Source of the DNA: a virus | Reading direction: 5' to 3' (one strand) | Virus record (IMG/VR): IMGVR_UViG_3300031554_000003 | Location: 1-42,686 of that record | DNA length: 42,686 nt | Shown here: piece by piece, positions 1-42,686 of the stretch | Numbering within the stretch: the first letter of the stretch is position 1 | Layout: the number at the start of each line of letters is the position of its first letter | Notes under the pieces: generated by a model | What the model was told of the DNA's origin: nothing | The model's database searches: none | What the model saw: the letters and a program-made list of their open reading frames with translations, nothing else | Program-made: the position numbers and the translations under genes

Positions 1-126
1 TATGAAGATCAAAACGGAATAGATGATTGGTCGGTAAAAACAAATTGTGATTTTAGTGATACTATTTATAAGTTCGGTATTCACTCTTTTTTTGCCACAG
101 AAGGGGATAGGGCGCAATTGCGAGGA
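1..126. repeat. Terminal direct repeat, left copy
   Basis: Bases 1-126 are identical to 42559-42684. The next base differs (T at 127, C at 42685) and the contig ends at 42686. The repeat lies inside the tail spike gene and keeps its reading frame. A repeat of this size at contig ends is what a graph assembler leaves on a circular or circularly permuted molecule, so I read it as evidence of completeness rather than as a biological terminal repeat. Confidence 0.9.
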
Positions 127-1152
127 TCGTCTAATGGTAATGTTGGAGAATCTCAAACATTAGGGGCTTGGTTTTTCTTCTCAGAAGAAGCCGGGGGAGA
201 TGTGGATACTTATTGTAATATTATGCTCCTCTATGGTGCCACCCCCGGCTCTGCTGATGCTATTGTAATTGATTTATATTACGATTCAGATAATACTTGG
301 CACATAAGATTTCGTGTTATGAAAAGTGGAGCAACGGTATTTTCCTATTTATTTACTTCCGAAATTACAGAAAATGAGTGGAATTATATTGCATTTTCTT
401 ATGATAAAAATGAGGATATATTGTCTTGTATTGTTAATAACGAAAAATACATATCCCCCGTAATAGGAGGAGCTTGGGACACTCCGGATACAATGTATAT
501 CTTAGTGGAAGCGAGAAACAGTTCGGTAATAGGTGGAACGGGTCCAACTATTTCTTTTTACATAGATGAGCTTATTTATTATTATGATAATTTTTTAAAC
601 ACAGACATATTGGTTCAACACTACAACCACAATATAGCATGGTCTACCACTTACGCCTGGGCCGATATCCCTATCAGACCTTACCCCGGGGGACGGTGCT
701 ATTTAGATGCTGATACTTTAATAACGGGTCAACTTGCGATCACGGGTGTTTCGAAAGCAAGGGCTTATCAGAGTGCGGCACAGACAATAGCCACTACCAC
801 CACCACAAAAGTGAGTCTTCAAACAGAGTCTTATGATAACCTTTCAGAGTTTACAGGGTCAAGGTTCACTGCAAAGCAAGCCGGAGATTATATTATTAAT
901 GGACAAATTGCTTTAGGTACTCCCGTAGCGGGTAGATATATAAATATTTATATCTATCTTAATGGAGCGCCTATAGCAATCAACTCAAGTCATACGTCTA
1001 CGACCACTTACTGTAGCGCATCAAGTAGTACAATGGTTACTTTAGCTGTTGGTGATTATATAGAACTTTATATCAGACATAATTGTGGAGGTGATGAACT
1101 TATGATTGCAACCTCTGCTCGTACTTTTTTAGAAGTTCATAGGTTGAGTTAA
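1..1152 (+). CDS. Tail spike/fibre protein, LamG-like and C1q-like C-terminal part
   Basis: This is the continuation of the gene that starts at 41815; codon 249 falls at base 1. Roughly residues 250-455 of the joined protein look like a LamG/concanavalin A-type beta sandwich (alternating beta strands, ENEWNYIAFSYD near the middle, FYIDELIYYYD near the end). Residues from about 495 to the end match the look of a C1q/TNF-type jelly roll (SKARAY, then YDNLSEF, then AGDYIINGQIA, YINIYIYLNGAPI, GDYIELYIRHN, and LEVHRLS at the C terminus). Such modules bind glycans or trimerise at fibre tips, so host recognition is the likely role. The GTG and TTG codons after base 1 are not real starts. Confidence 0.78.
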   Translation, partial: YEDQNGIDDWSVKTNCDFSDTIYKFGIHSFFATEGDRAQLRGSSNGNVGESQTLGAWFFFSEEAGGDVDTYCNIMLLYGATPGSADAIVIDLYYDSDNTWHIRFRVMKSGATVFSYLFTSEITENEWNYIAFSYDKNEDILSCIVNNEKYISPVIGGAWDTPDTMYILVEARNSSVIGGTGPTISFYIDELIYYYDNFLNTDILVQHYNHNIAWSTTYAWADIPIRPYPGGRCYLDADTLITGQLAITGVSKARAYQSAAQTIATTTTTKVSLQTESYDNLSEFTGSRFTAKQAGDYIINGQIALGTPVAGRYINIYIYLNGAPIAINSSHTSTTTYCSASSSTMVTLAVGDYIELYIRHNCGGDELMIATSARTFLEVHRLS

Positions 1153-1166
1153 AAGGAGGCATTAAG

Positions 1167-1364
1167 ATGCAAGGAGTTGAATTTACCAAAGAAGAAAAAG
1201 ACAGGGTACTTAAAAGTCTGGATTTAATTGCTGACATGAAAACAGAAATAGCACTTATCAAGCAATATATTAAATCCCGTACAGATAAGACGAGATTTAT
1301 TGTTCCGACAATAATTTCAATAGTTTCTGTCATATGCTGTCTTTATGTTACATTCATAAAATAA
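1167..1364 (+). CDS. Holin-like small membrane protein (XhlA-like layout)
   Basis: 65 aa. An amphipathic helical N-terminal half (residues 1-40) is followed by one membrane helix near the C terminus (about 43-64, FIVPTIISIVSVICCLYV). Haemolysin XhlA-type phage holins have this arrangement, and it is the first gene of a block holding spanin-like and endolysin-like genes. A strong AAAAGGAGG site lies 7-8 bases before the ATG. The family call rests on topology and context, not on a diagnostic motif. Confidence 0.55.
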   Translation: MQGVEFTKEEKDRVLKSLDLIADMKTEIALIKQYIKSRTDKTRFIVPTIISIVSVICCLYVTFIK

Positions 1365-1374
1365 TGGAGGAATT

Positions 1375-1869
1375 ATGAAATGGGAAAACAATTTTTTAGT
1401 TTGGCTATTTATAGCAGCATTACTATTGTGCTTATCTTACTTTGCGCATTCGGATGGTGGTTATATTACAATTCCAATAGAAACCTATCAGACGTTACAG
1501 ACAGACTTCGAAGTGCTAACGTTACAGTTCAGCGTATTCAAGATGGCCTTGGTAGACTTATTGAAATATCCGGGATTGATAGAGCAACTCATATCGCAAT
1601 ACGAGGAGAGCTTAAACGATCAGAAGAAAATAACCGAAAACTTGAACGAACAAACAACGATCTTAGAAACATCAACAGCAGAGGAAGAACAGATATTAAA
1701 CGATGCCTCGGACTCTTTAACGACTGTGAAAAAATATTTAACCGACTCTATCAAAATTATAGAGCACTCAGGAAGGAATCAGCTCCTTAAAGAAATTGGA
1801 ATTGGAATTGGATGCTTTATTGGGGGAATTCTTACAAAAATATTGATAGATTATTTAAGAGGGGCTTGA
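1375..1869 (+). CDS. Spanin-like protein, outer frame of a nested gene pair
   Basis: 164 aa. The N terminus is a signal-like hydrophobic segment (about residues 7-24, ending LLLCLSYFAHS). Then comes a predicted coiled coil (about 35-130, heptad-rich, Glu/Gln/Asn-rich) and a C-terminal membrane helix (about 140-160, IGIGIGCFIGGILTKILI). A secreted coiled coil with a C-terminal anchor is the layout of unimolecular spanins. The lipobox is poor (L-L-C rather than G/A/S before C), so lipoprotein processing is uncertain. A second gene is completely embedded in another frame (1380-1790). Both starts share GGAGG at 1366-1370, which is 4 bases from this ATG. Confidence 0.6.
   Translation: MKWENNFLVWLFIAALLLCLSYFAHSDGGYITIPIETYQTLQTDFEVLTLQFSVFKMALVDLLKYPGLIEQLISQYEESLNDQKKITENLNEQTTILETSTAEEEQILNDASDSLTTVKKYLTDSIKIIEHSGRNQLLKEIGIGIGCFIGGILTKILIDYLRGA
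1380..1790 (+). CDS. Spanin-like protein (i-spanin layout), nested gene
   Basis: 136 aa, encoded entirely inside the 1375-1869 gene in the +2 frame, with its ATG only 5 bases downstream. It has one N-terminal membrane helix (about residues 9-30, SLAIYSSITIVLILLCAFGW) followed by a long charged helical region with coiled-coil character (residues 40-125). This is the topology of Rz-type inner-membrane spanins. GGAGG at 1366-1370 lies 9 bases upstream, so one ribosome site could serve both genes. A chance ORF would be unlikely to stay open for 411 bases and also carry this topology in the right context. Confidence 0.55.
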   Translation: MGKQFFSLAIYSSITIVLILLCAFGWWLYYNSNRNLSDVTDRLRSANVTVQRIQDGLGRLIEISGIDRATHIAIRGELKRSEENNRKLERTNNDLRNINSRGRTDIKRCLGLFNDCEKIFNRLYQNYRALRKESAP

Positions 1870-1894
1870 CTTTTGGATAATCTTTAATTAGTAT
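1866..1894 (+). promoter_or_regulatory. Sigma70 promoter P1 ahead of the structured RNA
   Basis: TTGACT at 1866-1871, 17 bases, then TAGTAT at 1889-1894. The expected start is about 1901-1902, just before the first arm of the structured RNA. The -35/-10 pair and spacing closely match the promoter at 3444-3472 (TTGACA, 17, TAGTAT). Confidence 0.6.
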
Positions 1895-1900
1895 ATAAAA

Positions 1901-1979
1901 AATCGGCAAGGATAAATTAAAGGTAATTTTCTGGGGTTGCTCTCCTTGCCGAGGTAGCCCCTGATGATTACCTTTTTTT
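1901..1979 (+). ncRNA. Pseudoknotted attenuator-like RNA or small RNA with intrinsic terminator
   Basis: Three helices interleave within 72 bases. Helix A pairs CGGCAAGG (1904-1911) with CCTTGCCG (1944-1951). Helix B pairs AAAGGTAAT (1919-1927) with ATTACCTTT (1967-1975). Helix C pairs GGGGTTGC (1933-1940) with GTAGCCCC (1954-1961). B encloses C and is followed by a run of seven T (1973-1979), giving a terminator. The 3' arm of A lies in the loop of C, so A+C make a pseudoknot or A competes with the terminator. With P1 this predicts a discrete RNA of about 80 nt or a switch controlling the membrane-protein gene at 1999. Confidence 0.65.
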
Positions 1980-1998
1980 ATTGGAGAGGATAAAATAA

Positions 1999-2358
1999 AT
2001 GAACAATATGAATGAAATAAATAATACCGGGTTAAAACTTGGAGCCTTATTTGGCTGTATATTTTTATCTGTAGCCTTTTTTTCAGTTATGCTTTATTTT
2101 ATTTTTTCAGTCGAAGGAGTAATGGTTGACTCTGAAGTTGAAGTTGCCATTCCGTTATGGACTGAAATCGTTCTTTTGGCTGTGGCCTGGGTTCTTGGAG
2201 GATTCGTATTTGGAATTTTCGTACATCTTACAAAAGCCTGGACCCTTGCTGAATTGGCCGCGCAAACTCAGGCTGTATCTATCGCGGAACATGGAATATA
2301 TTTATTTCAGGCAAGAATTAAAGATCTAAAAAAAGGAGATAAGAAAAATGAAGATTAA
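1999..2358 (+). CDS. Two-helix membrane protein, possible holin
   Basis: 119 aa. Two strong membrane helices lie at about residues 13-36 and 53-76, joined by a short acidic loop (VDSEVEVAI). A charged, Lys-rich tail follows (KDLKKGDKKNED). Short size, two helices and position between spanin-like and endolysin-like genes fit a class II-type holin or antiholin, but nothing proves it. GGAGAGG lies 10 bases before the ATG. The gene sits directly behind the terminator-like RNA at 1901-1979 and could be controlled by its readthrough. It overlaps the next start by 11 bases. Confidence 0.5.
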   Translation: MNNMNEINNTGLKLGALFGCIFLSVAFFSVMLYFIFSVEGVMVDSEVEVAIPLWTEIVLLAVAWVLGGFVFGIFVHLTKAWTLAELAAQTQAVSIAEHGIYLFQARIKDLKKGDKKNED

Positions 2359-2674
2359 ACGTAAAGAGATATTAAAATTGTTTTGCGAAGCTTGTCCTGC
2401 CCATCCTTGCAATATTAAACCAGATTGCTATCATTTTGATGATTTCAAAAAAGCCCTTGAAGAAAGTAAGGTTAAAGCAATTAGCCTAATTAAGTTATGG
2501 GAAATTAAGGATCTTTGTAAAAACAGACGTGCGTTAGAACATCCTTGTTTTGGATGCCCATACGATGATAAAAAAGGTGAATGCAAGGCTTATAATAAAT
2601 ATATTGCTAATAAGAAGCCCGGTCAGCCAATAGCTCCTCGAGACTGGAACCTTCCTCCTCTGGAAAAGAAATGA
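2348..2674 (+). CDS. Cysteine-rich hypothetical protein
   Basis: 108 aa. I do not recognise the family. Eight cysteines occur in two groups: CEACPAHPC with a further CYH near residues 13-28, and CFGCPYDDKKGEC near 67-79. This suggests one or two metal-binding knuckles. The AAAAAAGGAG site upstream lies inside the end of the previous gene, so the two are translationally coupled. The stop overlaps the next start (ATGA). Confidence 0.6.
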   Translation: MKIKRKEILKLFCEACPAHPCNIKPDCYHFDDFKKALEESKVKAISLIKLWEIKDLCKNRRALEHPCFGCPYDDKKGECKAYNKYIANKKPGQPIAPRDWNLPPLEKK

Positions 2675-2844
2675 AAAAAAATAAGAAAAAAATTCACCCA
2701 TTAGTGTCTCAGATAAAAAATGAAAAATTAAGACATGTGGTGGAAGAAATAGTTCAGGGTGACGTGAATGATCTAACTCCATTAGCCCTTGATAATCTTA
2801 TTGAGGGTATCCTGGAATTACAGAAAGAAAGGATGGTTAAATAA
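2671..2844 (+). CDS. Small hypothetical protein
   Basis: 57 aa, basic N terminus (MKKNKKKIHPL) then a helical, acidic body (VVEEIVQGDVNDLTPLALDNLIEGILELQKE). The ATG overlaps the stop of the gene before it (ATGA) and its stop is followed immediately by the ATG of the next gene, so it fills the gap in an operon exactly. The function is unknown. Confidence 0.65.
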   Translation: MKKNKKKIHPLVSQIKNEKLRHVVEEIVQGDVNDLTPLALDNLIEGILELQKERMVK

Positions 2845-3411
2845 ATGGGATATACACAAGATTATGTTACCATAAAAAGAAAAGAAATAAAAGAAATATT
2901 AAAACGTACACAGGAAAGTATTGATAGAAAAAAGTTAATAGCAGCCTGTGAAAGCGCTATGAAAAATCCTAAATTCCAGCGAGATTATTATAAAAAGGGG
3001 AATACCTATTGTAATCAAGGAAGTGAATGGATTTTAAAAAAACTTGGATATAATACTCAATTCTTCTATTCGTATTGGGAAGAACGTAAAATACATATCG
3101 TAACCACTGCGAATCAGATTTACGATAAATGCCTTATTGCAGAGAAAGCCGGGATGTTAAAAATAATAGATGAACAAACCGCTCAGGAATTGGCATGGAA
3201 AGGAATCCCCTCTCTTATAATCGCTAAATCAAAAGACCCTAAAAGGTGGGGACATGTTACTGTAACTTATCCCTCTCCAATAGGAGAAATGTTTCTTAAC
3301 TGCAATATTGGATGGGAAAATCTTATTTGCTCTCCATATGACTCCCGGTCTTTTGGGGGTGGGGAATCTTATCTCACTGATTACATTATTTACCAGGTTC
3401 CTAAATTTTAA
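2845..3411 (+). CDS. Putative endolysin, cysteine-peptidase/amidase-like
   Basis: 188 aa. A conserved-looking Cys follows a Tyr in NTYCNQGSEWILKKLGY (C56), and a His stands in RWGHVTVTYP (H137), spaced as in CHAP and NlpC/P60-type Cys-His peptidases. A helical N-terminal extension of about 45 residues precedes the domain, and there is no signal peptide. Its place at the end of a block with holin-like and spanin-like genes supports a wall-degrading role. The match is by motif look and context only. Confidence 0.5.
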   Translation: MGYTQDYVTIKRKEIKEILKRTQESIDRKKLIAACESAMKNPKFQRDYYKKGNTYCNQGSEWILKKLGYNTQFFYSYWEERKIHIVTTANQIYDKCLIAEKAGMLKIIDEQTAQELAWKGIPSLIIAKSKDPKRWGHVTVTYPSPIGEMFLNCNIGWENLICSPYDSRSFGGGESYLTDYIIYQVPKF

Positions 3412-3443
3412 TTAAATATTTTTAATTATTTTGCATATTTTAC

Positions 3444-3472
3444 TTGACAAAATAATTTAGTTGTAATAGTAT
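3444..3472 (+). promoter_or_regulatory. Sigma70 promoter P2, leaderless start downstream
   Basis: TTGACA at 3444-3449, 17 bases, TAGTAT at 3467-3472. The A of the ATG at 3480 is the eighth base after the -10 box, which is where transcription should begin. A perfect TATAAT at 3474-3479 also exists but is 24 bases from the -35 box. Confidence 0.65.
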
Positions 3473-3479
3473 ATATAAT

Positions 3480-3653
3480 ATGGAAAAGATAAATAAGAAT
3501 ATTAAGAAACAAGTTAAGAAATGTTCGGCAGTTGCTATTGATACAAATGTCCTGGCAAGTTTAGAAGCGTATCGTAATTCACAGGAAATTAAACCCTCGA
3601 AGATCAATATTATCAATAAATTAGTTAGGGATTTCCTTAAGAATAAGGATTGA
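3480..3653 (+). CDS. Ribbon-helix-helix protein, probable repressor
   Basis: 57 aa. After a Lys-rich tail there is a short strand (SAVAIDTNVL), then two helices (ASLEAYRNSQ and SKINIINKLVRDFLKN), the Arc/CopG/MetJ ribbon-helix-helix pattern. Such small proteins bind operators as dimers. No Shine-Dalgarno sequence precedes the ATG, which instead sits at the predicted transcription start of P2, so the mRNA would be leaderless, as for several phage repressors such as lambda cI from PRM. It stands alone between the lysis block and the tRNA locus. Confidence 0.65.
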   Translation: MEKINKNIKKQVKKCSAVAIDTNVLASLEAYRNSQEIKPSKINIINKLVRDFLKNKD

Positions 3654-3740
3654 AACGTTTTCATTTATGTTTACTCCTAAGACGGGCGATTTATCCAGGC
3701 GGGGCCTTTCGTTGATTGGTACCCGCCAATTCGCCTACAT

Positions 3741-3813
3741 GGTAGGGTGTTGTAGTTGGTAACATACCGGTCTCATAAGCCGGAGTTCGTGGGTTCGAGT
3801 CCCACCCCTACCC
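3741..3813 (+). tRNA. tRNA-Met (CAT)
   Basis: A full cloverleaf is visible. The acceptor stem is GGTAGGG with CCCTACC. The anticodon stem CCGGT/GCCGG holds loop CTCATAA, anticodon CAT. The T arm is GTGGG-TTCGAGT-CCCAC. CCA is not encoded in full. It is the most regular tRNA of the first half of this locus. Confidence 0.85.
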
Positions 3814-3930
3814 AGTGAGAGTACTTGAAGCGGTAAACTCTCAGGGGAGTTGTGGTGATGGGAGTGCATTCCCCGGAATAGCTTGCGACCGAAAAACGTA
3901 CCGTTTCTGACCAACTGGGAAAGTCCGGGT

Positions 3931-4050
3931 AAGGCAGTGGCGAAATAGAGCAGACGCAAATGCGAGTGCCACCCTAGACAAGGTAAGGTTCGCAGAGGAT
4001 CACAGCTAAGAACTGCCCCGTCCGTGCAGGTTCAAATCCTGCCTGTCTTA
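3931..4050 (+). tRNA. tRNA-like unit with Leu-type D arm and abnormal anticodon region
   Basis: AAGGCAG (3931-3937) pairs with CTGTCTT (4043-4049) over seven positions. The T arm is perfect (GCAGG-TTCAAAT-CCTGC), and the D arm resembles leucine tRNA (TGGCGAAATAG, then GACGC). Between them are about 70 bases instead of the usual 40. TGCGA (3961-3965) pairs with TCGCA (3990-3994) around a 24-base loop, and a 31-base stretch follows before the T arm. This may be a tRNA-Leu with a small insert or a tRNA mimic. Confidence 0.5.
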
Positions 4051-4185
4051 ACATCCCGTAAATTGACCAATGTTAAACTGCTGGGATTTGCAACCCGGCA
4101 AGGAGGGTGGTCAGGGTGAGTATCCACTTGTTGATGGTACAGTCCCTTTGCTTCGGTATAGGGGATCAGTCTTTGAGAGAGACGT

Positions 4186-4249
4186 AGAGAGGGTTTCGGT
4201 GACATCGCAGTGCATTGCGGTTAGCTCGGTTCAATTCCGGGCCTCTCTG
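4186..4249 (+). tRNA. Short tRNA-like unit (64 nt) with irregular anticodon arm
   Basis: AGAGAGG (4186-4192) pairs perfectly with CCTCTCT (4242-4248), and the T arm CTCGG-TTCAATT-CCGGG is good. The D arm is minimal (GTT-TCGGT-GAC). The anticodon arm pairs TCGCA with TGCGG around only six bases (GTGCAT), or fewer pairs around eight, so no regular seven-base loop exists. GCA is the only obvious anticodon candidate. It could be a degenerate tRNA-Cys or a non-decoding mimic. Confidence 0.45.
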
Positions 4250-4328
4250 TAGCTTCAACCTGGTTTCTCGCGGAATCGGGCGGGTAATCCTCTCCGGCGT
4301 GAGGGTGCGCCATTCTAAGATGAAGTGA

Positions 4329-4523
4329 GGGGATAAAAAGCTATAGGCAATAGCTTTGGTATTAGATAGGGGAAACGTTACGTCCGGGAATGGTTAATGT
4401 CAGGGAAGCGCGCAAACCCCGGGACCCTTTGAGCTTAGTGGAAATTGAAGGCCGAGTGCTCATTTATGAGATACTGACTGACACTAAGCGAATCTTTTGT
4501 AGGTTCGAGTCCTGCTATCCCTG
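4329..4523 (+). tRNA. tRNA-like unit with ~120-nt structured insert
   Basis: GGGGATA (4329-4335) pairs with TATCCCT (4516-4522). The D arm (AAAGCT and AGCTTT around ATAGGCAAT) and the T arm (GTAGG-TTCGAGT-CCTGC) are intact. The centre is replaced by a long structured segment. GTCC and GGGAC arms enclose 4383-4423, and a perfect 8-bp helix pairs GCTTAGTG (4433-4440) with CACTAAGC (4482-4489) around 41 bases. The insert is too short for an ordinary group I intron. Acceptor plus T arm with a large insert recalls tmRNA design, but no tag reading frame is evident. Confidence 0.45.
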
Positions 4524-4529
4524 TATTGT

Positions 4530-4602
4530 GGTGGGTGCAGCTCAGTGGTAGAGCGCCTGACTGTGAATCAGGGGGCCGCCGGTTCAAGCCCGGTCCCTCA
4601 CC
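4530..4602 (+). tRNA. tRNA-His (GTG)
   Basis: Anticodon arm CCTGA-CTGTGAA-TCAGG gives anticodon GTG. The D arm is GCTC...GAGC and the T arm is GCCGG-TTCAAGC-CCGGT. The acceptor GTGGGTG/CCCTCAC has one mismatch. G at 4530 faces C at 4602, the G(-1):C73 pair typical of histidine tRNA. Confidence 0.85.
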
Positions 4603-4606
4603 TTAT

Positions 4607-4690
4607 GGGAGTATAATCCGTAAGTGGCAGCGGGACTGACTGTAGATCAGTTGTCTTCGGACTCGGGTGGTTCGACTCCATCTACTCCCA
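4607..4690 (+). tRNA. tRNA-Tyr (GTA)
   Basis: The acceptor GGGAGTA/TACTCCC is perfect. The anticodon arm ACTGA-CTGTAGA-TCAGT gives GTA. A long variable arm (GTC-TTCG-GAC) marks a bacterial type II tyrosine tRNA. The T arm is GGTGG-TTCGACT-CCATC. It directly precedes the rightward replication operon. Confidence 0.85.
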
Positions 4691-4713
4691 ATATTTTATA
4701 GGAGGGAAACAGA

Positions 4714-4989
4714 ATGACAAAAGAAACTTTAGAAAAAGCTAAAATATTGGCAGAGCGTATCCATAATATTGAAAGAATTTTAGAAAATCTTAATAATAAG
4801 TATTTTGGAAGCGCAGAGGGGTGTGGTGACTGTAAAGATTCATGGATTGTAATAGCACATGGAAATGGAAGTGTTTCTGAGACTATAGTTACTGATAGAA
4901 CTGATGTTATATCTATTAGAAATACGGTAGTTGCATTACAATTAAGAAAGCTTGAGCAACTGCAAAAAGAATTTAATGAATTAAAATAA
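4714..4989 (+). CDS. Hypothetical protein with terminal coiled-coil helices
   Basis: 91 aa. Helical ends (residues 1-30 and 68-91, Leu/Glu/Lys heptads) flank a small middle segment with CGDC near residue 37. I recognise no family. A strong ATAGGAGGG site precedes the ATG, and SSB follows 11 bases after the stop, so it heads the recombination operon. Confidence 0.6.
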   Translation: MTKETLEKAKILAERIHNIERILENLNNKYFGSAEGCGDCKDSWIVIAHGNGSVSETIVTDRTDVISIRNTVVALQLRKLEQLQKEFNELK

Positions 4990-5000
4990 GGAGTAAATTC

Positions 5001-5444
5001 ATGAGTACAGACATTAACAGTGTTGTATTAGTCGGGAGATTAGTGAAAGATGCAGAGCTGAAATACACAAATACCGGGATACCCGTAAGCAGATTAGGGC
5101 TTGCCGTCAACCGGAAGAAAAAGGTAAATAATCAGTGGATTGAAGAGGCTAATTTCTTCGACATCATTGTTTGGGGGAAACTCGCTGAGGTATTACAGCA
5201 ATATCTGTTGAAAGGTAAACAGATCAGTGTCCAGGGCGAGTTAAGACAAAACAGGTGGGAGAAAGAAGGAAAGCCACAAAGTCGGGTAGAAGTGGTTGCA
5301 ATCAATATACAGCTACTCGGGACCGGGACTGGACAAGTTCAGAATAATCCCCCACCACCGCAGTCACCACCTTCAAGGCCGCCATCACAGGGGAATTTGC
5401 CTGATGCCCTGGATGACGATTTTATGAGCGAAATTCCATTTTAA
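5001..5444 (+). CDS. ssb: Single-stranded DNA-binding protein
   Basis: 147 aa. Residues 1-108 form the SSB OB fold (NSVVLVGRLVKDAELKYT at the start, FFDIIVWGKLAE in the middle, VQGELRQNRWE later). A Pro/Gln-rich linker follows, ending in the acidic tip DDDFMSEIPF that recruits partner proteins in bacterial SSBs. Length and layout are those of phage SSBs. It sits upstream of the ERF annealing protein, as expected of a recombination module. Confidence 0.95.
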   Translation: MSTDINSVVLVGRLVKDAELKYTNTGIPVSRLGLAVNRKKKVNNQWIEEANFFDIIVWGKLAEVLQQYLLKGKQISVQGELRQNRWEKEGKPQSRVEVVAINIQLLGTGTGQVQNNPPPPQSPPSRPPSQGNLPDALDDDFMSEIPF

Positions 5445-5474
5445 TTTAATAAGTTTATTTTATGGGAGGAAAAC

Positions 5475-5798
5475 ATGGCTTGGAGATGGAAACCAATGAA
5501 AGAAGTAATTGCAGACTTTATGAACGATGAATCTATTGGTCCTGTTGAAAAGAATTCTGACATATGTTTTCAGTGTCAGAAACCAATAACCGATGAAACA
5601 AAACACCTTCATGGAACTTTAGGGATAGGCCCATGTCAAATTGATGAATTGTATAAGGTTGTTAACTTAAGCTGCTCACATACTCGGGAAAGTAGACGTA
5701 TCTATAATGAGAAGTATGTGAATTACAATATTGGTGCTTATCGTAGGGAAGATGGAACCTTGCATATAGATAGGTGCGAGGATCAGTTATTATTTTAA
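5475..5798 (+). CDS. Hypothetical protein with Cys/His motif
   Basis: 107 aa. CFQC near residues 31-34, a later GPC and CSH suggest a small zinc site. No family recognised. It has a good TGGGAGGAAA ribosome site and lies between ssb and the ERF gene, so a role in the recombination module is possible but only inferred. Confidence 0.6.
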   Translation: MAWRWKPMKEVIADFMNDESIGPVEKNSDICFQCQKPITDETKHLHGTLGIGPCQIDELYKVVNLSCSHTRESRRIYNEKYVNYNIGAYRREDGTLHIDRCEDQLLF

Positions 5799-5824
5799 CC
5801 GTGGTTGAATAATTGGAGAAAAGC

Positions 5825-6886
5825 ATGAAAAAAATAAAACAAGCAGAATTAGTCCAGGAAGATACCAGTCACTTGCAAGATTCTACAGAATTGCAAATAA
5901 CCTTTCCCGGGGAATCGACACAGAAGGAAGTGTCTTTATTGCAGGTTATTGCGGCGGCGGTTAAAGATTCCACTTCTGTAGATGTAATAGAAAGGATAAT
6001 TGACCTTAAAAACAAAGAAGAAGACCGGGCAGCAAAAAAAGCATTCTTCCGGGCCTTGTCGAAATTCCAATCTGAACTTCCTGAAATCGAAAAAACAACT
6101 ATTGTTTACAACAAAGACAGAGTAACTGAAAGATATCGTTATGCTAAAATTGGACAAATTGTAAAGCAAATAAAAGAGCCAATGGCAAGTAATGGATTAT
6201 GTTTTACTCTTTCTCATCAATTTATTGAAAAAGGAATTAATATAATTTGTACGATAAGTCATATTGATGGATACTCAGAAGAATCAAAACCTGTTTTCAT
6301 GCCTATGGAAAGTCCGGACTTTATGAAAATGACTGAACAACAAAAAATTGGTACTGCACATACATACGGAGATAGATATGCTTTGTCCGGGGCGCTCGGG
6401 ATAGTAACAATTGATCAAGACATAGATGGTAATACAGACAATTATGAAAATGATCCGGGAACCATGAAACTGTACCGGTTTGCAATTGTGGGGTTGTTAT
6501 CCCTCGATGTGTTTAGCGATGAAGATAAAAAGAATTTCAAATTAGCTGTCCATAAAAAAACACTAATAACGGTTGCAGATTATAAAACCTATTATGAAAT
6601 GACTTTGCAGAAAAAAGAAAAGAGAAGTGCTGAATTGAAAAAAGCACTGGATGAAGCCGTAAATGAACCTCAAAACAAATCGCCTCTCACTGATAAAAAG
6701 CCTATCAATCCCCTTCCCGTTATGGAGAACCAACCTCAAAAGGGAGAGCTTTTTAATCTATACGGCGAGGAAATTATATCAAACAATATTAATCAAATCG
6801 GAGGGATTATAAAAGTTATCCCGAAGGTTAATCTCAATACATCAGATGAAGTTTCAGGTTCAATGCCTGAAATGGATATATTTTAA
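5825..6886 (+). CDS. erf: ERF-family single-strand annealing protein
   Basis: 353 aa from the ATG at 5825, chosen because TTGGAGAA lies 8 bases before it; the earlier TTG at 5813 lacks a site. The ERF core runs over about residues 40-205: KKAFFRALSKFQSELP, YRYAKIGQIVKQIKEPMASN, then GTAHTYGDRYALSGALGI and the Asp-rich end DQDIDGN. These proteins anneal complementary single strands and promote recombination and circularisation, as P22 Erf does. The C-terminal 150 residues are polar and variable. The neighbouring SSB and coiled-coil protein complete the usual module. Confidence 0.9.
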   Translation: MKKIKQAELVQEDTSHLQDSTELQITFPGESTQKEVSLLQVIAAAVKDSTSVDVIERIIDLKNKEEDRAAKKAFFRALSKFQSELPEIEKTTIVYNKDRVTERYRYAKIGQIVKQIKEPMASNGLCFTLSHQFIEKGINIICTISHIDGYSEESKPVFMPMESPDFMKMTEQQKIGTAHTYGDRYALSGALGIVTIDQDIDGNTDNYENDPGTMKLYRFAIVGLLSLDVFSDEDKKNFKLAVHKKTLITVADYKTYYEMTLQKKEKRSAELKKALDEAVNEPQNKSPLTDKKPINPLPVMENQPQKGELFNLYGEEIISNNINQIGGIIKVIPKVNLNTSDEVSGSMPEMDIF

Positions 6887-6903
6887 AACAGAGGAGTAAG
6901 TAC

Positions 6904-7569
6904 ATGAAAAGTATTTTACAGCTTACAAAAGAAGTGAGAATCGCAAACCAGGAAGTTATTGATATAACAATTGATAACGCGGAAAAGTTTTCTATTGCCG
7001 AAACGGTAAGAAAAAAGTTATCCGGACTTAAAAAGGAAATCAAGGAATATTTTGACAAAACCTTAATCCCTGCTAAATTAACAGTCAAGGAAGCCACTGC
7101 AACCATGAAAGATTTTACCGGAGTAGTAGAAGCGTGTGAGCTAAACCTAAAGGAGAAGCAAACAGTATATATCCGGGCAGAGGAAGTGAAAGCAGAGGCT
7201 GAAAGAAAGCGCCTACAGAAGATTGAAGGTGACAAGGTTGAAAAAGAGCGCCTTGCAAAAATCGAAGAAGCCGAGAAGGCTAGAGAAGAACTTGCGGCCT
7301 CCGGCGCTACGGTTGAAGAGGTCAAACAAAAAGAACAGGAAATTGACACCCTTTACCAGACTCCCCTGGAAGTTAAAACTGTTAAAGTAGAAGCCGCTTC
7401 CATAAAGGCCGACATGCGGACATTTAAAAAGAACTATTATGCTGAGGTTGTAGACATAAATAAACTTGACCGTAAATACATGATAGCAAACATGCCTTTA
7501 CTCAATTCAATTGCAAAGGACCAAAAAGAAAATATGAAAATTGATGGAGTTGTGGCAAAATTTAGATAG
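6904..7569 (+). CDS. Coiled-coil protein of the recombination module
   Basis: 221 aa. Residues 15-60 (IDNAEKFSIAETVRKKLSGL) and 75-145 (KAEAERKRLQKIEGDKVEKERLAKIEEAEKAR-type repeats) are long helices. The C terminus (INKLDRKYMIANMPLLNSIA, ending in IDGVVAKFR) has the look of phage proteins commonly encoded next to RecT or ERF annealing proteins. Biochemical function is not known to me. It follows erf by 17 bases with GAGGAG upstream. Confidence 0.65.
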   Translation: MKSILQLTKEVRIANQEVIDITIDNAEKFSIAETVRKKLSGLKKEIKEYFDKTLIPAKLTVKEATATMKDFTGVVEACELNLKEKQTVYIRAEEVKAEAERKRLQKIEGDKVEKERLAKIEEAEKAREELAASGATVEEVKQKEQEIDTLYQTPLEVKTVKVEAASIKADMRTFKKNYYAEVVDINKLDRKYMIANMPLLNSIAKDQKENMKIDGVVAKFR

Positions 7570-7578
7570 GGGGAACCC

Positions 7579-7821
7579 ATGAAAATTGATTTTAATAACG
7601 TAAGAAGAAAGGCTATAGTAGCTTATTGCAGATTGGTGTCTGCTTTAAATAATAGAATATCAGAGGATAAAGTTATTATACACGTTTCAGAACTTGAAGA
7701 CGCGCATCATTTAAGACAAGCGCTTATTGCAATAGCCTGTACTTACGAAAAAGGAGATGATAATTTTAAGTGTATTTTGGGTGATAATGATAACATACCA
7801 ATTTTCAACGAGAAAGAATAA
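7579..7821 (+). CDS. Hypothetical protein
   Basis: 80 aa, mixed alpha/beta, no motif I recognise. It has a GGGGGAA site 3-4 bases before the ATG and stands between the coiled-coil protein and the NinB-like protein in an uninterrupted rightward operon. Confidence 0.6.
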   Translation: MKIDFNNVRRKAIVAYCRLVSALNNRISEDKVIIHVSELEDAHHLRQALIAIACTYEKGDDNFKCILGDNDNIPIFNEKE

Positions 7822-7824
7822 TCC

Positions 7825-8313
7825 ATGATTACAATACATACCAAACACAAAGCCGGCCTTACTTTTGGTATACCCTCTTTGGTCATAGAAGGCTTGGATG
7901 AACTTTTTGCAACTGCTCACAAAAAATATGACGGTAACGTTGTGTTAAAAATAAGCCTTCCTCATAGACCACGAACTACAAAAGAGGATTCACAAAACCA
8001 TAAAATCCGGGGGGACTGTAAAGCTATTTCAGATCAGTTCATAAAACATGACCCGAAATTCACCCCTGGATTTGTCCATTCCATGCTTAAAGCCTTTGCG
8101 GTGAAAGAGAAATATTACCCTTTTATCAAAATAGGAGGGGAAATCATCCCGGTATCCGAAGCTGATTTATCAGTAGAAGAAGCGAGTCGTTTTATCGAAT
8201 ACATAGAGTTGTTTTCCGATGAAAATAACTTATGGTTAGTCCGGAAGGATAAAGAAGGTACTTACAGGTCTATTGGGGGAAGAACCCGGGAAGAAATGGA
8301 GGAATACAAATGA
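7825..8313 (+). CDS. NinB/Orf-like recombination protein
   Basis: 162 aa. The segment RPRTTKEDSQNHKIRGDCKA (about residues 48-67) and the C-terminal stretch PVSEADLSVEEASRFIEYIE (about 112-131) resemble phage proteins annotated as NinB-like, which in lambda (Orf) assist recombination by binding single strands. Context supports it: erf and ssb lie upstream and a probable HNH-type protein lies two genes downstream. The assignment is from pattern memory and is moderate. Confidence 0.55.
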   Translation: MITIHTKHKAGLTFGIPSLVIEGLDELFATAHKKYDGNVVLKISLPHRPRTTKEDSQNHKIRGDCKAISDQFIKHDPKFTPGFVHSMLKAFAVKEKYYPFIKIGGEIIPVSEADLSVEEASRFIEYIELFSDENNLWLVRKDKEGTYRSIGGRTREEMEEYK

Positions 8314-8516
8314 TTGATGAATTATTTCACACACCAAATGAAATGCCAGAATATGATAAACAATTATTATTACAACGAGAGAACGGTTTTTATAGTCAAT
8401 TATATTATTGGGCCATGTCTGTTGAATCCTTAAGACGACATTTTAAAAAAAGTTATACCTACCAAGGGCCAGTCATTCGTTGGTGTTATATCGACGATCT
8501 GGATAAAATTAAATGA
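8310..8516 (+). CDS. Small hypothetical protein (DUF551-like look)
   Basis: 68 aa, rich in aromatic residues, with paired Trp/Tyr segments (YSQLYYWAMSVESL, GPVIRWCYIDDL). Small phage proteins ending this way are frequent in recombination blocks, but I know no function. GGAGG stands 8 bases before the ATG and overlaps the end of the NinB-like gene. Its stop overlaps the next start. Confidence 0.6.
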   Translation: MIDELFHTPNEMPEYDKQLLLQRENGFYSQLYYWAMSVESLRRHFKKSYTYQGPVIRWCYIDDLDKIK

Positions 8517-8791
8517 CAGCAGCACAAAAGAGAGCAGGGAATAAAAAGATAGATAAAATGTTCTTTGATAATGACGAAAGGTACTGCCTTGTTAAGCTCC
8601 CCGGATGCACACTAAGCCCCATAACCAGGGCGCATAGGCATAAAGTAAGCTTTTACAACACTCAACTTGATAAGTTTCATGCGAAAGATCAGGTTTTACC
8701 GGCATGTCTGCCTTGTCATATGAAAATTGAGCAGGATGCAAAATTGACTGAAAAAATATTTATGAAAGTGAGGGGAAAAGAGCGTGTATAA
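8513..8791 (+). CDS. HNH-type zinc-binding protein, possible nuclease
   Basis: 92 aa. C25 and C32 (CLVKLPGC), H41 and H43 (AHRHK), then C65, C68 and H69 (CLPCHMKIE) make the pattern of a Cys4/His HNH-like finger. Phage NinG/Rap and other recombination nucleases in this location share the general look. The domain is short and the catalytic Asn is not clear, so nuclease activity is inferred. ATGA overlap with the gene before. Confidence 0.6.
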   Translation: MTAAQKRAGNKKIDKMFFDNDERYCLVKLPGCTLSPITRAHRHKVSFYNTQLDKFHAKDQVLPACLPCHMKIEQDAKLTEKIFMKVRGKERV

Positions 8792-9002
8792 CTATTATTA
8801 CTTAATTCTATTTTTATTCTACACATTCGGTCATGGCATCCCTTGGAACTTCCCGGAATGGGAGTTTTCAGAGAACTGTAAGCGGGCCTATTATAATCGA
8901 CCCATATTAAAGCCCACTTCTTTTGTCACGGTCCCGGCTATTGTGAGAAAGGAAAAAATGACCCCTGCTGTACAGTTTAAGGGGTGGAAGGGGGAGAGAT
9001 GA
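8784..9002 (+). CDS. Hypothetical protein, GTG start
   Basis: 72 aa if GTG 8784 is used, overlapping the previous stop (GTGTATAA) and preceded by AGGGG. The N terminus is hydrophobic and aromatic (YNYYYLILFLFYTFGHGIPW) and could be a membrane or signal segment; the rest is basic. No family recognised. The next gene starts inside its stop (ATGA). Confidence 0.5.
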   Translation: MYNYYYLILFLFYTFGHGIPWNFPEWEFSENCKRAYYNRPILKPTSFVTVPAIVRKEKMTPAVQFKGWKGER

Positions 9003-9202
9003 AATTAAAATTATATGTGTGGCCGGAGTTTGAGCCAGATCGGGAAAATGGAATCGCATTTGCAATAGCTCATAGTATAACAGAAGCGAGAGAAATTATA
9101 GTAGAAAAATATGGTCGTTTTGATCGGTGGGGTACGGTTAACATATATCCTCTATCCCAAAAAATAGGGTTTGTTGTTCAGGGGGGGTGGGTGGTAAGAT
9201 GA
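8999..9202 (+). CDS. Small conserved-looking phage protein
   Basis: 67 aa from ATG 8999, chosen because GGGGGAGAG lies directly upstream and it gives an ATGA overlap at both ends. The pattern KLYVWPEFEPDRENGIAFAIA followed by a Tyr-rich middle and a GFVVQGGWVVR end is a compact alpha/beta protein seen in many phages. Its function is unknown. Confidence 0.6.
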   Translation: MKLKLYVWPEFEPDRENGIAFAIAHSITEAREIIVEKYGRFDRWGTVNIYPLSQKIGFVVQGGWVVR

Positions 9203-9399
9203 ACAAATACACCTTTAAAACCCAGGATGGCAAAAAGTCTATCACTGTGGAAGCAAAAAACTACCCACTTGCCCTTGAGGAATTGACGATTGAAAAGTTC
9301 CGTCAAAAAATATTTGACAAAATGGAATTTGACGATTGGGTTCAGATGGGTTATGAAAAAAAAGAAAGAAATAGAGCAGAAAGAATTAGGGTTATTTGA
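9199..9399 (+). CDS. Small hypothetical protein
   Basis: 66 aa from ATG 9199 (ATGA overlap with the gene before, GGTGGTAAG upstream). A beta-hairpin-like N terminus (YTFKTQDGKKSITVEAKNYP) precedes a helical, highly charged C terminus. No family recognised. Confidence 0.55.
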   Translation: MNKYTFKTQDGKKSITVEAKNYPLALEELTIEKFRQKIFDKMEFDDWVQMGYEKKERNRAERIRVI

Positions 9400-9671
9400 T
9401 GGAGAATAAAAAGATAACGAAAGAAGAGCAGGAAAAAATATTGTCTACATATTTTAATCAATGCAGGCAAATAACTCGACAAATGCCAAGTAATAAGGAT
9501 TTTTATTACATCAAAGTAAATTGTGGCATTTGTGGTACTCCTCGACCTTTAACAACATCCTATAGATGTTATCAGTGTGGTTTATGGATTTGTCCAAAGT
9601 GTGCAGGAAAGCACTTTGGGATAGATAAGGCAAAGCTGCCTAAATATATAAAAACAGGAGGTACATTATGA
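9399..9671 (+). CDS. Zinc-ribbon-like hypothetical protein
   Basis: 90 aa from ATG 9399 (TGATG overlap with the gene before; a TTG three bases earlier is the alternative). CGICG, CYQC and CPKC with a following H (residues about 43-75) give six cysteines in CxxC pairs, a treble-clef or RING-like zinc site. Function unknown. Confidence 0.55.
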   Translation: MENKKITKEEQEKILSTYFNQCRQITRQMPSNKDFYYIKVNCGICGTPRPLTTSYRCYQCGLWICPKCAGKHFGIDKAKLPKYIKTGGTL

Positions 9672-9700
9672 TGTAATACAAGTATTTTTTCTACAATTCA

Positions 9701-9726
9701 AGCCCCCTTACTCGCATCAAGGGGCT
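9701..9726 (+). promoter_or_regulatory. Intercistronic hairpin
   Basis: AGCCCC (9701-9706) pairs with GGGGCT (9721-9726), extended by TT/AA past one bulged C. No T run follows, so it is not a good terminator. AAAAAGGAGG of the next gene begins 9 bases after it, so it may position or protect the ribosome site. Confidence 0.45.
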
Positions 9727-9747
9727 AATTTAAAAAGGAGGTATTAA

Positions 9748-10094
9748 GTGAAATACGAATACGCACAGGTTAATATTAAAAATATTAATAGTGGTGCTAT
9801 TACAGAACTTTTTAATGCAGAATTGCCAAAGGTTCTGGAAAATATCGCTGATGATAACACTAAGCCTGATGCTTCCAGAGAAATCCGTCTTATAATTAAG
9901 ATAAAGCCCACCGGGAAATACAGCAGCCCTCTTCTCAATTCCTTTTTCGGCTCAGAGAAAGTTTGGGAATCCCCAAGTGTGCACTTTTTGAAGCAGATGG
10001 CGCTCGATGGAAGGATGAAGCGGTTTACGGGATAGCGAAGTACTTGCGGACAGAGATGTACGACAATCAGTTAAAGTATCAGATTATAAAGTAA
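9748..10094 (+). CDS. Replication-terminator-like phage protein with apparent -1 frameshift
   Basis: GTG start at 9748 with a perfect AAAAAGGAGG site. The first ~50 codons (INSGAITELFNAELPKVLEN, then IADDNTKPDASREIRLIIKI) look like proteins annotated as phage replication terminator proteins. The opening frame ends at 10035 with an unnatural tail. The -1 frame is open to TAA at 10092-10094 and reads well (RESLGIPKCALFEADGARW, then KDEAVYGIAKYLRTEMYDN). The switch must lie between about 9893 and 10033; a T5 run at 9943-9947 is one candidate. Mutation, assembly indel or programmed shift are all possible. Confidence 0.5.
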
Positions 10095-10100
10095 TTAAGT

Positions 10101-10174
10101 GGGGTTGTGGTGTAAATGGCAGCATAAGCATTATCGGCGTCCGTAAGGTATGGGTTCGAGTCCTGTCAACCCCA
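10101..10174 (+). tRNA. tRNA-like gene without a pairing anticodon stem
   Basis: The acceptor GGGGTTG/CAACCCC is perfect. U8, A14, G18, G19 and A21 fall at their canonical places. The D stem pairs GTGT with GCAT, the T arm is ATGGG-TTCGAGT-CCTGT, and the length is 74 nt. But positions 27-31 (AGCAT) and 39-43 (GTCCG) do not pair and position 33 is A, not T. It is either a decayed tRNA or a non-decoding mimic like the units at 3931-4523. Confidence 0.5.
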
Positions 10175-10232
10175 CTTTTATTTTACAATGAACCATTTCT
10201 GTGACGCCACGAAGATGGTAAAGGAGAAAGAT

Positions 10233-10394
10233 ATGGATAATAAAGAAATACTTGAAGAATTGCAAAAGGCTTTACTCTCCTGTGAAGAATATGATACTCA
10301 GGAAAATCGAAAAAAAAGTCAGTTTTTTGATGCTTATAGGTACTCTATTATTGAAGATGCGATTAAGCTTATTTTAGCTAAGGCACAACCATGA
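10233..10394 (+). CDS. Small hypothetical protein
   Basis: 53 aa from ATG 10233, chosen for AAGGAG 6 bases upstream. The earlier ATG at 10188 lies only 14 bases past the tRNA-like gene and has no site. It is an acidic helical protein (EILEELQKALLSCEEYDTQE) without recognisable motif. The stop overlaps the methylase start (ATGA). Confidence 0.5.
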   Translation: MDNKEILEELQKALLSCEEYDTQENRKKSQFFDAYRYSIIEDAIKLILAKAQP

Positions 10395-11026
10395 CAAACA
10401 GCCTTTTCCCATCCAGTGAAACAAAGCCCCTCATCCGGTCCTATTCGTTTGACCAGGTGTCTATTATCCGGTCAATCATCGAGCTTTATATACCGGCCGG
10501 TAGAATTGACCTGGACCCGTGCTATAACCGGGGAGGGTTCTATAAGTCCGGAGAGATAAAGTTGCCATTCTACAAGCTTGATATTAACCCTATTTACGGG
10601 GCGGTTGGAGATAGCAGAAACTTACCCTTTCAGAATGAAACAATCGGGAGCACAATCTTTGATCCTCCCTTCCTTACTTATCCGGATAAAAAGAAATCAT
10701 GCAAAATGACTTTATTCGGATCATTCCGGACTTATAAAGATTTACATGAAATGTATTATTCTTCCTTCCAGGAGTTTTATCGAATAATGTTACCGGCCAG
10801 TATCTTGATTGTGAAATGCCAGGATAGCACTATTGGCTCTAATTTCGTGTCGGTTGTTACGAAAAGCGTAATAAACCCTTGTGAGGAATTGGGGTTTAGG
10901 CAAATTGATATGTTTATTCTGCTCAGTAAGCAGCGGATTGAAAATAGAACTAAAACTCAAAGAATGTCAAGGAAGTATCACAGTTATTTTGTTGTATTTA
11001 GAAAAGGAAAGAGAAAATGTCATTAA
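10391..11026 (+). CDS. DNA methylase-like protein (DPPF motif)
   Basis: 211 aa. LDPCYNRGGF (about 41-50) occupies the place of a DP.xxGSG-like motif, FYKLDINP (60-67) resembles the acidic AdoMet-contacting strand, and DPPF at 91-94 is motif IV of amino methylases (N4-cytosine/N6-adenine class). The fold order fits a small Rossmann methylase lacking a separate recognition domain. Phages use such enzymes to evade restriction. Target base and site cannot be read from the sequence. The gene overlaps the next one by 10 bases. Confidence 0.65.
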   Translation: MTNSLFPSSETKPLIRSYSFDQVSIIRSIIELYIPAGRIDLDPCYNRGGFYKSGEIKLPFYKLDINPIYGAVGDSRNLPFQNETIGSTIFDPPFLTYPDKKKSCKMTLFGSFRTYKDLHEMYYSSFQEFYRIMLPASILIVKCQDSTIGSNFVSVVTKSVINPCEELGFRQIDMFILLSKQRIENRTKTQRMSRKYHSYFVVFRKGKRKCH

Positions 11027-11688
11027 ATAAACAAAAGGGTAATATGTACGGGTTTGTGACTCATACGTTCAACACAATCAAGGGCGAATGTCCTCACGGC
11101 TGTACATACTGCTATATGAAACGATTCGGAAAACAGAAGCCCCCACACTTGGATGAAAGCGAGTTTAAGACAGACCTGGGAACCGGGAATTATATCTTTG
11201 TGGGAAGTAGTATTGATATGTTTGCAAAAAGTATTGATAATTCTTGGGTTGATAAGACTTTAGAATATTGTAAAATATTTGATAATCAATATTTATTTCA
11301 TACAAAAAATCCAAAAAGATTATTTAAAAAATATATCTTTGGGGAAACTCCTGTAAAATCAAATTTTATAACGACAATTGAAACAAATAGACATTATGCA
11401 CAAATAATGAAAGATTCACCCACCCCACAAATAAGGGCTAACAATGCCAACTGGGGTAATCGAAATGATAAAATGATAACAATAGAACCGGTTATGGACT
11501 TTGATATAGAACTTTTTGCTAAAATGATCCAGAGAATAAACCCTTTTCAGATTAATATAGGTGCTGATAGTGGAGGAAACAACCTTCCTGAACCATCAAA
11601 AGATAAGCTGCAAATTTTTATATCAGTGTTGCAAGGGTTGGGGTATAATGTTCATCTTAAACCAAATATTGGGAGGTTGTTTAAGTGA
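11017..11688 (+). CDS. Radical SAM protein, DUF5131 (phage Gp37/Gp68) family
   Basis: 223 aa. CPHGCTYC (C25, C29, C32) is a radical SAM CX3CX2C iron-sulphur motif preceded by FNTIKGE. Later landmarks IFVGSSIDMFA, LFHTKNPKRLF and the ITIEPVMDFDIE strand agree with the DUF5131 family found in phages and in bacteria. Substrate is unknown. It is coupled to the methylase gene by overlap, which suggests a shared role in DNA or RNA modification. Confidence 0.75.
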   Translation: MSLNKQKGNMYGFVTHTFNTIKGECPHGCTYCYMKRFGKQKPPHLDESEFKTDLGTGNYIFVGSSIDMFAKSIDNSWVDKTLEYCKIFDNQYLFHTKNPKRLFKKYIFGETPVKSNFITTIETNRHYAQIMKDSPTPQIRANNANWGNRNDKMITIEPVMDFDIELFAKMIQRINPFQINIGADSGGNNLPEPSKDKLQIFISVLQGLGYNVHLKPNIGRLFK

Positions 11689-11708
11689 TCTTAAGATTGG
11701 AGAAATAA

Positions 11709-12869
11709 ATGAGTGAATTAAAGTGGATTAAAATATGTATTGACATTTTCGATGATGAAAAAATTAAAATTATAGAAAACTTACCGGAAGGTGATACTCT
11801 CTTAATAATCTGGTTTAAATTGCTTGTTTTGGCTGGTAAAAAAAATGATTCAGGGCTTGTTTATATTACAAGAGACATCCCATATTTAGATGATACTTTA
11901 GCAACTGTAATAACAAGAAGTAACGTGACTGTCACATTGGCGTTACAAACCTTTGAAAAAATGGGAATGATTGAAAAAAATAACGGATTAATAGCGATAG
12001 TTAATTGGGAAAAACACCAGAGTGTTGATAAAATTGATGAGATAAAAAAACAAAATAGGATTAGACAACAAAAATACAGATATGGCCAAAAATTAGAAAT
12101 TGGAGCTATTTGCAGTTATTGTGGCAATAAGGCAACCGGGTTTGATCATATAATAGCAATAACAAAAAACGGAAAAGACACCAAAGAGAACAAAATACCC
12201 TGTTGTATTGATTGTAATAGACAAAAAAACAATCATGACCTTGTATACTTTTTAAATGAGCTGATATCAAATCGTAATGACGAAGTAATAGGACTCAATA
12301 AAAGGTTGTGTGAAATTATATTTTTTGATTCAAATACAAAAAAATATTCTTATAAAAATAACGTGACAGTCACGTCTAAAAATAACGTGACAGTCACGTC
12401 ACGTCACGCAATAGATAAGAATAGAATAGATAAGAATAGAATAGATAAGAATAGAATAGATAAGAATAGTAACAAAAACCCCGGTTTAAAAAAACCGGTT
12501 CCACCTGTAGATAATGATTTAAAAGAACTTAAAAAAAATGTAAGTGAATTTTTTAGAGAAAAATCGCCACAACATTTCCAATGCGATAAAGATTATGCTT
12601 TGCAAGGGAAATACGTAAAAGACTTATGTTTAAGGGCACAGGAAATAAACCCAAATTTTGACGATCAAAAAGCTTGGCTGAAATCTATTTTACACACGTT
12701 CTATTTAATTTGTTCCGGGCAGACAGGAAAGAAAACTTTAGATTTTTTAAAAGGGACTCCGTATGTCCCCTCGCAAATGTTATCCAAGGGAATATGGACA
12801 TATGTTCTTCAAGGAATGGAAACAATACACAAAACAATAAATCTTGATGATGTGGAGGATTTACCATGA
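11709..12869 (+). CDS. Replisome organizer / replication initiator with internal HNH domain
   Basis: 386 aa. Residues 1-115 match the winged-helix phage replisome organizer N-terminal domain (start ELKWIKICIDIFDDEKIKII, then NGLIAIVNWEKHQS). Residues 133-182 are an HNH-type finger: CSYCGNKATGFDHIIA with D146/H147, then CCIDCNRQKNNHD. Residues 225-255 are low complexity (repeats of IDKNR) encoded by DNA repeats. The C-terminal ~110 residues are helical. Initiators of this kind bind iterons in their own gene and recruit the helicase machinery. The HNH insertion is unusual. No helicase gene is seen, so host DnaB would be recruited. Confidence 0.8.
   Translation: MSELKWIKICIDIFDDEKIKIIENLPEGDTLLIIWFKLLVLAGKKNDSGLVYITRDIPYLDDTLATVITRSNVTVTLALQTFEKMGMIEKNNGLIAIVNWEKHQSVDKIDEIKKQNRIRQQKYRYGQKLEIGAICSYCGNKATGFDHIIAITKNGKDTKENKIPCCIDCNRQKNNHDLVYFLNELISNRNDEVIGLNKRLCEIIFFDSNTKKYSYKNNVTVTSKNNVTVTSRHAIDKNRIDKNRIDKNRIDKNSNKNPGLKKPVPPVDNDLKELKKNVSEFFREKSPQHFQCDKDYALQGKYVKDLCLRAQEINPNFDDQKAWLKSILHTFYLICSGQTGKKTLDFLKGTPYVPSQMLSKGIWTYVLQGMETIHKTINLDDVEDLP
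12354..12469 (+). other. Probable replication origin: iterons inside the initiator gene
   Basis: Two copies of the 15-bp palindrome ACGTGACAGTCACGT at 12361-12375 and 12385-12399 lie 24 bp apart within a tandem 24-bp repeat, followed by extra ACGTCACG half-sites. Four exact tandem copies of the AT-rich 15-mer AATAGATAAGAATAG then occupy 12410-12469. A related site ACGTGACTGTCAC lies at 11923-11935. Palindromic iterons next to AT-rich repeats inside the initiator gene is the lambda-O-type origin layout. Confidence 0.65.
12481..12498 (+). repeat. Perfect hairpin after the origin repeats
   Basis: CCGGTTT (12481-12487), AAAA, AAACCGG (12492-12498): a perfect 7-bp inverted repeat 11 bp after the last origin 15-mer, still inside the initiator gene. 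It may be part of the origin or simply codon-level chance. Confidence 0.5.
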
Positions 12870-13246
12870 TAAAATTAACAGTAGAGCAGTTTTTAATGGC
12901 AATAGTAAAATATTACGGGGAATATGAAAATCCGCACGTAAAAAAAGAAGTAGCAAAATATGTAAGCTCAAATTATACACCCTCGGAATTATATCGGCTT
13001 TGGAAAAAAACTCAACTTGGATATTCAACGAAATGGAGGGTAACTCCTGATATTGCCATTTTTGAAGAAATAAATAAAAAACACGGGATAATAAGTTTTA
13101 TAAACGGAACAAGAGTTATCTCTGAATGTGATACCAAGAAAACCTTAGAACCTCCGGAAGAAGTGGAAGACTTTTCCGCTGATATAGATCTTTTAATGCA
13201 AGGATTTAAAGCAAAAGTAATTAGAGATAAAAAGGCAAAAGAGTAA
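12866..13246 (+). CDS. Hypothetical protein coupled to the initiator
   Basis: 126 aa. It starts inside the initiator stop (ATGA). A helical N-terminal half with YYGEYENPHVKKEVAKYV and SELYRLWKKTQLGYSTKW is followed by PDIAIFEEINKKHG and an acidic tail. Coupling to the initiator suggests a replication accessory protein, for example a loader or regulator, but no ATPase motif is present and the function is open. Confidence 0.6.
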   Translation: MIKLTVEQFLMAIVKYYGEYENPHVKKEVAKYVSSNYTPSELYRLWKKTQLGYSTKWRVTPDIAIFEEINKKHGIISFINGTRVISECDTKKTLEPPEEVEDFSADIDLLMQGFKAKVIRDKKAKE

Positions 13247-13250
13247 AACG

Positions 13251-13403
13251 ATGGCAATATTTACAGTAACGTGGGGTGGTTATTATTCCGTTGAGGCTGA
13301 GTCATGGGAAGAAGCAAAGGAAAAATTTATTTCATACGTAGAAGAAGAAGAGATTGATTCTTACGGGAGAGACCGGAAAGATTTAATTGAAGTAAAAGAA
13401 TAG
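13251..13403 (+). CDS. Small hypothetical protein
   Basis: 50 aa (MAIFTVTWGGYYSVEAESWE, acidic helix, KDLIEVKE end). A beta hairpin plus acidic helix, in a 150-base gap between two operon genes, with consistent codon use. There is only a weak ribosome site, so coupling to the preceding gene is likely. Function unknown. Confidence 0.55.
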   Translation: MAIFTVTWGGYYSVEAESWEEAKEKFISYVEEEEIDSYGRDRKDLIEVKE

Positions 13404-13418
13404 GAAAGGAGTAAATCT

Positions 13419-13634
13419 ATGAAATGTAAAGGGTGTAAACAACAGAAGAAGGCAGATAACTGCCAGAGGTGTTATTTAGATGCTATGAAGCTTTGTGAAG
13501 TATGGGTAAAAGAGCTTACAGAAAATAAGAAGATTTTAATTGAAGTGTATGAAATAATTAGCATACATCATCTTTCCTCTCTGGATAAAGCTAAAAAATA
13601 CATCAGGAGGAAAATAATAAATGGGAGAGATTAA
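13419..13634 (+). CDS. Small Cys-rich hypothetical protein
   Basis: 71 aa. CKGC near the start and CQRC near residue 16-19 make a likely zinc knuckle; a long basic helix follows. GGAAAGGAG precedes the ATG. It overlaps the GIY-YIG gene by 14 bases, so the two are probably co-translated. Confidence 0.6.
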   Translation: MKCKGCKQQKKADNCQRCYLDAMKLCEVWVKELTENKKILIEVYEIISIHHLSSLDKAKKYIRRKIINGRD

Positions 13635-14040
13635 GGTTGTAACGAATAATATCCTGCCAATTGCAGGATTAAACAAATATCTTCATAAGGATTTAGCAGA
13701 TGCTATTTATGGGGCTCTCTTTTATTTGAGGCTTGGTTTTTTCCAGCACTTCGAGAATTATAAAAAAGTTAAGCACGAGCTTGGTCCCGGATGCTATCTA
13801 TATCTTGATAATCGCCTGGGGATTGCTTATGTAGGGATGTCCGGAGAAATGAAAGGGAGATTATACGACCATAAGGATTACAAGAAAAAAGATTATTCAA
13901 AAAGTGAGATAATTGTAATCCCTACCAGGTCTAAAGCAAAAGCAAAGCAAATAGAAACAATAATTGGCGCGCTCACCCAGGACACCAACGATAATGTTAT
14001 TACGACATTTCATGGGAAACATGGAATAATAAAAAGATAA
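13621..14040 (+). CDS. GIY-YIG-type nuclease-like protein
   Basis: 139 aa. After a 50-residue N-terminal region comes PGCYLYLDNRLGIAYVGMSG (about 56-75), which fits the paired GIY and YIG strands, then R80 (MKGRLYDH) and a helix with E112 (KQIETIIGAL), the usual catalytic Arg and Glu. The domain covers about 56-125. Phage GIY-YIG proteins include homing and repair nucleases; this one is free-standing, so its role is undecided. Confidence 0.65.
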   Translation: MGEIKVVTNNILPIAGLNKYLHKDLADAIYGALFYLRLGFFQHFENYKKVKHELGPGCYLYLDNRLGIAYVGMSGEMKGRLYDHKDYKKKDYSKSEIIVIPTRSKAKAKQIETIIGALTQDTNDNVITTFHGKHGIIKR

Positions 14041-14050
14041 GGAGATTTTT

Positions 14051-14554
14051 ATGAAGACAAGTTGGCGAAAACTTTATGAGGAAAAACTCATAGAAGTTCC
14101 TTCTAAAGGGGACTTTGAAAAAATTATAGACGTTCCGGGAAGTGAATGTTTAAGCGTTCAAAAAGTTGAAAAAATGAAGAAAGACAGAGAGATCCTTCTT
14201 CTTATGGCTGAAAAACAGAAATATCTTTCTGATATTCTGGTATTGGACACGGGCCAGGGAACTTTCTTTTGTTCCCGGTTGAGAAGTAAAACCGGAAAAA
14301 TAAAAGATGAAAGTATTGTTTACTGTGACAATACTCATCCCCCTATTAAAGACTACGGGAAAAATCCCTGGCGGCCATTATCTATCGAAGAAGAAGAGGA
14401 TAACACAATCATTACGGAAGTGTGTGATATGGGAAAAGGTATTGTCATGAGAAGAATTCGAATTACAAAAACTCAAATGTTCCAAACACTTTGTTATGCT
14501 CTTAGCGTTCACCCGATGCATTACGCAGATGGGACTTATGGAGTGATAGGATGA
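14051..14554 (+). CDS. Hypothetical protein
   Basis: 167 aa, no motif I recognise. The N-terminal third is helical and charged (WRKLYEEKLIEVP, KMKKDREILLLMAEK); the C-terminal part is mixed with TKTQMFQTLCYALSVHPMHY. AAGGAG lies 8 bases before the ATG. The stop overlaps the start of the next gene (ATGA). Confidence 0.6.
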   Translation: MKTSWRKLYEEKLIEVPSKGDFEKIIDVPGSECLSVQKVEKMKKDREILLLMAEKQKYLSDILVLDTGQGTFFCSRLRSKTGKIKDESIVYCDNTHPPIKDYGKNPWRPLSIEEEEDNTIITEVCDMGKGIVMRRIRITKTQMFQTLCYALSVHPMHYADGTYGVIG

Positions 14555-14814
14555 ATACACCAATAACAAGTTATATTAGAGACATGATTTCTCATGAAGA
14601 AGAGATGCTAGATGATTTACGCTCAAAAGTAATTGAGCTAAATGATCATTTGAATCCTATTAGGATCTATCCTGATGAATGTGAAAAAGGTCCAGTGCCA
14701 ATAGAGGAGAAAGAAGCACGATCTCCTATTGAAGAACAGTTAGCTTCTAATAGCTGTATTATAAAAGACATAATAAATAAAATTCAGGATATGACGTGTA
14801 ATTTAAGATTATAA
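14551..14814 (+). CDS. Hypothetical helical protein, last gene of the rightward operon
   Basis: 87 aa, acidic, two helical stretches (ISHEEEMLDDLRSKVIELND and EEQLASNSCIIKDIINKIQD) flanking a Pro/Glu-rich middle. No family recognised. It is followed at once by the bidirectional terminator, so it closes the replication operon. Confidence 0.55.
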   Translation: MNTPITSYIRDMISHEEEMLDDLRSKVIELNDHLNPIRIYPDECEKGPVPIEEKEARSPIEEQLASNSCIIKDIINKIQDMTCNLRL

Positions 14815-14821
14815 CACAAAC

Positions 14822-14864
14822 AAAGCAGACTGTATTTATTATGTTAACGAATACAGTCTGCTTT
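14822..14864. terminator. Bidirectional intrinsic terminator
   Basis: AAAGCAGACTGTATT (14822-14836) pairs perfectly with AATACAGTCTGCTTT (14850-14864) around 13 bases; T-rich tails exist on both strands. It lies between convergent operons (rightward stop at 14814, leftward stop at 14879) and should serve both. Confidence 0.9.
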
Positions 14865-14878
14865 TTATTATGTTATAG

Positions 14879-15361
14879 CTATCTTGATTTCAACCTGCAT
14901 AAAATCAATAATATCCAGCCTAATATCAGAATCGGTAAAGTAAAAAGTACCCAGGCCCAGGCGTACATAGGGGATGCCGCAAAGTCGGTTGAAAAGAAGG
15001 CATAAATAAATATCCCGTTACAATATCCCCAGGGAAACCCAAGGTGAGCGTAATATTTATGGATCCCGCCTTTGTATGGATTGGAGATTGCAAAAAATAA
15101 TATAAACAAGCACAGGAAGAAGAAGAACTCAGATAGGAATCCGGATATCATTACATGAGGAGAATTTTCTGTTATCTGGCACGTGTTCCATCCAGTTATA
15201 ATTCCTTTCTGCCCGTCTATCCGGGCAGCGTTAACATGCCCCTCCTCATGGAGGGGGGCAAAGATTATCGTACAGGCAATTACAAAGCCTACGATAAAAA
15301 GTATGCAAAATAGGAAGTTTTGCCGGGAATCACCCCTGTCATCATGGTTTTTTGAGATCAT
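14879..15361 (-). CDS. Integral membrane protein with HEEGH metallopeptidase motif
   Basis: 160 aa. About four membrane helices (residues 15-35, 69-92, 105-127, 132-157). HEEGH at 38-42 immediately follows the first helix (APLHEEGHVNAA), which is where site-2-protease (M50)-like enzymes place their zinc motif. A later NPY (near 95) could include a third ligand partner but is not certain. Last gene of the leftward operon, coupled by ATGA to the gene before, with AGGAG upstream. A phage membrane protease could cleave an anti-sigma factor or envelope protein; this is inference. Confidence 0.55.
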   Translation of the reverse strand: MISKNHDDRGDSRQNFLFCILFIVGFVIACTIIFAPLHEEGHVNAARIDGQKGIITGWNTCQITENSPHVMISGFLSEFFFFLCLFILFFAISNPYKGGIHKYYAHLGFPWGYCNGIFIYAFFSTDFAASPMYAWAWVLFTLPILILGWILLILCRLKSR

Positions 15362-15768
15362 AATAGCTCCTTTATAGATGATTCTATTTTAGATTCATCC
15401 ATTTTTTGGACACAATCAATCCAGTCTGACAAGAAAAAAGCCTGCGCATAGTAAAGATGATTTATCTTAATTTTTAGTGTAAGCCATTCGGTATCATTTG
15501 TTACTGCTTTAAGTTGAAGTAAGATTTCACCTCGCCCGTAAAATCTTTTATTTGGAAAATGAATTGCAGAAAGTAATAATCTCAGCTCATCTTCCGCAAA
15601 AATTTTTTTAAGTTCGTTGATAGTCGCGTATCTGATCCAAAACCAGTGATCTATCATTCTATGACCGGCCTTATTGAGATTGCCGTATATTTTTTCTAAT
15701 TTTTCAAGCTGGTTCCCTCTGATCTTGATTGATAATGTTTTTTCTTTAGTCAATTTTTTCTCACTCAT
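15358..15768 (-). CDS. Hypothetical protein with RHH-like N terminus
   Basis: 136 aa. The N terminus KTLSIKIRGNQLEKLEKIYG resembles a ribbon-helix-helix strand and first helix, but the rest (FWIRYATINELKKIFAEDEL and later) is longer than usual regulators. ATGA overlaps at both ends couple it to the Ala-rich protein gene and to the membrane protease gene. Function unknown. Confidence 0.5.
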   Translation of the reverse strand: MSEKKLTKEKTLSIKIRGNQLEKLEKIYGNLNKAGHRMIDHWFWIRYATINELKKIFAEDELRLLLSAIHFPNKRFYGRGEILLQLKAVTNDTEWLTLKIKINHLYYAQAFFLSDWIDCVQKMDESKIESSIKELL

Positions 15769-16457
15769 GGCATCCTCTCTTCATCTTTAATTGCTTTTAA
15801 TAATAATGATTGAAACGTTATTACTTTTGCCCCTGCCTGTGCCTCTGTCCGTTCTGCTGCCCATCCTGCTGCACGGGCTGCTGCTCGTGCTGACCATGCC
15901 GCCCCTGTCTGTACTGCTGCTCGTACTGCCTCTGCCCGTGTCGCCCCTACTACTGCCCGTGCCGCCCCTACTGCCGCCCGTGCCGCCTCTACTACCCATG
16001 CCGCCCTTGCTGTTACTACTGCCCGTCCTGTCTCTGCCCTATCATTAAATTGATCTTTTCCTGATAGCCAATTTTTAGCCCATTTCACAAATGATTTTTC
16101 TTTATATATTTTTAATATACAAAGAATAGCAAATCGTACTCTTTGATGTAAAGTAATTACCGGAACGTCTATAATTCTTATAGTAGTAAGAGATTTTACT
16201 CCTACTTTTAATCCACTATTGATGATTTTTTTACAAGTTGTTTTAGCTTCCCATAAAATCGGATCTGTAATATTAGCATGTACAGGATTCATTATTACAG
16301 CTAATTCAGGGGATTCGTAAGCATGAATAAGATCAGAAGTACACAGATCATATCTTTTCCCTTTAACTTTATGAGTTATTCCAGGCCCCCATATTATTTC
16401 GTTACTTTCTCCTTTCCTTGTTTTGTTATCCTGAGTTGTAAGTTTGTATAATTTCAT
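15765..16457 (-). CDS. DUF7666-like protein with long Ala-rich repeat helix
   Basis: 230 aa. Residues 1-70 (MKLYKLTTQDNKTRKG, NEIIWGPGITHKV, LCTSDLIHAYESPELA) look like the DUF7666-type phage domain. Residues ~140-215 are built almost only of Ala with Arg, Val, Trp and Glu in degenerate 5-residue steps (ARAAV, GAARA and similar), giving a long helix. The DNA there is far more G+C-rich than the genome. Such tails diverge by repeat expansion. Function unknown. A C-rich ORF on the other strand is only its shadow. Confidence 0.65.
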   Translation of the reverse strand: MKLYKLTTQDNKTRKGESNEIIWGPGITHKVKGKRYDLCTSDLIHAYESPELAVIMNPVHANITDPILWEAKTTCKKIINSGLKVGVKSLTTIRIIDVPVITLHQRVRFAILCILKIYKEKSFVKWAKNWLSGKDQFNDRAETGRAVVTARAAWVVEAARAAVGAARAVVGATRAEAVRAAVQTGAAWSARAAARAAGWAAERTEAQAGAKVITFQSLLLKAIKDEERMP

Positions 16458-16678
16458 CTCTGATTCCTCCTTTTTATTTCTAATACCCTTCTCATTGATA
16501 TTAGATTTTTTATCAATTCATTAATTCCCTTAGCAACTACAATTCTCACATACTTCGTAGCACGGATTTTTGATATCCCAGAGGCAAGCATTTTTTTGTA
16601 TGCCTCATTCGGGGTGTCACTTCCTCTAATTATGTCAATTGCTTTTGACATTTCTTTGAGTTTATGAGTTGTTTTCAT
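16454..16678 (-). CDS. Small basic hypothetical protein
   Basis: 74 aa, basic and helical (AIDIIRGSDTPNEAYKKMLA, SKIRATKYVRIVVAKGIN, Arg-rich end). It could bind nucleic acid. GGAGGTGGG precedes the ATG, and the repeat element at 16685-16714 forms its leader. Stop overlaps the next start (ATGA). Confidence 0.55.
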   Translation of the reverse strand: MKTTHKLKEMSKAIDIIRGSDTPNEAYKKMLASGISKIRATKYVRIVVAKGINELIKNLISMRRVLEIKRRNQR

Positions 16679-16684
16679 TTCCCA

Positions 16685-16714
16685 CCTCCTTACCCTTAAC
16701 CCTGGGCGCTGGGT
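16685..16714 (-). repeat. Leader repeat R3 (ACCCAG element)
   Basis: Leftward strand reads ACCCAGCGCCCAGGGT then TAAGGGTAAGGAGG, ending in the ribosome site of the 74-aa gene. Two relatives lie at 17018-17047 and 17211-17238. ACCC can pair with either of two GGGT blocks. Confidence 0.65.
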
Positions 16715-16722
16715 ATTATGTT

Positions 16723-17007
16723 TTAATGGCCATAGCCTTTTTCTCCAAATTCAGGTCTTAAATTAATTATAGCATTTTTACATCTGAATAATTTCTTATC
16801 GTCGTGGAAATAGTGCAATTTTCCACTTCTTATGTTAACACAATTATAAACTTGACTTTTCTTTTTCCCCAAGGGAATTTTTACGGTTTCAATTTTCATG
16901 AAAGTTTCCACGGATGTCTTTAAATCTTCAATTTCAAATATTTCGCAAATATTTAATTCCCCAAAATAATCACAAACTGTATACCAGAATTCATTTATAA
17001 TTTTCAT
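16723..17007 (-). CDS. Hypothetical protein
   Basis: 94 aa, mixed alpha/beta with FWYTVCDYFGELNICEIFEI at the N terminus and KLHYFHDDKKLFRCKN later. No family recognised. The repeat R2, containing its AAGGAGG ribosome site, lies directly upstream. Confidence 0.55.
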   Translation of the reverse strand: MKIINEFWYTVCDYFGELNICEIFEIEDLKTSVETFMKIETVKIPLGKKKSQVYNCVNIRSGKLHYFHDDKKLFRCKNAIINLRPEFGEKGYGH

Positions 17008-17017
17008 GCTTTAATTT

Positions 17018-17047
17018 CCTCCTTACCCTTAACCCTGGGTACTGGGT
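17018..17047 (-). repeat. Leader repeat R2 (ACCCAG element)
   Basis: Leftward strand reads ACCCAGTACCCAGGGT then TAAGGGTAAGGAGG. It overlaps the last codons (T-P-S-T-Q-G) and the stop of the 57-aa gene and provides the ribosome site for the 94-aa gene. It is nearly identical to R3. Confidence 0.65.
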
Positions 17048-17202
17048 GTTTCTTCCCTATCTATATTGAGATAGATCTCAAATTTTGAATCGTTTCCGCA
17101 ATCATCACAACCTATAATTGCAATATCAGATAATCTTACGGACCCAGTTTTAAGTAATCGTTTAATTTCTTTTTCTGTTATATCTAAATTATAAGCTTCC
17201 AT
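17029..17202 (-). CDS. Small hypothetical protein ending inside a leader repeat
   Basis: 57 aa: MEAYNLDITEKEIKRLLKTG, then LSDIAIIGCDDCGND, with a CDDC pair. Its last six residues and TAA are encoded by repeat R2, so the element has become part of the gene end. GAGGAG precedes the ATG and lies in repeat R1. Function unknown. Confidence 0.6.
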   Translation of the reverse strand: MEAYNLDITEKEIKRLLKTGSVRLSDIAIIGCDDCGNDSKFEIYLNIDREETPSTQG

Positions 17203-17210
17203 GCTTCACT

Positions 17211-17238
17211 CTCCTCTACCCTACCCTGGGCGCTGGGT
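17211..17238 (-). repeat. Leader repeat R1 (ACCCAG element)
   Basis: Leftward strand reads ACCCAGCGCCCAGGGT then AGGGTAGAGGAG. It begins two bases after the stop of the 79-aa gene and ends in the ribosome site of the 57-aa gene. This copy is slightly diverged from R2 and R3. Confidence 0.6.
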
Positions 17239-17239
17239 G

Positions 17240-17479
17240 TTATGTGTTAAAAAAATTATTTAAAAAAACAATTGATTTTTCTTTGTTTTCTATAATTTTT
17301 TTAACATTTTTTTGTGCTTCTTCAAATCTTAAAATAAACATATCAATATATTTTATCGCTTGCTTTGTTTCATTTTTAGAATTGAAATCAGCAAATAAAA
17401 AAGCATTCCTTATCCTTTCAAGCAATATTCTATCGCCTAAAAATGATGCATCTTCCTGAATATCAAATCCTTTTGCCAT
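17240..17479 (-). CDS. Hypothetical helical protein
   Basis: 79 aa from ATG 17479, which stands one base after the stop of the upstream gene and has GCAGAGGA upstream. The longer upstream frame lacks a ribosome site and would overlap the neighbour. Helical, with KQAIKYIDMFILRFEEAQKN. Function unknown. Confidence 0.55.
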   Translation of the reverse strand: MAKGFDIQEDASFLGDRILLERIRNAFLFADFNSKNETKQAIKYIDMFILRFEEAQKNVKKIIENKEKSIVFLNNFFNT

Positions 17480-17480
17480 T

Positions 17481-17675
17481 TTATTTTTCCTCTGCCCAAT
17501 ACTCAAAGGGAATATTATTAACAGTTGGGCGCAATATATTCCCTTCATGCAGGACTTCAAGTATTTTCTTTTCAGTCCAGGTGTCATACCCTTTGAGCAA
17601 TTCGAAAACCTCTATTTTGTTAATTCGGTTTTCTATTTCAGTTTTTAGATTTTTCTTATAATATACATATTTCAT
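17481..17675 (-). CDS. Small hypothetical protein
   Basis: 64 aa, basic N terminus (MKYVYYKKNLKTEIENRINK) and an acidic end (PFEYWAEEK). AAAAGGAAAG, the 3' end of the twin structured element, is its ribosome site. No family recognised. Confidence 0.55.
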   Translation of the reverse strand: MKYVYYKKNLKTEIENRINKIEVFELLKGYDTWTEKKILEVLHEGNILRPTVNNIPFEYWAEEK

Positions 17676-17683
17676 GATTCTTT

Positions 17684-17744
17684 CCTTTTGCCCGGACTTC
17701 GGACCCGGCGTGCGGTTTACATCCCCGAAGGGATGCCGTCACCT
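17684..17744 (-). ncRNA. Twin structured intercistronic element, copy 1
   Basis: 61 nt, leftward strand. GGTGACGG is followed by hairpin CATCCC-TTCG-GGGATG, then TAAACC, a variable stretch, GGTCCGAAGTCCGGGC and the ribosome site AAAAGG. Copy 2 at 19975-20035 has the same length and the same flanks, but its hairpin is CAGGGC-GCAA-GCCCTG. Stem bases differ yet all pairs are kept, and both loops are stable tetraloops (UUCG, GNRA). That is direct evidence for a selected RNA structure. Confidence 0.75.
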
Positions 17745-18536
17745 TAATATCAAGCTATCTTCCACCACTGCACTTACTTCTGTGATTCTTCCGTCTTCAA
17801 GTTCTACAGTTGCCGTGTAGGTAGTATATGTAATTAATCCGTCAACACTTTCCGTATAGGATTCTTTTTCTTTAATCTCGGTTATCTTATTGATAATAAT
17901 AATTTTCCCTTGCATTTTTACGCCGTTTAGTGTATAATTCTTTTCATGAAGTTTCCCACGTCGGGATAATGCTTGTTTGAAGTCTCTCCCCCATGCGATG
18001 GCACTACTCCACTCGGGAGAAAGGCGATATTTGTATACCGTTTCTGTTTTCTCTCCGGATGCGTACCAGTCTTTTCTTTCTTGAATTGACATTCCGGCAA
18101 GTCTTCCGTCTGGATGATATAATTGAGTTTTAATTTCTTCTGGATCTATCTTGAATCCGTTTTTATTGGAAAATAATTTATCTTTGCGGATAACTTTATT
18201 TTGCAGTTCAAGGGATAATTGCTCAAAGGTCACATAATCCCGTACACGTTCCGGCATAGGCTTTTTGTTCGCCGTTCTCTCTGTGGGGTTATCGCTGTTT
18301 TGGAAGTCGTTAATTTCCGGGTATCTTTTCAAGCATTCCCGGTATCCGATATCGTATGAGAAAAGAAACCCTTTTCCCCCTCGTTTGATTTTTTCGACTT
18401 TTTCAGCATGGAAGAAGTGGGCCGGATCAACTTCAATCCCTTCTACTGATTGACCTATCACTATAAGCCCGGTTACTTGTTCCCTGGTAAAGCCATGATC
18501 GACTCCGTGACTTAATTTAGCTTTTATTGGTTCCAT
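17739..18536 (-). CDS. Hypothetical protein
   Basis: 265 aa from ATG 18536 (AGGAGT 7 bases upstream); a longer in-frame start at 18599 overlaps the gene before and lacks a site. Residues 15-30 (HGFTREQVTGLIVIGQSVEG) and the middle (FSYDIGYRECLKRYPEINDF, LYHPDGRLAGMSIQERKDWY) look globular; the C-terminal 80 residues are beta-rich (YTTYTATVELEDGRITEVSA). I know no family. The stop lies inside the twin element. Confidence 0.6.
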   Translation of the reverse strand: MEPIKAKLSHGVDHGFTREQVTGLIVIGQSVEGIEVDPAHFFHAEKVEKIKRGGKGFLFSYDIGYRECLKRYPEINDFQNSDNPTERTANKKPMPERVRDYVTFEQLSLELQNKVIRKDKLFSNKNGFKIDPEEIKTQLYHPDGRLAGMSIQERKDWYASGEKTETVYKYRLSPEWSSAIAWGRDFKQALSRRGKLHEKNYTLNGVKMQGKIIIINKITEIKEKESYTESVDGLITYTTYTATVELEDGRITEVSAVVEDSLILR

Positions 18537-18582
18537 ATAATTACTCCTATACTCTAAAATTAAACAGACAAGATAGTCTGTC

Positions 18583-19029
18583 TTAAAGTTTTTCTTCAAT
18601 TTTTTTAAGGGCTTTTTCTGCTATAGCTTTTTTCCCTTCTAACCAATCAGCTATTTTTTCAAGCAAACCTTCAGAAATTGCTTTAGAGAATCTTAAAGCG
18701 TCATGTCTTGTTATATCTCCCGTACAATAAGCTAATGACCTATTATAAGGATGATCTTCCCAAACGTCTTGACTCGGGACAATAAGTGTCCACCTGGTAG
18801 TATCTTCTGTGTCTATTTTAATCATGCTGTAATTTTCAGGGAGTTTAATTTCTCGAAACTCTCCTGGCATAGGACTTGTTACATCTTCGCAATAAGATTT
18901 AAGCTGTTCTACAATCTTTATTGCCACTTCATTACAAGCTTCTTTCAATTTTTCAGTAACCCTGGAAGTCTCACTTCCTACTCTTTCTAATCTCTTCAAA
19001 CTGTTAATAATACTATTGTTTTGTGACAT
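18583..19029 (-). CDS. Hypothetical protein with helical ends
   Basis: 148 aa. Helical N terminus (LKRLERVGSETSRVTEKLKE), a beta-rich centre with MIKIDTEDTTRWTLIVPSQD, and a Lys-rich C-terminal helix. No family recognised. AAGGAGG lies 8 bases before the ATG, and the mini-tRNA-like element and a 14-codon leader ORF lie directly upstream. Confidence 0.6.
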   Translation of the reverse strand: MSQNNSIINSLKRLERVGSETSRVTEKLKEACNEVAIKIVEQLKSYCEDVTSPMPGEFREIKLPENYSMIKIDTEDTTRWTLIVPSQDVWEDHPYNRSLAYCTGDITRHDALRFSKAISEGLLEKIADWLEGKKAIAEKALKKIEEKL

Positions 19030-19065
19030 TATGCCACCTCCTTAAATTTATTGCCTTCCGGCTAA

Positions 19066-19104
19066 AGCCAGCCGGGGAATCGAACCCCGGTAACCGCTCT
19101 GGCT
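19066..19104 (-). ncRNA. Mini-tRNA-like element (acceptor stem plus T arm)
   Basis: 39 nt on the leftward strand. AGCCAG pairs with CTGGCT; an 8-base link AGCGGTTA leads to a perfect T arm CCGGGG-TTCGATT-CCCCGG. There is no D arm or anticodon arm. An alternative hairpin CCGGCT/AGCCGG, using bases just downstream, would break the T arm. It sits in the leader of the 148-aa gene, and the stop codon of a 14-codon ORF lies in its first stem. Confidence 0.65.
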
Positions 19105-19147
19105 ATCTGTTTCCATTTTTAAATCTAATTTCTATAAGTTCACTCAT
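19103..19147 (-). CDS. Possible leader peptide (14 aa)
   Basis: ATG 19147 overlaps the stop of the RadC-like gene (ATGA) and reads MSELIEIRFKNGNR to a TAG lying in the 5' arm of the mini-tRNA-like element. GGGGGAATT of the RadC end could serve as ribosome site. A ribosome stopping here would disturb the T-arm-like structure. It may also be incidental. Confidence 0.35.
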   Translation of the reverse strand: MSELIEIRFKNGNR

Positions 19148-19605
19148 AATTCCCCCTGTTCCTGGAAACTGTAATAGCCGTTCCCGGAAATTATCACATG
19201 ATCAAGTACGGATATCCCCATTACTTTCCCGGCTGCTTTCATCATTTTAGTTACTTCTACATCTTCGTAGCTCGGAGTGTTATTCCCGCTTGGATGATTG
19301 TGAGCAATTATAATCGACTTCGCGGAGTCGATAATTGCAGCCCGGAATACTTCTCTTGGGTGAACTAAGCTTTTATCAAGTAGCCCTTTACATATTTCAT
19401 GCACGTCTATTATCTTAAGAGACGTGTCCAGGGTAACCACAAGAAAATACTCTTGCTTTTCATTCGCATAGCCTTCTATGTAAGGTATGATTTTGTTTGG
19501 CTTATCAATTCTCACTCCCTTAGTAGGGATCACTGCTCGGAATGCCGCACGGATATCTTGTACAGAATAAGTCTTTATTATTTCATTTACTCTTTCGTAG
19601 TTCAT
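19144..19605 (-). CDS. radC: RadC-like JAB/MPN protein
   Basis: 153 aa. The JAMM zinc signature is complete: H102-x-H104-P-S106-G followed by PSYED with D115, and the conserved GISVLDHVIISGNGYYSF end. An E in the GYANEKQEYF strand region supplies the usual upstream Glu. This is the RadC catalytic-like domain without the helix-hairpin-helix part of chromosomal RadC. Phage and plasmid RadC-like proteins often sit with antirestriction genes; the biochemical role is unsettled. Coupled by ATGA to the 47-aa gene upstream. Confidence 0.85.
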   Translation of the reverse strand: MNYERVNEIIKTYSVQDIRAAFRAVIPTKGVRIDKPNKIIPYIEGYANEKQEYFLVVTLDTSLKIIDVHEICKGLLDKSLVHPREVFRAAIIDSAKSIIIAHNHPSGNNTPSYEDVEVTKMMKAAGKVMGISVLDHVIISGNGYYSFQEQGEL

Positions 19606-19745
19606 TCCGTTAACTCCTGGATTAATATTTCTGAATTTATTACATGATCTTCAAGTAAGTTTGTTATCGCTTTTAAACGTGCAATTAGATTTTTTTCTGT
19701 TTTTATATTTTGCATTAGTTTGTTTGTTTTGTTTGTTTTACTCAT
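19602..19745 (-). CDS. Small hypothetical protein
   Basis: 47 aa (MSKTNKTNKLMQNIKTEKNL, then ARLKAITNLLEDHVINS), helical and basic at the start. It fills the gap between two genes with ATGA overlaps on both sides, and GGGGGATAAG precedes the ATG. Unknown function. Confidence 0.6.
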   Translation of the reverse strand: MSKTNKTNKLMQNIKTEKNLIARLKAITNLLEDHVINSEILIQELTE

Positions 19746-19966
19746 CTTATCCCCCTTCGTGCGTTGTATGCGCTTACTACTATAATCTGAAATTGCTCAC
19801 TTGATATAATATAATTGTGAGCTGCTATTATTGCGCATTGCTTCAGGTTATAGTAGTTTACAGTGTGTTCTTTCCTGGTTGCTGACTTAGTGCATATTGC
19901 ATATGCCAGCAGTAGTGATGCAATGTAAAACTCTTTAGGTTTTAGTAGGAAATCTCGTTTGTTCAT
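19742..19966 (-). CDS. Small hypothetical protein
   Basis: 74 aa, helical, with a hydrophobic stretch FYIASLLLAYAICTKS and a later CAIIAAHNYIIS. It could be weakly membrane-associated. AAAAGGAGT, the tail of twin element copy 2, is the ribosome site. Function unknown. Confidence 0.55.
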   Translation of the reverse strand: MNKRDFLLKPKEFYIASLLLAYAICTKSATRKEHTVNYYNLKQCAIIAAHNYIISSEQFQIIVVSAYNARRGIR

Positions 19967-19974
19967 GTTTTACT

Positions 19975-20035
19975 CCTTTTGCCCGGACTTCGGACCGGGT
20001 CCGTGGTTTACAGGGCTTGCGCCCTGCCGTCACCT
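19975..20035 (-). ncRNA. Twin structured intercistronic element, copy 2
   Basis: 61 nt on the leftward strand with GGTGACGG, hairpin CAGGGC-GCAA-GCCCTG, TAAACC, then CCCGG-TCCGAAGT-CCGGG (5 bp) and AAAAGG. It matches copy 1 (17684-17744) in length and flanks, while the first hairpin is completely re-paired with a GNRA loop in place of UUCG. It begins right at the stop of the 101-aa gene and ends in the ribosome site of the 74-aa gene. Confidence 0.75.
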
Positions 20036-20339
20036 ATGTTAATGGTACTCTTACGTATAGAGGGGCTTTAACATGGTCGTAAAGTAGTTTAGGCACTATA
20101 AGCCCGCCTTTTGCACCTTCAAACTCTACCCAATAGAAAGTCTTAGGTGTCTTTAGTTTTTTGTATTCAAGGCATACTTTCTTGTTGCTATACTCTTGAA
20201 TACTTACACCTTTCAACTTTGGAGTGTTGGATTCTAAGTATTTTCCCCATGTAGTTGAGATGTTCTTGATTTTTACTGTCTTTGTAAGTATTTTGTTTAG
20301 TTTTGCGTTGTTCATAGTTGCTATGGTTGCTTTGCTCAT
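20034..20339 (-). CDS. Hypothetical protein
   Basis: 101 aa from ATG 20339 (MSKATIATMNNAKLNKILTK), chosen because it overlaps the upstream stop (ATGA) with GGGGT before it. Basic N-terminal half, then KTFYWVEFEGAKGGLIVPKL, a beta-rich end. No family recognised. Confidence 0.6.
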   Translation of the reverse strand: MSKATIATMNNAKLNKILTKTVKIKNISTTWGKYLESNTPKLKGVSIQEYSNKKVCLEYKKLKTPKTFYWVEFEGAKGGLIVPKLLYDHVKAPLYVRVPLT

Positions 20340-20668
20340 TTGGTCACCCCTGCATATATCCCTATTAGACATAGAGCATCGTAAACCTTGGTTGCGCTCC
20401 ACACTTCCGGATGTGCCATTATCTCTTGTCTAATTACGCTTGGGTTAGCTATATATGCAGATAGTGAGATATCACGGTCATACATTTCCTCACAATAACT
20501 ATCCCACGGATCAATTATCGTAACCACACACTCACTCGGTTGTGGTTGTTCATTCAATAATCTAAGACATATTTTCCCGGTGTCGAGTACCTGTATTTCT
20601 TGTTGTCCAGGTATGCCTTCCAGTAGGGCTATGTGCAGCTTCCTGGCGTCGATTTTTTTTATATCCAT
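20336..20668 (-). CDS. Hypothetical protein, first gene of the leftward operon
   Basis: 110 aa (KKIDARKLHIALLEGIPGQQ, CVVTIIDPWDSYCEEMYDRD, HPEVWSATKVYDALCLIGIY). No family recognised. AGGAGT lies 8 bases before the ATG. As the promoter-proximal gene of a leftward block of small proteins it would be made first and in quantity, which fits host-takeover or counter-defence proteins, an inference only. Confidence 0.6.
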   Translation of the reverse strand: MDIKKIDARKLHIALLEGIPGQQEIQVLDTGKICLRLLNEQPQPSECVVTIIDPWDSYCEEMYDRDISLSAYIANPSVIRQEIMAHPEVWSATKVYDALCLIGIYAGVTK

Positions 20669-20693
20669 AATGTTTACTCCTAATCAATTTATT

Positions 20694-20726
20694 TAGCATG
20701 TTAATTTTTATGTTTTTTACATGCTA
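20694..20726. promoter_or_regulatory. Inverted repeat at the start of the leftward transcript
   Basis: TAGCATGT (20694-20701) and ACATGCTA (20719-20726) are perfect inverted arms 17 bases apart, lying over the predicted start and first 30 bases of the leftward mRNA. Candidate operator for one of the RHH proteins, or a 5' hairpin. Confidence 0.6.
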
Positions 20727-20731
20727 TATTT

Positions 20732-20761
20732 ATAATATATCACATTATTTTTATATGTCAA
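20732..20761 (-). promoter_or_regulatory. Leftward sigma70 promoter
   Basis: On the leftward strand TTGACA (20761-20756), 18 bases, TATTAT (20737-20732). The start would be near 20725, giving a short leader before the first leftward gene at 20668. It diverges from the rightward promoter at 20822. Confidence 0.7.
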
Positions 20762-20795
20762 GGATTATTTTTTAAGAGTTTCACTTATTTTTACT

Positions 20796-20810
20796 TAAGG
20801 GTTTCCCTTA
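20796..20810. promoter_or_regulatory. Palindrome between divergent promoters, likely operator
   Basis: TAAGGG-TTT-CCCTTA is a perfect inverted repeat centred between the leftward and rightward promoters and 11 bases upstream of the rightward -35 box. A short palindrome in a divergent control region is a natural site for a dimeric repressor. Confidence 0.5.
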
Positions 20811-20821
20811 GATTTTTAAGA

Positions 20822-20851
20822 TTGACAAAATCTCTTTTCATACAGTATATT
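20822..20851 (+). promoter_or_regulatory. Sigma70 promoter P3 ahead of terS, leaderless
   Basis: TTGACA at 20822-20827, 18 bases, TATATT at 20846-20851. The ATG at 20859 begins at the eighth base after the -10 box, the same geometry as P2, and no ribosome site precedes it. Confidence 0.65.
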
Positions 20852-20858
20852 ATCCAGT

Positions 20859-21386
20859 ATGAAATTAAGAAAGAAAAAGAAAAGTAGGAGTAGAAAGAAA
20901 GAGACTATAGTTAAGCCGGCAGAAAGGGCGTTTGTTGAGAATTACATTGATCCGGAGAGTGAAACTTACAACAATGGCACGAGATCGGCGATGATAGCGT
21001 ATAACAACGATAATTATAATTCATCGGCTGTCCAGGCAAGTGACCTTCTAAAGAAACCTAAAATTCAGAACTTGATAAGAGAAATGACCGAGAAGGCTGG
21101 TATAGGGATTCAGGACCGTGTTAATATTCTCGCCACCATAGCGCGTGGCAAAGCCATAAAGCTGACTGAAATGGTAACCAAAAACGAAAACAACGAAATA
21201 AAGTCGACTACTTTAGTCAGGAATGAACCTTCGTGCAAAGACCGGATCAATGCTATAGATGTGATTAACAAAATGGATTCAACTTACACCAACGCTGAAG
21301 CAATTACCAGAATTGCCGAGGATGAATACAGATCACTTCAAAGTGACTTATTCGATACTAAACATCAATCCGGCGAGAAAACTTAA
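20859..21386 (+). CDS. terS: Terminase small subunit
   Basis: 175 aa. After a very basic tail (KLRKKKKSRSRKKE) comes AERAFVENYIDPESETYNNG and SAMIAYNNDNYNSSAVQASD-LLKKPKIQ, the helix-turn-helix pattern shared by many small terminase subunits, followed by a central coiled region with IQDRVNILATIARGKAIKLT. It recognises the packaging site and feeds DNA to TerL. The large subunit lies 2.4 kb downstream, farther than usual, with metabolic genes in between. Translation seems leaderless. Confidence 0.75.
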   Translation: MKLRKKKKSRSRKKETIVKPAERAFVENYIDPESETYNNGTRSAMIAYNNDNYNSSAVQASDLLKKPKIQNLIREMTEKAGIGIQDRVNILATIARGKAIKLTEMVTKNENNEIKSTTLVRNEPSCKDRINAIDVINKMDSTYTNAEAITRIAEDEYRSLQSDLFDTKHQSGEKT

Positions 21387-21756
21387 CCTACCCCCCTACA
21401 TTTGCGATACAGGGTATATTATAGATTATTCACTGCCTGTCAACACTAACTAATTTAAGATCAATTCCCCCTAATTTGATGAGGTTATTTAGTGTCATTT
21501 TAGTAGTGATTAGTACACTTTTATTGGCTACTGTGAGTAGTGATCGTGCTGCATTACTGAGCATAAATAAGTGTATAGAATCCAAGTCCAGGGCCAGGGT
21601 AAATCAGGGAGGGGGGGAAGACCAGGGGTATGCGTAGGAGAGATGGCCCCCGAATGATCCCAAATAATTTTTATTTAAGTCCCTTTTTTATTAAAACATA
21701 TTGACTTATAATAAAAATTGTAATATCTTCTATAATAATTAAAGAAAGGATAAACG
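21387..21756. other. Non-coding region with direct repeats and G-run cluster; candidate packaging site
   Basis: 370 bases with no credible gene. AGTAGTGAT occurs at 21502-21510 and 21536-21544, 34 bp apart, with a related TAGTGTCA just upstream. At 21591-21628 five G runs follow one another (GGG, GGG, GGG, seven G, GGGG), a possible G-quadruplex on the + strand and unusual in this AT-rich genome. Position directly after terS makes a pac or cos site plausible. A weak promoter ends the region. Confidence 0.4.
21701..21729 (+). promoter_or_regulatory. Possible weak promoter P4
   Basis: TTGACT at 21701-21706, 17 bases, TATCTT at 21724-21729; a better TATAAT at 21731-21736 is 24 bases away from the -35. 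It would serve the MazG-like gene, whose AAAGAAAGGA site is just downstream. Confidence 0.4.
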
Positions 21757-22134
21757 ATGAAATGTAAAAATAAGTTTTGTTATATGCACATTGAGCAGGC
21801 AAAAGGTTATTGTTCGTTATGGTTACCAAATCAAATAGAGAATTGTCCAATAAAGAAAAAGTTCGACCAACTAAATGTCCTAATTAACGAAATATCAGAC
21901 TTTGACATTATGCTTGAAATTGACGAAGAATTAAGAGGGGCAATAGAAAAATTTCCGGCCTTCAATTCTTATCATGAAGGTTATGCGGTTATAAAAGAAG
22001 AGATTGACGAGTTATGGGATGAAGTGAAAAAGAAAAATCAGAATAAATGCATAATGAGGAAAGAAGCCCTTCAGGTTGCTACTATGGCAATCCGATTTAT
22101 TTTAGACCTGACAAACGATATGGAAAGGGAGTAA
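21757..22134 (+). CDS. MazG-like nucleotide pyrophosphohydrolase
   Basis: 125 aa. A small Cys-containing N terminus (CKNKFCYMHIEQAKGYC) precedes the all-alpha NTP-PPase core: HEGYAVIKEEIDELWDEV (about 73-90) with the EExxE metal-binding motif (E81, E82, E85), then the second helix EALQVATMAIRFILDLT starting at E103. The canonical ExxD reads ExxQ here, so the site may be altered. These enzymes hydrolyse (d)NTPs to monophosphates, either for pool control or against ppGpp-type signals. It lies in a cargo cluster between terS and terL. Confidence 0.7.
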   Translation: MKCKNKFCYMHIEQAKGYCSLWLPNQIENCPIKKKFDQLNVLINEISDFDIMLEIDEELRGAIEKFPAFNSYHEGYAVIKEEIDELWDEVKKKNQNKCIMRKEALQVATMAIRFILDLTNDMERE

Positions 22135-22150
22135 ATAAGGAGAATAATGA

Positions 22151-22321
22151 ATGGACATAGATAAAATAAGATCCATGAGATACACTATTTCCGTTTCAGG
22201 AATGGAAGAGGAAGATTTAAGAATTATAAAAAATATTGCGGAAAAAGAAAAACGTTCCGTGTCTTTTATAATTAAAGAACTGATTAAAGTGGGATTATCA
22301 CAAAGGTCAGAAAGTATATGA
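22151..22321 (+). CDS. Second ribbon-helix-helix protein
   Basis: 56 aa. RYTISVSGMEEEDLRIIKNI (strand then first helix) and EKRSVSFIIKELIKVGL (second helix) form a CopG/Arc-type ribbon-helix-helix. AAGGAG lies 8 bases before this ATG; an ATG four bases earlier is out of frame. It probably regulates phage promoters or its own cluster. The stop overlaps the next start (ATGA). Confidence 0.7.
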   Translation: MDIDKIRSMRYTISVSGMEEEDLRIIKNIAEKEKRSVSFIIKELIKVGLSQRSESI

Positions 22322-22577
22322 ATAAAATAAAATTCTTTTTTAAAATGCTGTTTTGTCCAATAAGAATAAAAAACCTTTTAAAGGGTGTCACTTTTAGTAT
22401 ATTGCTATTTCGTGGCGGAAAGGGTATGGGTGGATCACGACAACTAAAACTAGAATATGGCCGGAGGAAGATTTTGCTCCCGAGTGGAGTGAACTCCCTG
22501 AACCTCCACCATCAATTACAGGAAAAAAACAAAAGACACTTGAAAAAGGTAAAGCATGGGTGTCCTTGATTTTTTAA
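22318..22577 (+). CDS. Small protein requiring a -1 frameshift
   Basis: The 0 frame starts at ATG 22318 and reads to 22569, but the natural protein appears to leave it at 22419-22425. There the heptamer A-AAG-GGT fits the X-XXY-YYZ rule; slipping back one base continues as YGWITTTKTRIWPEEDFAPE, then WSELPEPPPSITGKKQKTLE and stops at TAA 22575-22577. The join reads smoothly as FRGGKGYGWI. ATGGGTGGA (22426-22434) can pair with TCCACCAT (22505-22512) across one bulge. A simple indel is the alternative. Function unknown. Confidence 0.5.
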
Positions 22578-22593
22578 TTAGCGAGGATATTTT

Positions 22594-23196
22594 ATGAAAG
22601 TAGCTGTATTATGTGAGTTTTCCGGGGTAGTACGGGATGCCTTTATTGCCGCCGGTCACGATGCAATAAGTTGTGATCTGGAACCTACAGAAAAACCAGG
22701 ACCACACATTCAGAGGGATTGTAGGGATTATGATTGGTCAGGGTATGATTTAATTATTGCACACCCACCTTGTACTTATTTGTGTGTTGCTGGCCTTCAT
22801 TATAGCAAAAAGTCGCAAGACAGAATGGAAAAAACAAAAGAAGCTTTTCACTTTTTTATGTGGTTGTATGAGTTAAATGTTGAGAGGATAGCAATAGAAA
22901 ATCCGGTAGGAATAGTGTCAACGTGGTTTAGGAAACCGGATCAAATAATTAACCCATATAATTTTGGGATACCGGAAAGAAAAAAAACATGCCTTTGGCT
23001 TAAAGGACTTCCGAAGCTGGTAACAGAAACAAACTTACCGCCAGAGCCTATAAAAACAATAATAAGAAAATCAGGATCAAAAGTTGGGCAACCGTATAAT
23101 TATTATTGGCGGGAAGGGAAATCTGCAAAAGAAAAAAGCAGAACTTTTCCCGGAATTGCGCAAGCTATGGCCAATCAATGGGGGATATTGTATTAA
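22594..23196 (+). CDS. DNA cytosine C5-methylase-like protein
   Basis: 200 aa. VLCEFSGVVRDAFIAAGHDA (AdoMet motif I-like), ISCDLEP (motif II-like), AHPPCTYL with PPC at 58-60 (motif IV, catalytic Cys60), IENPVGI (ENV-like motif VI) and the C-terminal SRTFPGIAQAMANQW agree with small phage cytosine methylases. The usual target-recognition domain is absent, and the protein is shorter than standard C5 methylases, so specificity or activity may differ. Confidence 0.7.
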   Translation: MKVAVLCEFSGVVRDAFIAAGHDAISCDLEPTEKPGPHIQRDCRDYDWSGYDLIIAHPPCTYLCVAGLHYSKKSQDRMEKTKEAFHFFMWLYELNVERIAIENPVGIVSTWFRKPDQIINPYNFGIPERKKTCLWLKGLPKLVTETNLPPEPIKTIIRKSGSKVGQPYNYYWREGKSAKEKSRTFPGIAQAMANQWGILY

Positions 23197-23208
23197 AAAC
23201 TTAAAAAC

Positions 23209-23237
23209 TTGACAAAATAATTTTAATATGTTATACT
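23209..23237 (+). promoter_or_regulatory. Sigma70 promoter P5 for the packaging/virion operon
   Basis: TTGACA at 23209-23214, 17 bases, TATACT at 23232-23237: the best promoter in the window. Start near 23244, followed by a 160-base leader with hairpins before the next gene at 23404. It lies immediately after the methylase-like gene. Confidence 0.75.
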
Positions 23238-23329
23238 GAAATTAACGTTTACCATTTTAAACGAGAAGACAAAGTTGTAGAGCGTACGTTGTGCGTTTTT
23301 ATACTGTTGTTTTCTCAAACAGATGTTGT

Positions 23330-23381
23330 AAGGAGGGAAGGGATGTTGCCGGAAGTGGCCATTCCTTCCCTCTTAAATTAA
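23330..23381 (+). promoter_or_regulatory. Leader hairpin sequestering a ribosome site, with 12-codon ORF
   Basis: AAGGAGG (23330-23336) precedes ATG 23343, opening MLPEVAIPSLLN and TAA. GAGGGAAGG (23333-23341) pairs perfectly with CCTTCCCTC (23364-23372), so the ribosome site is part of the hairpin stem. An inner GCCGGAAGTGGC arm recurs in similar form at 30736-30771. This looks like an attenuator or a translation-controlled leader of the late operon. Confidence 0.5.
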
Positions 23382-23403
23382 ATCGGCAGGGGGATCCTGT
23401 AAA

Positions 23404-23613
23404 ATGAAAGAATTAAAAAATGATATTTACGATGACGAAACTTTCTTTTTAAGCGTAGATCCTGAATATTCAAAAAAAGCATTAAATGAAATAAAAGAAT
23501 GGCTTGATCCGGAAAATCAGAAAAAAATAAAACTTCCAGGTATTCCAGGAGTTGTTACAAAGTCCACATTAAATATAGCTTATAATCGTTGGAGAAAAAA
23601 AAATAACGTATGA
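23404..23613 (+). CDS. Small hypothetical protein before terL
   Basis: 69 aa, acidic start (KELKNDIYDDETFFLSVDPE), then helices and a basic end (LNIAYNRWRKKNNV). The C-terminal half could be a small DNA-binding unit. It is the first full gene after P5. Its ribosome site is weak (AGGGGGATCC, 8-9 bases before). Function unknown. Confidence 0.55.
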   Translation: MKELKNDIYDDETFFLSVDPEYSKKALNEIKEWLDPENQKKIKLPGIPGVVTKSTLNIAYNRWRKKNNV

Positions 23614-23772
23614 ATGAAATAATATTATTTAATAATTTTATTTTTTTAAATAAATGTCATTACTTTTATTGTCATACTTTTGTATCGATAAATTATTTTT
23701 GTCCTTTTTATAAATTTATTATAAATAATTCATTTAAAATAAATTGGAACTGATATTTTAATAAAATTCATT

Positions 23773-23797
23773 CGGCAAGGGATAAGGAACCCTTTTG
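23773..23797 (+). promoter_or_regulatory. Hairpin presenting the terL ribosome site
   Basis: AAGGG and CCCTT pair around ATAAGGAA, so the AAGGA ribosome site sits in the loop, and the TTG start of terL follows immediately. The preceding 160 bases (23614-23772) are extremely AT-rich without a gene. Confidence 0.45.
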
Positions 23798-25423
23798 GCT
23801 TATGGTTTAATAAATAATAAGCAAGATCAGGACAAGTTTAACGAATGTCTACTCGATGCTAAAGGTGATGAAAGAAATAAAACCGAGAAAAGCATTCAGG
23901 ATGCCGCTACCGATTCTTATCTTAGATATAAAGCACTTACAGATTTATTTTTTCTCGGTTATCATATTTTGGGATGGAAAATCCCTCGTATAAATAAAAC
24001 CTATAAAAGAAAGAGTAAAGGCAAAACTCGGATAGATCCGGTTTTTCATAGATGGCTTGCCAAAGTGATTGAGGAAGATGATGATTTGCTATTGCTTGTT
24101 CCCAGGGACCATTTAAAATCTACCTGGGTAAAATTAGATATAATTCAAAATATATTAAAAAATCCTTATGTACGAATTGGGTTGTTTTCTGTTTCTTCCG
24201 GATTAGGAAGAGATCAGTTGCAAGATATTAAAAATACTTTAGAAGCCCCCATGTTAAGAAGATTATTCCCGGATATAGTCCCACCGAGAAAAAAATGGCT
24301 TAAAACTGACCGTGATACATTAACTATGATTCGGCCTGATAAAAAATTAGTATTGCAGGGCCCTCAAATTACCGTAAGAGGTACGGGTGGTAAAGTTACC
24401 GGACACCATGTGGATATAGGATATTTTGATGATATAATTGACTTTACTACAGTTACCACAGCCGAACAAATGAAGAAAAGTGAGGATTGGTGGTCTTACC
24501 TTCAGTCTGTTGTAGAAGTTACCGGAATAAGAAAAGTAATAGGTACTCATTACCATTACAATGATGTTTATAATCTAATGATTAGAAATAAACATATTGC
24601 TAAAAATAGAATCTTTAAGAGAGCGGCTATCGAAAATGGTAAAGTATTATATAAGAGTTGGTACACTCTGGAAGCTCTGGACGATTTAAAAAGAATTCTT
24701 TCAAATTATATTTTTTCATGTCAGTATATGCTTAATCCTATTCCGGAAGAAGATCAGATATTCCCGGCTCCACAGCCTACCTTTAATCCTCCGCTTCCTA
24801 GGGATGTCCTTGGTTATAAGTTTTATATCACTTTAGATCCCGCCGCAACCACAGAGACCTATTCGGACGAAACCGGGTTGGTAGTAAGTGCCGTTAATAA
24901 TATAAATCAAGTATTTGCAATAGAAGCTATAGGGATGAAGCTTAAAGGCGATAAGGTCGCTGATCTTTTGATAAAAAAATGCGTTCAATATAATCCTGTA
25001 AAAATAGGGATTGAGTTGGGGCTTCAGACTCATTTGCAGTATATAATTGATCAGAGAAAACATGCCTATGAGGTTAAACATAGAATTGAAGTTCCCATGA
25101 ATATAGTTCCTATTCATATATCGAATAAGATGAGTAAGCGGGCTAAAATAAACCTTACCCTTGGCTCCTTCTGTAGGCAACGTAATTATTTTGTTTCTGA
25201 AAACTGTAGAGATTTACTTGCAGAAATGGATCACTTTACAGGGAAAGGTAATGAAAAAGATAACCTTGTTGATGCTGCAAGTATGGTTTTTCAGCTGATG
25301 GATGGATTTGCTTATAAATATTGGAATACTCAATATAGTTCTAAATCCGGAACTTATGAGGAATTATTTAAGAGTATGATAGAACAAAAAGGATATGAAT
25401 GGAGAAAGGAGTTCGTGGCGTGA
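23795..25423 (+). CDS. terL: Terminase large subunit
   Basis: 542 aa with a TTG start. The ATPase domain shows LVPRDHLKST (Walker A-like, about 101-110) and IGYFDDI (Walker B, about 208-214); GTHYHYND is a plausible coupling strand. The nuclease domain (about 340-510) shows ITLDPAAT with D348, IGIELG with E407 and NLVDAASM with D493, a three-acid RNase H-type site. It pumps DNA into the prohead and cuts concatemers. The start has no ATG alternative in frame. Confidence 0.92.
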   Translation: MAYGLINNKQDQDKFNECLLDAKGDERNKTEKSIQDAATDSYLRYKALTDLFFLGYHILGWKIPRINKTYKRKSKGKTRIDPVFHRWLAKVIEEDDDLLLLVPRDHLKSTWVKLDIIQNILKNPYVRIGLFSVSSGLGRDQLQDIKNTLEAPMLRRLFPDIVPPRKKWLKTDRDTLTMIRPDKKLVLQGPQITVRGTGGKVTGHHVDIGYFDDIIDFTTVTTAEQMKKSEDWWSYLQSVVEVTGIRKVIGTHYHYNDVYNLMIRNKHIAKNRIFKRAAIENGKVLYKSWYTLEALDDLKRILSNYIFSCQYMLNPIPEEDQIFPAPQPTFNPPLPRDVLGYKFYITLDPAATTETYSDETGLVVSAVNNINQVFAIEAIGMKLKGDKVADLLIKKCVQYNPVKIGIELGLQTHLQYIIDQRKHAYEVKHRIEVPMNIVPIHISNKMSKRAKINLTLGSFCRQRNYFVSENCRDLLAEMDHFTGKGNEKDNLVDAASMVFQLMDGFAYKYWNTQYSSKSGTYEELFKSMIEQKGYEWRKEFVA

Positions 25424-25665
25424 TAATAGTTGACTTTATTTGTAAAGAATGTAATATTAAAGTAAAGGATAAGTTTTTTAAGGCAAATGAGGAATTTAAA
25501 TGCAATTGTCCTGAATGTTTAAAACCTATGAATAGGATTTATACTCCTATAGCCTTTAATTTTACGTTTAAAGCAGGGTTTGACCATGGGCTGGGAGAAT
25601 ATGTAGATACCAAGAAAGATAGGGTGCGTATTATGAAAGAAAAAGGAGCAAGTTTCCGTGATTAA
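25420..25665 (+). CDS. FmdB-type zinc-ribbon protein
   Basis: 81 aa from GTG 25420, which overlaps the terL stop (GTGA) and has AAAGGAG 8 bases upstream; a longer ATG frame starts inside terL. C8 and C11 (CKEC) plus C30 and C33 (CPEC) form the zinc ribbon, followed by MNRIYTPIAFNFTFKAGF, typical of FmdB-like small proteins encoded between terminase and portal. Role in packaging is unclear. Confidence 0.65.
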   Translation: MIIVDFICKECNIKVKDKFFKANEEFKCNCPECLKPMNRIYTPIAFNFTFKAGFDHGLGEYVDTKKDRVRIMKEKGASFRD

Positions 25666-27400
25666 AGTTGAGACACTTCGGAAGGTAGTCGATAAAGTTT
25701 ATAATTCGCCAGTCAATAAAAAAAATAGAAGGAAAATGAATCGGTATCTTAAATATTATACCGGTGAGTTCTGGTCAAAAAGAGAATTAAAAAATAAAGA
25801 AGAATCCGGTATATTTGTGAACCTAATTTTTTCCACGGTAATGACTATAGCCCCATTGTTAACAGATAATAAACCTAAAGGGGATATCAGGGCAAGACTG
25901 CCTTTTTTTCAAAAATATATAGAAAATTTTAAAGATGCCGCTGATTGTCTATGGGATATAGAAGAAATGGATATGAAATTATTTGATGCCTGCCTATGTG
26001 CCCTTATAATGAAAATTGGATACTTTAAAGTTTTTTTTGATCCTAATAAAGATGAAATGGGAGAGGTTTCTATAACTGTCGTAGATCCGAGAGAATTTGT
26101 AATGAGTGTAGGATGCCAAGATATTTGGGATGCTTCTTGGTGTGGAGAGATAATGGTAAAGCCATTAGATTGGGTGAGACGTAATTTCCCGGAAAAGGGG
26201 AAAAAAGTAAAACCCGATACTCTTGATAATGAAGTTGATTATGAACATTTAGAAGACTATGAACTTTCTTCAGAGATGGCAACTATCTATTCTATATGGA
26301 TTAAAGATGATGAAGCTATGGAATATATAGAGCAGGTAGTAGATAATGGAGAGATTAAATCCAAAAAAGTTAAGAAAAAAAGTGAATCAGGGTCATGGAT
26401 TGCCACCTTTGCAAAAGGATATGATGAATTTCTGGAATTAAAACCCTATAAATATAACCATAAAAAACCCCCATATATTCCTTTATATGATACAAAAATT
26501 CCTTTTAATCATATGGGAATGGGTGAAATAGACCAACTTGAAACAATAAATCTTGAGTTTAATCTTTTGATTAAAAAATTAGCAAAGCATGTCAGAATGT
26601 ATGCCGATCCTAATTGGGTAATAGATGCTGCTTGTGGTTTAGACCCTGAAATGGTTAAAGAAAAACTTCCAGGGGGAGGTAATGTCTGGACAATAAATAC
26701 AGGTTCTACACCTCCGGTTGCTCTTAATGGTCCTTCGTTTAATCCTTCTGGAATGGAGCTTTTAGGGAGCCTTCCAAAGCTAGGAGAAGAGGTTACCGGT
26801 GTTACTGATATTACAAAAGGTGTGGCCGGTAAAAAAGAAAGACAATCGGCTCATGAGATAAGCGCTTTATTAGAGACTTCATATACCAGAACTCGCCAAA
26901 GAATTCGGAATATAGAGTGGACGATTAAAAGAATTTATATTCTTATCATAGAAATTATGCAGGAATATTATACCGAAACTCATATATTTGGGCGGACAAA
27001 TGAATCGGGACATGAATGGCTTGGAGTAAGTAATTCTCCTGATTTCGCAAAACAAATGTCAGCTCCCAGGGAAATACCTGAAGGTGAAGAAATCACCCCG
27101 GGAGATCAACAATCTCAAAAAGATTATGAAGCTCTTATTGATTACTTAACTGATAAGGATTCCGTACATGCAAAATTTGATGTTATTGTGGAAACTAATT
27201 CCACTTTACCATTGGATAAGCAATCTTTAGCCAATTTATGTTTACAACTTGCGGATTTAAATTTAACTCCAAATTCGGGGATTGATCTCGAAACGCTTTT
27301 AGAAGTGATTCGATTTCCTCATAAAGAGAAAGTTTTAGAGAGGCTTAAGGCCGCTCAACAAAATGCTATGAAAGCGCAGCAACAGAAAGGAGTCGCTTAA
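25658..27400 (+). CDS. Portal protein
   Basis: 580 aa with a GTG start overlapping the upstream gene. FVNLIFSTVMTIAPLLTDNK near residue 50, LKYYTGEFWSKRE before it, VDPREFVMSVGCQDIWDASW in the first third, and a helical part with TRTRQRIRNIEWTIKRIYIL are the usual landmarks of podovirus-type portals. It forms the dodecameric ring at the packaging vertex. The order TerL, small protein, portal, scaffold, capsid supports it. Confidence 0.85.
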   Translation: MIKVETLRKVVDKVYNSPVNKKNRRKMNRYLKYYTGEFWSKRELKNKEESGIFVNLIFSTVMTIAPLLTDNKPKGDIRARLPFFQKYIENFKDAADCLWDIEEMDMKLFDACLCALIMKIGYFKVFFDPNKDEMGEVSITVVDPREFVMSVGCQDIWDASWCGEIMVKPLDWVRRNFPEKGKKVKPDTLDNEVDYEHLEDYELSSEMATIYSIWIKDDEAMEYIEQVVDNGEIKSKKVKKKSESGSWIATFAKGYDEFLELKPYKYNHKKPPYIPLYDTKIPFNHMGMGEIDQLETINLEFNLLIKKLAKHVRMYADPNWVIDAACGLDPEMVKEKLPGGGNVWTINTGSTPPVALNGPSFNPSGMELLGSLPKLGEEVTGVTDITKGVAGKKERQSAHEISALLETSYTRTRQRIRNIEWTIKRIYILIIEIMQEYYTETHIFGRTNESGHEWLGVSNSPDFAKQMSAPREIPEGEEITPGDQQSQKDYEALIDYLTDKDSVHAKFDVIVETNSTLPLDKQSLANLCLQLADLNLTPNSGIDLETLLEVIRFPHKEKVLERLKAAQQNAMKAQQQKGVA

Positions 27401-27753
27401 TGCCATTACCACAACCTATAAAAAATAATCTTTCCATTTTTAATCCCACAGATATGGCTGCTATGAAGCAGGAAGGTGGATTTACTGGAAATATGACAGT
27501 AAGACAAGGCTTGGAAAAGCTTGGAATAGATGTAGACGGGGACATATCTCAATTGCAACAATTCGCGAAAAAGCAAATGGGAAATGCTAATCCCCTTACA
27601 AAAATGCAAAATATGAGTCAACCCCCTGGACAGGGAGGACCACCTCCGGGAATGCCACCGGGAGGGAATAGTGGACCACCTCCGGGTGGAATGCCACCTA
27701 CGGGTGCCCCACCCCCTACAGGACAAGGTTTAGCAGGACTCGTAGGGAGATAA
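27400..27753 (+). CDS. Small protein with Pro/Gly-rich tail
   Basis: 117 aa. Residues 1-65 are ordered and helical (DMAAMKQEGGFTGNMTVRQG, QLQQFAKKQMGNANPL); residues 75-110 are low-complexity Pro/Gly (GGPPPGMPPGG, PPTGAPPPTGQG). It lies between portal and scaffold, overlapping the portal stop (TAATG). It may be a head-assembly accessory protein; the function is not known. Confidence 0.6.
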   Translation: MPLPQPIKNNLSIFNPTDMAAMKQEGGFTGNMTVRQGLEKLGIDVDGDISQLQQFAKKQMGNANPLTKMQNMSQPPGQGGPPPGMPPGGNSGPPPGGMPPTGAPPPTGQGLAGLVGR

Positions 27754-27754
27754 T

Positions 27755-28675
27755 ATGTTTGTTGAAGAAAAAATTACCCCCTTTGGAAATCAGACCTCTC
27801 TTGGACTCAAAACAGGGTTGTCAACTCCTTTTGATGTTCATTTACAGTGGTTTGGTGATGATGGTTCCGATGAAGGACAAGGTAATCAGGAAGATGTAAG
27901 CGATGAAGGACAAGGCGATCAGGAAGATGTAAGCGATGAAGGACAAGGCGATCTGCCCCCTGAAACTTCACAATCTTTTTATGAATGGGAGGAACCGGAT
28001 GGCGAGGGAAAGAAATACACTTTTACTTCCCCTGATGAATTGAGTAATTATTTAAAGGAAAATCATTATCGAAGGTCAAAATTCACGCAAGATATGCAAG
28101 GTCTGGCTGAACAAAGAAGAAGTTTTGAAAATGATAGAACTTCTTTTCATTCACAAAGAAGTGAATTTGAGGAAAGGTATAAGGAATTACAAAAATATGA
28201 TGAATTCCTTAAAAAGAATCCGGCAATTGAGGCGGAGTTGAGAAAAAGAGCAAGCCAGGGTGCTTCAGGAAAAGATCTTGAAGCGCAAATGGATGCTTAT
28301 TTTCAAAATAAATATGGAAAGGATATCGAAGATTTAAAGGCGTATAAGTCAAGGGAATTACTTGCGAAACAAAAACAGGAAGCCGAAAATGCCTTGAAAG
28401 CTAAATATCCCGAGTATGATTCTACTAAAGTTCAGGAAGCTTTTGATAATTTACAACGTGGCGATTTATCCGTTTTGCTTGAAATGTTACATTTTTCAAA
28501 TAAAGGTCGATTATCGCCCGTAGAATTAGAAAAGAAAATATTACAAAATCAGGCCAAGAAGAAAAGTGCGGGTCTTATAACTTCCCAAGGAAATACAAAC
28601 TCCTTACCGCCTAATGCTTCAAAAACAATTGATGAAGCGAGGGCAAAGGCGTATAAGGAGTATTCAGGAGGTTAA
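27755..28675 (+). CDS. Scaffolding protein
   Basis: 306 aa. The acidic N-terminal region contains three repeats of an 11-residue unit (SDEGQGDQEDV-type, 33-base DNA repeats at about 27863-27955). A long helical coiled-coil core follows (SFENDRTSFHSQRSEFEERY and onward), and a basic C-terminal end (ARAKAYKEYSGG) that would contact the capsid. Place and character are those of head scaffolds. GGGAG precedes the ATG. Confidence 0.8.
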   Translation: MFVEEKITPFGNQTSLGLKTGLSTPFDVHLQWFGDDGSDEGQGNQEDVSDEGQGDQEDVSDEGQGDLPPETSQSFYEWEEPDGEGKKYTFTSPDELSNYLKENHYRRSKFTQDMQGLAEQRRSFENDRTSFHSQRSEFEERYKELQKYDEFLKKNPAIEAELRKRASQGASGKDLEAQMDAYFQNKYGKDIEDLKAYKSRELLAKQKQEAENALKAKYPEYDSTKVQEAFDNLQRGDLSVLLEMLHFSNKGRLSPVELEKKILQNQAKKKSAGLITSQGNTNSLPPNASKTIDEARAKAYKEYSGG

Positions 28676-28677
28676 TT

Positions 28678-29625
28678 ATGGCTTTATCAGTCAGCGAGGC
28701 AAATACTGTCTCGGATAAATATTACGATAAAGTTCTGGAACAACAGTGCTACGACGACTGCGCTTTTTACCAGAAACTTAAAAAAATGAAACATGTGGTT
28801 CCCGGCGGAACCAAGATTACATGGCCTTTAAGGTATGAACAGCTTGGTAGGGCTGACGCGGTTGGGCCCAATGACCGGGTCATTTATGAGAAAAAGGCAA
28901 CTCGTACACAGGCTCAATTGGATTGGAAATGGTATCTTGTTGATGGTTTAATGACATGGCAGGAAAGAACTGAAAATACAGGACCGCAACAGATAATTGA
29001 TCTTATTGCAGATAAGTACGAAGAAATGAAACAGGACATGGATGAGAGGTTTTCTAAAGACCTCTTTACGGAAAATCCTAACGGAAAAGGTTTTTCGTCT
29101 CTCGCGACAATTGTTGACGATACAGATACTTATGCCGGGATAGCAGTCGCGGATGCCCCGGTTTGGGCTGCAATTGAGGACACTACCACTACCACCCTGG
29201 CAATTGGGGGTGGGTCAACGACTCTTTTAGGAATGATAGGCAGGGCTACTTATGGTAAGAAAAAGCCTAATTTTCATCTTACCACGAAATTATTGAGAGA
29301 TAAATTTGAAATGCTTCTTGAACCGAAACAAAGGTATACATCAGATGAAATGGCCTCTTTAGGATTTTCAGATACTGTACTGATGCATGGAGCGCCGGTA
29401 ATGGGTGATCCTTTTTGTACAGATAATACCTGGTATGGGTTGTGTATGGAGGTTTTTTATCTTCTTTACCATCCTGATTTCAACTTCAAAACCGATAAAT
29501 GGTCGGAGTTAAAGCAGGCCGGACTCCCCCATCACTTGGCAAAAGTTCTCTCATGGGTAGGGAATATCAAATGTAAGAACAGACGGTGTAACTTTAAGTA
29601 TACTGCTCTTGATCCAACACTGTAA
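28678..29625 (+). CDS. Major capsid protein (HK97 fold)
   Basis: 315 aa, directly after the scaffold with GGAGG 5 bases before the ATG. N-arm-like start (VSDKYYDKVLEQQCYDDCAF), then KMKHVVPGGTKITWPLRYEQ, a long helix with LIADKYEEMKQDMDERFSKD and the C-terminal beta region GNIKCKNRRCNFKYTALDPT. The pattern agrees with podovirus and siphovirus HK97-type coat proteins. Confidence 0.85.
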   Translation: MALSVSEANTVSDKYYDKVLEQQCYDDCAFYQKLKKMKHVVPGGTKITWPLRYEQLGRADAVGPNDRVIYEKKATRTQAQLDWKWYLVDGLMTWQERTENTGPQQIIDLIADKYEEMKQDMDERFSKDLFTENPNGKGFSSLATIVDDTDTYAGIAVADAPVWAAIEDTTTTTLAIGGGSTTLLGMIGRATYGKKKPNFHLTTKLLRDKFEMLLEPKQRYTSDEMASLGFSDTVLMHGAPVMGDPFCTDNTWYGLCMEVFYLLYHPDFNFKTDKWSELKQAGLPHHLAKVLSWVGNIKCKNRRCNFKYTALDPTL

Positions 29626-29637
29626 GGAGGTACAGAT

Positions 29638-30729
29638 ATGCAAACACAAGCTTTTGAACGTGAAGGTGCACAACTTTATGTACCTTTTGCAAAAAAAGAA
29701 GATACAAACGGGAAAGTCTGGGTAAAAATAATTGCCCATGACGCGCTTACGGCAAAAACCTCTTATAAGGTTATCGTAAATGAATATGGATATGTGACGG
29801 CAGCAATGACAACGGCAGCAGCTTTTTGTTATATTGGGGTTCCGGAACATGCTATTGACAGCGGAGCTGAAGATTGGATACAAATAGGAGGATACGTAGC
29901 CTCTATGATTACCCCTTCACTGTCTGTAAGTGTCGGACATGCTCTGTGTATTAATAATGGAGTAGTGGCAGACAGGGGAGCCGATTATAGTGGTGCAGGA
30001 ACTGAATTTGCTATTTGTACGACAGCAAGCACTACTTCTACAACACAGAATGTAATTCTTATGCCGTATCAGATATGGGATAGATTCCATAGTATTAGTT
30101 CGACTCTTGAAACGGATGGTTCGGTCTGGAAAGCCGGGGCAGGTGATGAGTTTGCTCCAAGCGCGAATACTATTGTTAATGATACTGCTGATGCGAAATT
30201 TGTTTCTCTTTGGTTCGATAATGGTGCGGCAACTGGAACTGCCCGTGGAATGTACTTAAAATTATACTTAACAGGCGGTGCCGGTGGAGAAGCTTTAAGG
30301 GCTTATTGTGTCACTACTGATGATACACCTGCCGATACCTGTAATGGCGCACATATTTCTCTTGGATTTGGTGAGACAACAGGTAATATCACTGGACTTG
30401 GAACTGCCGGACGATTTACGGTAATGGTACCTGATAGAAGTTTAGGAGGTGGCGTAGCAGCTCTTCAAGCAGAGTTATGGGCATGTGGCGACTCAAGTGC
30501 CTGCGGTGGAATCTTAGCACATATCAGATTTGTTATAGACGGGAGTGCTACTGGTATTACTGCCCTTACACAATCCGCAGGATGTGTTGCTTTTTGGTTT
30601 GACGCAGGATGTGTTGATGCTACAGATGGTGTAGTAGATACGAATAGAACCGGTACAACTTGTGCGGGAAGTATCAAGATATATATCTCTGGCGTTGGTA
30701 TGCGCTGGATGAAATATTATAGTGACTAA
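29638..30729 (+). CDS. Capsid-associated structural protein, possibly decoration
   Basis: 363 aa. N-terminal ~100 residues (GAQLYVPFAKKEDTNGKVWV, YGYVTAAMTTAAAFCYIGVP) resemble small head-decoration-like folds; the remainder is beta-rich and Gly/Thr/Ala-rich with several cysteines (ACGDSSACGG, GCVAFWFDAGCVDATDG). It follows the coat gene by 12 bases and is probably highly expressed on the virion surface. Confidence 0.65.
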   Translation: MQTQAFEREGAQLYVPFAKKEDTNGKVWVKIIAHDALTAKTSYKVIVNEYGYVTAAMTTAAAFCYIGVPEHAIDSGAEDWIQIGGYVASMITPSLSVSVGHALCINNGVVADRGADYSGAGTEFAICTTASTTSTTQNVILMPYQIWDRFHSISSTLETDGSVWKAGAGDEFAPSANTIVNDTADAKFVSLWFDNGAATGTARGMYLKLYLTGGAGGEALRAYCVTTDDTPADTCNGAHISLGFGETTGNITGLGTAGRFTVMVPDRSLGGGVAALQAELWACGDSSACGGILAHIRFVIDGSATGITALTQSAGCVAFWFDAGCVDATDGVVDTNRTGTTCAGSIKIYISGVGMRWMKYYSD

Positions 30730-30735
30730 AATAAA

Positions 30736-30771
30736 TGAGGGCTGGGGGTTGCCGGAAACGGCCCTCCGGTT
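30736..30771 (+). promoter_or_regulatory. Strong hairpin after the capsid genes
   Basis: GAGGGC can pair with GCCCTC, or GCCG-GAAA-CGGC (a GNRA hairpin) inside GAGG/CCTC. It recalls the leader element at 23330-23381 (shared TTGCCGGAA and GGCC). No T run follows, so it more likely stabilises upstream capsid mRNA or attenuates than terminates. Confidence 0.5.
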
Positions 30772-30792
30772 CCTCAATTTAAAGGAGAAACA

Positions 30793-31161
30793 ATGAATCA
30801 AGTTATAAACTTAACAATTACGGAGAGGTTGCATCTTCTCAATCTATCTCCCAAAACATGGGATATCGCATTGTATAACTTAAGAAAAAAGATGCTTGAA
30901 AAACTTTCTTTGACAGAAGATGAGGAAAAAATAATTCAATTTAAAAGAGGTGGGGATAAATATATAGAAAATAATGAAGAGTATATCGTACCTTCTTCAG
31001 AGGTAAGATATCTCCCCATACCACTTTCAAAAGAAATTAAATTTTCTGATTGGGAGTTTGGGTATTTTAAAAAAGAAATTAAAAGACTTGAAACTGAAAA
31101 AAAGTTAAATGAAGTTACTACTCAACTTTATTTTAAATTCGTAGAAGAGGAGAAGGAATAA
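30793..31161 (+). CDS. Hypothetical virion-cluster protein
   Basis: 122 aa, helical and charged (ITERLHLLNLSPKTWDIALY, LRKKMLEKLSLTEDEEKIIQ, EIKRLETEKKLNEVTTQLYF). No family recognised. AAAGGAG precedes the ATG; the next gene begins one base after its stop. Confidence 0.6.
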   Translation: MNQVINLTITERLHLLNLSPKTWDIALYNLRKKMLEKLSLTEDEEKIIQFKRGGDKYIENNEEYIVPSSEVRYLPIPLSKEIKFSDWEFGYFKKEIKRLETEKKLNEVTTQLYFKFVEEEKE

Positions 31162-31162
31162 T

Positions 31163-31516
31163 ATGGCAACCGCAACTATAACACAAACTCCCGACCCAAG
31201 ACAGAATACTAATTATAGCCTTCTGGCACAAATGGCGCGGGATTTAAAGATAGAATTTGGAACCATCTTATTTGATGGTGGTACGTACTTAGATGGAGGC
31301 ATAGCCTTTGCTCCAAAAATTGGCACGGCAAAATTGGTAGCACTTATTCTTTTACCAAAAGGTGCTGATGCAGGTGGCAGGATATTCACTTATGATTATA
31401 CCAATTTCAAGATACAAGTTTATGAAGCGGGAACTGCATCTGCTTCATTAGATGAGCTTGATACCGGAGCAGATACTTTAAATGAAACACTCGAATATAT
31501 AGCTATAGGCTATTAA
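31163..31516 (+). CDS. Small beta-rich structural protein
   Basis: 117 aa (TATITQTPDPRQNTNYSLLA, then TAKLVALILLPKGADAGGRI). Beta-rich, no signal or membrane segment, directly ahead of the tandem paralogues. Probably a capsid or connector accessory protein. Confidence 0.6.
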   Translation: MATATITQTPDPRQNTNYSLLAQMARDLKIEFGTILFDGGTYLDGGIAFAPKIGTAKLVALILLPKGADAGGRIFTYDYTNFKIQVYEAGTASASLDELDTGADTLNETLEYIAIGY

Positions 31517-31527
31517 GGAGAAATATT

Positions 31528-31860
31528 ATGGTAGGAACGCCAGTACAAGGTACAGATGTTTTAGCAGCGGTAGGTACCGTGGATATTCTCCCGGCAGCCG
31601 GAGCAACCAGTCGGTATCATATTGACAGGATTTTAATAAATATCAGTGTTCACCAAGACACGGGTCTTGTTTCCGTTACCGACGGAACTACAGTATTTGT
31701 ACCTCAAATACTTGCAAAAGATGATAACGGAGCCTCGTTTGTTTTCGATTTCGGACCGTATGGATGGGTAAGTGCTCTTAATGCGGCAATTACACTGGTA
31801 GTGGAAACGGCAAATATAGGATGTGGTTGTACGGTAATGGGAAGAAGAGTGGATGGATAA
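31528..31860 (+). CDS. Decoration-like protein, paralogue A
   Basis: 110 aa. MVGTPVQGTDVLAAVGTVDI and the end FDFGPYGWVSALNAAITLVV are shared almost word for word with the next gene. A compact beta sandwich is likely. AAGGAG precedes the ATG. This is a recent-looking tandem duplication with divergence in the middle third. Confidence 0.7.
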   Translation: MVGTPVQGTDVLAAVGTVDILPAAGATSRYHIDRILINISVHQDTGLVSVTDGTTVFVPQILAKDDNGASFVFDFGPYGWVSALNAAITLVVETANIGCGCTVMGRRVDG

Positions 31861-32201
31861 TGATAGGAACGCCAGTACAAGGTACAGAATCTTTACATGG
31901 CTCAGGTACTGTGGATGTCCTTCCGGCGGCCGGAGCAACCAGTCGGTATCATATTGACAGGATAAATATATCTTTTCAAATGTGGATAGATCCTGCTTTA
32001 ATTTCTGTCACTGACGGGACTACGGTATTTGTACCAGAAATTTTAGGAAAAGATGATAACGGTATGGATTGGGTTTTTGATTTCGGACCGTATGGATGGG
32101 TAAGTGCTTTAAATGCGGCAATTACTTTGGTAGTAGAGACGGTTGATTTAAAATTTACGATAACCGGTTGTACCGTTACGGGAAGAAAGGTTACTGATTG
32201 A
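31860..32201 (+). CDS. Decoration-like protein, paralogue B
   Basis: 113 aa from ATG 31860, overlapping the paralogue A stop (TAATG); a longer frame upstream is only its shadow. It shares SRYHIDRI, SVTDGTTVFVP and FDFGPYGWVSALNAAITLVV with paralogue A. The duplicated genes may give hetero-oligomers or variation on the virion surface. Confidence 0.7.
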   Translation: MIGTPVQGTESLHGSGTVDVLPAAGATSRYHIDRINISFQMWIDPALISVTDGTTVFVPEILGKDDNGMDWVFDFGPYGWVSALNAAITLVVETVDLKFTITGCTVTGRKVTD

Positions 32202-33499
32202 TGGATTTAGAAACCTGTATTGCAAAAGCGAGAAGATTAGCCAGGGCAACTACCTCGGGTATTAGCGATAGAGATGCTGTTGATTGGGTTAATAGCGCTC
32301 AGAAGAAATTCGCAAAGGACGTTCACGGGCTTACGAAGGAAGAGTATCTTTCTTTGGCTCCAAGATTTGATATCCAGGCAAATTTTGCGATAAGATTGAC
32401 TATTACCGGAGGTACTAATGCCCTTGCGGCTACAGATGTAGTTATTTGTGCAGCTTCGTCATTAGATCAGACAGGTACTCAGGTTGCGGCAGCTTTACAG
32501 GTAGCAATTCTTGCTTTAGCTCCTACCACCCTTACAGTCACTTGGGATTTATCAGCTTGGAAATTTACTATCGATGCTATAGACAGCACTTCCATTACCC
32601 TTGCGGCTCCGTCAAATATTACCTATATAAATGCTTTGTCTTTACTTGGATTAACGGCTGAAGAAACGGTGAGCACTGAAGTAATAGGAGATATACCGGA
32701 AAACTGTAATCTTGACATTTCGTTACCGAATGATTTTTTATCAATCATTTCAAACCCGGAATGGGATGGAGAACCTTTATATCCGGCCCCGTGGTCTGAA
32801 TTCATATCCCCGCTGTCTACGGGTACTCCTACTCATTATTCGATAATGGGAAAGCGATTAAGACTTAATCCTATGCCTTTATCTCAAAAAATGCTGCATA
32901 TCTGGTATAAATATATACCGGAAGATTTTGTGGAAATATCCGGATATCAGGAATGCGGGTTAACCACTAGGACGTTGGTAACCGAAAGTGGCTTAACGGC
33001 AGCTACGCAGTATTATTTTAAAGTGACAGTCGAAGGAGTTCAGGTTGAATATAATATTACTACAGGTACGACGACAATTTTTGCTTCGATTATAACTCTC
33101 ATGAACACAGCATGTCTCGGAATATGCACCTGGAGTCTTGTAAATGGGGATTTGCGATGTACTTCAGATAATACTTCCGGGTCTTCCTCAATCGTATTGG
33201 CTATTGGTACTACCGGAACGGATCTTTTTGGAACTCTTACAGGATGGACTGCATTTGAGGATTCTGTCCCGGGTGAGGCCCTTGATGATCTCGGAGTCGA
33301 TGATGAATGGGCTATGGCTATAGTGTATTATACAGCTTATTTAATGGCTATGGATAATTTTGAATATACCGTAGCTGATAGGCAATTTGTAAATTACAAA
33401 ATGGAAGTAAATAATCATATTCTTAATATGGCTAATAATAACACAAAAATCGAACCTCCATATGATATCGAACCTCCTCTTCCGGAGGTAATACTTTGA
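32198..33499 (+). CDS. Head-tail adaptor with inserted beta modules
   Basis: 433 aa. The N terminus (ETCIAKARRLARATTSGISD, VNSAQKKFAKDVHGLTKEEY) and the C terminus (DDEWAMAIVYYTAYLMAMDN) form the helical core of podovirus adaptors (T7 gp11/P22 gp4-like place). Two beta-rich insertions interrupt it: residues ~65-160 (TITGGTNALAATDVVICAAS, ending ALSLLGLTAEE) and ~265-370 (YYFKVTVEGVQVEYNITTGT, ending DLFGTLTGWTAF). The two inserts look like variants of one module. ATGA overlap with the gene before. Confidence 0.65.
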   Translation: MMDLETCIAKARRLARATTSGISDRDAVDWVNSAQKKFAKDVHGLTKEEYLSLAPRFDIQANFAIRLTITGGTNALAATDVVICAASSLDQTGTQVAAALQVAILALAPTTLTVTWDLSAWKFTIDAIDSTSITLAAPSNITYINALSLLGLTAEETVSTEVIGDIPENCNLDISLPNDFLSIISNPEWDGEPLYPAPWSEFISPLSTGTPTHYSIMGKRLRLNPMPLSQKMLHIWYKYIPEDFVEISGYQECGLTTRTLVTESGLTAATQYYFKVTVEGVQVEYNITTGTTTIFASIITLMNTACLGICTWSLVNGDLRCTSDNTSGSSSIVLAIGTTGTDLFGTLTGWTAFEDSVPGEALDDLGVDDEWAMAIVYYTAYLMAMDNFEYTVADRQFVNYKMEVNNHILNMANNNTKIEPPYDIEPPLPEVIL

Positions 33500-35424
33500 A
33501 AACTATTGAAATAAAAGATTTTAGAGGTGGTTATTTTACAGATATTCCTTCAGAACTACTTCAAGATAATGAACTCTTAACCGCGGAAAATTGTCAGTGG
33601 AAACAAGGGGGTATAACGAAAAGAAATGGTATATCTATTTATGATGCTACGGATTTTTCTGCTATGGTGGGTCTTAAAGGCGGAATCAGGGCTTTTATAA
33701 ATTCTACCTGGTATACTATTATTGCTATAGATGATGATACTAGTGTCCGTTTTTATATTGGAACTACTACTACTTTTACGGAAATAGATGCTGCTTTCGT
33801 GTGGACGAAAAGTAAAAATGTTGAATTCGCAGAGTTACTTGGTGAAGTCGTTGCAGTTAATGGGACTAATAAGCCATGCGTGATTCGATATGTCGGGGCT
33901 TCTGTTACAATAGAAAACCTGGAAACTTATGATACCAGGTTAAGAAATAATGTCAATTGGTGGGCCGGGACGTATGATGATGGGGCCGGAACATATACAG
34001 ATGATACCGTGAATGCTCAGGATACAGGAGTAGATGATTTTCCCTTGACTACGGTGGCAAATGATGCAAATGATGGCTGTTACATATCATGTGATTTTAC
34101 GTTCAATTATGTAATATTCAAGGTGGCAAATCAAGCTGCCGGTGCTCCCGTTACTGTTTATGAATATTGGAATGGATCAAGCTGGACTGCTATTACCCCT
34201 ACTACTGCCCCGGTATGGACTGATACTGACGGGGACAAAGTTCTAGAGTTTGATATTCCCCTGGATTCGGATGGTATACTTTTATGGAAGATATATTCAG
34301 AAGCGGAAACTACGGACGGTATTGAAAATAGATATGTATTACGTATCAGATTTTCAACTGCCCCTACGAATAGATTTCTTTGTGATTATTTAGTCTTGAA
34401 GCACACTCAATATCTTACTCAGATTCTGGCAAATGGCAGACCCCATGCTATATTATCTCATAACGGTCAATTATTTCTCGCGGAAAGAAATGTGGTTAAT
34501 ATGTGTATACCTTACCATGTAACCGGATGGAGAGAGGGTCAAGTTGAATTTTTTGCAGAGGGTGGGGCTAAAATCATGCAAATGGTATCCTTTGCTGATA
34601 CTCTGGTGGTTTTGAAAGAAAAAACAATTTATACATATGATACTAATAATCTTATGTCCCCAGTCAGATCCAGACCACTTACTTCAGTGGGGGCTATTTC
34701 CGAGAGATCGGCTGTTGTTATTGGTGATGTATTGTTTTTTGTCGGAAAAGATGGTGTTTATTTATGGGACGGGGCAAAAGCAATTTCCGTCAGTAATCAT
34801 ATAAAAACAGATATAGATTCTTACACTTTAACGAATGCCTGTGGTATTTTTTATAACGGAGAATATTGGGTAGGATTTCCCACAAATAGTATTGTTTTAA
34901 CTTGTGATCCTGATACTTTCAGAAGAGGTTCTATGGGAGAGGGAAGAGCCAGTTTTTATAAGTTTACGGGTTATAAAGTAAATCAGTTTGTTTACAATAA
35001 TGGTGAAGGAGATAATGGTATTCTCCAGGCAATTATTGACCAAAACAGTCCTTATATAGCTCGGTGTGATTTGGGAGTTACTGATAACATTACCGGCGCC
35101 GCTGCTATAAACATGACTGTAGAGACTAAATACATTTCTCCAAAATTCCAATCAATTCATTTTTGGGGAAGATTGAAACCTAAAATAAAACAGGTAAGTG
35201 CGGCTACTGGAGCTATCCATACGCTTACCCTTCAATCAGAAGATGGTACTGTTTCGGTTCCCATTTCTATTCGCGTATCAACAGGGTCCGGTTATTATTC
35301 GGAAGATATTTCAATCCCATATACTCTCGATGGTAAGAATTTAAGTATAAAATTAAATCATAATTTACAAACTTCGGCAGGACTTATTGGATACGCTTTT
35401 GAAACTAAAGAAAGGAGATTTTAA
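33496..35424 (+). CDS. Tail nozzle-like protein
   Basis: 642 aa with a TTG start (GGAGG 7 bases upstream, TTGA overlap with the previous stop). The N terminus IEIKDFRGGYFTDIPSELLQ with AENCQWKQGGITKRNG is typical of podovirus tail proteins following the adaptor. A beta-sandwich insertion (about 150-300, with YEYWNGSSWTAITPTTAPVW) and a propeller-like body (FAEGGAKIMQMVSFADTLVV, ISERSAVVIGDVLFFVGKDG) follow. By position it is the equivalent of T7 gp12-type nozzle proteins. Confidence 0.65.
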   Translation: MKTIEIKDFRGGYFTDIPSELLQDNELLTAENCQWKQGGITKRNGISIYDATDFSAMVGLKGGIRAFINSTWYTIIAIDDDTSVRFYIGTTTTFTEIDAAFVWTKSKNVEFAELLGEVVAVNGTNKPCVIRYVGASVTIENLETYDTRLRNNVNWWAGTYDDGAGTYTDDTVNAQDTGVDDFPLTTVANDANDGCYISCDFTFNYVIFKVANQAAGAPVTVYEYWNGSSWTAITPTTAPVWTDTDGDKVLEFDIPLDSDGILLWKIYSEAETTDGIENRYVLRIRFSTAPTNRFLCDYLVLKHTQYLTQILANGRPHAILSHNGQLFLAERNVVNMCIPYHVTGWREGQVEFFAEGGAKIMQMVSFADTLVVLKEKTIYTYDTNNLMSPVRSRPLTSVGAISERSAVVIGDVLFFVGKDGVYLWDGAKAISVSNHIKTDIDSYTLTNACGIFYNGEYWVGFPTNSIVLTCDPDTFRRGSMGEGRASFYKFTGYKVNQFVYNNGEGDNGILQAIIDQNSPYIARCDLGVTDNITGAAAINMTVETKYISPKFQSIHFWGRLKPKIKQVSAATGAIHTLTLQSEDGTVSVPISIRVSTGSGYYSEDISIPYTLDGKNLSIKLNHNLQTSAGLIGYAFETKERRF

Positions 35425-36750
35425 ATGTTTGGAAGTACTTTATTTGAAAATAAAAAAGATGCTTTTCCTGGATTAGACTCTCTCATGAAAACTAAAACTA
35501 AAGTTAAAGGTAAGACTTCTTTTCAATTCCAACCAACCTTAGTAGACCCTTCTAAAGTTAACCAGACAACTTTAGTTGATCCTTCAAAAACTAATAGATT
35601 AGTATCGGACACCGAGACGGAAACTACTACTGATTTAAAACCCGAGGATAAGCCACCTCTTACTCAAGAAGAAATAGATGCTGCTCTTGAAAACTTCCCA
35701 TTACCTTTTGGTCTCACTTTTAAAGATAAGCTTGGGGACCCGGAAGCAAGAGAATATACAACAAAATGGATTACGGCAGAGGATCTTGAGCGTTTAGGAT
35801 TAGATGAGTCTTGGATAGGACTTCCTTATTCCATAGGGTATACTGATGAAAATGGAAATTGGATAGAAGAAAAGGAATTATTATCCACTACGGCAACCCA
35901 GTTACATGATTTAATGAACCTGGAAAGACCGGAGATTTCAAGTCTTGTTGATTCGGCTCCATATCAACAAATGACTGATTTACTTGCTCAAATGAATGGT
36001 CCCGTGAGTGATGTGGATGCTATTGCTAATTTTGAAGCTCAGATAGGAATGAATCCGGGAGAGATGGCTACTACTCTTGGTGCTATGCTTCAACAAATGC
36101 AATTAGGAAAATATAATCAAACAGGTATGTCCCAGGCCGAACAGGATGCGTGGGATCGTAGTACCGGAACCCAGATGCAAGGAATGAGTGAGGAAGCCAA
36201 GATGCTGCTGGAATCTCTTGGTCATCAGGGCCGAGGAGTTGAAGCGTTCATGCAGGGTGATCAAATTGCAAGAAATTTGGCAGATTTCAGAAACGAAAGA
36301 GAACTCCAAAAAGTAAATGAAGACAATTTAAGAAAAGCGGCTGAATATGATGCTTTAGAAAAAAGATATAATTCTTTGCTCGGAAATGAACAAATATCTA
36401 TTAAGCAATACCAGGACGCTCTTTTAGGAAACAGGATGGGAGCTTTACAGGGATATGCTCAACAAATCTCAGCTTTGGCTCAACAAAATCAAACAAATAT
36501 TGAAGCATACACGGCTCATGCAAATGTTGTCTATCAATCAATAATGGCTGATATAGGCGTAAGTGAAAGTTTAATGAATCAGGCTTCAGAATATTTCGAA
36601 CAATACATGGCTCCTTATTATGCCCAGTGGGAAAAAGAAGCTCTGGATGCTCAAATTGCTGCACAAAATAATAGTAATTTCTGGACAGCAGTGGGTACTG
36701 TAATAAGTGGTGTGGGAACAGCCTTATTCTTTTTTTGGAAATTAAAATAA
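35425..36750 (+). CDS. Internal virion protein, possible ejection protein
   Basis: 441 aa. N-terminal region Pro/Thr-rich and disordered (two copies of TLVDPSK), middle with helices rich in Gln, Met and Ala (LLAQMNGPVSDVDAIANFEA, EQDAWDRSTGTQMQGMSEEA), and one C-terminal membrane-like helix (TAVGTVISGVGTALFFFWKL, about 420-440). Long Gln/Ala helices plus a terminal hydrophobic helix are common in podovirus ejection proteins. AAGGAG precedes the ATG. Confidence 0.65.
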   Translation: MFGSTLFENKKDAFPGLDSLMKTKTKVKGKTSFQFQPTLVDPSKVNQTTLVDPSKTNRLVSDTETETTTDLKPEDKPPLTQEEIDAALENFPLPFGLTFKDKLGDPEAREYTTKWITAEDLERLGLDESWIGLPYSIGYTDENGNWIEEKELLSTTATQLHDLMNLERPEISSLVDSAPYQQMTDLLAQMNGPVSDVDAIANFEAQIGMNPGEMATTLGAMLQQMQLGKYNQTGMSQAEQDAWDRSTGTQMQGMSEEAKMLLESLGHQGRGVEAFMQGDQIARNLADFRNERELQKVNEDNLRKAAEYDALEKRYNSLLGNEQISIKQYQDALLGNRMGALQGYAQQISALAQQNQTNIEAYTAHANVVYQSIMADIGVSESLMNQASEYFEQYMAPYYAQWEKEALDAQIAAQNNSNFWTAVGTVISGVGTALFFFWKLK

Positions 36751-36761
36751 AGGGGGCTTTT

Positions 36762-38006
36762 ATGTCTTGGCAAGCAGGAAATTTAGCAAGAGCGCAAAAC
36801 ACGAGAGAGGCTTTAGATAGCGCTTCTCAGATAAAACAGAGAGGAATGGATAGCTTTTTTAAAGGAACTCAGCAGTTGCAGAATGTCGGGTTGCAGATGG
36901 GGCAATGGAATCAAAATGAAAAAGCACAATATCGGGATGAGTGGCTTAAAGCTTATGCAAAAGATCCTAATATAGGAACTTTCGAAGAATATTATAAAGC
37001 AGCTAAAGGAAATCAGCCGGGCGTAATAGATTTATTTAAAGGCAAGCCTCTTGAACCTGCTCTTTCCGGACAAAGCGGTAATATTGGGACAGCCAATAAT
37101 TCTTCTATTACAGGCTCAGGATATGAAACTCGATTTCAGCAAGGAATAATGGATTATAAAACCTTACAAAGAGAAAAAGAATGGAATAATTATAAACAGA
37201 CGATTGCATCTGAAGGATTAAATTTTGAAAAAATGAGTCCTGAACAGCAAAGAGAATTGCGGTTAGATTTTGAAAGGGGCCGAGCCGCTGTGGGGTATGG
37301 ACATGAAAATGATATTGACAAATCTCAGGGGATAAATAATATCCTTAATGACGGATTCCAGCAATTTGAGGCTTGGAATAAAAAACAGGAATACGATGAA
37401 ATGGGGAACCTCGTTTCAGTATGGAAAAATGAACCTCCTACTAAAGAACAGATTACGGAAGCCCTATATACAAGTTTTCGTGATGATCCTCGAATAACGG
37501 GTTTGCTTGGCACTGATAAAAAATATATAAAAGCAAGAATAAAAGAATGGGTAGAAGGTAGAGATTTAGGTTTAGCAGTAAAAGAAGAGCCTCCCGCCGC
37601 AGCCCCGGTTATAACAAAATCCGTTCCGGCAAAAATAGAAAAGATAAAGAAAATTCCCGTTCCCTTTTCAAAACCAATAAATGCGGATTATGTTGCTTCA
37701 GGGAATATTCCAACTCCAAAAGATTACAGAATGAAAGAATATCCTAATCAGGTCTCTACAGAAGCCTGGGGATTATCTAACAATATAGTAGATTTAATGA
37801 AGGTTGTTAATAAAAATCCTGAAAAATATCAAAAAAATATAAATAATATAAATATACTTGTAGATCGATTTGAAAATCTAAAGAAAACCGGTGCAGGAAT
37901 GAATCCTAATGAGCTTATAGCTTCATTAGAAGATATGAAAAAAGATATGAGTCTTTATATGCTGACTGGAATTGATCTTTCGCAGATGTATAAAAATTTT
38001 CAATAA
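36762..38006 (+). CDS. Internal virion protein, possible ejection protein
   Basis: 414 aa from ATG 36762 (AAAGGGGGC upstream); the earlier frame start lies inside the previous gene without a site. Gln/Lys-rich helices dominate (NLARAQNTREALDSASQIKQ, QNVGLQMGQWNQNEKAQYRD), with an Ala/Pro linker near residue 285. It is the middle one of three consecutive large hydrophilic proteins, the usual ejection set of podoviruses. Confidence 0.6.
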   Translation: MSWQAGNLARAQNTREALDSASQIKQRGMDSFFKGTQQLQNVGLQMGQWNQNEKAQYRDEWLKAYAKDPNIGTFEEYYKAAKGNQPGVIDLFKGKPLEPALSGQSGNIGTANNSSITGSGYETRFQQGIMDYKTLQREKEWNNYKQTIASEGLNFEKMSPEQQRELRLDFERGRAAVGYGHENDIDKSQGINNILNDGFQQFEAWNKKQEYDEMGNLVSVWKNEPPTKEQITEALYTSFRDDPRITGLLGTDKKYIKARIKEWVEGRDLGLAVKEEPPAAAPVITKSVPAKIEKIKKIPVPFSKPINADYVASGNIPTPKDYRMKEYPNQVSTEAWGLSNNIVDLMKVVNKNPEKYQKNINNINILVDRFENLKKTGAGMNPNELIASLEDMKKDMSLYMLTGIDLSQMYKNFQ

Positions 38007-38017
38007 AAGGATAATAG

Positions 38018-41000
38018 ATGCCCACTCCTTTGACTGAACTTACAAATAAATATCTCAACAATCCCTATCTTCAGCAGAAAAATCCCTACATCCGGCAGTC
38101 GCGCGGACTCACCCCATCTCAAAGAGAATTAAGACAATATGTAGAGCAAGAAAAGCAAACTCAGGACAAACAGCTCGATTGGTGGCAGCCGATTGAATTT
38201 ATATTTGATCTTCTGTCCCGAGGACAATATGTAGCCGCAAATCTCGGGGAAGATCTAGGCCGTATGGCATCCGGGGAGCAAAATGTAGATGCCCTCAAAG
38301 GGATAAAAGAAGGGCTTACCGGGGAGAGAAAAGGTACCTGGAAGAAAACCTTTTTTGGAGGAACGGATGTCGGAGAAGATGAAAAGAAAGCCTATGCGGG
38401 ATGGTTCACTGATACCCCGGAATGGATGAGTGCCGAGGCAAAAATACCCGTGATTGGTCCTACTTCATTTCAGGATGTAATAGGTTTTCTTGGGGATGTT
38501 TTTCTTGATCCTACCACTTATATTTCTTTCGGATCTACAAAAGCAGCAAAAGCCGCTGCGAGTAAAATTTATGTCCCTAAAGTTGTCGTTCAAACAGTAA
38601 AACAAGCAGGGAATCTGGATATTATTAAGAAGTTTGCGAGCAAAACTTTTGATGTTGATTTTTTTGCTAAACTTCTCGATAAGGGGAAAAAGGGATCTCA
38701 AAAGGCATTGACTGAGGCTACTGAATATCTCGGGAAACATGCAGCAAAAAAAGATATTGCACGTTTCCTGAATAAAGTAACGAAGGAAGCATACAAAGAA
38801 GGCCTTCGTTTAACTCCGGGCGCCGTTCAAAAAAACTTTACAAAGAATCTCATTACGGATCAAGCCAGGTATATAGATGATACTTCAAAAGCTCTGGTAA
38901 AACAGGGGAAAAAACAAGCAAAGCAGACCCTGGAAGCTATGCAAAAATCTGGGGAATTTAGTGGTCTTGACGAATTGATAAGTATTGTGAGTAAAAAAAA
39001 AGTTTCTCAAGGTCAATTAGAGACTGTTTATAAAGGCATACTTGAAGCCGGGAAGGAAGGTGGAGCAGGGGCTATTGAGGGTATCCCAAAGAAAATAGCT
39101 GGAAGGCTGGAAAATCTCGATAGATACATAGGGGAATTGAAAGAAACTCAATCTCCTGAATTTTTAAAGCAGTTTGCCGGGATGGGTGAACGTTCCATGA
39201 GCTTTATGGGTGGGGAGTTTTTTAAGGGAGTAAGGCAGCCTAATATAGTTTCCCGCACCTTTTCTTCTTTTGTGGATTCTATAAAAGAAACAAAAGTGGG
39301 TGGGACGTTAAGTAATGCTTTATGGGATATGACTAATACCGGTCCCGTTGGGAAACTCCGGCAGATGTTTGGGTTTAGAAATCCATATCAGAAAATGCTT
39401 CACGTGAAACAGTTAGAAGTCACTCATCTTGGAAAAGCAAATGTAGAACGCAGATTAAATGAATTGGCGGATTGGACTTCTCAGTACAGTGATGATGTTT
39501 TGAAAAAAGCAACTAGCATATTATCTCAAGCGGAGGATATGGGAATTGATAATATTGAAGATATTCTGACAAAGCCTGCTATTCTGGATAGGCTCGGAGT
39601 GGATGAAAAAGAAATAGGTGAAATAAAGAAATATATAGGAGAGCATGTCGCTTTCACAGATCAATTGCATAAAACGGAAATGGATCTTGCCGCCGAAAAC
39701 TTATTTCCTGAAAAAATGGGATATATAAAATATTATTTACCTCATGTTACCCAAAATAAAGTTGCATCTCAAGTTAAGGGAGGGATGACGGTCCGTGGTT
39801 CCTTTTCTCCTGGGTTTTCTAAAAACAGGAATTTAACTACTCTCGAAAGAGTGGGTGGAGAAATAGAAAAGTTTAAGTTGCTCCTGGGTGTTGATGATGT
39901 CACGGCTGACTATATGGTAAGAGAATTAAATTGGTCTACTAAGAATATGGACATTAAAGAAATGTTGATGCATAGAGTGATCGCCCATGAGCAGGTAATG
40001 ACTCATGCAAATCTCGTGCGAGAGTTTAAGGAGTTCGGTATCAGCTTCGGAGGAAACGCTCCACAGGCGGCTATGTCGGCTACGGATTTTTTCGGAGATG
40101 TTAATCCGGGAGATGCCCAGAGGAACCAGGCTCTTTTTAGTTTTCTCAAAACTCAAGGGAATGAGATTCCGGAACTCGGTATAAGGCAAATAAATCATCC
40201 AGCCTTAAAAGGTATGTACTTTGATAAGGATGTGGCTGGCATTATCGACAAAGTTGTGAGTATCACGGGAAGTGATGAGGGCTTGAATTGGTTCCTGCAA
40301 AAGTCAGGGGCTTTTACGGCATGGTGGAAAGGTATGGCTACATCGTATCCGGGATTCCCTATAAGAAATCACCTATCGAATAGATTCACGGCTTTTATGA
40401 AAGATGGGGTACGATCTCTTAATCCTAAACGTAATATAGAAGCTTTAACGGGAACTATTCATGGTTTGTATGGTGATGATTTCTTGAAAAAGTTTAAACT
40501 GGGAGATGATTTCAGCAAAAAACGTCTTAGGACTTATATTGCCGGAAAACCTATTTCAGAATGGGCTGAAAAGGCAAAAGAATGGGGAATTATCACTAAA
40601 TCGACATATGCTTTTGACAAAGAAGATTTAGTGAAGCAATTTGCCCAGGGGAAGGAAGGGTTATCTAAAAAATTGAACTTATTTTCAAATAAAAATGTGG
40701 TATTTGAAAAATCAAGAGAAATAAATGCTATTGTAGAATCTTATTCTAAATTTGAGTCGTTTTTAAACGATTTAGAATCTATGGCAAAATCCACTACTGA
40801 TGGGGTTGCTACAGATGCAATGATTTCTGAAGCAGCTATGAATACTAAAAAGTTTTTCTTTGATTATGAAGATTTGACAGAATTTGAACAAAAAGTTATG
40901 AAAAATATCATCCCTTTTTATACCTGGCTTCGTAAAAATATAGCCTTACAAACTACTCAAATGATAGAAAATCGGCAAATGTATTCTATGGTGGCTAAGG

Positions 41001-41815
41001 GGATGCGGGATATTCAGCCTGAAGGAACCGATTCAAAGGATCTTCCCGAATATATGAGAGAACAAGGCTATATCCCTACGGAAAAAACAGGAGAAAACAC
41101 TGTAAAAACATGGTGGCCTAACCTCCCATATGCCGATCTTAACAAATTACCTTTTCGGTTTGAAGTTAATGATCAGGGAATTCCCCTTCCGGTATGGACT
41201 CCTGAAGAAGTAGTTCAGGAGTTTTTATCTTCAGCCAATCCCCTTCTTAAGACTTTCGCGGAAGTGTTCGGGAGTGAGAAAGGTTTCGATATGTTCCGGA
41301 AAAGGGATTTAGATTCCCAGGCAGTGGCCCCTCGAGTTTTTCGATTATTTGCTGCCAATCCTCAGATACTTGGATTTATAGATTCTCTTATTAAGGGTGC
41401 TGGGTATAAAGATGGACTGGAAGCGGGCAAGGATAGCCAAGGCCGGCTTGTTATTAATGCAAAGATACAGAAGATACTTGAGAACAATTTTGTCGTCTTG
41501 GAGAGGATTGATCAAAGCTGGGACTCCCTCACAACAATTATTCCTCAGCTGGAAGATGCAGCTGTTAAAATGACCGGGTATGAAAATAAATATGAAGGGG
41601 TAAATAAACTACTCCGGACAATAAGTTTTATTTTCGGAATAAAAGAAAGGGAATTAGATTTGGAACAAGAAAAATTGTATAGATACCGGGAAGTTCTCAA
41701 AAAAGCTGAAGAAGAAAAAAGCAAAGCGGCAAAGAAAAAACCAGGAAGGGAACAAAGAAGTAAGAAATATCTTCTCAATGAGAAAAAACGAATGAGAAGA
41801 ATGGGGTTATACTAA
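38018..41815 (+). CDS. Large internal virion protein / polyvalent ejection protein
   Basis: 1265 aa, the largest gene. The N-terminal third is helical and contains a small hydrophobic patch (IGPTSFQDVIGFLGDVFLDP). Residues ~740-970 (GAFTAWWKGMATSYPGFPIR, NIIPFYTWLRKNIALQTTQM) resemble the C-terminal domains of large polyvalent proteins carried in virions. The end is Lys/Arg-rich (RSKKYLLNEKKRMRRMGLY). No catalytic motif such as a lysozyme signature is obvious. It is probably ejected with the DNA. AAAAGGA precedes the ATG and the tail spike start overlaps its stop. Confidence 0.65.
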   Translation: MPTPLTELTNKYLNNPYLQQKNPYIRQSRGLTPSQRELRQYVEQEKQTQDKQLDWWQPIEFIFDLLSRGQYVAANLGEDLGRMASGEQNVDALKGIKEGLTGERKGTWKKTFFGGTDVGEDEKKAYAGWFTDTPEWMSAEAKIPVIGPTSFQDVIGFLGDVFLDPTTYISFGSTKAAKAAASKIYVPKVVVQTVKQAGNLDIIKKFASKTFDVDFFAKLLDKGKKGSQKALTEATEYLGKHAAKKDIARFLNKVTKEAYKEGLRLTPGAVQKNFTKNLITDQARYIDDTSKALVKQGKKQAKQTLEAMQKSGEFSGLDELISIVSKKKVSQGQLETVYKGILEAGKEGGAGAIEGIPKKIAGRLENLDRYIGELKETQSPEFLKQFAGMGERSMSFMGGEFFKGVRQPNIVSRTFSSFVDSIKETKVGGTLSNALWDMTNTGPVGKLRQMFGFRNPYQKMLHVKQLEVTHLGKANVERRLNELADWTSQYSDDVLKKATSILSQAEDMGIDNIEDILTKPAILDRLGVDEKEIGEIKKYIGEHVAFTDQLHKTEMDLAAENLFPEKMGYIKYYLPHVTQNKVASQVKGGMTVRGSFSPGFSKNRNLTTLERVGGEIEKFKLLLGVDDVTADYMVRELNWSTKNMDIKEMLMHRVIAHEQVMTHANLVREFKEFGISFGGNAPQAAMSATDFFGDVNPGDAQRNQALFSFLKTQGNEIPELGIRQINHPALKGMYFDKDVAGIIDKVVSITGSDEGLNWFLQKSGAFTAWWKGMATSYPGFPIRNHLSNRFTAFMKDGVRSLNPKRNIEALTGTIHGLYGDDFLKKFKLGDDFSKKRLRTYIAGKPISEWAEKAKEWGIITKSTYAFDKEDLVKQFAQGKEGLSKKLNLFSNKNVVFEKSREINAIVESYSKFESFLNDLESMAKSTTDGVATDAMISEAAMNTKKFFFDYEDLTEFEQKVMKNIIPFYTWLRKNIALQTTQMIENRQMYSMVAKGMRDIQPEGTDSKDLPEYMREQGYIPTEKTGENTVKTWWPNLPYADLNKLPFRFEVNDQGIPLPVWTPEEVVQEFLSSANPLLKTFAEVFGSEKGFDMFRKRDLDSQAVAPRVFRLFAANPQILGFIDSLIKGAGYKDGLEAGKDSQGRLVINAKIQKILENNFVVLERIDQSWDSLTTIIPQLEDAAVKMTGYENKYEGVNKLLRTISFIFGIKERELDLEQEKLYRYREVLKKAEEEKSKAAKKKPGREQRSKKYLLNEKKRMRRMGLY

Positions 41816-42686
41816 TGCCACGGAGTTATATTGATGTTCAGGCCGCGAAAGATGCTCTTTTTAACAAAAAAACAGAAAGTGCAATCTATCAGCTTCCTCC
41901 GGGATATATCGCAGGATTTCAACTCGAAGTGACAGATACCAATCAACTTACTGTCGGAAAAGGAATTTGTAATATTCACGGAAAAAGGGTTGAGAATAAT
42001 TCGATACATATTATTTCAGGAGAAAACTTCGTAGATCCGGATCATATCTTGACAGTCTTCACTTATTATATTTATATTAGCAGTGACGGTCAATTTAAAG
42101 TTGACGTCTTGGAAGCTGAATATGATAATGATGGGTATGGATTTTATCATCCGGTTTTAAAGAATTATCGTTATCTCGGAAGATTTCAGATTCATACGGA
42201 TGGGACTTATTATAATATTTTTCAGCAAAATCCTATTGTAAAGGGTGGAATATCAGCAGCGGCAATTGAGGCATTGTTTTTGTATGCACTCGAAGCGGCT
42301 ATCATAGGTTATAAAGGGACCGGTATCAACGATTCTCCTTCCGAGGGGGATCGTAGAACTTATATTGATAATGATGAAATCGGGTTCCAGGAATACACAG
42401 GAGGTGAATGGGTGAATAGAGCAAAAATAGGGGGAGCAATTGCCGGGTTGTTTTTGGCATGGGTAGGGGCTTGTGGGCTGTATCATCCGGATAACCCTCC
42501 AGGAGCTACAGAGTTTTTTCCCGGTGTTAATTATCGTATTTTTAATTTTGAGAATAATTATGAAGATCAAAACGGAATAGATGATTGGTCGGTAAAAACA
42601 AATTGTGATTTTAGTGATACTATTTATAAGTTCGGTATTCACTCTTTTTTTGCCACAGAAGGGGATAGGGCGCAATTGCGAGGACC
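41815..42686 (+). CDS. Tail spike/fibre protein, N-terminal part (continues at window start)
   Basis: The gene starts at ATG 41815, overlapping the stop of the preceding virion gene (TAATG), and runs off the window in frame with bases 1-1152. The joined gene would be 631 aa. The first 248 residues contain a beta-rich stretch, a Gly/Ala-rich hydrophobic segment near residue 205 (GGAIAGLFLAWVGACG) and the start of the lectin-like region. An N-terminal virion-anchoring role is inferred from its place directly after the internal virion proteins. The truncation is only the contig edge. Confidence 0.8.
   Translation, partial: MPRSYIDVQAAKDALFNKKTESAIYQLPPGYIAGFQLEVTDTNQLTVGKGICNIHGKRVENNSIHIISGENFVDPDHILTVFTYYIYISSDGQFKVDVLEAEYDNDGYGFYHPVLKNYRYLGRFQIHTDGTYYNIFQQNPIVKGGISAAAIEALFLYALEAAIIGYKGTGINDSPSEGDRRTYIDNDEIGFQEYTGGEWVNRAKIGGAIAGLFLAWVGACGLYHPDNPPGATEFFPGVNYRIFNFENNYEDQNGIDDWSVKTNCDFSDTIYKFGIHSFFATEGDRAQLRG
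42559..42686. repeat. Terminal direct repeat, right copy
   Basis: This is the right copy of the 126-bp repeat at the left end, with one mismatch in the last two bases (C at 42685 where the left copy has T). Joining the copies gives a circle of 42,558 bp and restores one uninterrupted tail gene. Confidence 0.9.

Follow-up and report, generated by a model that had tools for sequence, protein, structure and literature searches.

A strong predicted terminator interlocked with a second dyad behind a candidate phage promoter

A 42.7-kb virus record with a P22-type portal and large terminase (IMGVR_UViG_3300031554_000003; all 42,686 nucleotides were analyzed and are called the window here) carries an element of interlocking helices at 1866–1999, between an overlapping ORF pair (1375–1869/1380–1790) and a gene at 1999–2358. 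The locus raises the question of whether such an arrangement acts as an RNA switch, as a terminator, or as the source of a short RNA. A sequence-only reading had described it as a riboswitch or attenuator controlling the two-helix membrane protein encoded at 1999, or else as a discrete 80-nt phage RNA. Our analysis confirms the layout as a strong predicted terminator close behind a probable promoter, with a second dyad threaded through it in an uncommon manner. The element most likely yields a short terminated RNA that gates the downstream genes; the parts are ordinary, and only their interlocked assembly is unusual.

Three Interlocked Helices and a Predicted Rightward Terminator

The three helices interlock within 1903–1979, with a T7 run at the 3′ end (Table 1). 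Helix A (1903–1912/1943–1952) consists of 10 perfect Watson–Crick pairs, helix B of 10 pairs with one G·U, and helix C of 8 pairs with two G·U. All elements of the layout described earlier are thus present and were even slightly understated, as the helix joining the 5′ arm to the terminator loop has 10 perfect pairs and not 8. Helices B and C build one terminator hairpin (1919–1975) in which B is followed by a 2-bp bridge, C, a 3-bp tip, and a CCUUGC loop; the T7 run adjoins directly, and its first three T's lie inside the stem.

A stable stem with an adjacent U run gives the plus-strand hairpin the form of an intrinsic (Rho-independent) terminator, and this exceeds chance. The 70-nt RNA folds at −31.2 kcal/mol, compared with −13.3 ± 2.6 kcal/mol for dinucleotide shuffles (z = −6.8; 0/200), and by a d'Aubenton-Carafa-type score, in our own implementation, the hairpin ranks first on both strands of the window, its 38.9 being followed by 25.5. 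The T-run terminator proposed from the sequence is therefore upheld as a prediction. The stem energy computed for the plus strand is −30.1 kcal/mol vs. −20.3 kcal/mol for the minus strand and, as three G·U pairs become A·C mismatches on the latter, selection has probably acted on the RNA made rightward.

Table 1. Positions of the element, its component helices, and the neighboring genes in the window
Feature	Position	Strand	Remark
Overlapping upstream ORFs	1375–1869 and 1380–1790	+	1380–1790, weak Rz-like spanin match
Sigma70-type promoter TTGACT-17-TAGTAT	1866–1894	+	RNA start expected near 1901
A6 on plus strand, T6 directly past helix A on minus strand	1897–1902	−	Possible leftward termination site, score 10.7
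Helix A, 5′ arm TCGGCAAGGA	1903–1912	+	3′ arm of leftward terminator-like hairpin on minus strand
Helix B, 5′ arm	1919–1928	+	Base of rightward terminator
Helix C, 5′ arm GGGGTTGC	1933–1940	+	Upper terminator stem
Helix A, 3′ arm TCCTTGCCGA	1943–1952	+	Within top of rightward terminator hairpin
Helix C, 3′ arm GTAGCCCC	1954–1961	+	Two G·U wobbles, pairing on plus strand only
Helix B, 3′ arm	1966–1975	+	Base of rightward terminator
T7 run	1973–1979	+	Predicted rightward termination site, score 38.9, first of 19 in window
Ribosome binding site GGAGAGGA	1983–1990	+	Starts 4 nt past T run
119-aa protein with two hydrophobic stretches	1999–2358	+	First gene past terminator
188-aa protein	2845–3411	+	C...GHV...N pattern recalls CHAP/NlpC-type lysins, by eye only

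We assessed the rarity of the arrangement in control DNA. Among 81 terminator-like hairpins at the loci examined, no other had a loop of which nine or more bases could pair with the 40 nt upstream of the hairpin, the one exception being the same element read on the opposite strand. Phage and viral DNA totaling 1.60 Mb contained nine pairs of interlocked perfect stems of at least 9 bp, compared with 0.67 per equal-sized shuffle, and only this element among the nine has A- and T-runs at its ends. Bacterial DNA (1.31 Mb) contained no interlocked stems of this length flanked by both runs, so that the element has no counterpart in the ∼2.9 Mb of control DNA.

A Probable Twin Promoter and a Predicted Short RNA

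Taken alone, the promoter-like site at 1866 is at chance level (9/12), with 14 such sites in 5 kb compared with 15.1 expected. The pattern TTGAC-N18-TAGTATATA, with 14 specified bases, is found at exactly two sites of the window, 1866 and 3444, and at none in 100 shuffles; because the pattern was chosen after both copies had been seen, this match is suggestive and not a test. The 3444 copy is retained as TTGACA-17-TAATAT in a closely related contig (L092, at 17015) and precedes a small gene at 3480–3653. With 14 bases at fixed spacing in common with 3444 and 0 expected, the 1866 site is probably real, and we regard both sites as probable promoters. What had been called a good promoter thus gains from its twin, although its own match of 9/12 would not set it apart; the RNA start is expected near 1901, just before helix A. 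As a separate observation, the twin (3444–3475) lies upstream of a 57-aa protein that by eye resembles a ribbon-helix-helix regulator and for which Pfam gave no match.

Promoter and terminator together predict an RNA of ∼78 nt, in agreement with the discrete RNA of about 80 nt suggested earlier. On balance we favor a model in which the promoter at 1866–1894 and the terminator at 1919–1979 produce this terminated RNA and so throttle the downstream lysis-type genes. RNA polymerase would start near 1901 and transcribe the 5′ arm of A, next those of B and C, and then the second arm of A (A′), at which point A/A′ would be fully formed; with the emergence of the 3′ arms of C and B, the terminator (−31.6 kcal/mol) would win by 1972. 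After ∼78 nt, the hairpin 1919–1975 would form and the polymerase would be released at U7 (1973–1979), the site where transcripts from the upstream genes would stop as well. The product would be a discrete RNA, and genes from 1999 onward would be expressed only by read-through or antitermination. This dependence of the genes at 1999–3411 is expected because the computation places no promoter-like site between the T run and 1999. The hairpin, the U run, and the plus-strand bias are computed features; efficient termination, read-through as the control of the downstream genes, and a lysis cassette as the setting are what we infer. In an Escherichia coli test system, repression of a terminator by a ribosome at the stop codon ceased once the distance between them exceeded 27 nt (PMC4824070). 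Here 49 nt separate the terminator stem from the closest stop codon upstream, and a trailing ribosome should therefore not switch the terminator off.

The term lysis region, given to the neighborhood by the sequence-only reading, is weakly supported. ORF 1380–1790 has a single Rz-like spanin match (E = 0.0045), and the genes upstream of the element are otherwise tail-, holin-, and spanin-like on weak evidence. Downstream, the protein of 1999–2358 found no match in either the family search or the search for relatives; the protein of 2845–3411 matched no family, and its predicted structure was of low confidence and unusable. Within the part of the window's genes that could be assigned, no Q-like or other antiterminator gene was recognized beside the element. 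The ORF pair 1375–1869 and 1380–1790 is of interest in itself: the two are long and overlap in different frames, each opens with a hydrophobic segment, and one ribosome site serves both. The codon composition of the 1380 frame is more gene-like than that of the 1375 frame.

Helix A on the Opposite Strand

Helix A is not needed for termination. Of its conceivable roles, we tentatively place first that of a further terminator, which faces the other way and is encoded by the same stretch, and next, as a possibility held with some reserve, a first-forming nascent pairing that delays or caps the terminator; that it is a trans-acting or chance feature seems unlikely. Our confidences in the readings below overlap, since a leftward terminator could coexist with a transient helix and with a short RNA.

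Read leftward, the DNA gives TCGGCAAGGA, 30 nt, TCCTTGCCGA, and TTTTTT, which folds at −15 to −16.1 kcal/mol (z = −4.2) and with its score of 10.7 ranks seventh of 19 in the window. The A6-preceded helix A is thus a terminator-like hairpin of the opposite strand, which was overlooked in the sequence-only reading. A scan of bacterial genomes gave 43 stems (a raw count) with the core CGGCAAGGA...TCCTTGCCG beside A-runs, and many of these are plainly terminator-like; none of the 43 is an interlocked homologue. The recurrence of the stem core, together with the T6 on the minus strand, suggests that helix A may owe its presence to the other strand.

The element could then be an interlocked bidirectional terminator and nothing else, with B/C stopping rightward and A leftward transcription and the apparent pseudoknot a geometric by-product of packing both into 77 bp. 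We regard this as quite possible, short of probable. The A6 stands directly before and the T7 directly after the pair of dyads, an arrangement unique in the control DNA, and A-tracts ahead of terminators mark bidirectional ones (PMC12207403); a hairpin with a U run is indeed present on the opposite strand too. Its loop of 30 nt, however, lies outside the 3–13 nt used as a criterion for canonical terminators (PMC12207403), and on the minus strand hairpin B (−20.3 kcal/mol) would form first, is the minimum-energy fold, and would compete with A. Nor is there a leftward gene or a convincing leftward promoter nearby, the A6 could be part of the AT-rich promoter, and the window's ordinary example of such a terminator, between two convergent genes that meet at 14814/14879, consists of one hairpin (14825–14861). 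The leftward terminator nevertheless explains helix A at least as well as a riboswitch or attenuator does. If the element is only a terminator, it has little importance beyond the annotation of this phage.

Helix A in the Nascent RNA

In the rightward RNA, helix A is predicted with P = 1.0 for transcripts ending at 1950–1960, and the terminator takes over by 1972. The intermediate containing A (−19.2 kcal/mol) is metastable relative to the terminator at −31.6 kcal/mol and has the 5′ arms of the other two helices within its loop; at 52 nt it folds more stably than almost every shuffled sequence (z = −3.5; 1/500). From these foldings one can construct a cotranscriptional attenuator, in which A forms first and timely refolding into the terminator decides on read-through into 1999, and which could be tuned by elongation speed, by a protein, or by another RNA pairing with A. 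The leader-like placement of the promoter and the downstream ribosome site fits such a device.

We nevertheless consider the attenuator doubtful. A/A′ overlaps the terminator only at the 3-bp tip (1942–1944/1951–1953) and leaves the arms of B and C free, although their 5′ arms lie in its loop; with only the tip bases in common, helix A is not a classical antiterminator that excludes the terminator arms. Helix B, beside U7, can for the same reason pair without opening A, as a pseudoknot of H-type geometry with loops of 6, 14, and 13 nt (a geometric estimate, not a computed energy), and the predicted exclusivity of A and terminator partly reflects a folding model that forbids pseudoknots. Helix A may thus delay termination and probably does not prevent it. 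Of the control function proposed earlier for the alternative helix, what stands is that A is modeled to form before the 3′ arms of the terminator and could delay termination or persist as a pseudoknot.

A search of Rfam, which had been named as a check, found no family at the gathering level and only chance-level matches (E 0.8–5). With no known riboswitch or leader matched and with helix A barely overlapping the terminator arms, the label of riboswitch or attenuator finds support only in the cotranscriptional folding. The identity of the element as a ribozyme or a toxin–antitoxin RNA was rejected on the same search.

The relatives found do not reach the element. Those identified by their large terminase (99% and 67% identity) are contigs that all end before it, and they thus lend no covariation support to the three helices. 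DNA and protein searches of annotated phages gave no relative, and viral contigs contained no relatives of the flanking genes 1375, 1999, and 2845. An exact 19-mer of the 5′ part of the element had no match; the CGGCAAGGA...TCCTTGCCG dyad had 62 in viral contigs, none with the topology and apparently mostly in coding DNA. A terminase profile search of bacterial genomes gave no match.

It seems improbable that the ∼78-nt RNA accumulates as a trans-acting phage small RNA. Its 5′ tail would either fold over the loop, in a pseudoknot that stabilizes the RNA, or be displaced, and the C/U-rich loop (CUCUCCUUGCC) would pair with phage or host ribosome sites, possibly including that of its own read-through mRNA as in IsrK (PMC4825925), whose layout is similar. 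The loop bases UCUCCUU could form 7 pairs with the ribosome sites of each of six genes of the window, 2348 among them, and 6 pairs with the site of 1999. Any anti-Shine–Dalgarno-like loop would give such complementarity, however, no target stands out among the ribosome sites compared, and the loop is closed by helix A or the 3-bp tip.

Equally improbable, in our judgment, is a pseudoknot-gated terminator, in which the nascent 5′ bases pair with the terminator loop and a phage factor releases or holds the knot to time the lysis genes, the same DNA stopping opposing transcription.

Relation to Known Systems

Many phages time lysis through a late promoter that is followed by a terminator. If the element works as we read it, its 114 bp would be a compact form of such a unit, combining a promoter with terminators for both directions and with a pairing of 5′ end and loop, and it would offer a simple test case for whether a nascent 5′ end that pairs with a terminator loop changes termination. 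In phage lambda, the late promoter pR′ and the terminator tR′, which give the 6S RNA, precede the lysis genes, and the genes downstream need antitermination. The element resembles this unit in the order of promoter, closely following strong terminator, and putative lysis-type genes. It differs from pR′–tR′ in that no Q-like gene was recognized, in the length of the RNA (∼78 vs. 194 nt), and in its position inside a putative lysis cassette and not ahead of the whole late operon.

IsrK of the prophage Gifsy-1 is a short terminated RNA that shares one promoter with a read-through mRNA (PMC4825925). A phage promoter, a short RNA ending in an intrinsic terminator, and further genes downstream are also predicted here, with read-through as our proposal, and both leaders contain alternative base pairing. 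The alternative helix of IsrK pairs the short RNA with sequence past the terminator, whereas helix A lies within the short RNA; moreover, the element matches no Rfam family and has no recognized antiterminator gene adjacent.

Bidirectional intrinsic terminators share with the element the A-run upstream and the T-run downstream of the inverted repeats and a hairpin with U's on both strands. They use one common hairpin, in contrast to two interlocked dyads, one per strand, with a leftward loop of 30 nt. The A-B-A′-B′ topology within 77 nt next to a terminator is that of H-type pseudoknot leaders and riboswitches; unlike these, the element has no conserved ligand core and no match in Rfam, and its helices are not exclusive with the base of the terminator.

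Other Features of the Window

Several observations concern other parts of the window. In gene 2348, an 84-bp patch (2369–2452) is 93% identical in DNA to positions 5016–5099 of another contig (L152), with wholly unrelated flanks, and encodes the Cys/His motif FCxACPAHPCNIKPDCYHFDDFKK. Between tRNA-Met and tRNA-His, ∼700 nt (3815–4530) contain several stretches resembling tRNA T-arms and are partly conserved in a relative; no tRNA was called there at normal thresholds. Inside the replisome-organizer ORF (11709–12869), two 24-nt direct repeats with the palindrome ACGTGACAGTCACGT are followed by tandem 15-nt repeats AATAGATAAGAATAG (12353–12469), and these look like iterons of an origin of replication embedded in the gene. 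One Type-P5 twister ribozyme is found in the window, on the minus strand at 19983–20034, and three in the corresponding part of L092 (358–409, 825–876, and 3462–3513); repeats around the ribozymes suggest that the ribozyme region is being copied.

Follow-up and report, generated by a model that had tools for sequence, protein, structure and literature searches.

Within a 1-kb array of tRNA genes, a virus of apparently bacterial hosts encodes three tRNA-like RNAs whose acceptor stem and T arm are preserved, with something other than an anticodon arm between them. Whatever their role, we are confident that these units are tRNA-shell RNAs of the type found in phages T4 and T5. We incline, with less assurance, towards a fuller reading in which they are RNAs of the T5 RNA1/RNA2 and T4 RNAC kind whose shell serves for processing and protection and whose exchangeable centre acts. 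The kind is already known from T4 and T5; the present locus is a new and divergent member, and at least four phage groups now carry such RNAs. What our comparisons appear to add are two further unrelated phages, a Leu-type D-arm signature and the pairing of a constant shell with an exchanged centre, together with a kissing loop in the T4 RNA that shows a compensatory change, although our coverage of the literature was partial and earlier reports may exist.

The RNA locus and its regular tRNAs

The DNA analysed, hereafter the window, is a virus record of 42,686 nucleotides (IMG/VR IMGVR_UViG_3300031554_000003) encoding a P22-type portal, a terminase, an Erf-like annealing protein, an SSB and a DnaD-like replication protein, which indicate a tailed bacterial phage. 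Positions are on the plus strand unless marked otherwise. Between 3670 and 4690 the G+C content is 50-53%, against ~36% for the surrounding genome. Here ARAGORN, and Rfam at gathering thresholds, find tRNA-Met(CAT) (3741-3813; 62.5 bits with the Rfam tRNA model), tRNA-His(GTG) (4530-4603) and tRNA-Tyr(GTA) (4607-4690), confirming the three regular tRNAs that an earlier note had read from the sequence alone. At the same thresholds Rfam reports no family besides tRNA in the locus, and a permissive search added no further credible one. A fourth tRNA of the window, tRNA-Arg(TCG), stands alone at 10101-10175 (ARAGORN). Upstream of the locus, and of a small ORF at 3480-3653, lies a candidate sigma-70-like promoter (TTGACA-17-TAGTAT, 3444-3472), recognised by consensus match only.

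Three shells without an anticodon arm

T arms were defined strictly, by five of five pairs, a TTCRA loop and a G-C closing pair. The plus strand of the window holds eight, six of them in the RNA locus (1,021 bases; the mean for shuffles is 0.002) and the seventh that of tRNA-Arg at 10101. Five strict shells were counted in the locus and none in 2,000 shuffles. For each of the three T arms that belong to no regular tRNA (4026-4042, 4225-4241 and 4499-4515), an acceptor strand that pairs 7/7 lies upstream at a spacing that is not that of a tRNA. The three extra units with acceptor and good T arm, as first described, stand beyond what shuffling yields.

Unit 1 (3931-4050), identified by the strict shell scan, by its homologue in a close relative and by its D arm in an unrelated phage, is of Leu type: the acceptor AAGGCAG/CUGUCUU encloses the D arm UGGCGAAAUAGAGCAGACGC, a centre of 68 nt (3958-4025) in place of the anticodon domain, a GU spacer and the T arm at 4026-4042, and is followed by A73. 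Unit 2 (4186-4249, 64 nt), found by the same scan and by comparison with the relative, consists of the acceptor AGAGAGG/CCUCUCU, the T arm at 4225-4241 and G73, with a very short centre and neither a D arm nor a normal anticodon arm. Unit 3 (4280-4523), recognised through its homologue, pairs GCGGGUA (4280-4286) with UAUCCCU (4516-4522) at 6/7 positions and has a D arm at 4289-4304 (CCUC-UCCGGCGU-GAGG), a large centre of about 195 nt, the T arm at 4499-4515 and G73. An alternative 5' acceptor strand at 4329-4335 pairs at 7/7 positions and has no counterpart in the relative. The unit probably starts at 4280 rather than 4329, because the homologue uses that 5' strand and D arm; the boundaries first proposed for units 1 and 2 stand, while that of unit 3 moves.

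All three units are encoded inside the tRNA array, all three lack a canonical anticodon arm, and ARAGORN calls none of them as a tRNA. Where tRNAs have G18G19 in the D loop, the Leu-type units read GAG or GUA, and a normal tRNA elbow in them is uncertain.

Constant shells and exchanged centres in a close relative

Relatives were sought through the SSB, the portal and flanking proteins, and the sole contig with the locus was G002, an IMG/VR contig with a portal 99% identical to that of the window phage. Its promoter counterpart reads TTGACA-17-TAATAT, and its locus has the window's units, partly reordered: leader, tRNA-Met, a terminator-like hairpin, unit 1', module A (an RNA element described below), unit 2, a hairpin and unit 3'. 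Unit 1' keeps the acceptor (AAGACAG/CUGUCUU, for AAGGCAG in the window), the D arm and the T arm, around a longer centre unrelated to that of unit 1. The region of unit 2 is 93% identical, with a G-C to G-U acceptor change that leaves the pair intact. Unit 3' (acceptor GCGGGUG/CGCCCGU, 128 nt plus G73) has its D arm in common with unit 3, and acceptor pair 7 is altered on both strands between the two. A 9-bp hairpin separates units 2 and 3 in the window (4259-4280), and two pairs that vary against G002 are both kept; the spacer at 4051-4185 ('mid') is found in the window only and is absent from the layout of G002. Conservation of the insert helices, on which the earlier note had staked its reading, was not seen in unit 1, whose helices are not kept and whose centre is replaced outright.

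The same reordering bears on the idea of one large ornate RNA of GOLLD or ROOL kind with tRNA-like domains. GOLLD and ROOL are large phage RNAs near tRNAs, as this locus is, and a 1-kb GC-rich non-coding island beside tRNAs is what such an RNA would look like; the locus, however, is a modular array and not one fold, its module order differs in G002, its folding energy is not in excess, and the Rfam models for both were unmatched, which makes this the least probable of the explanations we weighed. The Rfam check that had been proposed for the locus found no match for GOLLD, ROOL, tmRNA or introns.

Folding of the leader, spacers and centres

Folding energies in the locus are for the most part ordinary. 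Against shuffled controls, the centre of unit 1 has a z of -0.7, that of unit 3 +1.2 and the stretch 4051-4185 -1.3, and in 120-nt tiles the mean z is -0.26 for the locus versus -0.42 elsewhere. The unusual structure that had been supposed for the inserts is therefore not supported; the spacers are indeed G+C-rich, as was also noted, but their fold energies, near those of shuffles, lend no support to their being full of complementary arms. A candidate pseudoknot in the 'mid' spacer (AUCCCG/UGGGAU with UUGACCA/UGGUCAG) scores no better than shuffles (p 0.40), and its assignment as a theta ribozyme was dropped.

Two elements are exceptions. The leader 5' of tRNA-Met (3670-3740), in which GGGCGA/UCGCCU closes GGCGGG/CCCGCC, folds with a z of -2.8; it is near-identical in G002, where it is part of a 97% identical block. 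Module A (3814-3912) is a pseudoknot-capable RNA adjoining a tRNA-type 3' end, after tRNA-Met in the window and after unit 1' in G002, and is built of the stems P1 (UGAGAGU/ACUCUCA) and P2 (GAAGCGGUA/UACCGUUUC) with inner hairpins. Five of its pairs vary between window and G002 and all five stay paired, two of them through a double change, in a test on two sequences that gives no statistical proof and in which the pseudoknot stems P1 and P2 are themselves invariant; the pseudoknot score has a p of about 0.03-0.04 against shuffles. Module A resembles the theta ribozymes, HDV-like ribozymes at phage tRNA 3' ends (PMC10879173), in adjoining a tRNA-type 3' end and in its P1/P2 pseudoknot order. 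As a theta or HDV-like ribozyme it was nevertheless rejected: a single base between the 5' strand of P2 and the 3' strand of P1 leaves no room for P3, the geometry of P1 at the junction misfits, and there is no Rfam match.

Shells in an unrelated phage

The 22-nt D-arm stretch of unit 1, AGTGGCGAAATAGAGCAGACGC, matches exactly (22/22) in G006, a 128-kb contig whose genes are otherwise unlike those of the window phage. The strict scan finds seven shells there, of 64 to 156 nt, inside 7.6 kb; for the unit at 5165 we favour a 146-nt register that includes the D arm, in place of the shorter reading listed by the scan. Three of the seven have the Leu-type D arm and A73. ARAGORN calls none of the seven (0/7), although on other parts of the contig it reports a tmRNA and three ordinary tRNAs. 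Strict shells are far above chance in all three phages, window, G002 and G006. The five Leu-type units of these three phages have acceptors that differ yet are fully complementary. Relatives with ordinary tRNAs and random spacers, which the earlier note had set against its own reading, did not turn up. Searches further afield returned little: the pattern GCGACCGAAAAACGNACCG had nine matches in bacterial genomes, about the chance number, with further similarity in 0/9; a D-arm pattern, run on 398 genomes from a single bacterial phylum, matched once, in what reads as coding sequence; blastn of short D-arm queries against named phages gave nothing relevant; and matches to the pattern CGGGCGGGTRATCCTCTCCGGCG were set aside as a coding region hit by chance.

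These comparisons speak to the view that the units are decayed tRNA genes, in which indels wrecked the anticodon region and left remnants that are now neutral. Gene loss is frequent in phage tRNA arrays, and centres that are idiosyncratic and not unusually stable are what decay would leave. Neutral remains would hardly keep acceptor and T stems intact in 13 units of three phages, with acceptor changes between window and G002 that preserve pairing, nor an identical 22-nt D arm in unrelated phages, and the like-built T5 RNA1 and T4 RNAC are stable RNAs of hundreds of phages. We regard decay as improbable.

Structured segments often adjoin the 3' ends of units, and several have pseudoknot scores with p of 0.01-0.04 against shuffles, values that are suggestive only, the segments having been picked after being noticed. 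One, after a G006 unit (L035 5311-5410), has an exceptionally stable fold (z -6.3) and a candidate H-type pseudoknot read by eye (AAGGGU/ACCCUU with GCUGUU/AACAGC). The same phage has a complete tmRNA gene, tag peptide included (L041 1862-2290, minus strand), and a near-normal tRNA (L035 9781-9859) whose anticodon loop has 8 nt and whose CCA is encoded, possibly of frameshift type or degenerate. Interleaved with its tRNA-like units are runs of short ORFs resembling paralogues with an 'IIPC' motif (L035 762-2368 and 5743-6449), two of which had no Pfam match. Between units, at L035 3078-3647, lies a protein with a weak match to AbiEii-type nucleotidyltransferases (E 0.028, below the cut-off), a class of which some members act on tRNA ends.

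Minimal elements elsewhere in the genomes

Smaller tRNA-like elements of ~40 nt, made of an acceptor stem, a T arm and a short linker, occur outside the array. One lies on the minus strand of the window (19066-19104), just before the ribosome-binding site of the ORF at 18583-19029 (minus strand); its homologue (L005 3260-3297, minus strand) differs by a compensatory A-U to G-C change, and an independent example with a 7/7 acceptor is found in G006 (L035 19838-19879, plus strand). Shuffles give 0.07 such elements per window. In mRNAs such elements might serve as minimal RNase P/Z signals. On the same strand as the window element, and upstream of it, is a type-P5 twister ribozyme (19983-20034, minus strand; 51.8 bits in Rfam against a gathering score of 37.6).

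Counterparts in T4 and T5

That phages T4 and T5 make stable RNAs of this sort is long established. In the T5 record (GenBank AY543070) RNA1 and RNA2 are annotated as 'tRNA-like stable RNA with unknown functions', and lie between tRNAs, near the stable RNAs RNAI, RNAIII, RNAIV and RNA2H. RNA1 runs from acceptor through a Leu-type D arm, a replaced anticodon domain, a V-type arm and a GU spacer to the T arm, and its acceptor varies among T5-like phages with 6/7 pairs kept. RNA1 and RNA2 are encoded among tRNAs, as the window units are, and RNA1 shares with unit 1 a Leu-type D arm right after the acceptor and a 2-nt GU/AU spacer before the T arm; unlike the Leu-type units, it keeps GG in the D loop, lacks A73 and belongs to a different phage group. 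Its centre has no evident similarity to that of unit 1, and common descent is not claimed. DT57C lacks RNA1 and has tRNA-Ser joined directly to RNAI, the same modularity as at the window/G002 locus.

In T4 RNAC (species 1 RNA, 139 nt) the T arm is perfect and the ends are acceptor-like. Across its relatives the V-type arm, the T arm and the central stems covary strongly, and the fold of RNAC has double changes in 16/35 pairs, against 4.6 in shuffles. The central loop and the V loop form a kissing pair, UUGACG/CGUCAA, which becomes UUGAUG/CAUCAA in Yersinia phage fHe-Yen9-01, and Salmonella phage Melville keeps the kiss although its centre is replaced. RNAC is thus like the window units in its acceptor and T arm, its replaced centre, swapped again in Melville, and its place in a tRNA cluster; it differs from them in having no Leu-type D arm, a large V-type hairpin with a kissing loop and a tandem U-U in the acceptor. 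T5 RNA1 and T4 RNAC are kept in hundreds of phages and annotated as full-length mature RNAs. RNAC has been seen on Northern blots as a late RNA to which no function is assigned (PMC9697503), and the stable RNAs of T4 were listed without a function in a 2010 review (PMC3014915) and still in a 2022 transcriptome study (PMC9697503). Beyond the tRNA-like elements the units have no sequence homology with T4 RNAC or T5 RNA1, and among named phages the best listed blastn matches to the locus fall on ordinary tRNAs. The earlier suggestion of tRNA mimics, or tRNAs with non-standard inserts, was right in kind: these are shells without a normal anticodon arm, recurring in G002 and in the unrelated G006 and resembling the annotated T5 and T4 RNAs.

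It could be argued that the units are real tRNAs split by small introns of an unfamiliar class and spliced to normal tRNAs, since the inserts occupy the position of the anticodon arm and the record of phage JLBYU40 names RNA1 as tRNA-Leu(taa). No intron family in Rfam matched, however; the basal helix of G006 unit 2513, as read by eye, leaves 2 nt before the T arm, so that excision of the loop would give no canonical tRNA; and T5 RNA1 and T4 RNAC are annotated as mature at full length. This explanation we consider highly improbable. A group I intron in a tRNA was rejected with the unmatched Rfam intron models, and archaeal bulge-helix-bulge introns were set aside, the phage proteins looking bacterial. 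tmRNA (RF00023) also joins the upper half of a tRNA to a replaced anticodon half, as in the units; the units differ in being far shorter and, in units 1 and 3, in having a D arm. With neither an RF00023 match nor a tag reading frame, the locus was rejected as a tmRNA.

What shell and centre may do

The architecture, its recurrence in unrelated phages, the conserved shells with swapped centres and the modular reordering are matters of observation. On the reading we favour, the shell, consisting of acceptor and T arm (and of the D arm too in units 1 and 3), has its anticodon domain swapped for a non-decoding segment of variable length and would draw on the tRNA machinery of the host: RNase P, RNase Z or exonucleases, T-loop modification and CCA addition. 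This machinery would excise and protect the RNA, which would accumulate during infection, and the exchangeable centre would be the acting part, most likely through binding to RNA or protein in the conflict between phage and host. The centre, under structural constraint at least in T4 RNAC, would be the part most likely to do the work. For the window phage the cargo step is one that we infer, because its centres, with fold energies at the level of shuffles, are no more stable than shuffled sequence; the units would there be expressed, processed, stable and functional. Against a cargo, unit 2, at 64 nt, leaves almost no centre that could act.

The units might instead be tRNA-mimic decoys, in which the shell itself occupies host or defence enzymes that read the acceptor, T arm or elbow (CCA- or acceptor-targeting toxins, LeuRS, EF-Tu); loss of the anticodon would then confer immunity to anticodon nucleases and make the RNA harmless in decoding. 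A conserved shell around a centre free to change, as in G002 and Melville, suits a decoy, and a Leu-type D arm with A73 suits LeuRS, an enzyme that in bacteria ignores the anticodon. Phages are also known to deploy tRNAs against tRNA-cutting defences (PMC11555353). A pure decoy, however, has no need of a centre of 70-200 nt, the centre of the T4 RNAC family is structurally constrained by its central stems and the kiss between central loop and V loop, and the Leu-type units depart from the G18G19 motif. Conservation of the shell, seen with a swapped centre both in unit 1 (window and G002) and in RNAC (T4 and Melville), would fit decoy and cargo equally, and large centres would fit a decoy poorly. 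Decoys are accordingly possible, on the whole unlikely, and a cargo seems the better supported of the two.

More tentatively, and as a proposal that we ourselves find doubtful, all these RNAs may be one device shared by unrelated phages: an exchangeable cargo RNA in the upper half of a tRNA, moved as modules between phages like anti-defence genes, often of Leu type and possibly charged by LeuRS despite having no anticodon, in the way that AlaRS charges tmRNA, with T4 RNAC and T5 RNA1/RNA2 its first, unrecognised examples. In any case, T4 RNAC and T5 RNA1/RNA2, so far single-phage curiosities, become a class with a common layout, which predicts separate jobs for shell and centre. Searching for the shell itself is a route to more such RNAs, which standard tRNA finders skip or misname.

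Follow-up and report, generated by a model that had tools for sequence, protein, structure and literature searches.

Two similar elements lie among the leftward genes of the window (the whole stretch of DNA that was analysed, 42,686 nt), and the question raised by this locus is what kind of RNA they specify and what that RNA would do between genes. The window is a tailed-phage record that includes a terminase, a portal, a major head protein, an Erf-like annealing protein and a DnaD-like loader, and no nucleotide relatives of the window region were found among INPHARED phages. Judged from their sequences, both elements are very probably type-P5 twister self-cleaving ribozymes that cut the RNA of the leftward operon between genes.

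In a covariance-model scan of the whole window against Rfam 15, copy 2 was the single ribozyme match at the curated cut-off, aligning with the Twister-P5 model (RF02684) over its full length at 51.8 bits, compared with a gathering threshold of 37.6 bits. At a looser threshold, copy 1 was also matched by the entire model, its score of 37.3 bits being 0.3 short of gathering (E = 1.5e-5 in a 2.6-kb search). The preliminary description had stated that no named RNA family was known to fit; the match to RF02684 contradicts this and rules out a new RNA family. The type-P1 twister had no match in the window and the hammerhead core none at the gathering level. The two 61-nt elements described earlier are indeed present on the minus strand, with the quoted blocks and hairpins, but the ribozyme proper comprises only 52 nt in each copy, and the last 8 nt of the 61, GCAAAAGG, belong to the start of the leader and to a part of the Shine-Dalgarno (SD) sequence. 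Among the blocks common to both copies, GGTGACGG is the P2/L1/T1 part of the catalytic core, TAAACC comprises the cleavage site and P2, and GGTCCGAAGTCCGG corresponds to P4 and L4. Exactly two occurrences of the 16-mer GGTCCGAAGTCCGGGC were counted in the window, compared with an average of 0.09 in shuffled sequences with up to three mismatches allowed. Folding energies (z of about -1.7 and -2.8 for the two elements) are too weak to serve as proof of an element, which is decided instead by the covariance-model score and by covariation.

Both copies, aligned to positions 1-58 of the model, show the P5 permutation, in which P1 is closed by a loop and the ends of the RNA lie outside P2 and P4. 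The order of elements is a P2 strand, L1, the closed P1 hairpin, U^AA, the other P2 strand, L2, and P4 with L4. The hallmarks of twister ribozymes are a U-A cleavage dinucleotide, the pseudoknot T1, for which L1 and L4 form three Watson-Crick pairs, and T2, in which two nucleotides of L2 pair with two of L4 (PMC5408937). The U^AA site, the G-A of L1, and the AAG of L4 are present in both copies, and T1 is CGG/CCG in each of them. T2 is AC/GU in copy 2 and GC/GU, with one G.U wobble, in copy 1; across the wider set of copies described below, it is found as GC/GC, AC/GU, and CC/GG. The window copies resemble RF02684 in the full-length match, the order of helices, the core residues, and the presence of both T1 and T2, but they differ from it in the first pair of T1, usually G.C and here a compensated C.G that is also found in other phages, as well as in P2, which is one pair longer in the consensus. 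The compensatory change between the hairpins CATCCC-UUCG-GGGATG and CAGGGC-GCAA-GCCCTG, noticed earlier, is real and corresponds to P1, and T1 also carries a compensated change.

P4 is fully paired in copy 2, and in copy 1 its third pair is a G.G mismatch, which sets that copy apart from RF02684. Owing to this mismatch, copy 1 may be slower to cleave, or may be decaying. A refinement compatible with operon cutting would make copy 1 a decaying, inactive remnant and leave copy 2 to work alone. The score of 37.3 bits, the G.G at the third pair of P4, and the G.U in T2 are consistent with such a fate, as is the presence of an intact ribozyme of the copy-2 type at the same site in a relative of the window phage (G001); on the other hand, P1 (with six pairs kept), P2, T1, and all core residues of copy 1 are intact, and a complete loss of activity seems to us rather unlikely.

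Table 1. Ribozymes, predicted cleavage sites, and adjacent genes in the leftward region of the window.
Feature	Position	Strand	Basis
Gene upstream of copy 2, 122 aa, TAG overlapping the ribozyme by 1 nt	20034..20402	-	ORF
Twister-P5 ribozyme, copy 2, intact	19983..20034	-	RF02684, 51.8 bits
P1 hairpin of copy 2 (CAGGGC-GCAA-GCCCTG), would stay on the 3' end of the upstream mRNA	20011..20026	-	alignment, folding
Predicted cleavage site of copy 2, U20010^A20009, directly after the P1 hairpin	20009..20010	-	model alignment and twister U-A site (PMC5408937)
AGGAG, Shine-Dalgarno sequence of the 74-aa gene (ATG at 19966)	19973..19977	-	sequence
Gene directly downstream of copy 2, 74 aa	19742..19966	-	ORF
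RadC-like gene between the two ribozymes	19144..19605	-	PF04002, E 7.7e-41; phrog_10276
Gene upstream of copy 1, TGA inside the ribozyme	17739..18599	-	ORF
Twister-P5 ribozyme, copy 1, one G.G mismatch in P4	17692..17743	-	RF02684, 37.3 bits
P1 hairpin of copy 1 (CATCCC-UUCG-GGGATG), would stay on the 3' end of the upstream mRNA	17720..17735	-	alignment, folding
Predicted cleavage site of copy 1, U17719^A17718	17718..17719	-	model alignment and twister U-A site (PMC5408937)
AAGGA, Shine-Dalgarno sequence of the 64-aa gene (ATG at 17675)	17683..17687	-	sequence
Gene directly downstream of copy 1, 64 aa	17481..17675	-	ORF

The positions of the two ribozymes relative to the neighboring genes are given in Table 1. 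The TAG upstream of copy 2 (20036-20034) ends on the first base of the ribozyme, the TGA upstream of copy 1 (17741-17739) lies within GGTGACGG, and both start codons follow 16 nt beyond P4. The earlier placement of the elements exactly between a stop codon and a ribosome site stands as far as their intercistronic location is concerned, but the stop codons touch or overlap the elements rather than precede them. The 122-aa gene upstream of copy 2 has no family match. The gap that separates the RadC-like gene from the next ORF contains a sequence resembling the 3' half of a tRNA, GGTTCGATTCCCCGGCTGGCT (19060-19110, minus strand), which gives a weak match to a tmRNA end and is possibly an attachment site or a tRNA remnant.

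Because each copy has a stop codon on one side and an SD on the other, cleavage would be expected to divide the leftward polycistronic mRNA, and the earlier suggestion of a processing element is strengthened. During transcription of the leftward operon, the ribozyme would fold once the P4 hairpin has left the polymerase and, as we infer, would rapidly cut itself at the U-A step that immediately follows the P1 hairpin. This would leave the P1 hairpin and a 2',3'-cyclic phosphate at the end of the upstream mRNA, and the downstream mRNA would begin with a 5'-OH and a 43-nt leader containing the P4 hairpin, followed by its own SD and start codon. Both cuts together would free a segment of ~2.3 kb (20009 to 17719) from the genes on either side, and the benefit would probably lie in the separate decay and translation of the pieces. 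Terminal hairpins and a 5'-OH would be expected to protect such pieces, given what is generally known about the decay of bacterial mRNA.

A precedent for operon cutting is provided by the hammerhead clusters of prophages, which were proposed by Perreault et al. (2011) to cut long phage transcripts into operon- or gene-length mRNAs, and for which cleavage of ~2-kb polycistronic constructs in vitro, as well as the activity of one arrangement in E. coli, were reported (PMC3088659). Several points weigh against this explanation: copy 1 falls 0.3 bits under the curated cut-off and carries the P4 mismatch; folding could be blocked by a ribosome that terminates on the overlapping stop codon, since P2 and L1 would then be covered; the stop-SD placement could also reflect insertions being tolerated there alone; and the leftward genes are joined into one operon by prediction rather than by a transcript map. 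An alternative in which the elements stay uncut and act as structured leaders on translation or mRNA stability would assign all the work to the hairpins near the stop codon and SD. The P1 and P4 hairpins do adjoin these two signals, but conservation centres on the catalytic residues of the twister and the two pseudoknots, which a plain hairpin does not need, and we consider this alternative highly improbable.

Operon cutting by twister ribozymes can also be considered in the light of other phages. A strict three-block pattern gave no matches, and a degenerate core pattern yielded at least 120 stretches in viral contigs; the copies analysed numbered 177 in 65 records, including the two from the window, with 65 copies serving as a hold-out set. 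When whole records selected from these matches were re-scored with RF02684, 39 of 41 in the first set passed the cut-off, the richest record having 10 copies, as did 22 of 26 in a second, separately drawn set. A scan of genome_contigs returned mostly chance patterns; the one that was re-scored with the Rfam model, in a Smithella MAG (L329), reached 36.5 bits, below the cut-off. Myrna, a Mycobacterium phage, and a fecal phage clone gave weak matches of ~20 bits and were left out of the counts.

The preliminary description had looked to many covarying copies in intercistronic gaps as the sign of a genuine element, and all four helices do covary among the 177 copies. In an alignment of 30 sequences including both window copies, 93.8% of cells were paired, compared with 65.2% in shuffles; changes on both sides were seen in 14 of 15 pairs, and the covariation score was 0.651, compared with 0.161 for shuffles and at most 0.144 for slid structures. 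All three pairs of T1 were compensated in this alignment. T1 is a pseudoknot that a covariance model cannot hold, and therefore most of these copies were collected without regard to it. The first pair of T1 in 170 parsed copies was GC in 132, CG in 23, AU in 7, and UA in 6, although the CG count is inflated, since one scan was aimed at GACGG and the parser favours the register with more T1 pairs.

The placement seen in the window is shared by many phages. With ORFs called by a simple script rather than a gene finder, an ATG with an SD was found within 60 nt downstream on the same strand for 102 of 112 copies in the first set, compared with 1 of 112 in antisense and 332 of 2240 (15%) for random positions on the same strand. 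A stop codon of an ORF was present at the 5' edge of the ribozyme (-12 to +15) in 79 of 112 copies, compared with 184 of 2240 (8%) at random, the median offset from that edge being -1 nt. The hold-out set gave similar values, with an SD and ATG in 56 of 65 (random 213 of 1300, 16%) and a 5'-edge stop in 47 of 65 (random 99 of 1300, 8%). Independent annotation is in agreement: in Tunturi_4 (PP885687.1), a cultured phage of Tunturiibacter, four copies scoring 48 to 62 bits (63092-63149, 62165-62226, 59934-59991, and 58349-58409 of the record) lie without exception in GenBank-annotated gaps, and two of the four begin at the base right after the annotated stop codon; the word "ribozyme" is absent from the main text of the paper describing this phage (PMC11924767).

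Comparison with G001 (L125), a close relative of the window phage that is mostly 86 to 96% identical where aligned and has three copies, reveals that homology changes at both ribozymes. At the site of copy 2, homology starts at the ribozyme, the upstream gene being unrelated, with the ribozyme and the downstream gene nearly identical. At the site of copy 1, homology covers the end of the upstream gene and is lacking in the downstream genes, and the ribozyme of G001 is of the copy-2 type. The ribozymes thus sit at borders of gene exchange as well, possibly as its cause or its consequence. These switches would suit the view that the main role of the ribozymes is to link modules in recombination, as short conserved stretches at the borders across which phages swap genes, or that they are selfish cassettes travelling with genes, with cleavage being incidental. 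However, the catalytic core is kept as the sequence drifts, with all helices including T1 covarying, which is not favoured by a linker that needs identity; viable joints would survive at gene borders in any case, and such a role is compatible with cleavage rather than exclusive of it. We therefore judge cleavage as a mere by-product to be quite improbable.

The preferred reading, operon cutting, may also extend to phages with many copies. In 27 of 27 records with at least two copies (139 copies), all copies are on a single strand. The highest count among the records analysed is that of a 46-kb record from the second set (G066, L377), with 14 type-P5 twisters in 13.6 kb (2171-15767) on one strand, and the maps of G031, G060, G008, G034, and G066 show genes and ribozymes alternating over long stretches. 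Mixed arrays, with hammerhead or pistol ribozymes in the twister-free gaps, were considered, but no other RNA family was found at the gathering level in 115 kb of array loci. In 13 array loci the hammerhead had no gathering-level match, and Twister-P5 was the sole ribozyme family matched. Among the array genes, one in G034 encodes a helicase whose distant homologues occur in many phages, and no named relatives were found for two others (in G008 and G066).

Several array phages carry, in the leader that separates P4 from the SD, a stretch complementary to the predicted new 5' end. We can speculate, with the balance about even, that in many uncultured phages, and in at least one cultured phage, a type-P5 twister in gap after gap yields mRNAs of nearly single genes and that, in a subset, a strand-exchange helix forms after cleavage and leaves the SD open. 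The freed 5' end (AAxxGCG, a P2 strand) would pair with its complement directly before the SD, and this cap helix would drive product release and close the 5'-OH end with a hairpin, the SD being left open. The cap helix should form fully only after cleavage, because the ribozyme needs the same P2 strand. A complement of at least six pairs is present in 27 of 111 copies of the first set, from which the idea arose, compared with 2.9 (maximum 8) in dinucleotide shuffles and 7.7 (maximum 13) when leaders were permuted among all copies. The real tests are the hold-out set, with 13 of 65 (shuffles 1.5, maximum 5), and Tunturi_4, in which three of four copies have a 6-nt complement that is used in the predicted folds. 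Where at least six pairs are possible, the complement ends exactly at the start of the SD about half of the time. Leader swaps within the same genome lower the match in G031 (no equally good result in 2000 permutations) and G060 (p = 0.0025), two records that look related and are not fully independent, as well as in G066 (0.002), G016 (0.005), and G008 (0.02); the leader segment therefore follows the P2 of its own ribozyme. In predicted folds of the 3' product (examples from G031, G060, and G008), the 5' end is closed in the cap helix and the SD is open. The cap helix is not a general rule, being absent in G034, G033, G039, and G054, and it is also absent in the window's own phage, with GCAAAAGGAG or GCAAAAGGAA as leader. 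Candidate segments are found in L155 (G031), L371 (G060), L377 (G066), L132 (G008), L139 (G016), and L394 (Tunturi_4). The P4-SD leader of G012 (L136) has other hairpin-like segments that do not form a cap helix.

The hammerhead clusters are a close parallel to these arrays, in that several self-cleaving ribozymes flank single genes or blocks of genes in phage DNA with the same proposed role. The twister arrays differ in fold, in being homotypic, with up to 14 copies abutting the stop codon, and, in several phages, in the leader complementary to the new 5' end. The theta (HDV-like) ribozymes known from gut phages are likewise self-cleaving and found in tailed phages, but they have another fold and accompany tRNA genes, and the processing of tRNA 3' trailers is their proposed role (PMC10879173). 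That twister and hammerhead ribozymes are associated with phage genes, and ribozymes with one another, is known and was called unexplained, the biological reason for the enrichment of self-cleaving ribozymes near phage genes being stated as unknown (PMC10085705). In the open-access literature, outside of which the original twister papers lie, no description was found of the tight stop-ribozyme-SD placement, the long homotypic P5 arrays, or the cap helix, and an earlier mention of phage twister arrays is possible.

Both window elements belong to a known ribozyme family, of which they are ordinary members in an informative location; the arrays and the cap helix are the interesting part, and the wider pattern deserves follow-up. 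If the arrays work, phage transcriptomes should contain 5' ends at the predicted U^A sites, carrying a 5'-OH. The precise, repeated placement makes the enrichment of phage ribozymes directly testable, and Tunturi_4, cultured and with four copies, can be used now. A leader complementary to the new 5' end would represent a natural design for ribozyme-processed operons. Apparent type-P1 twisters, recognized by a GCAGAG strand after P4, are also present in seven viral contigs (L016, L017, L020, L030, L051, L054, and L095).
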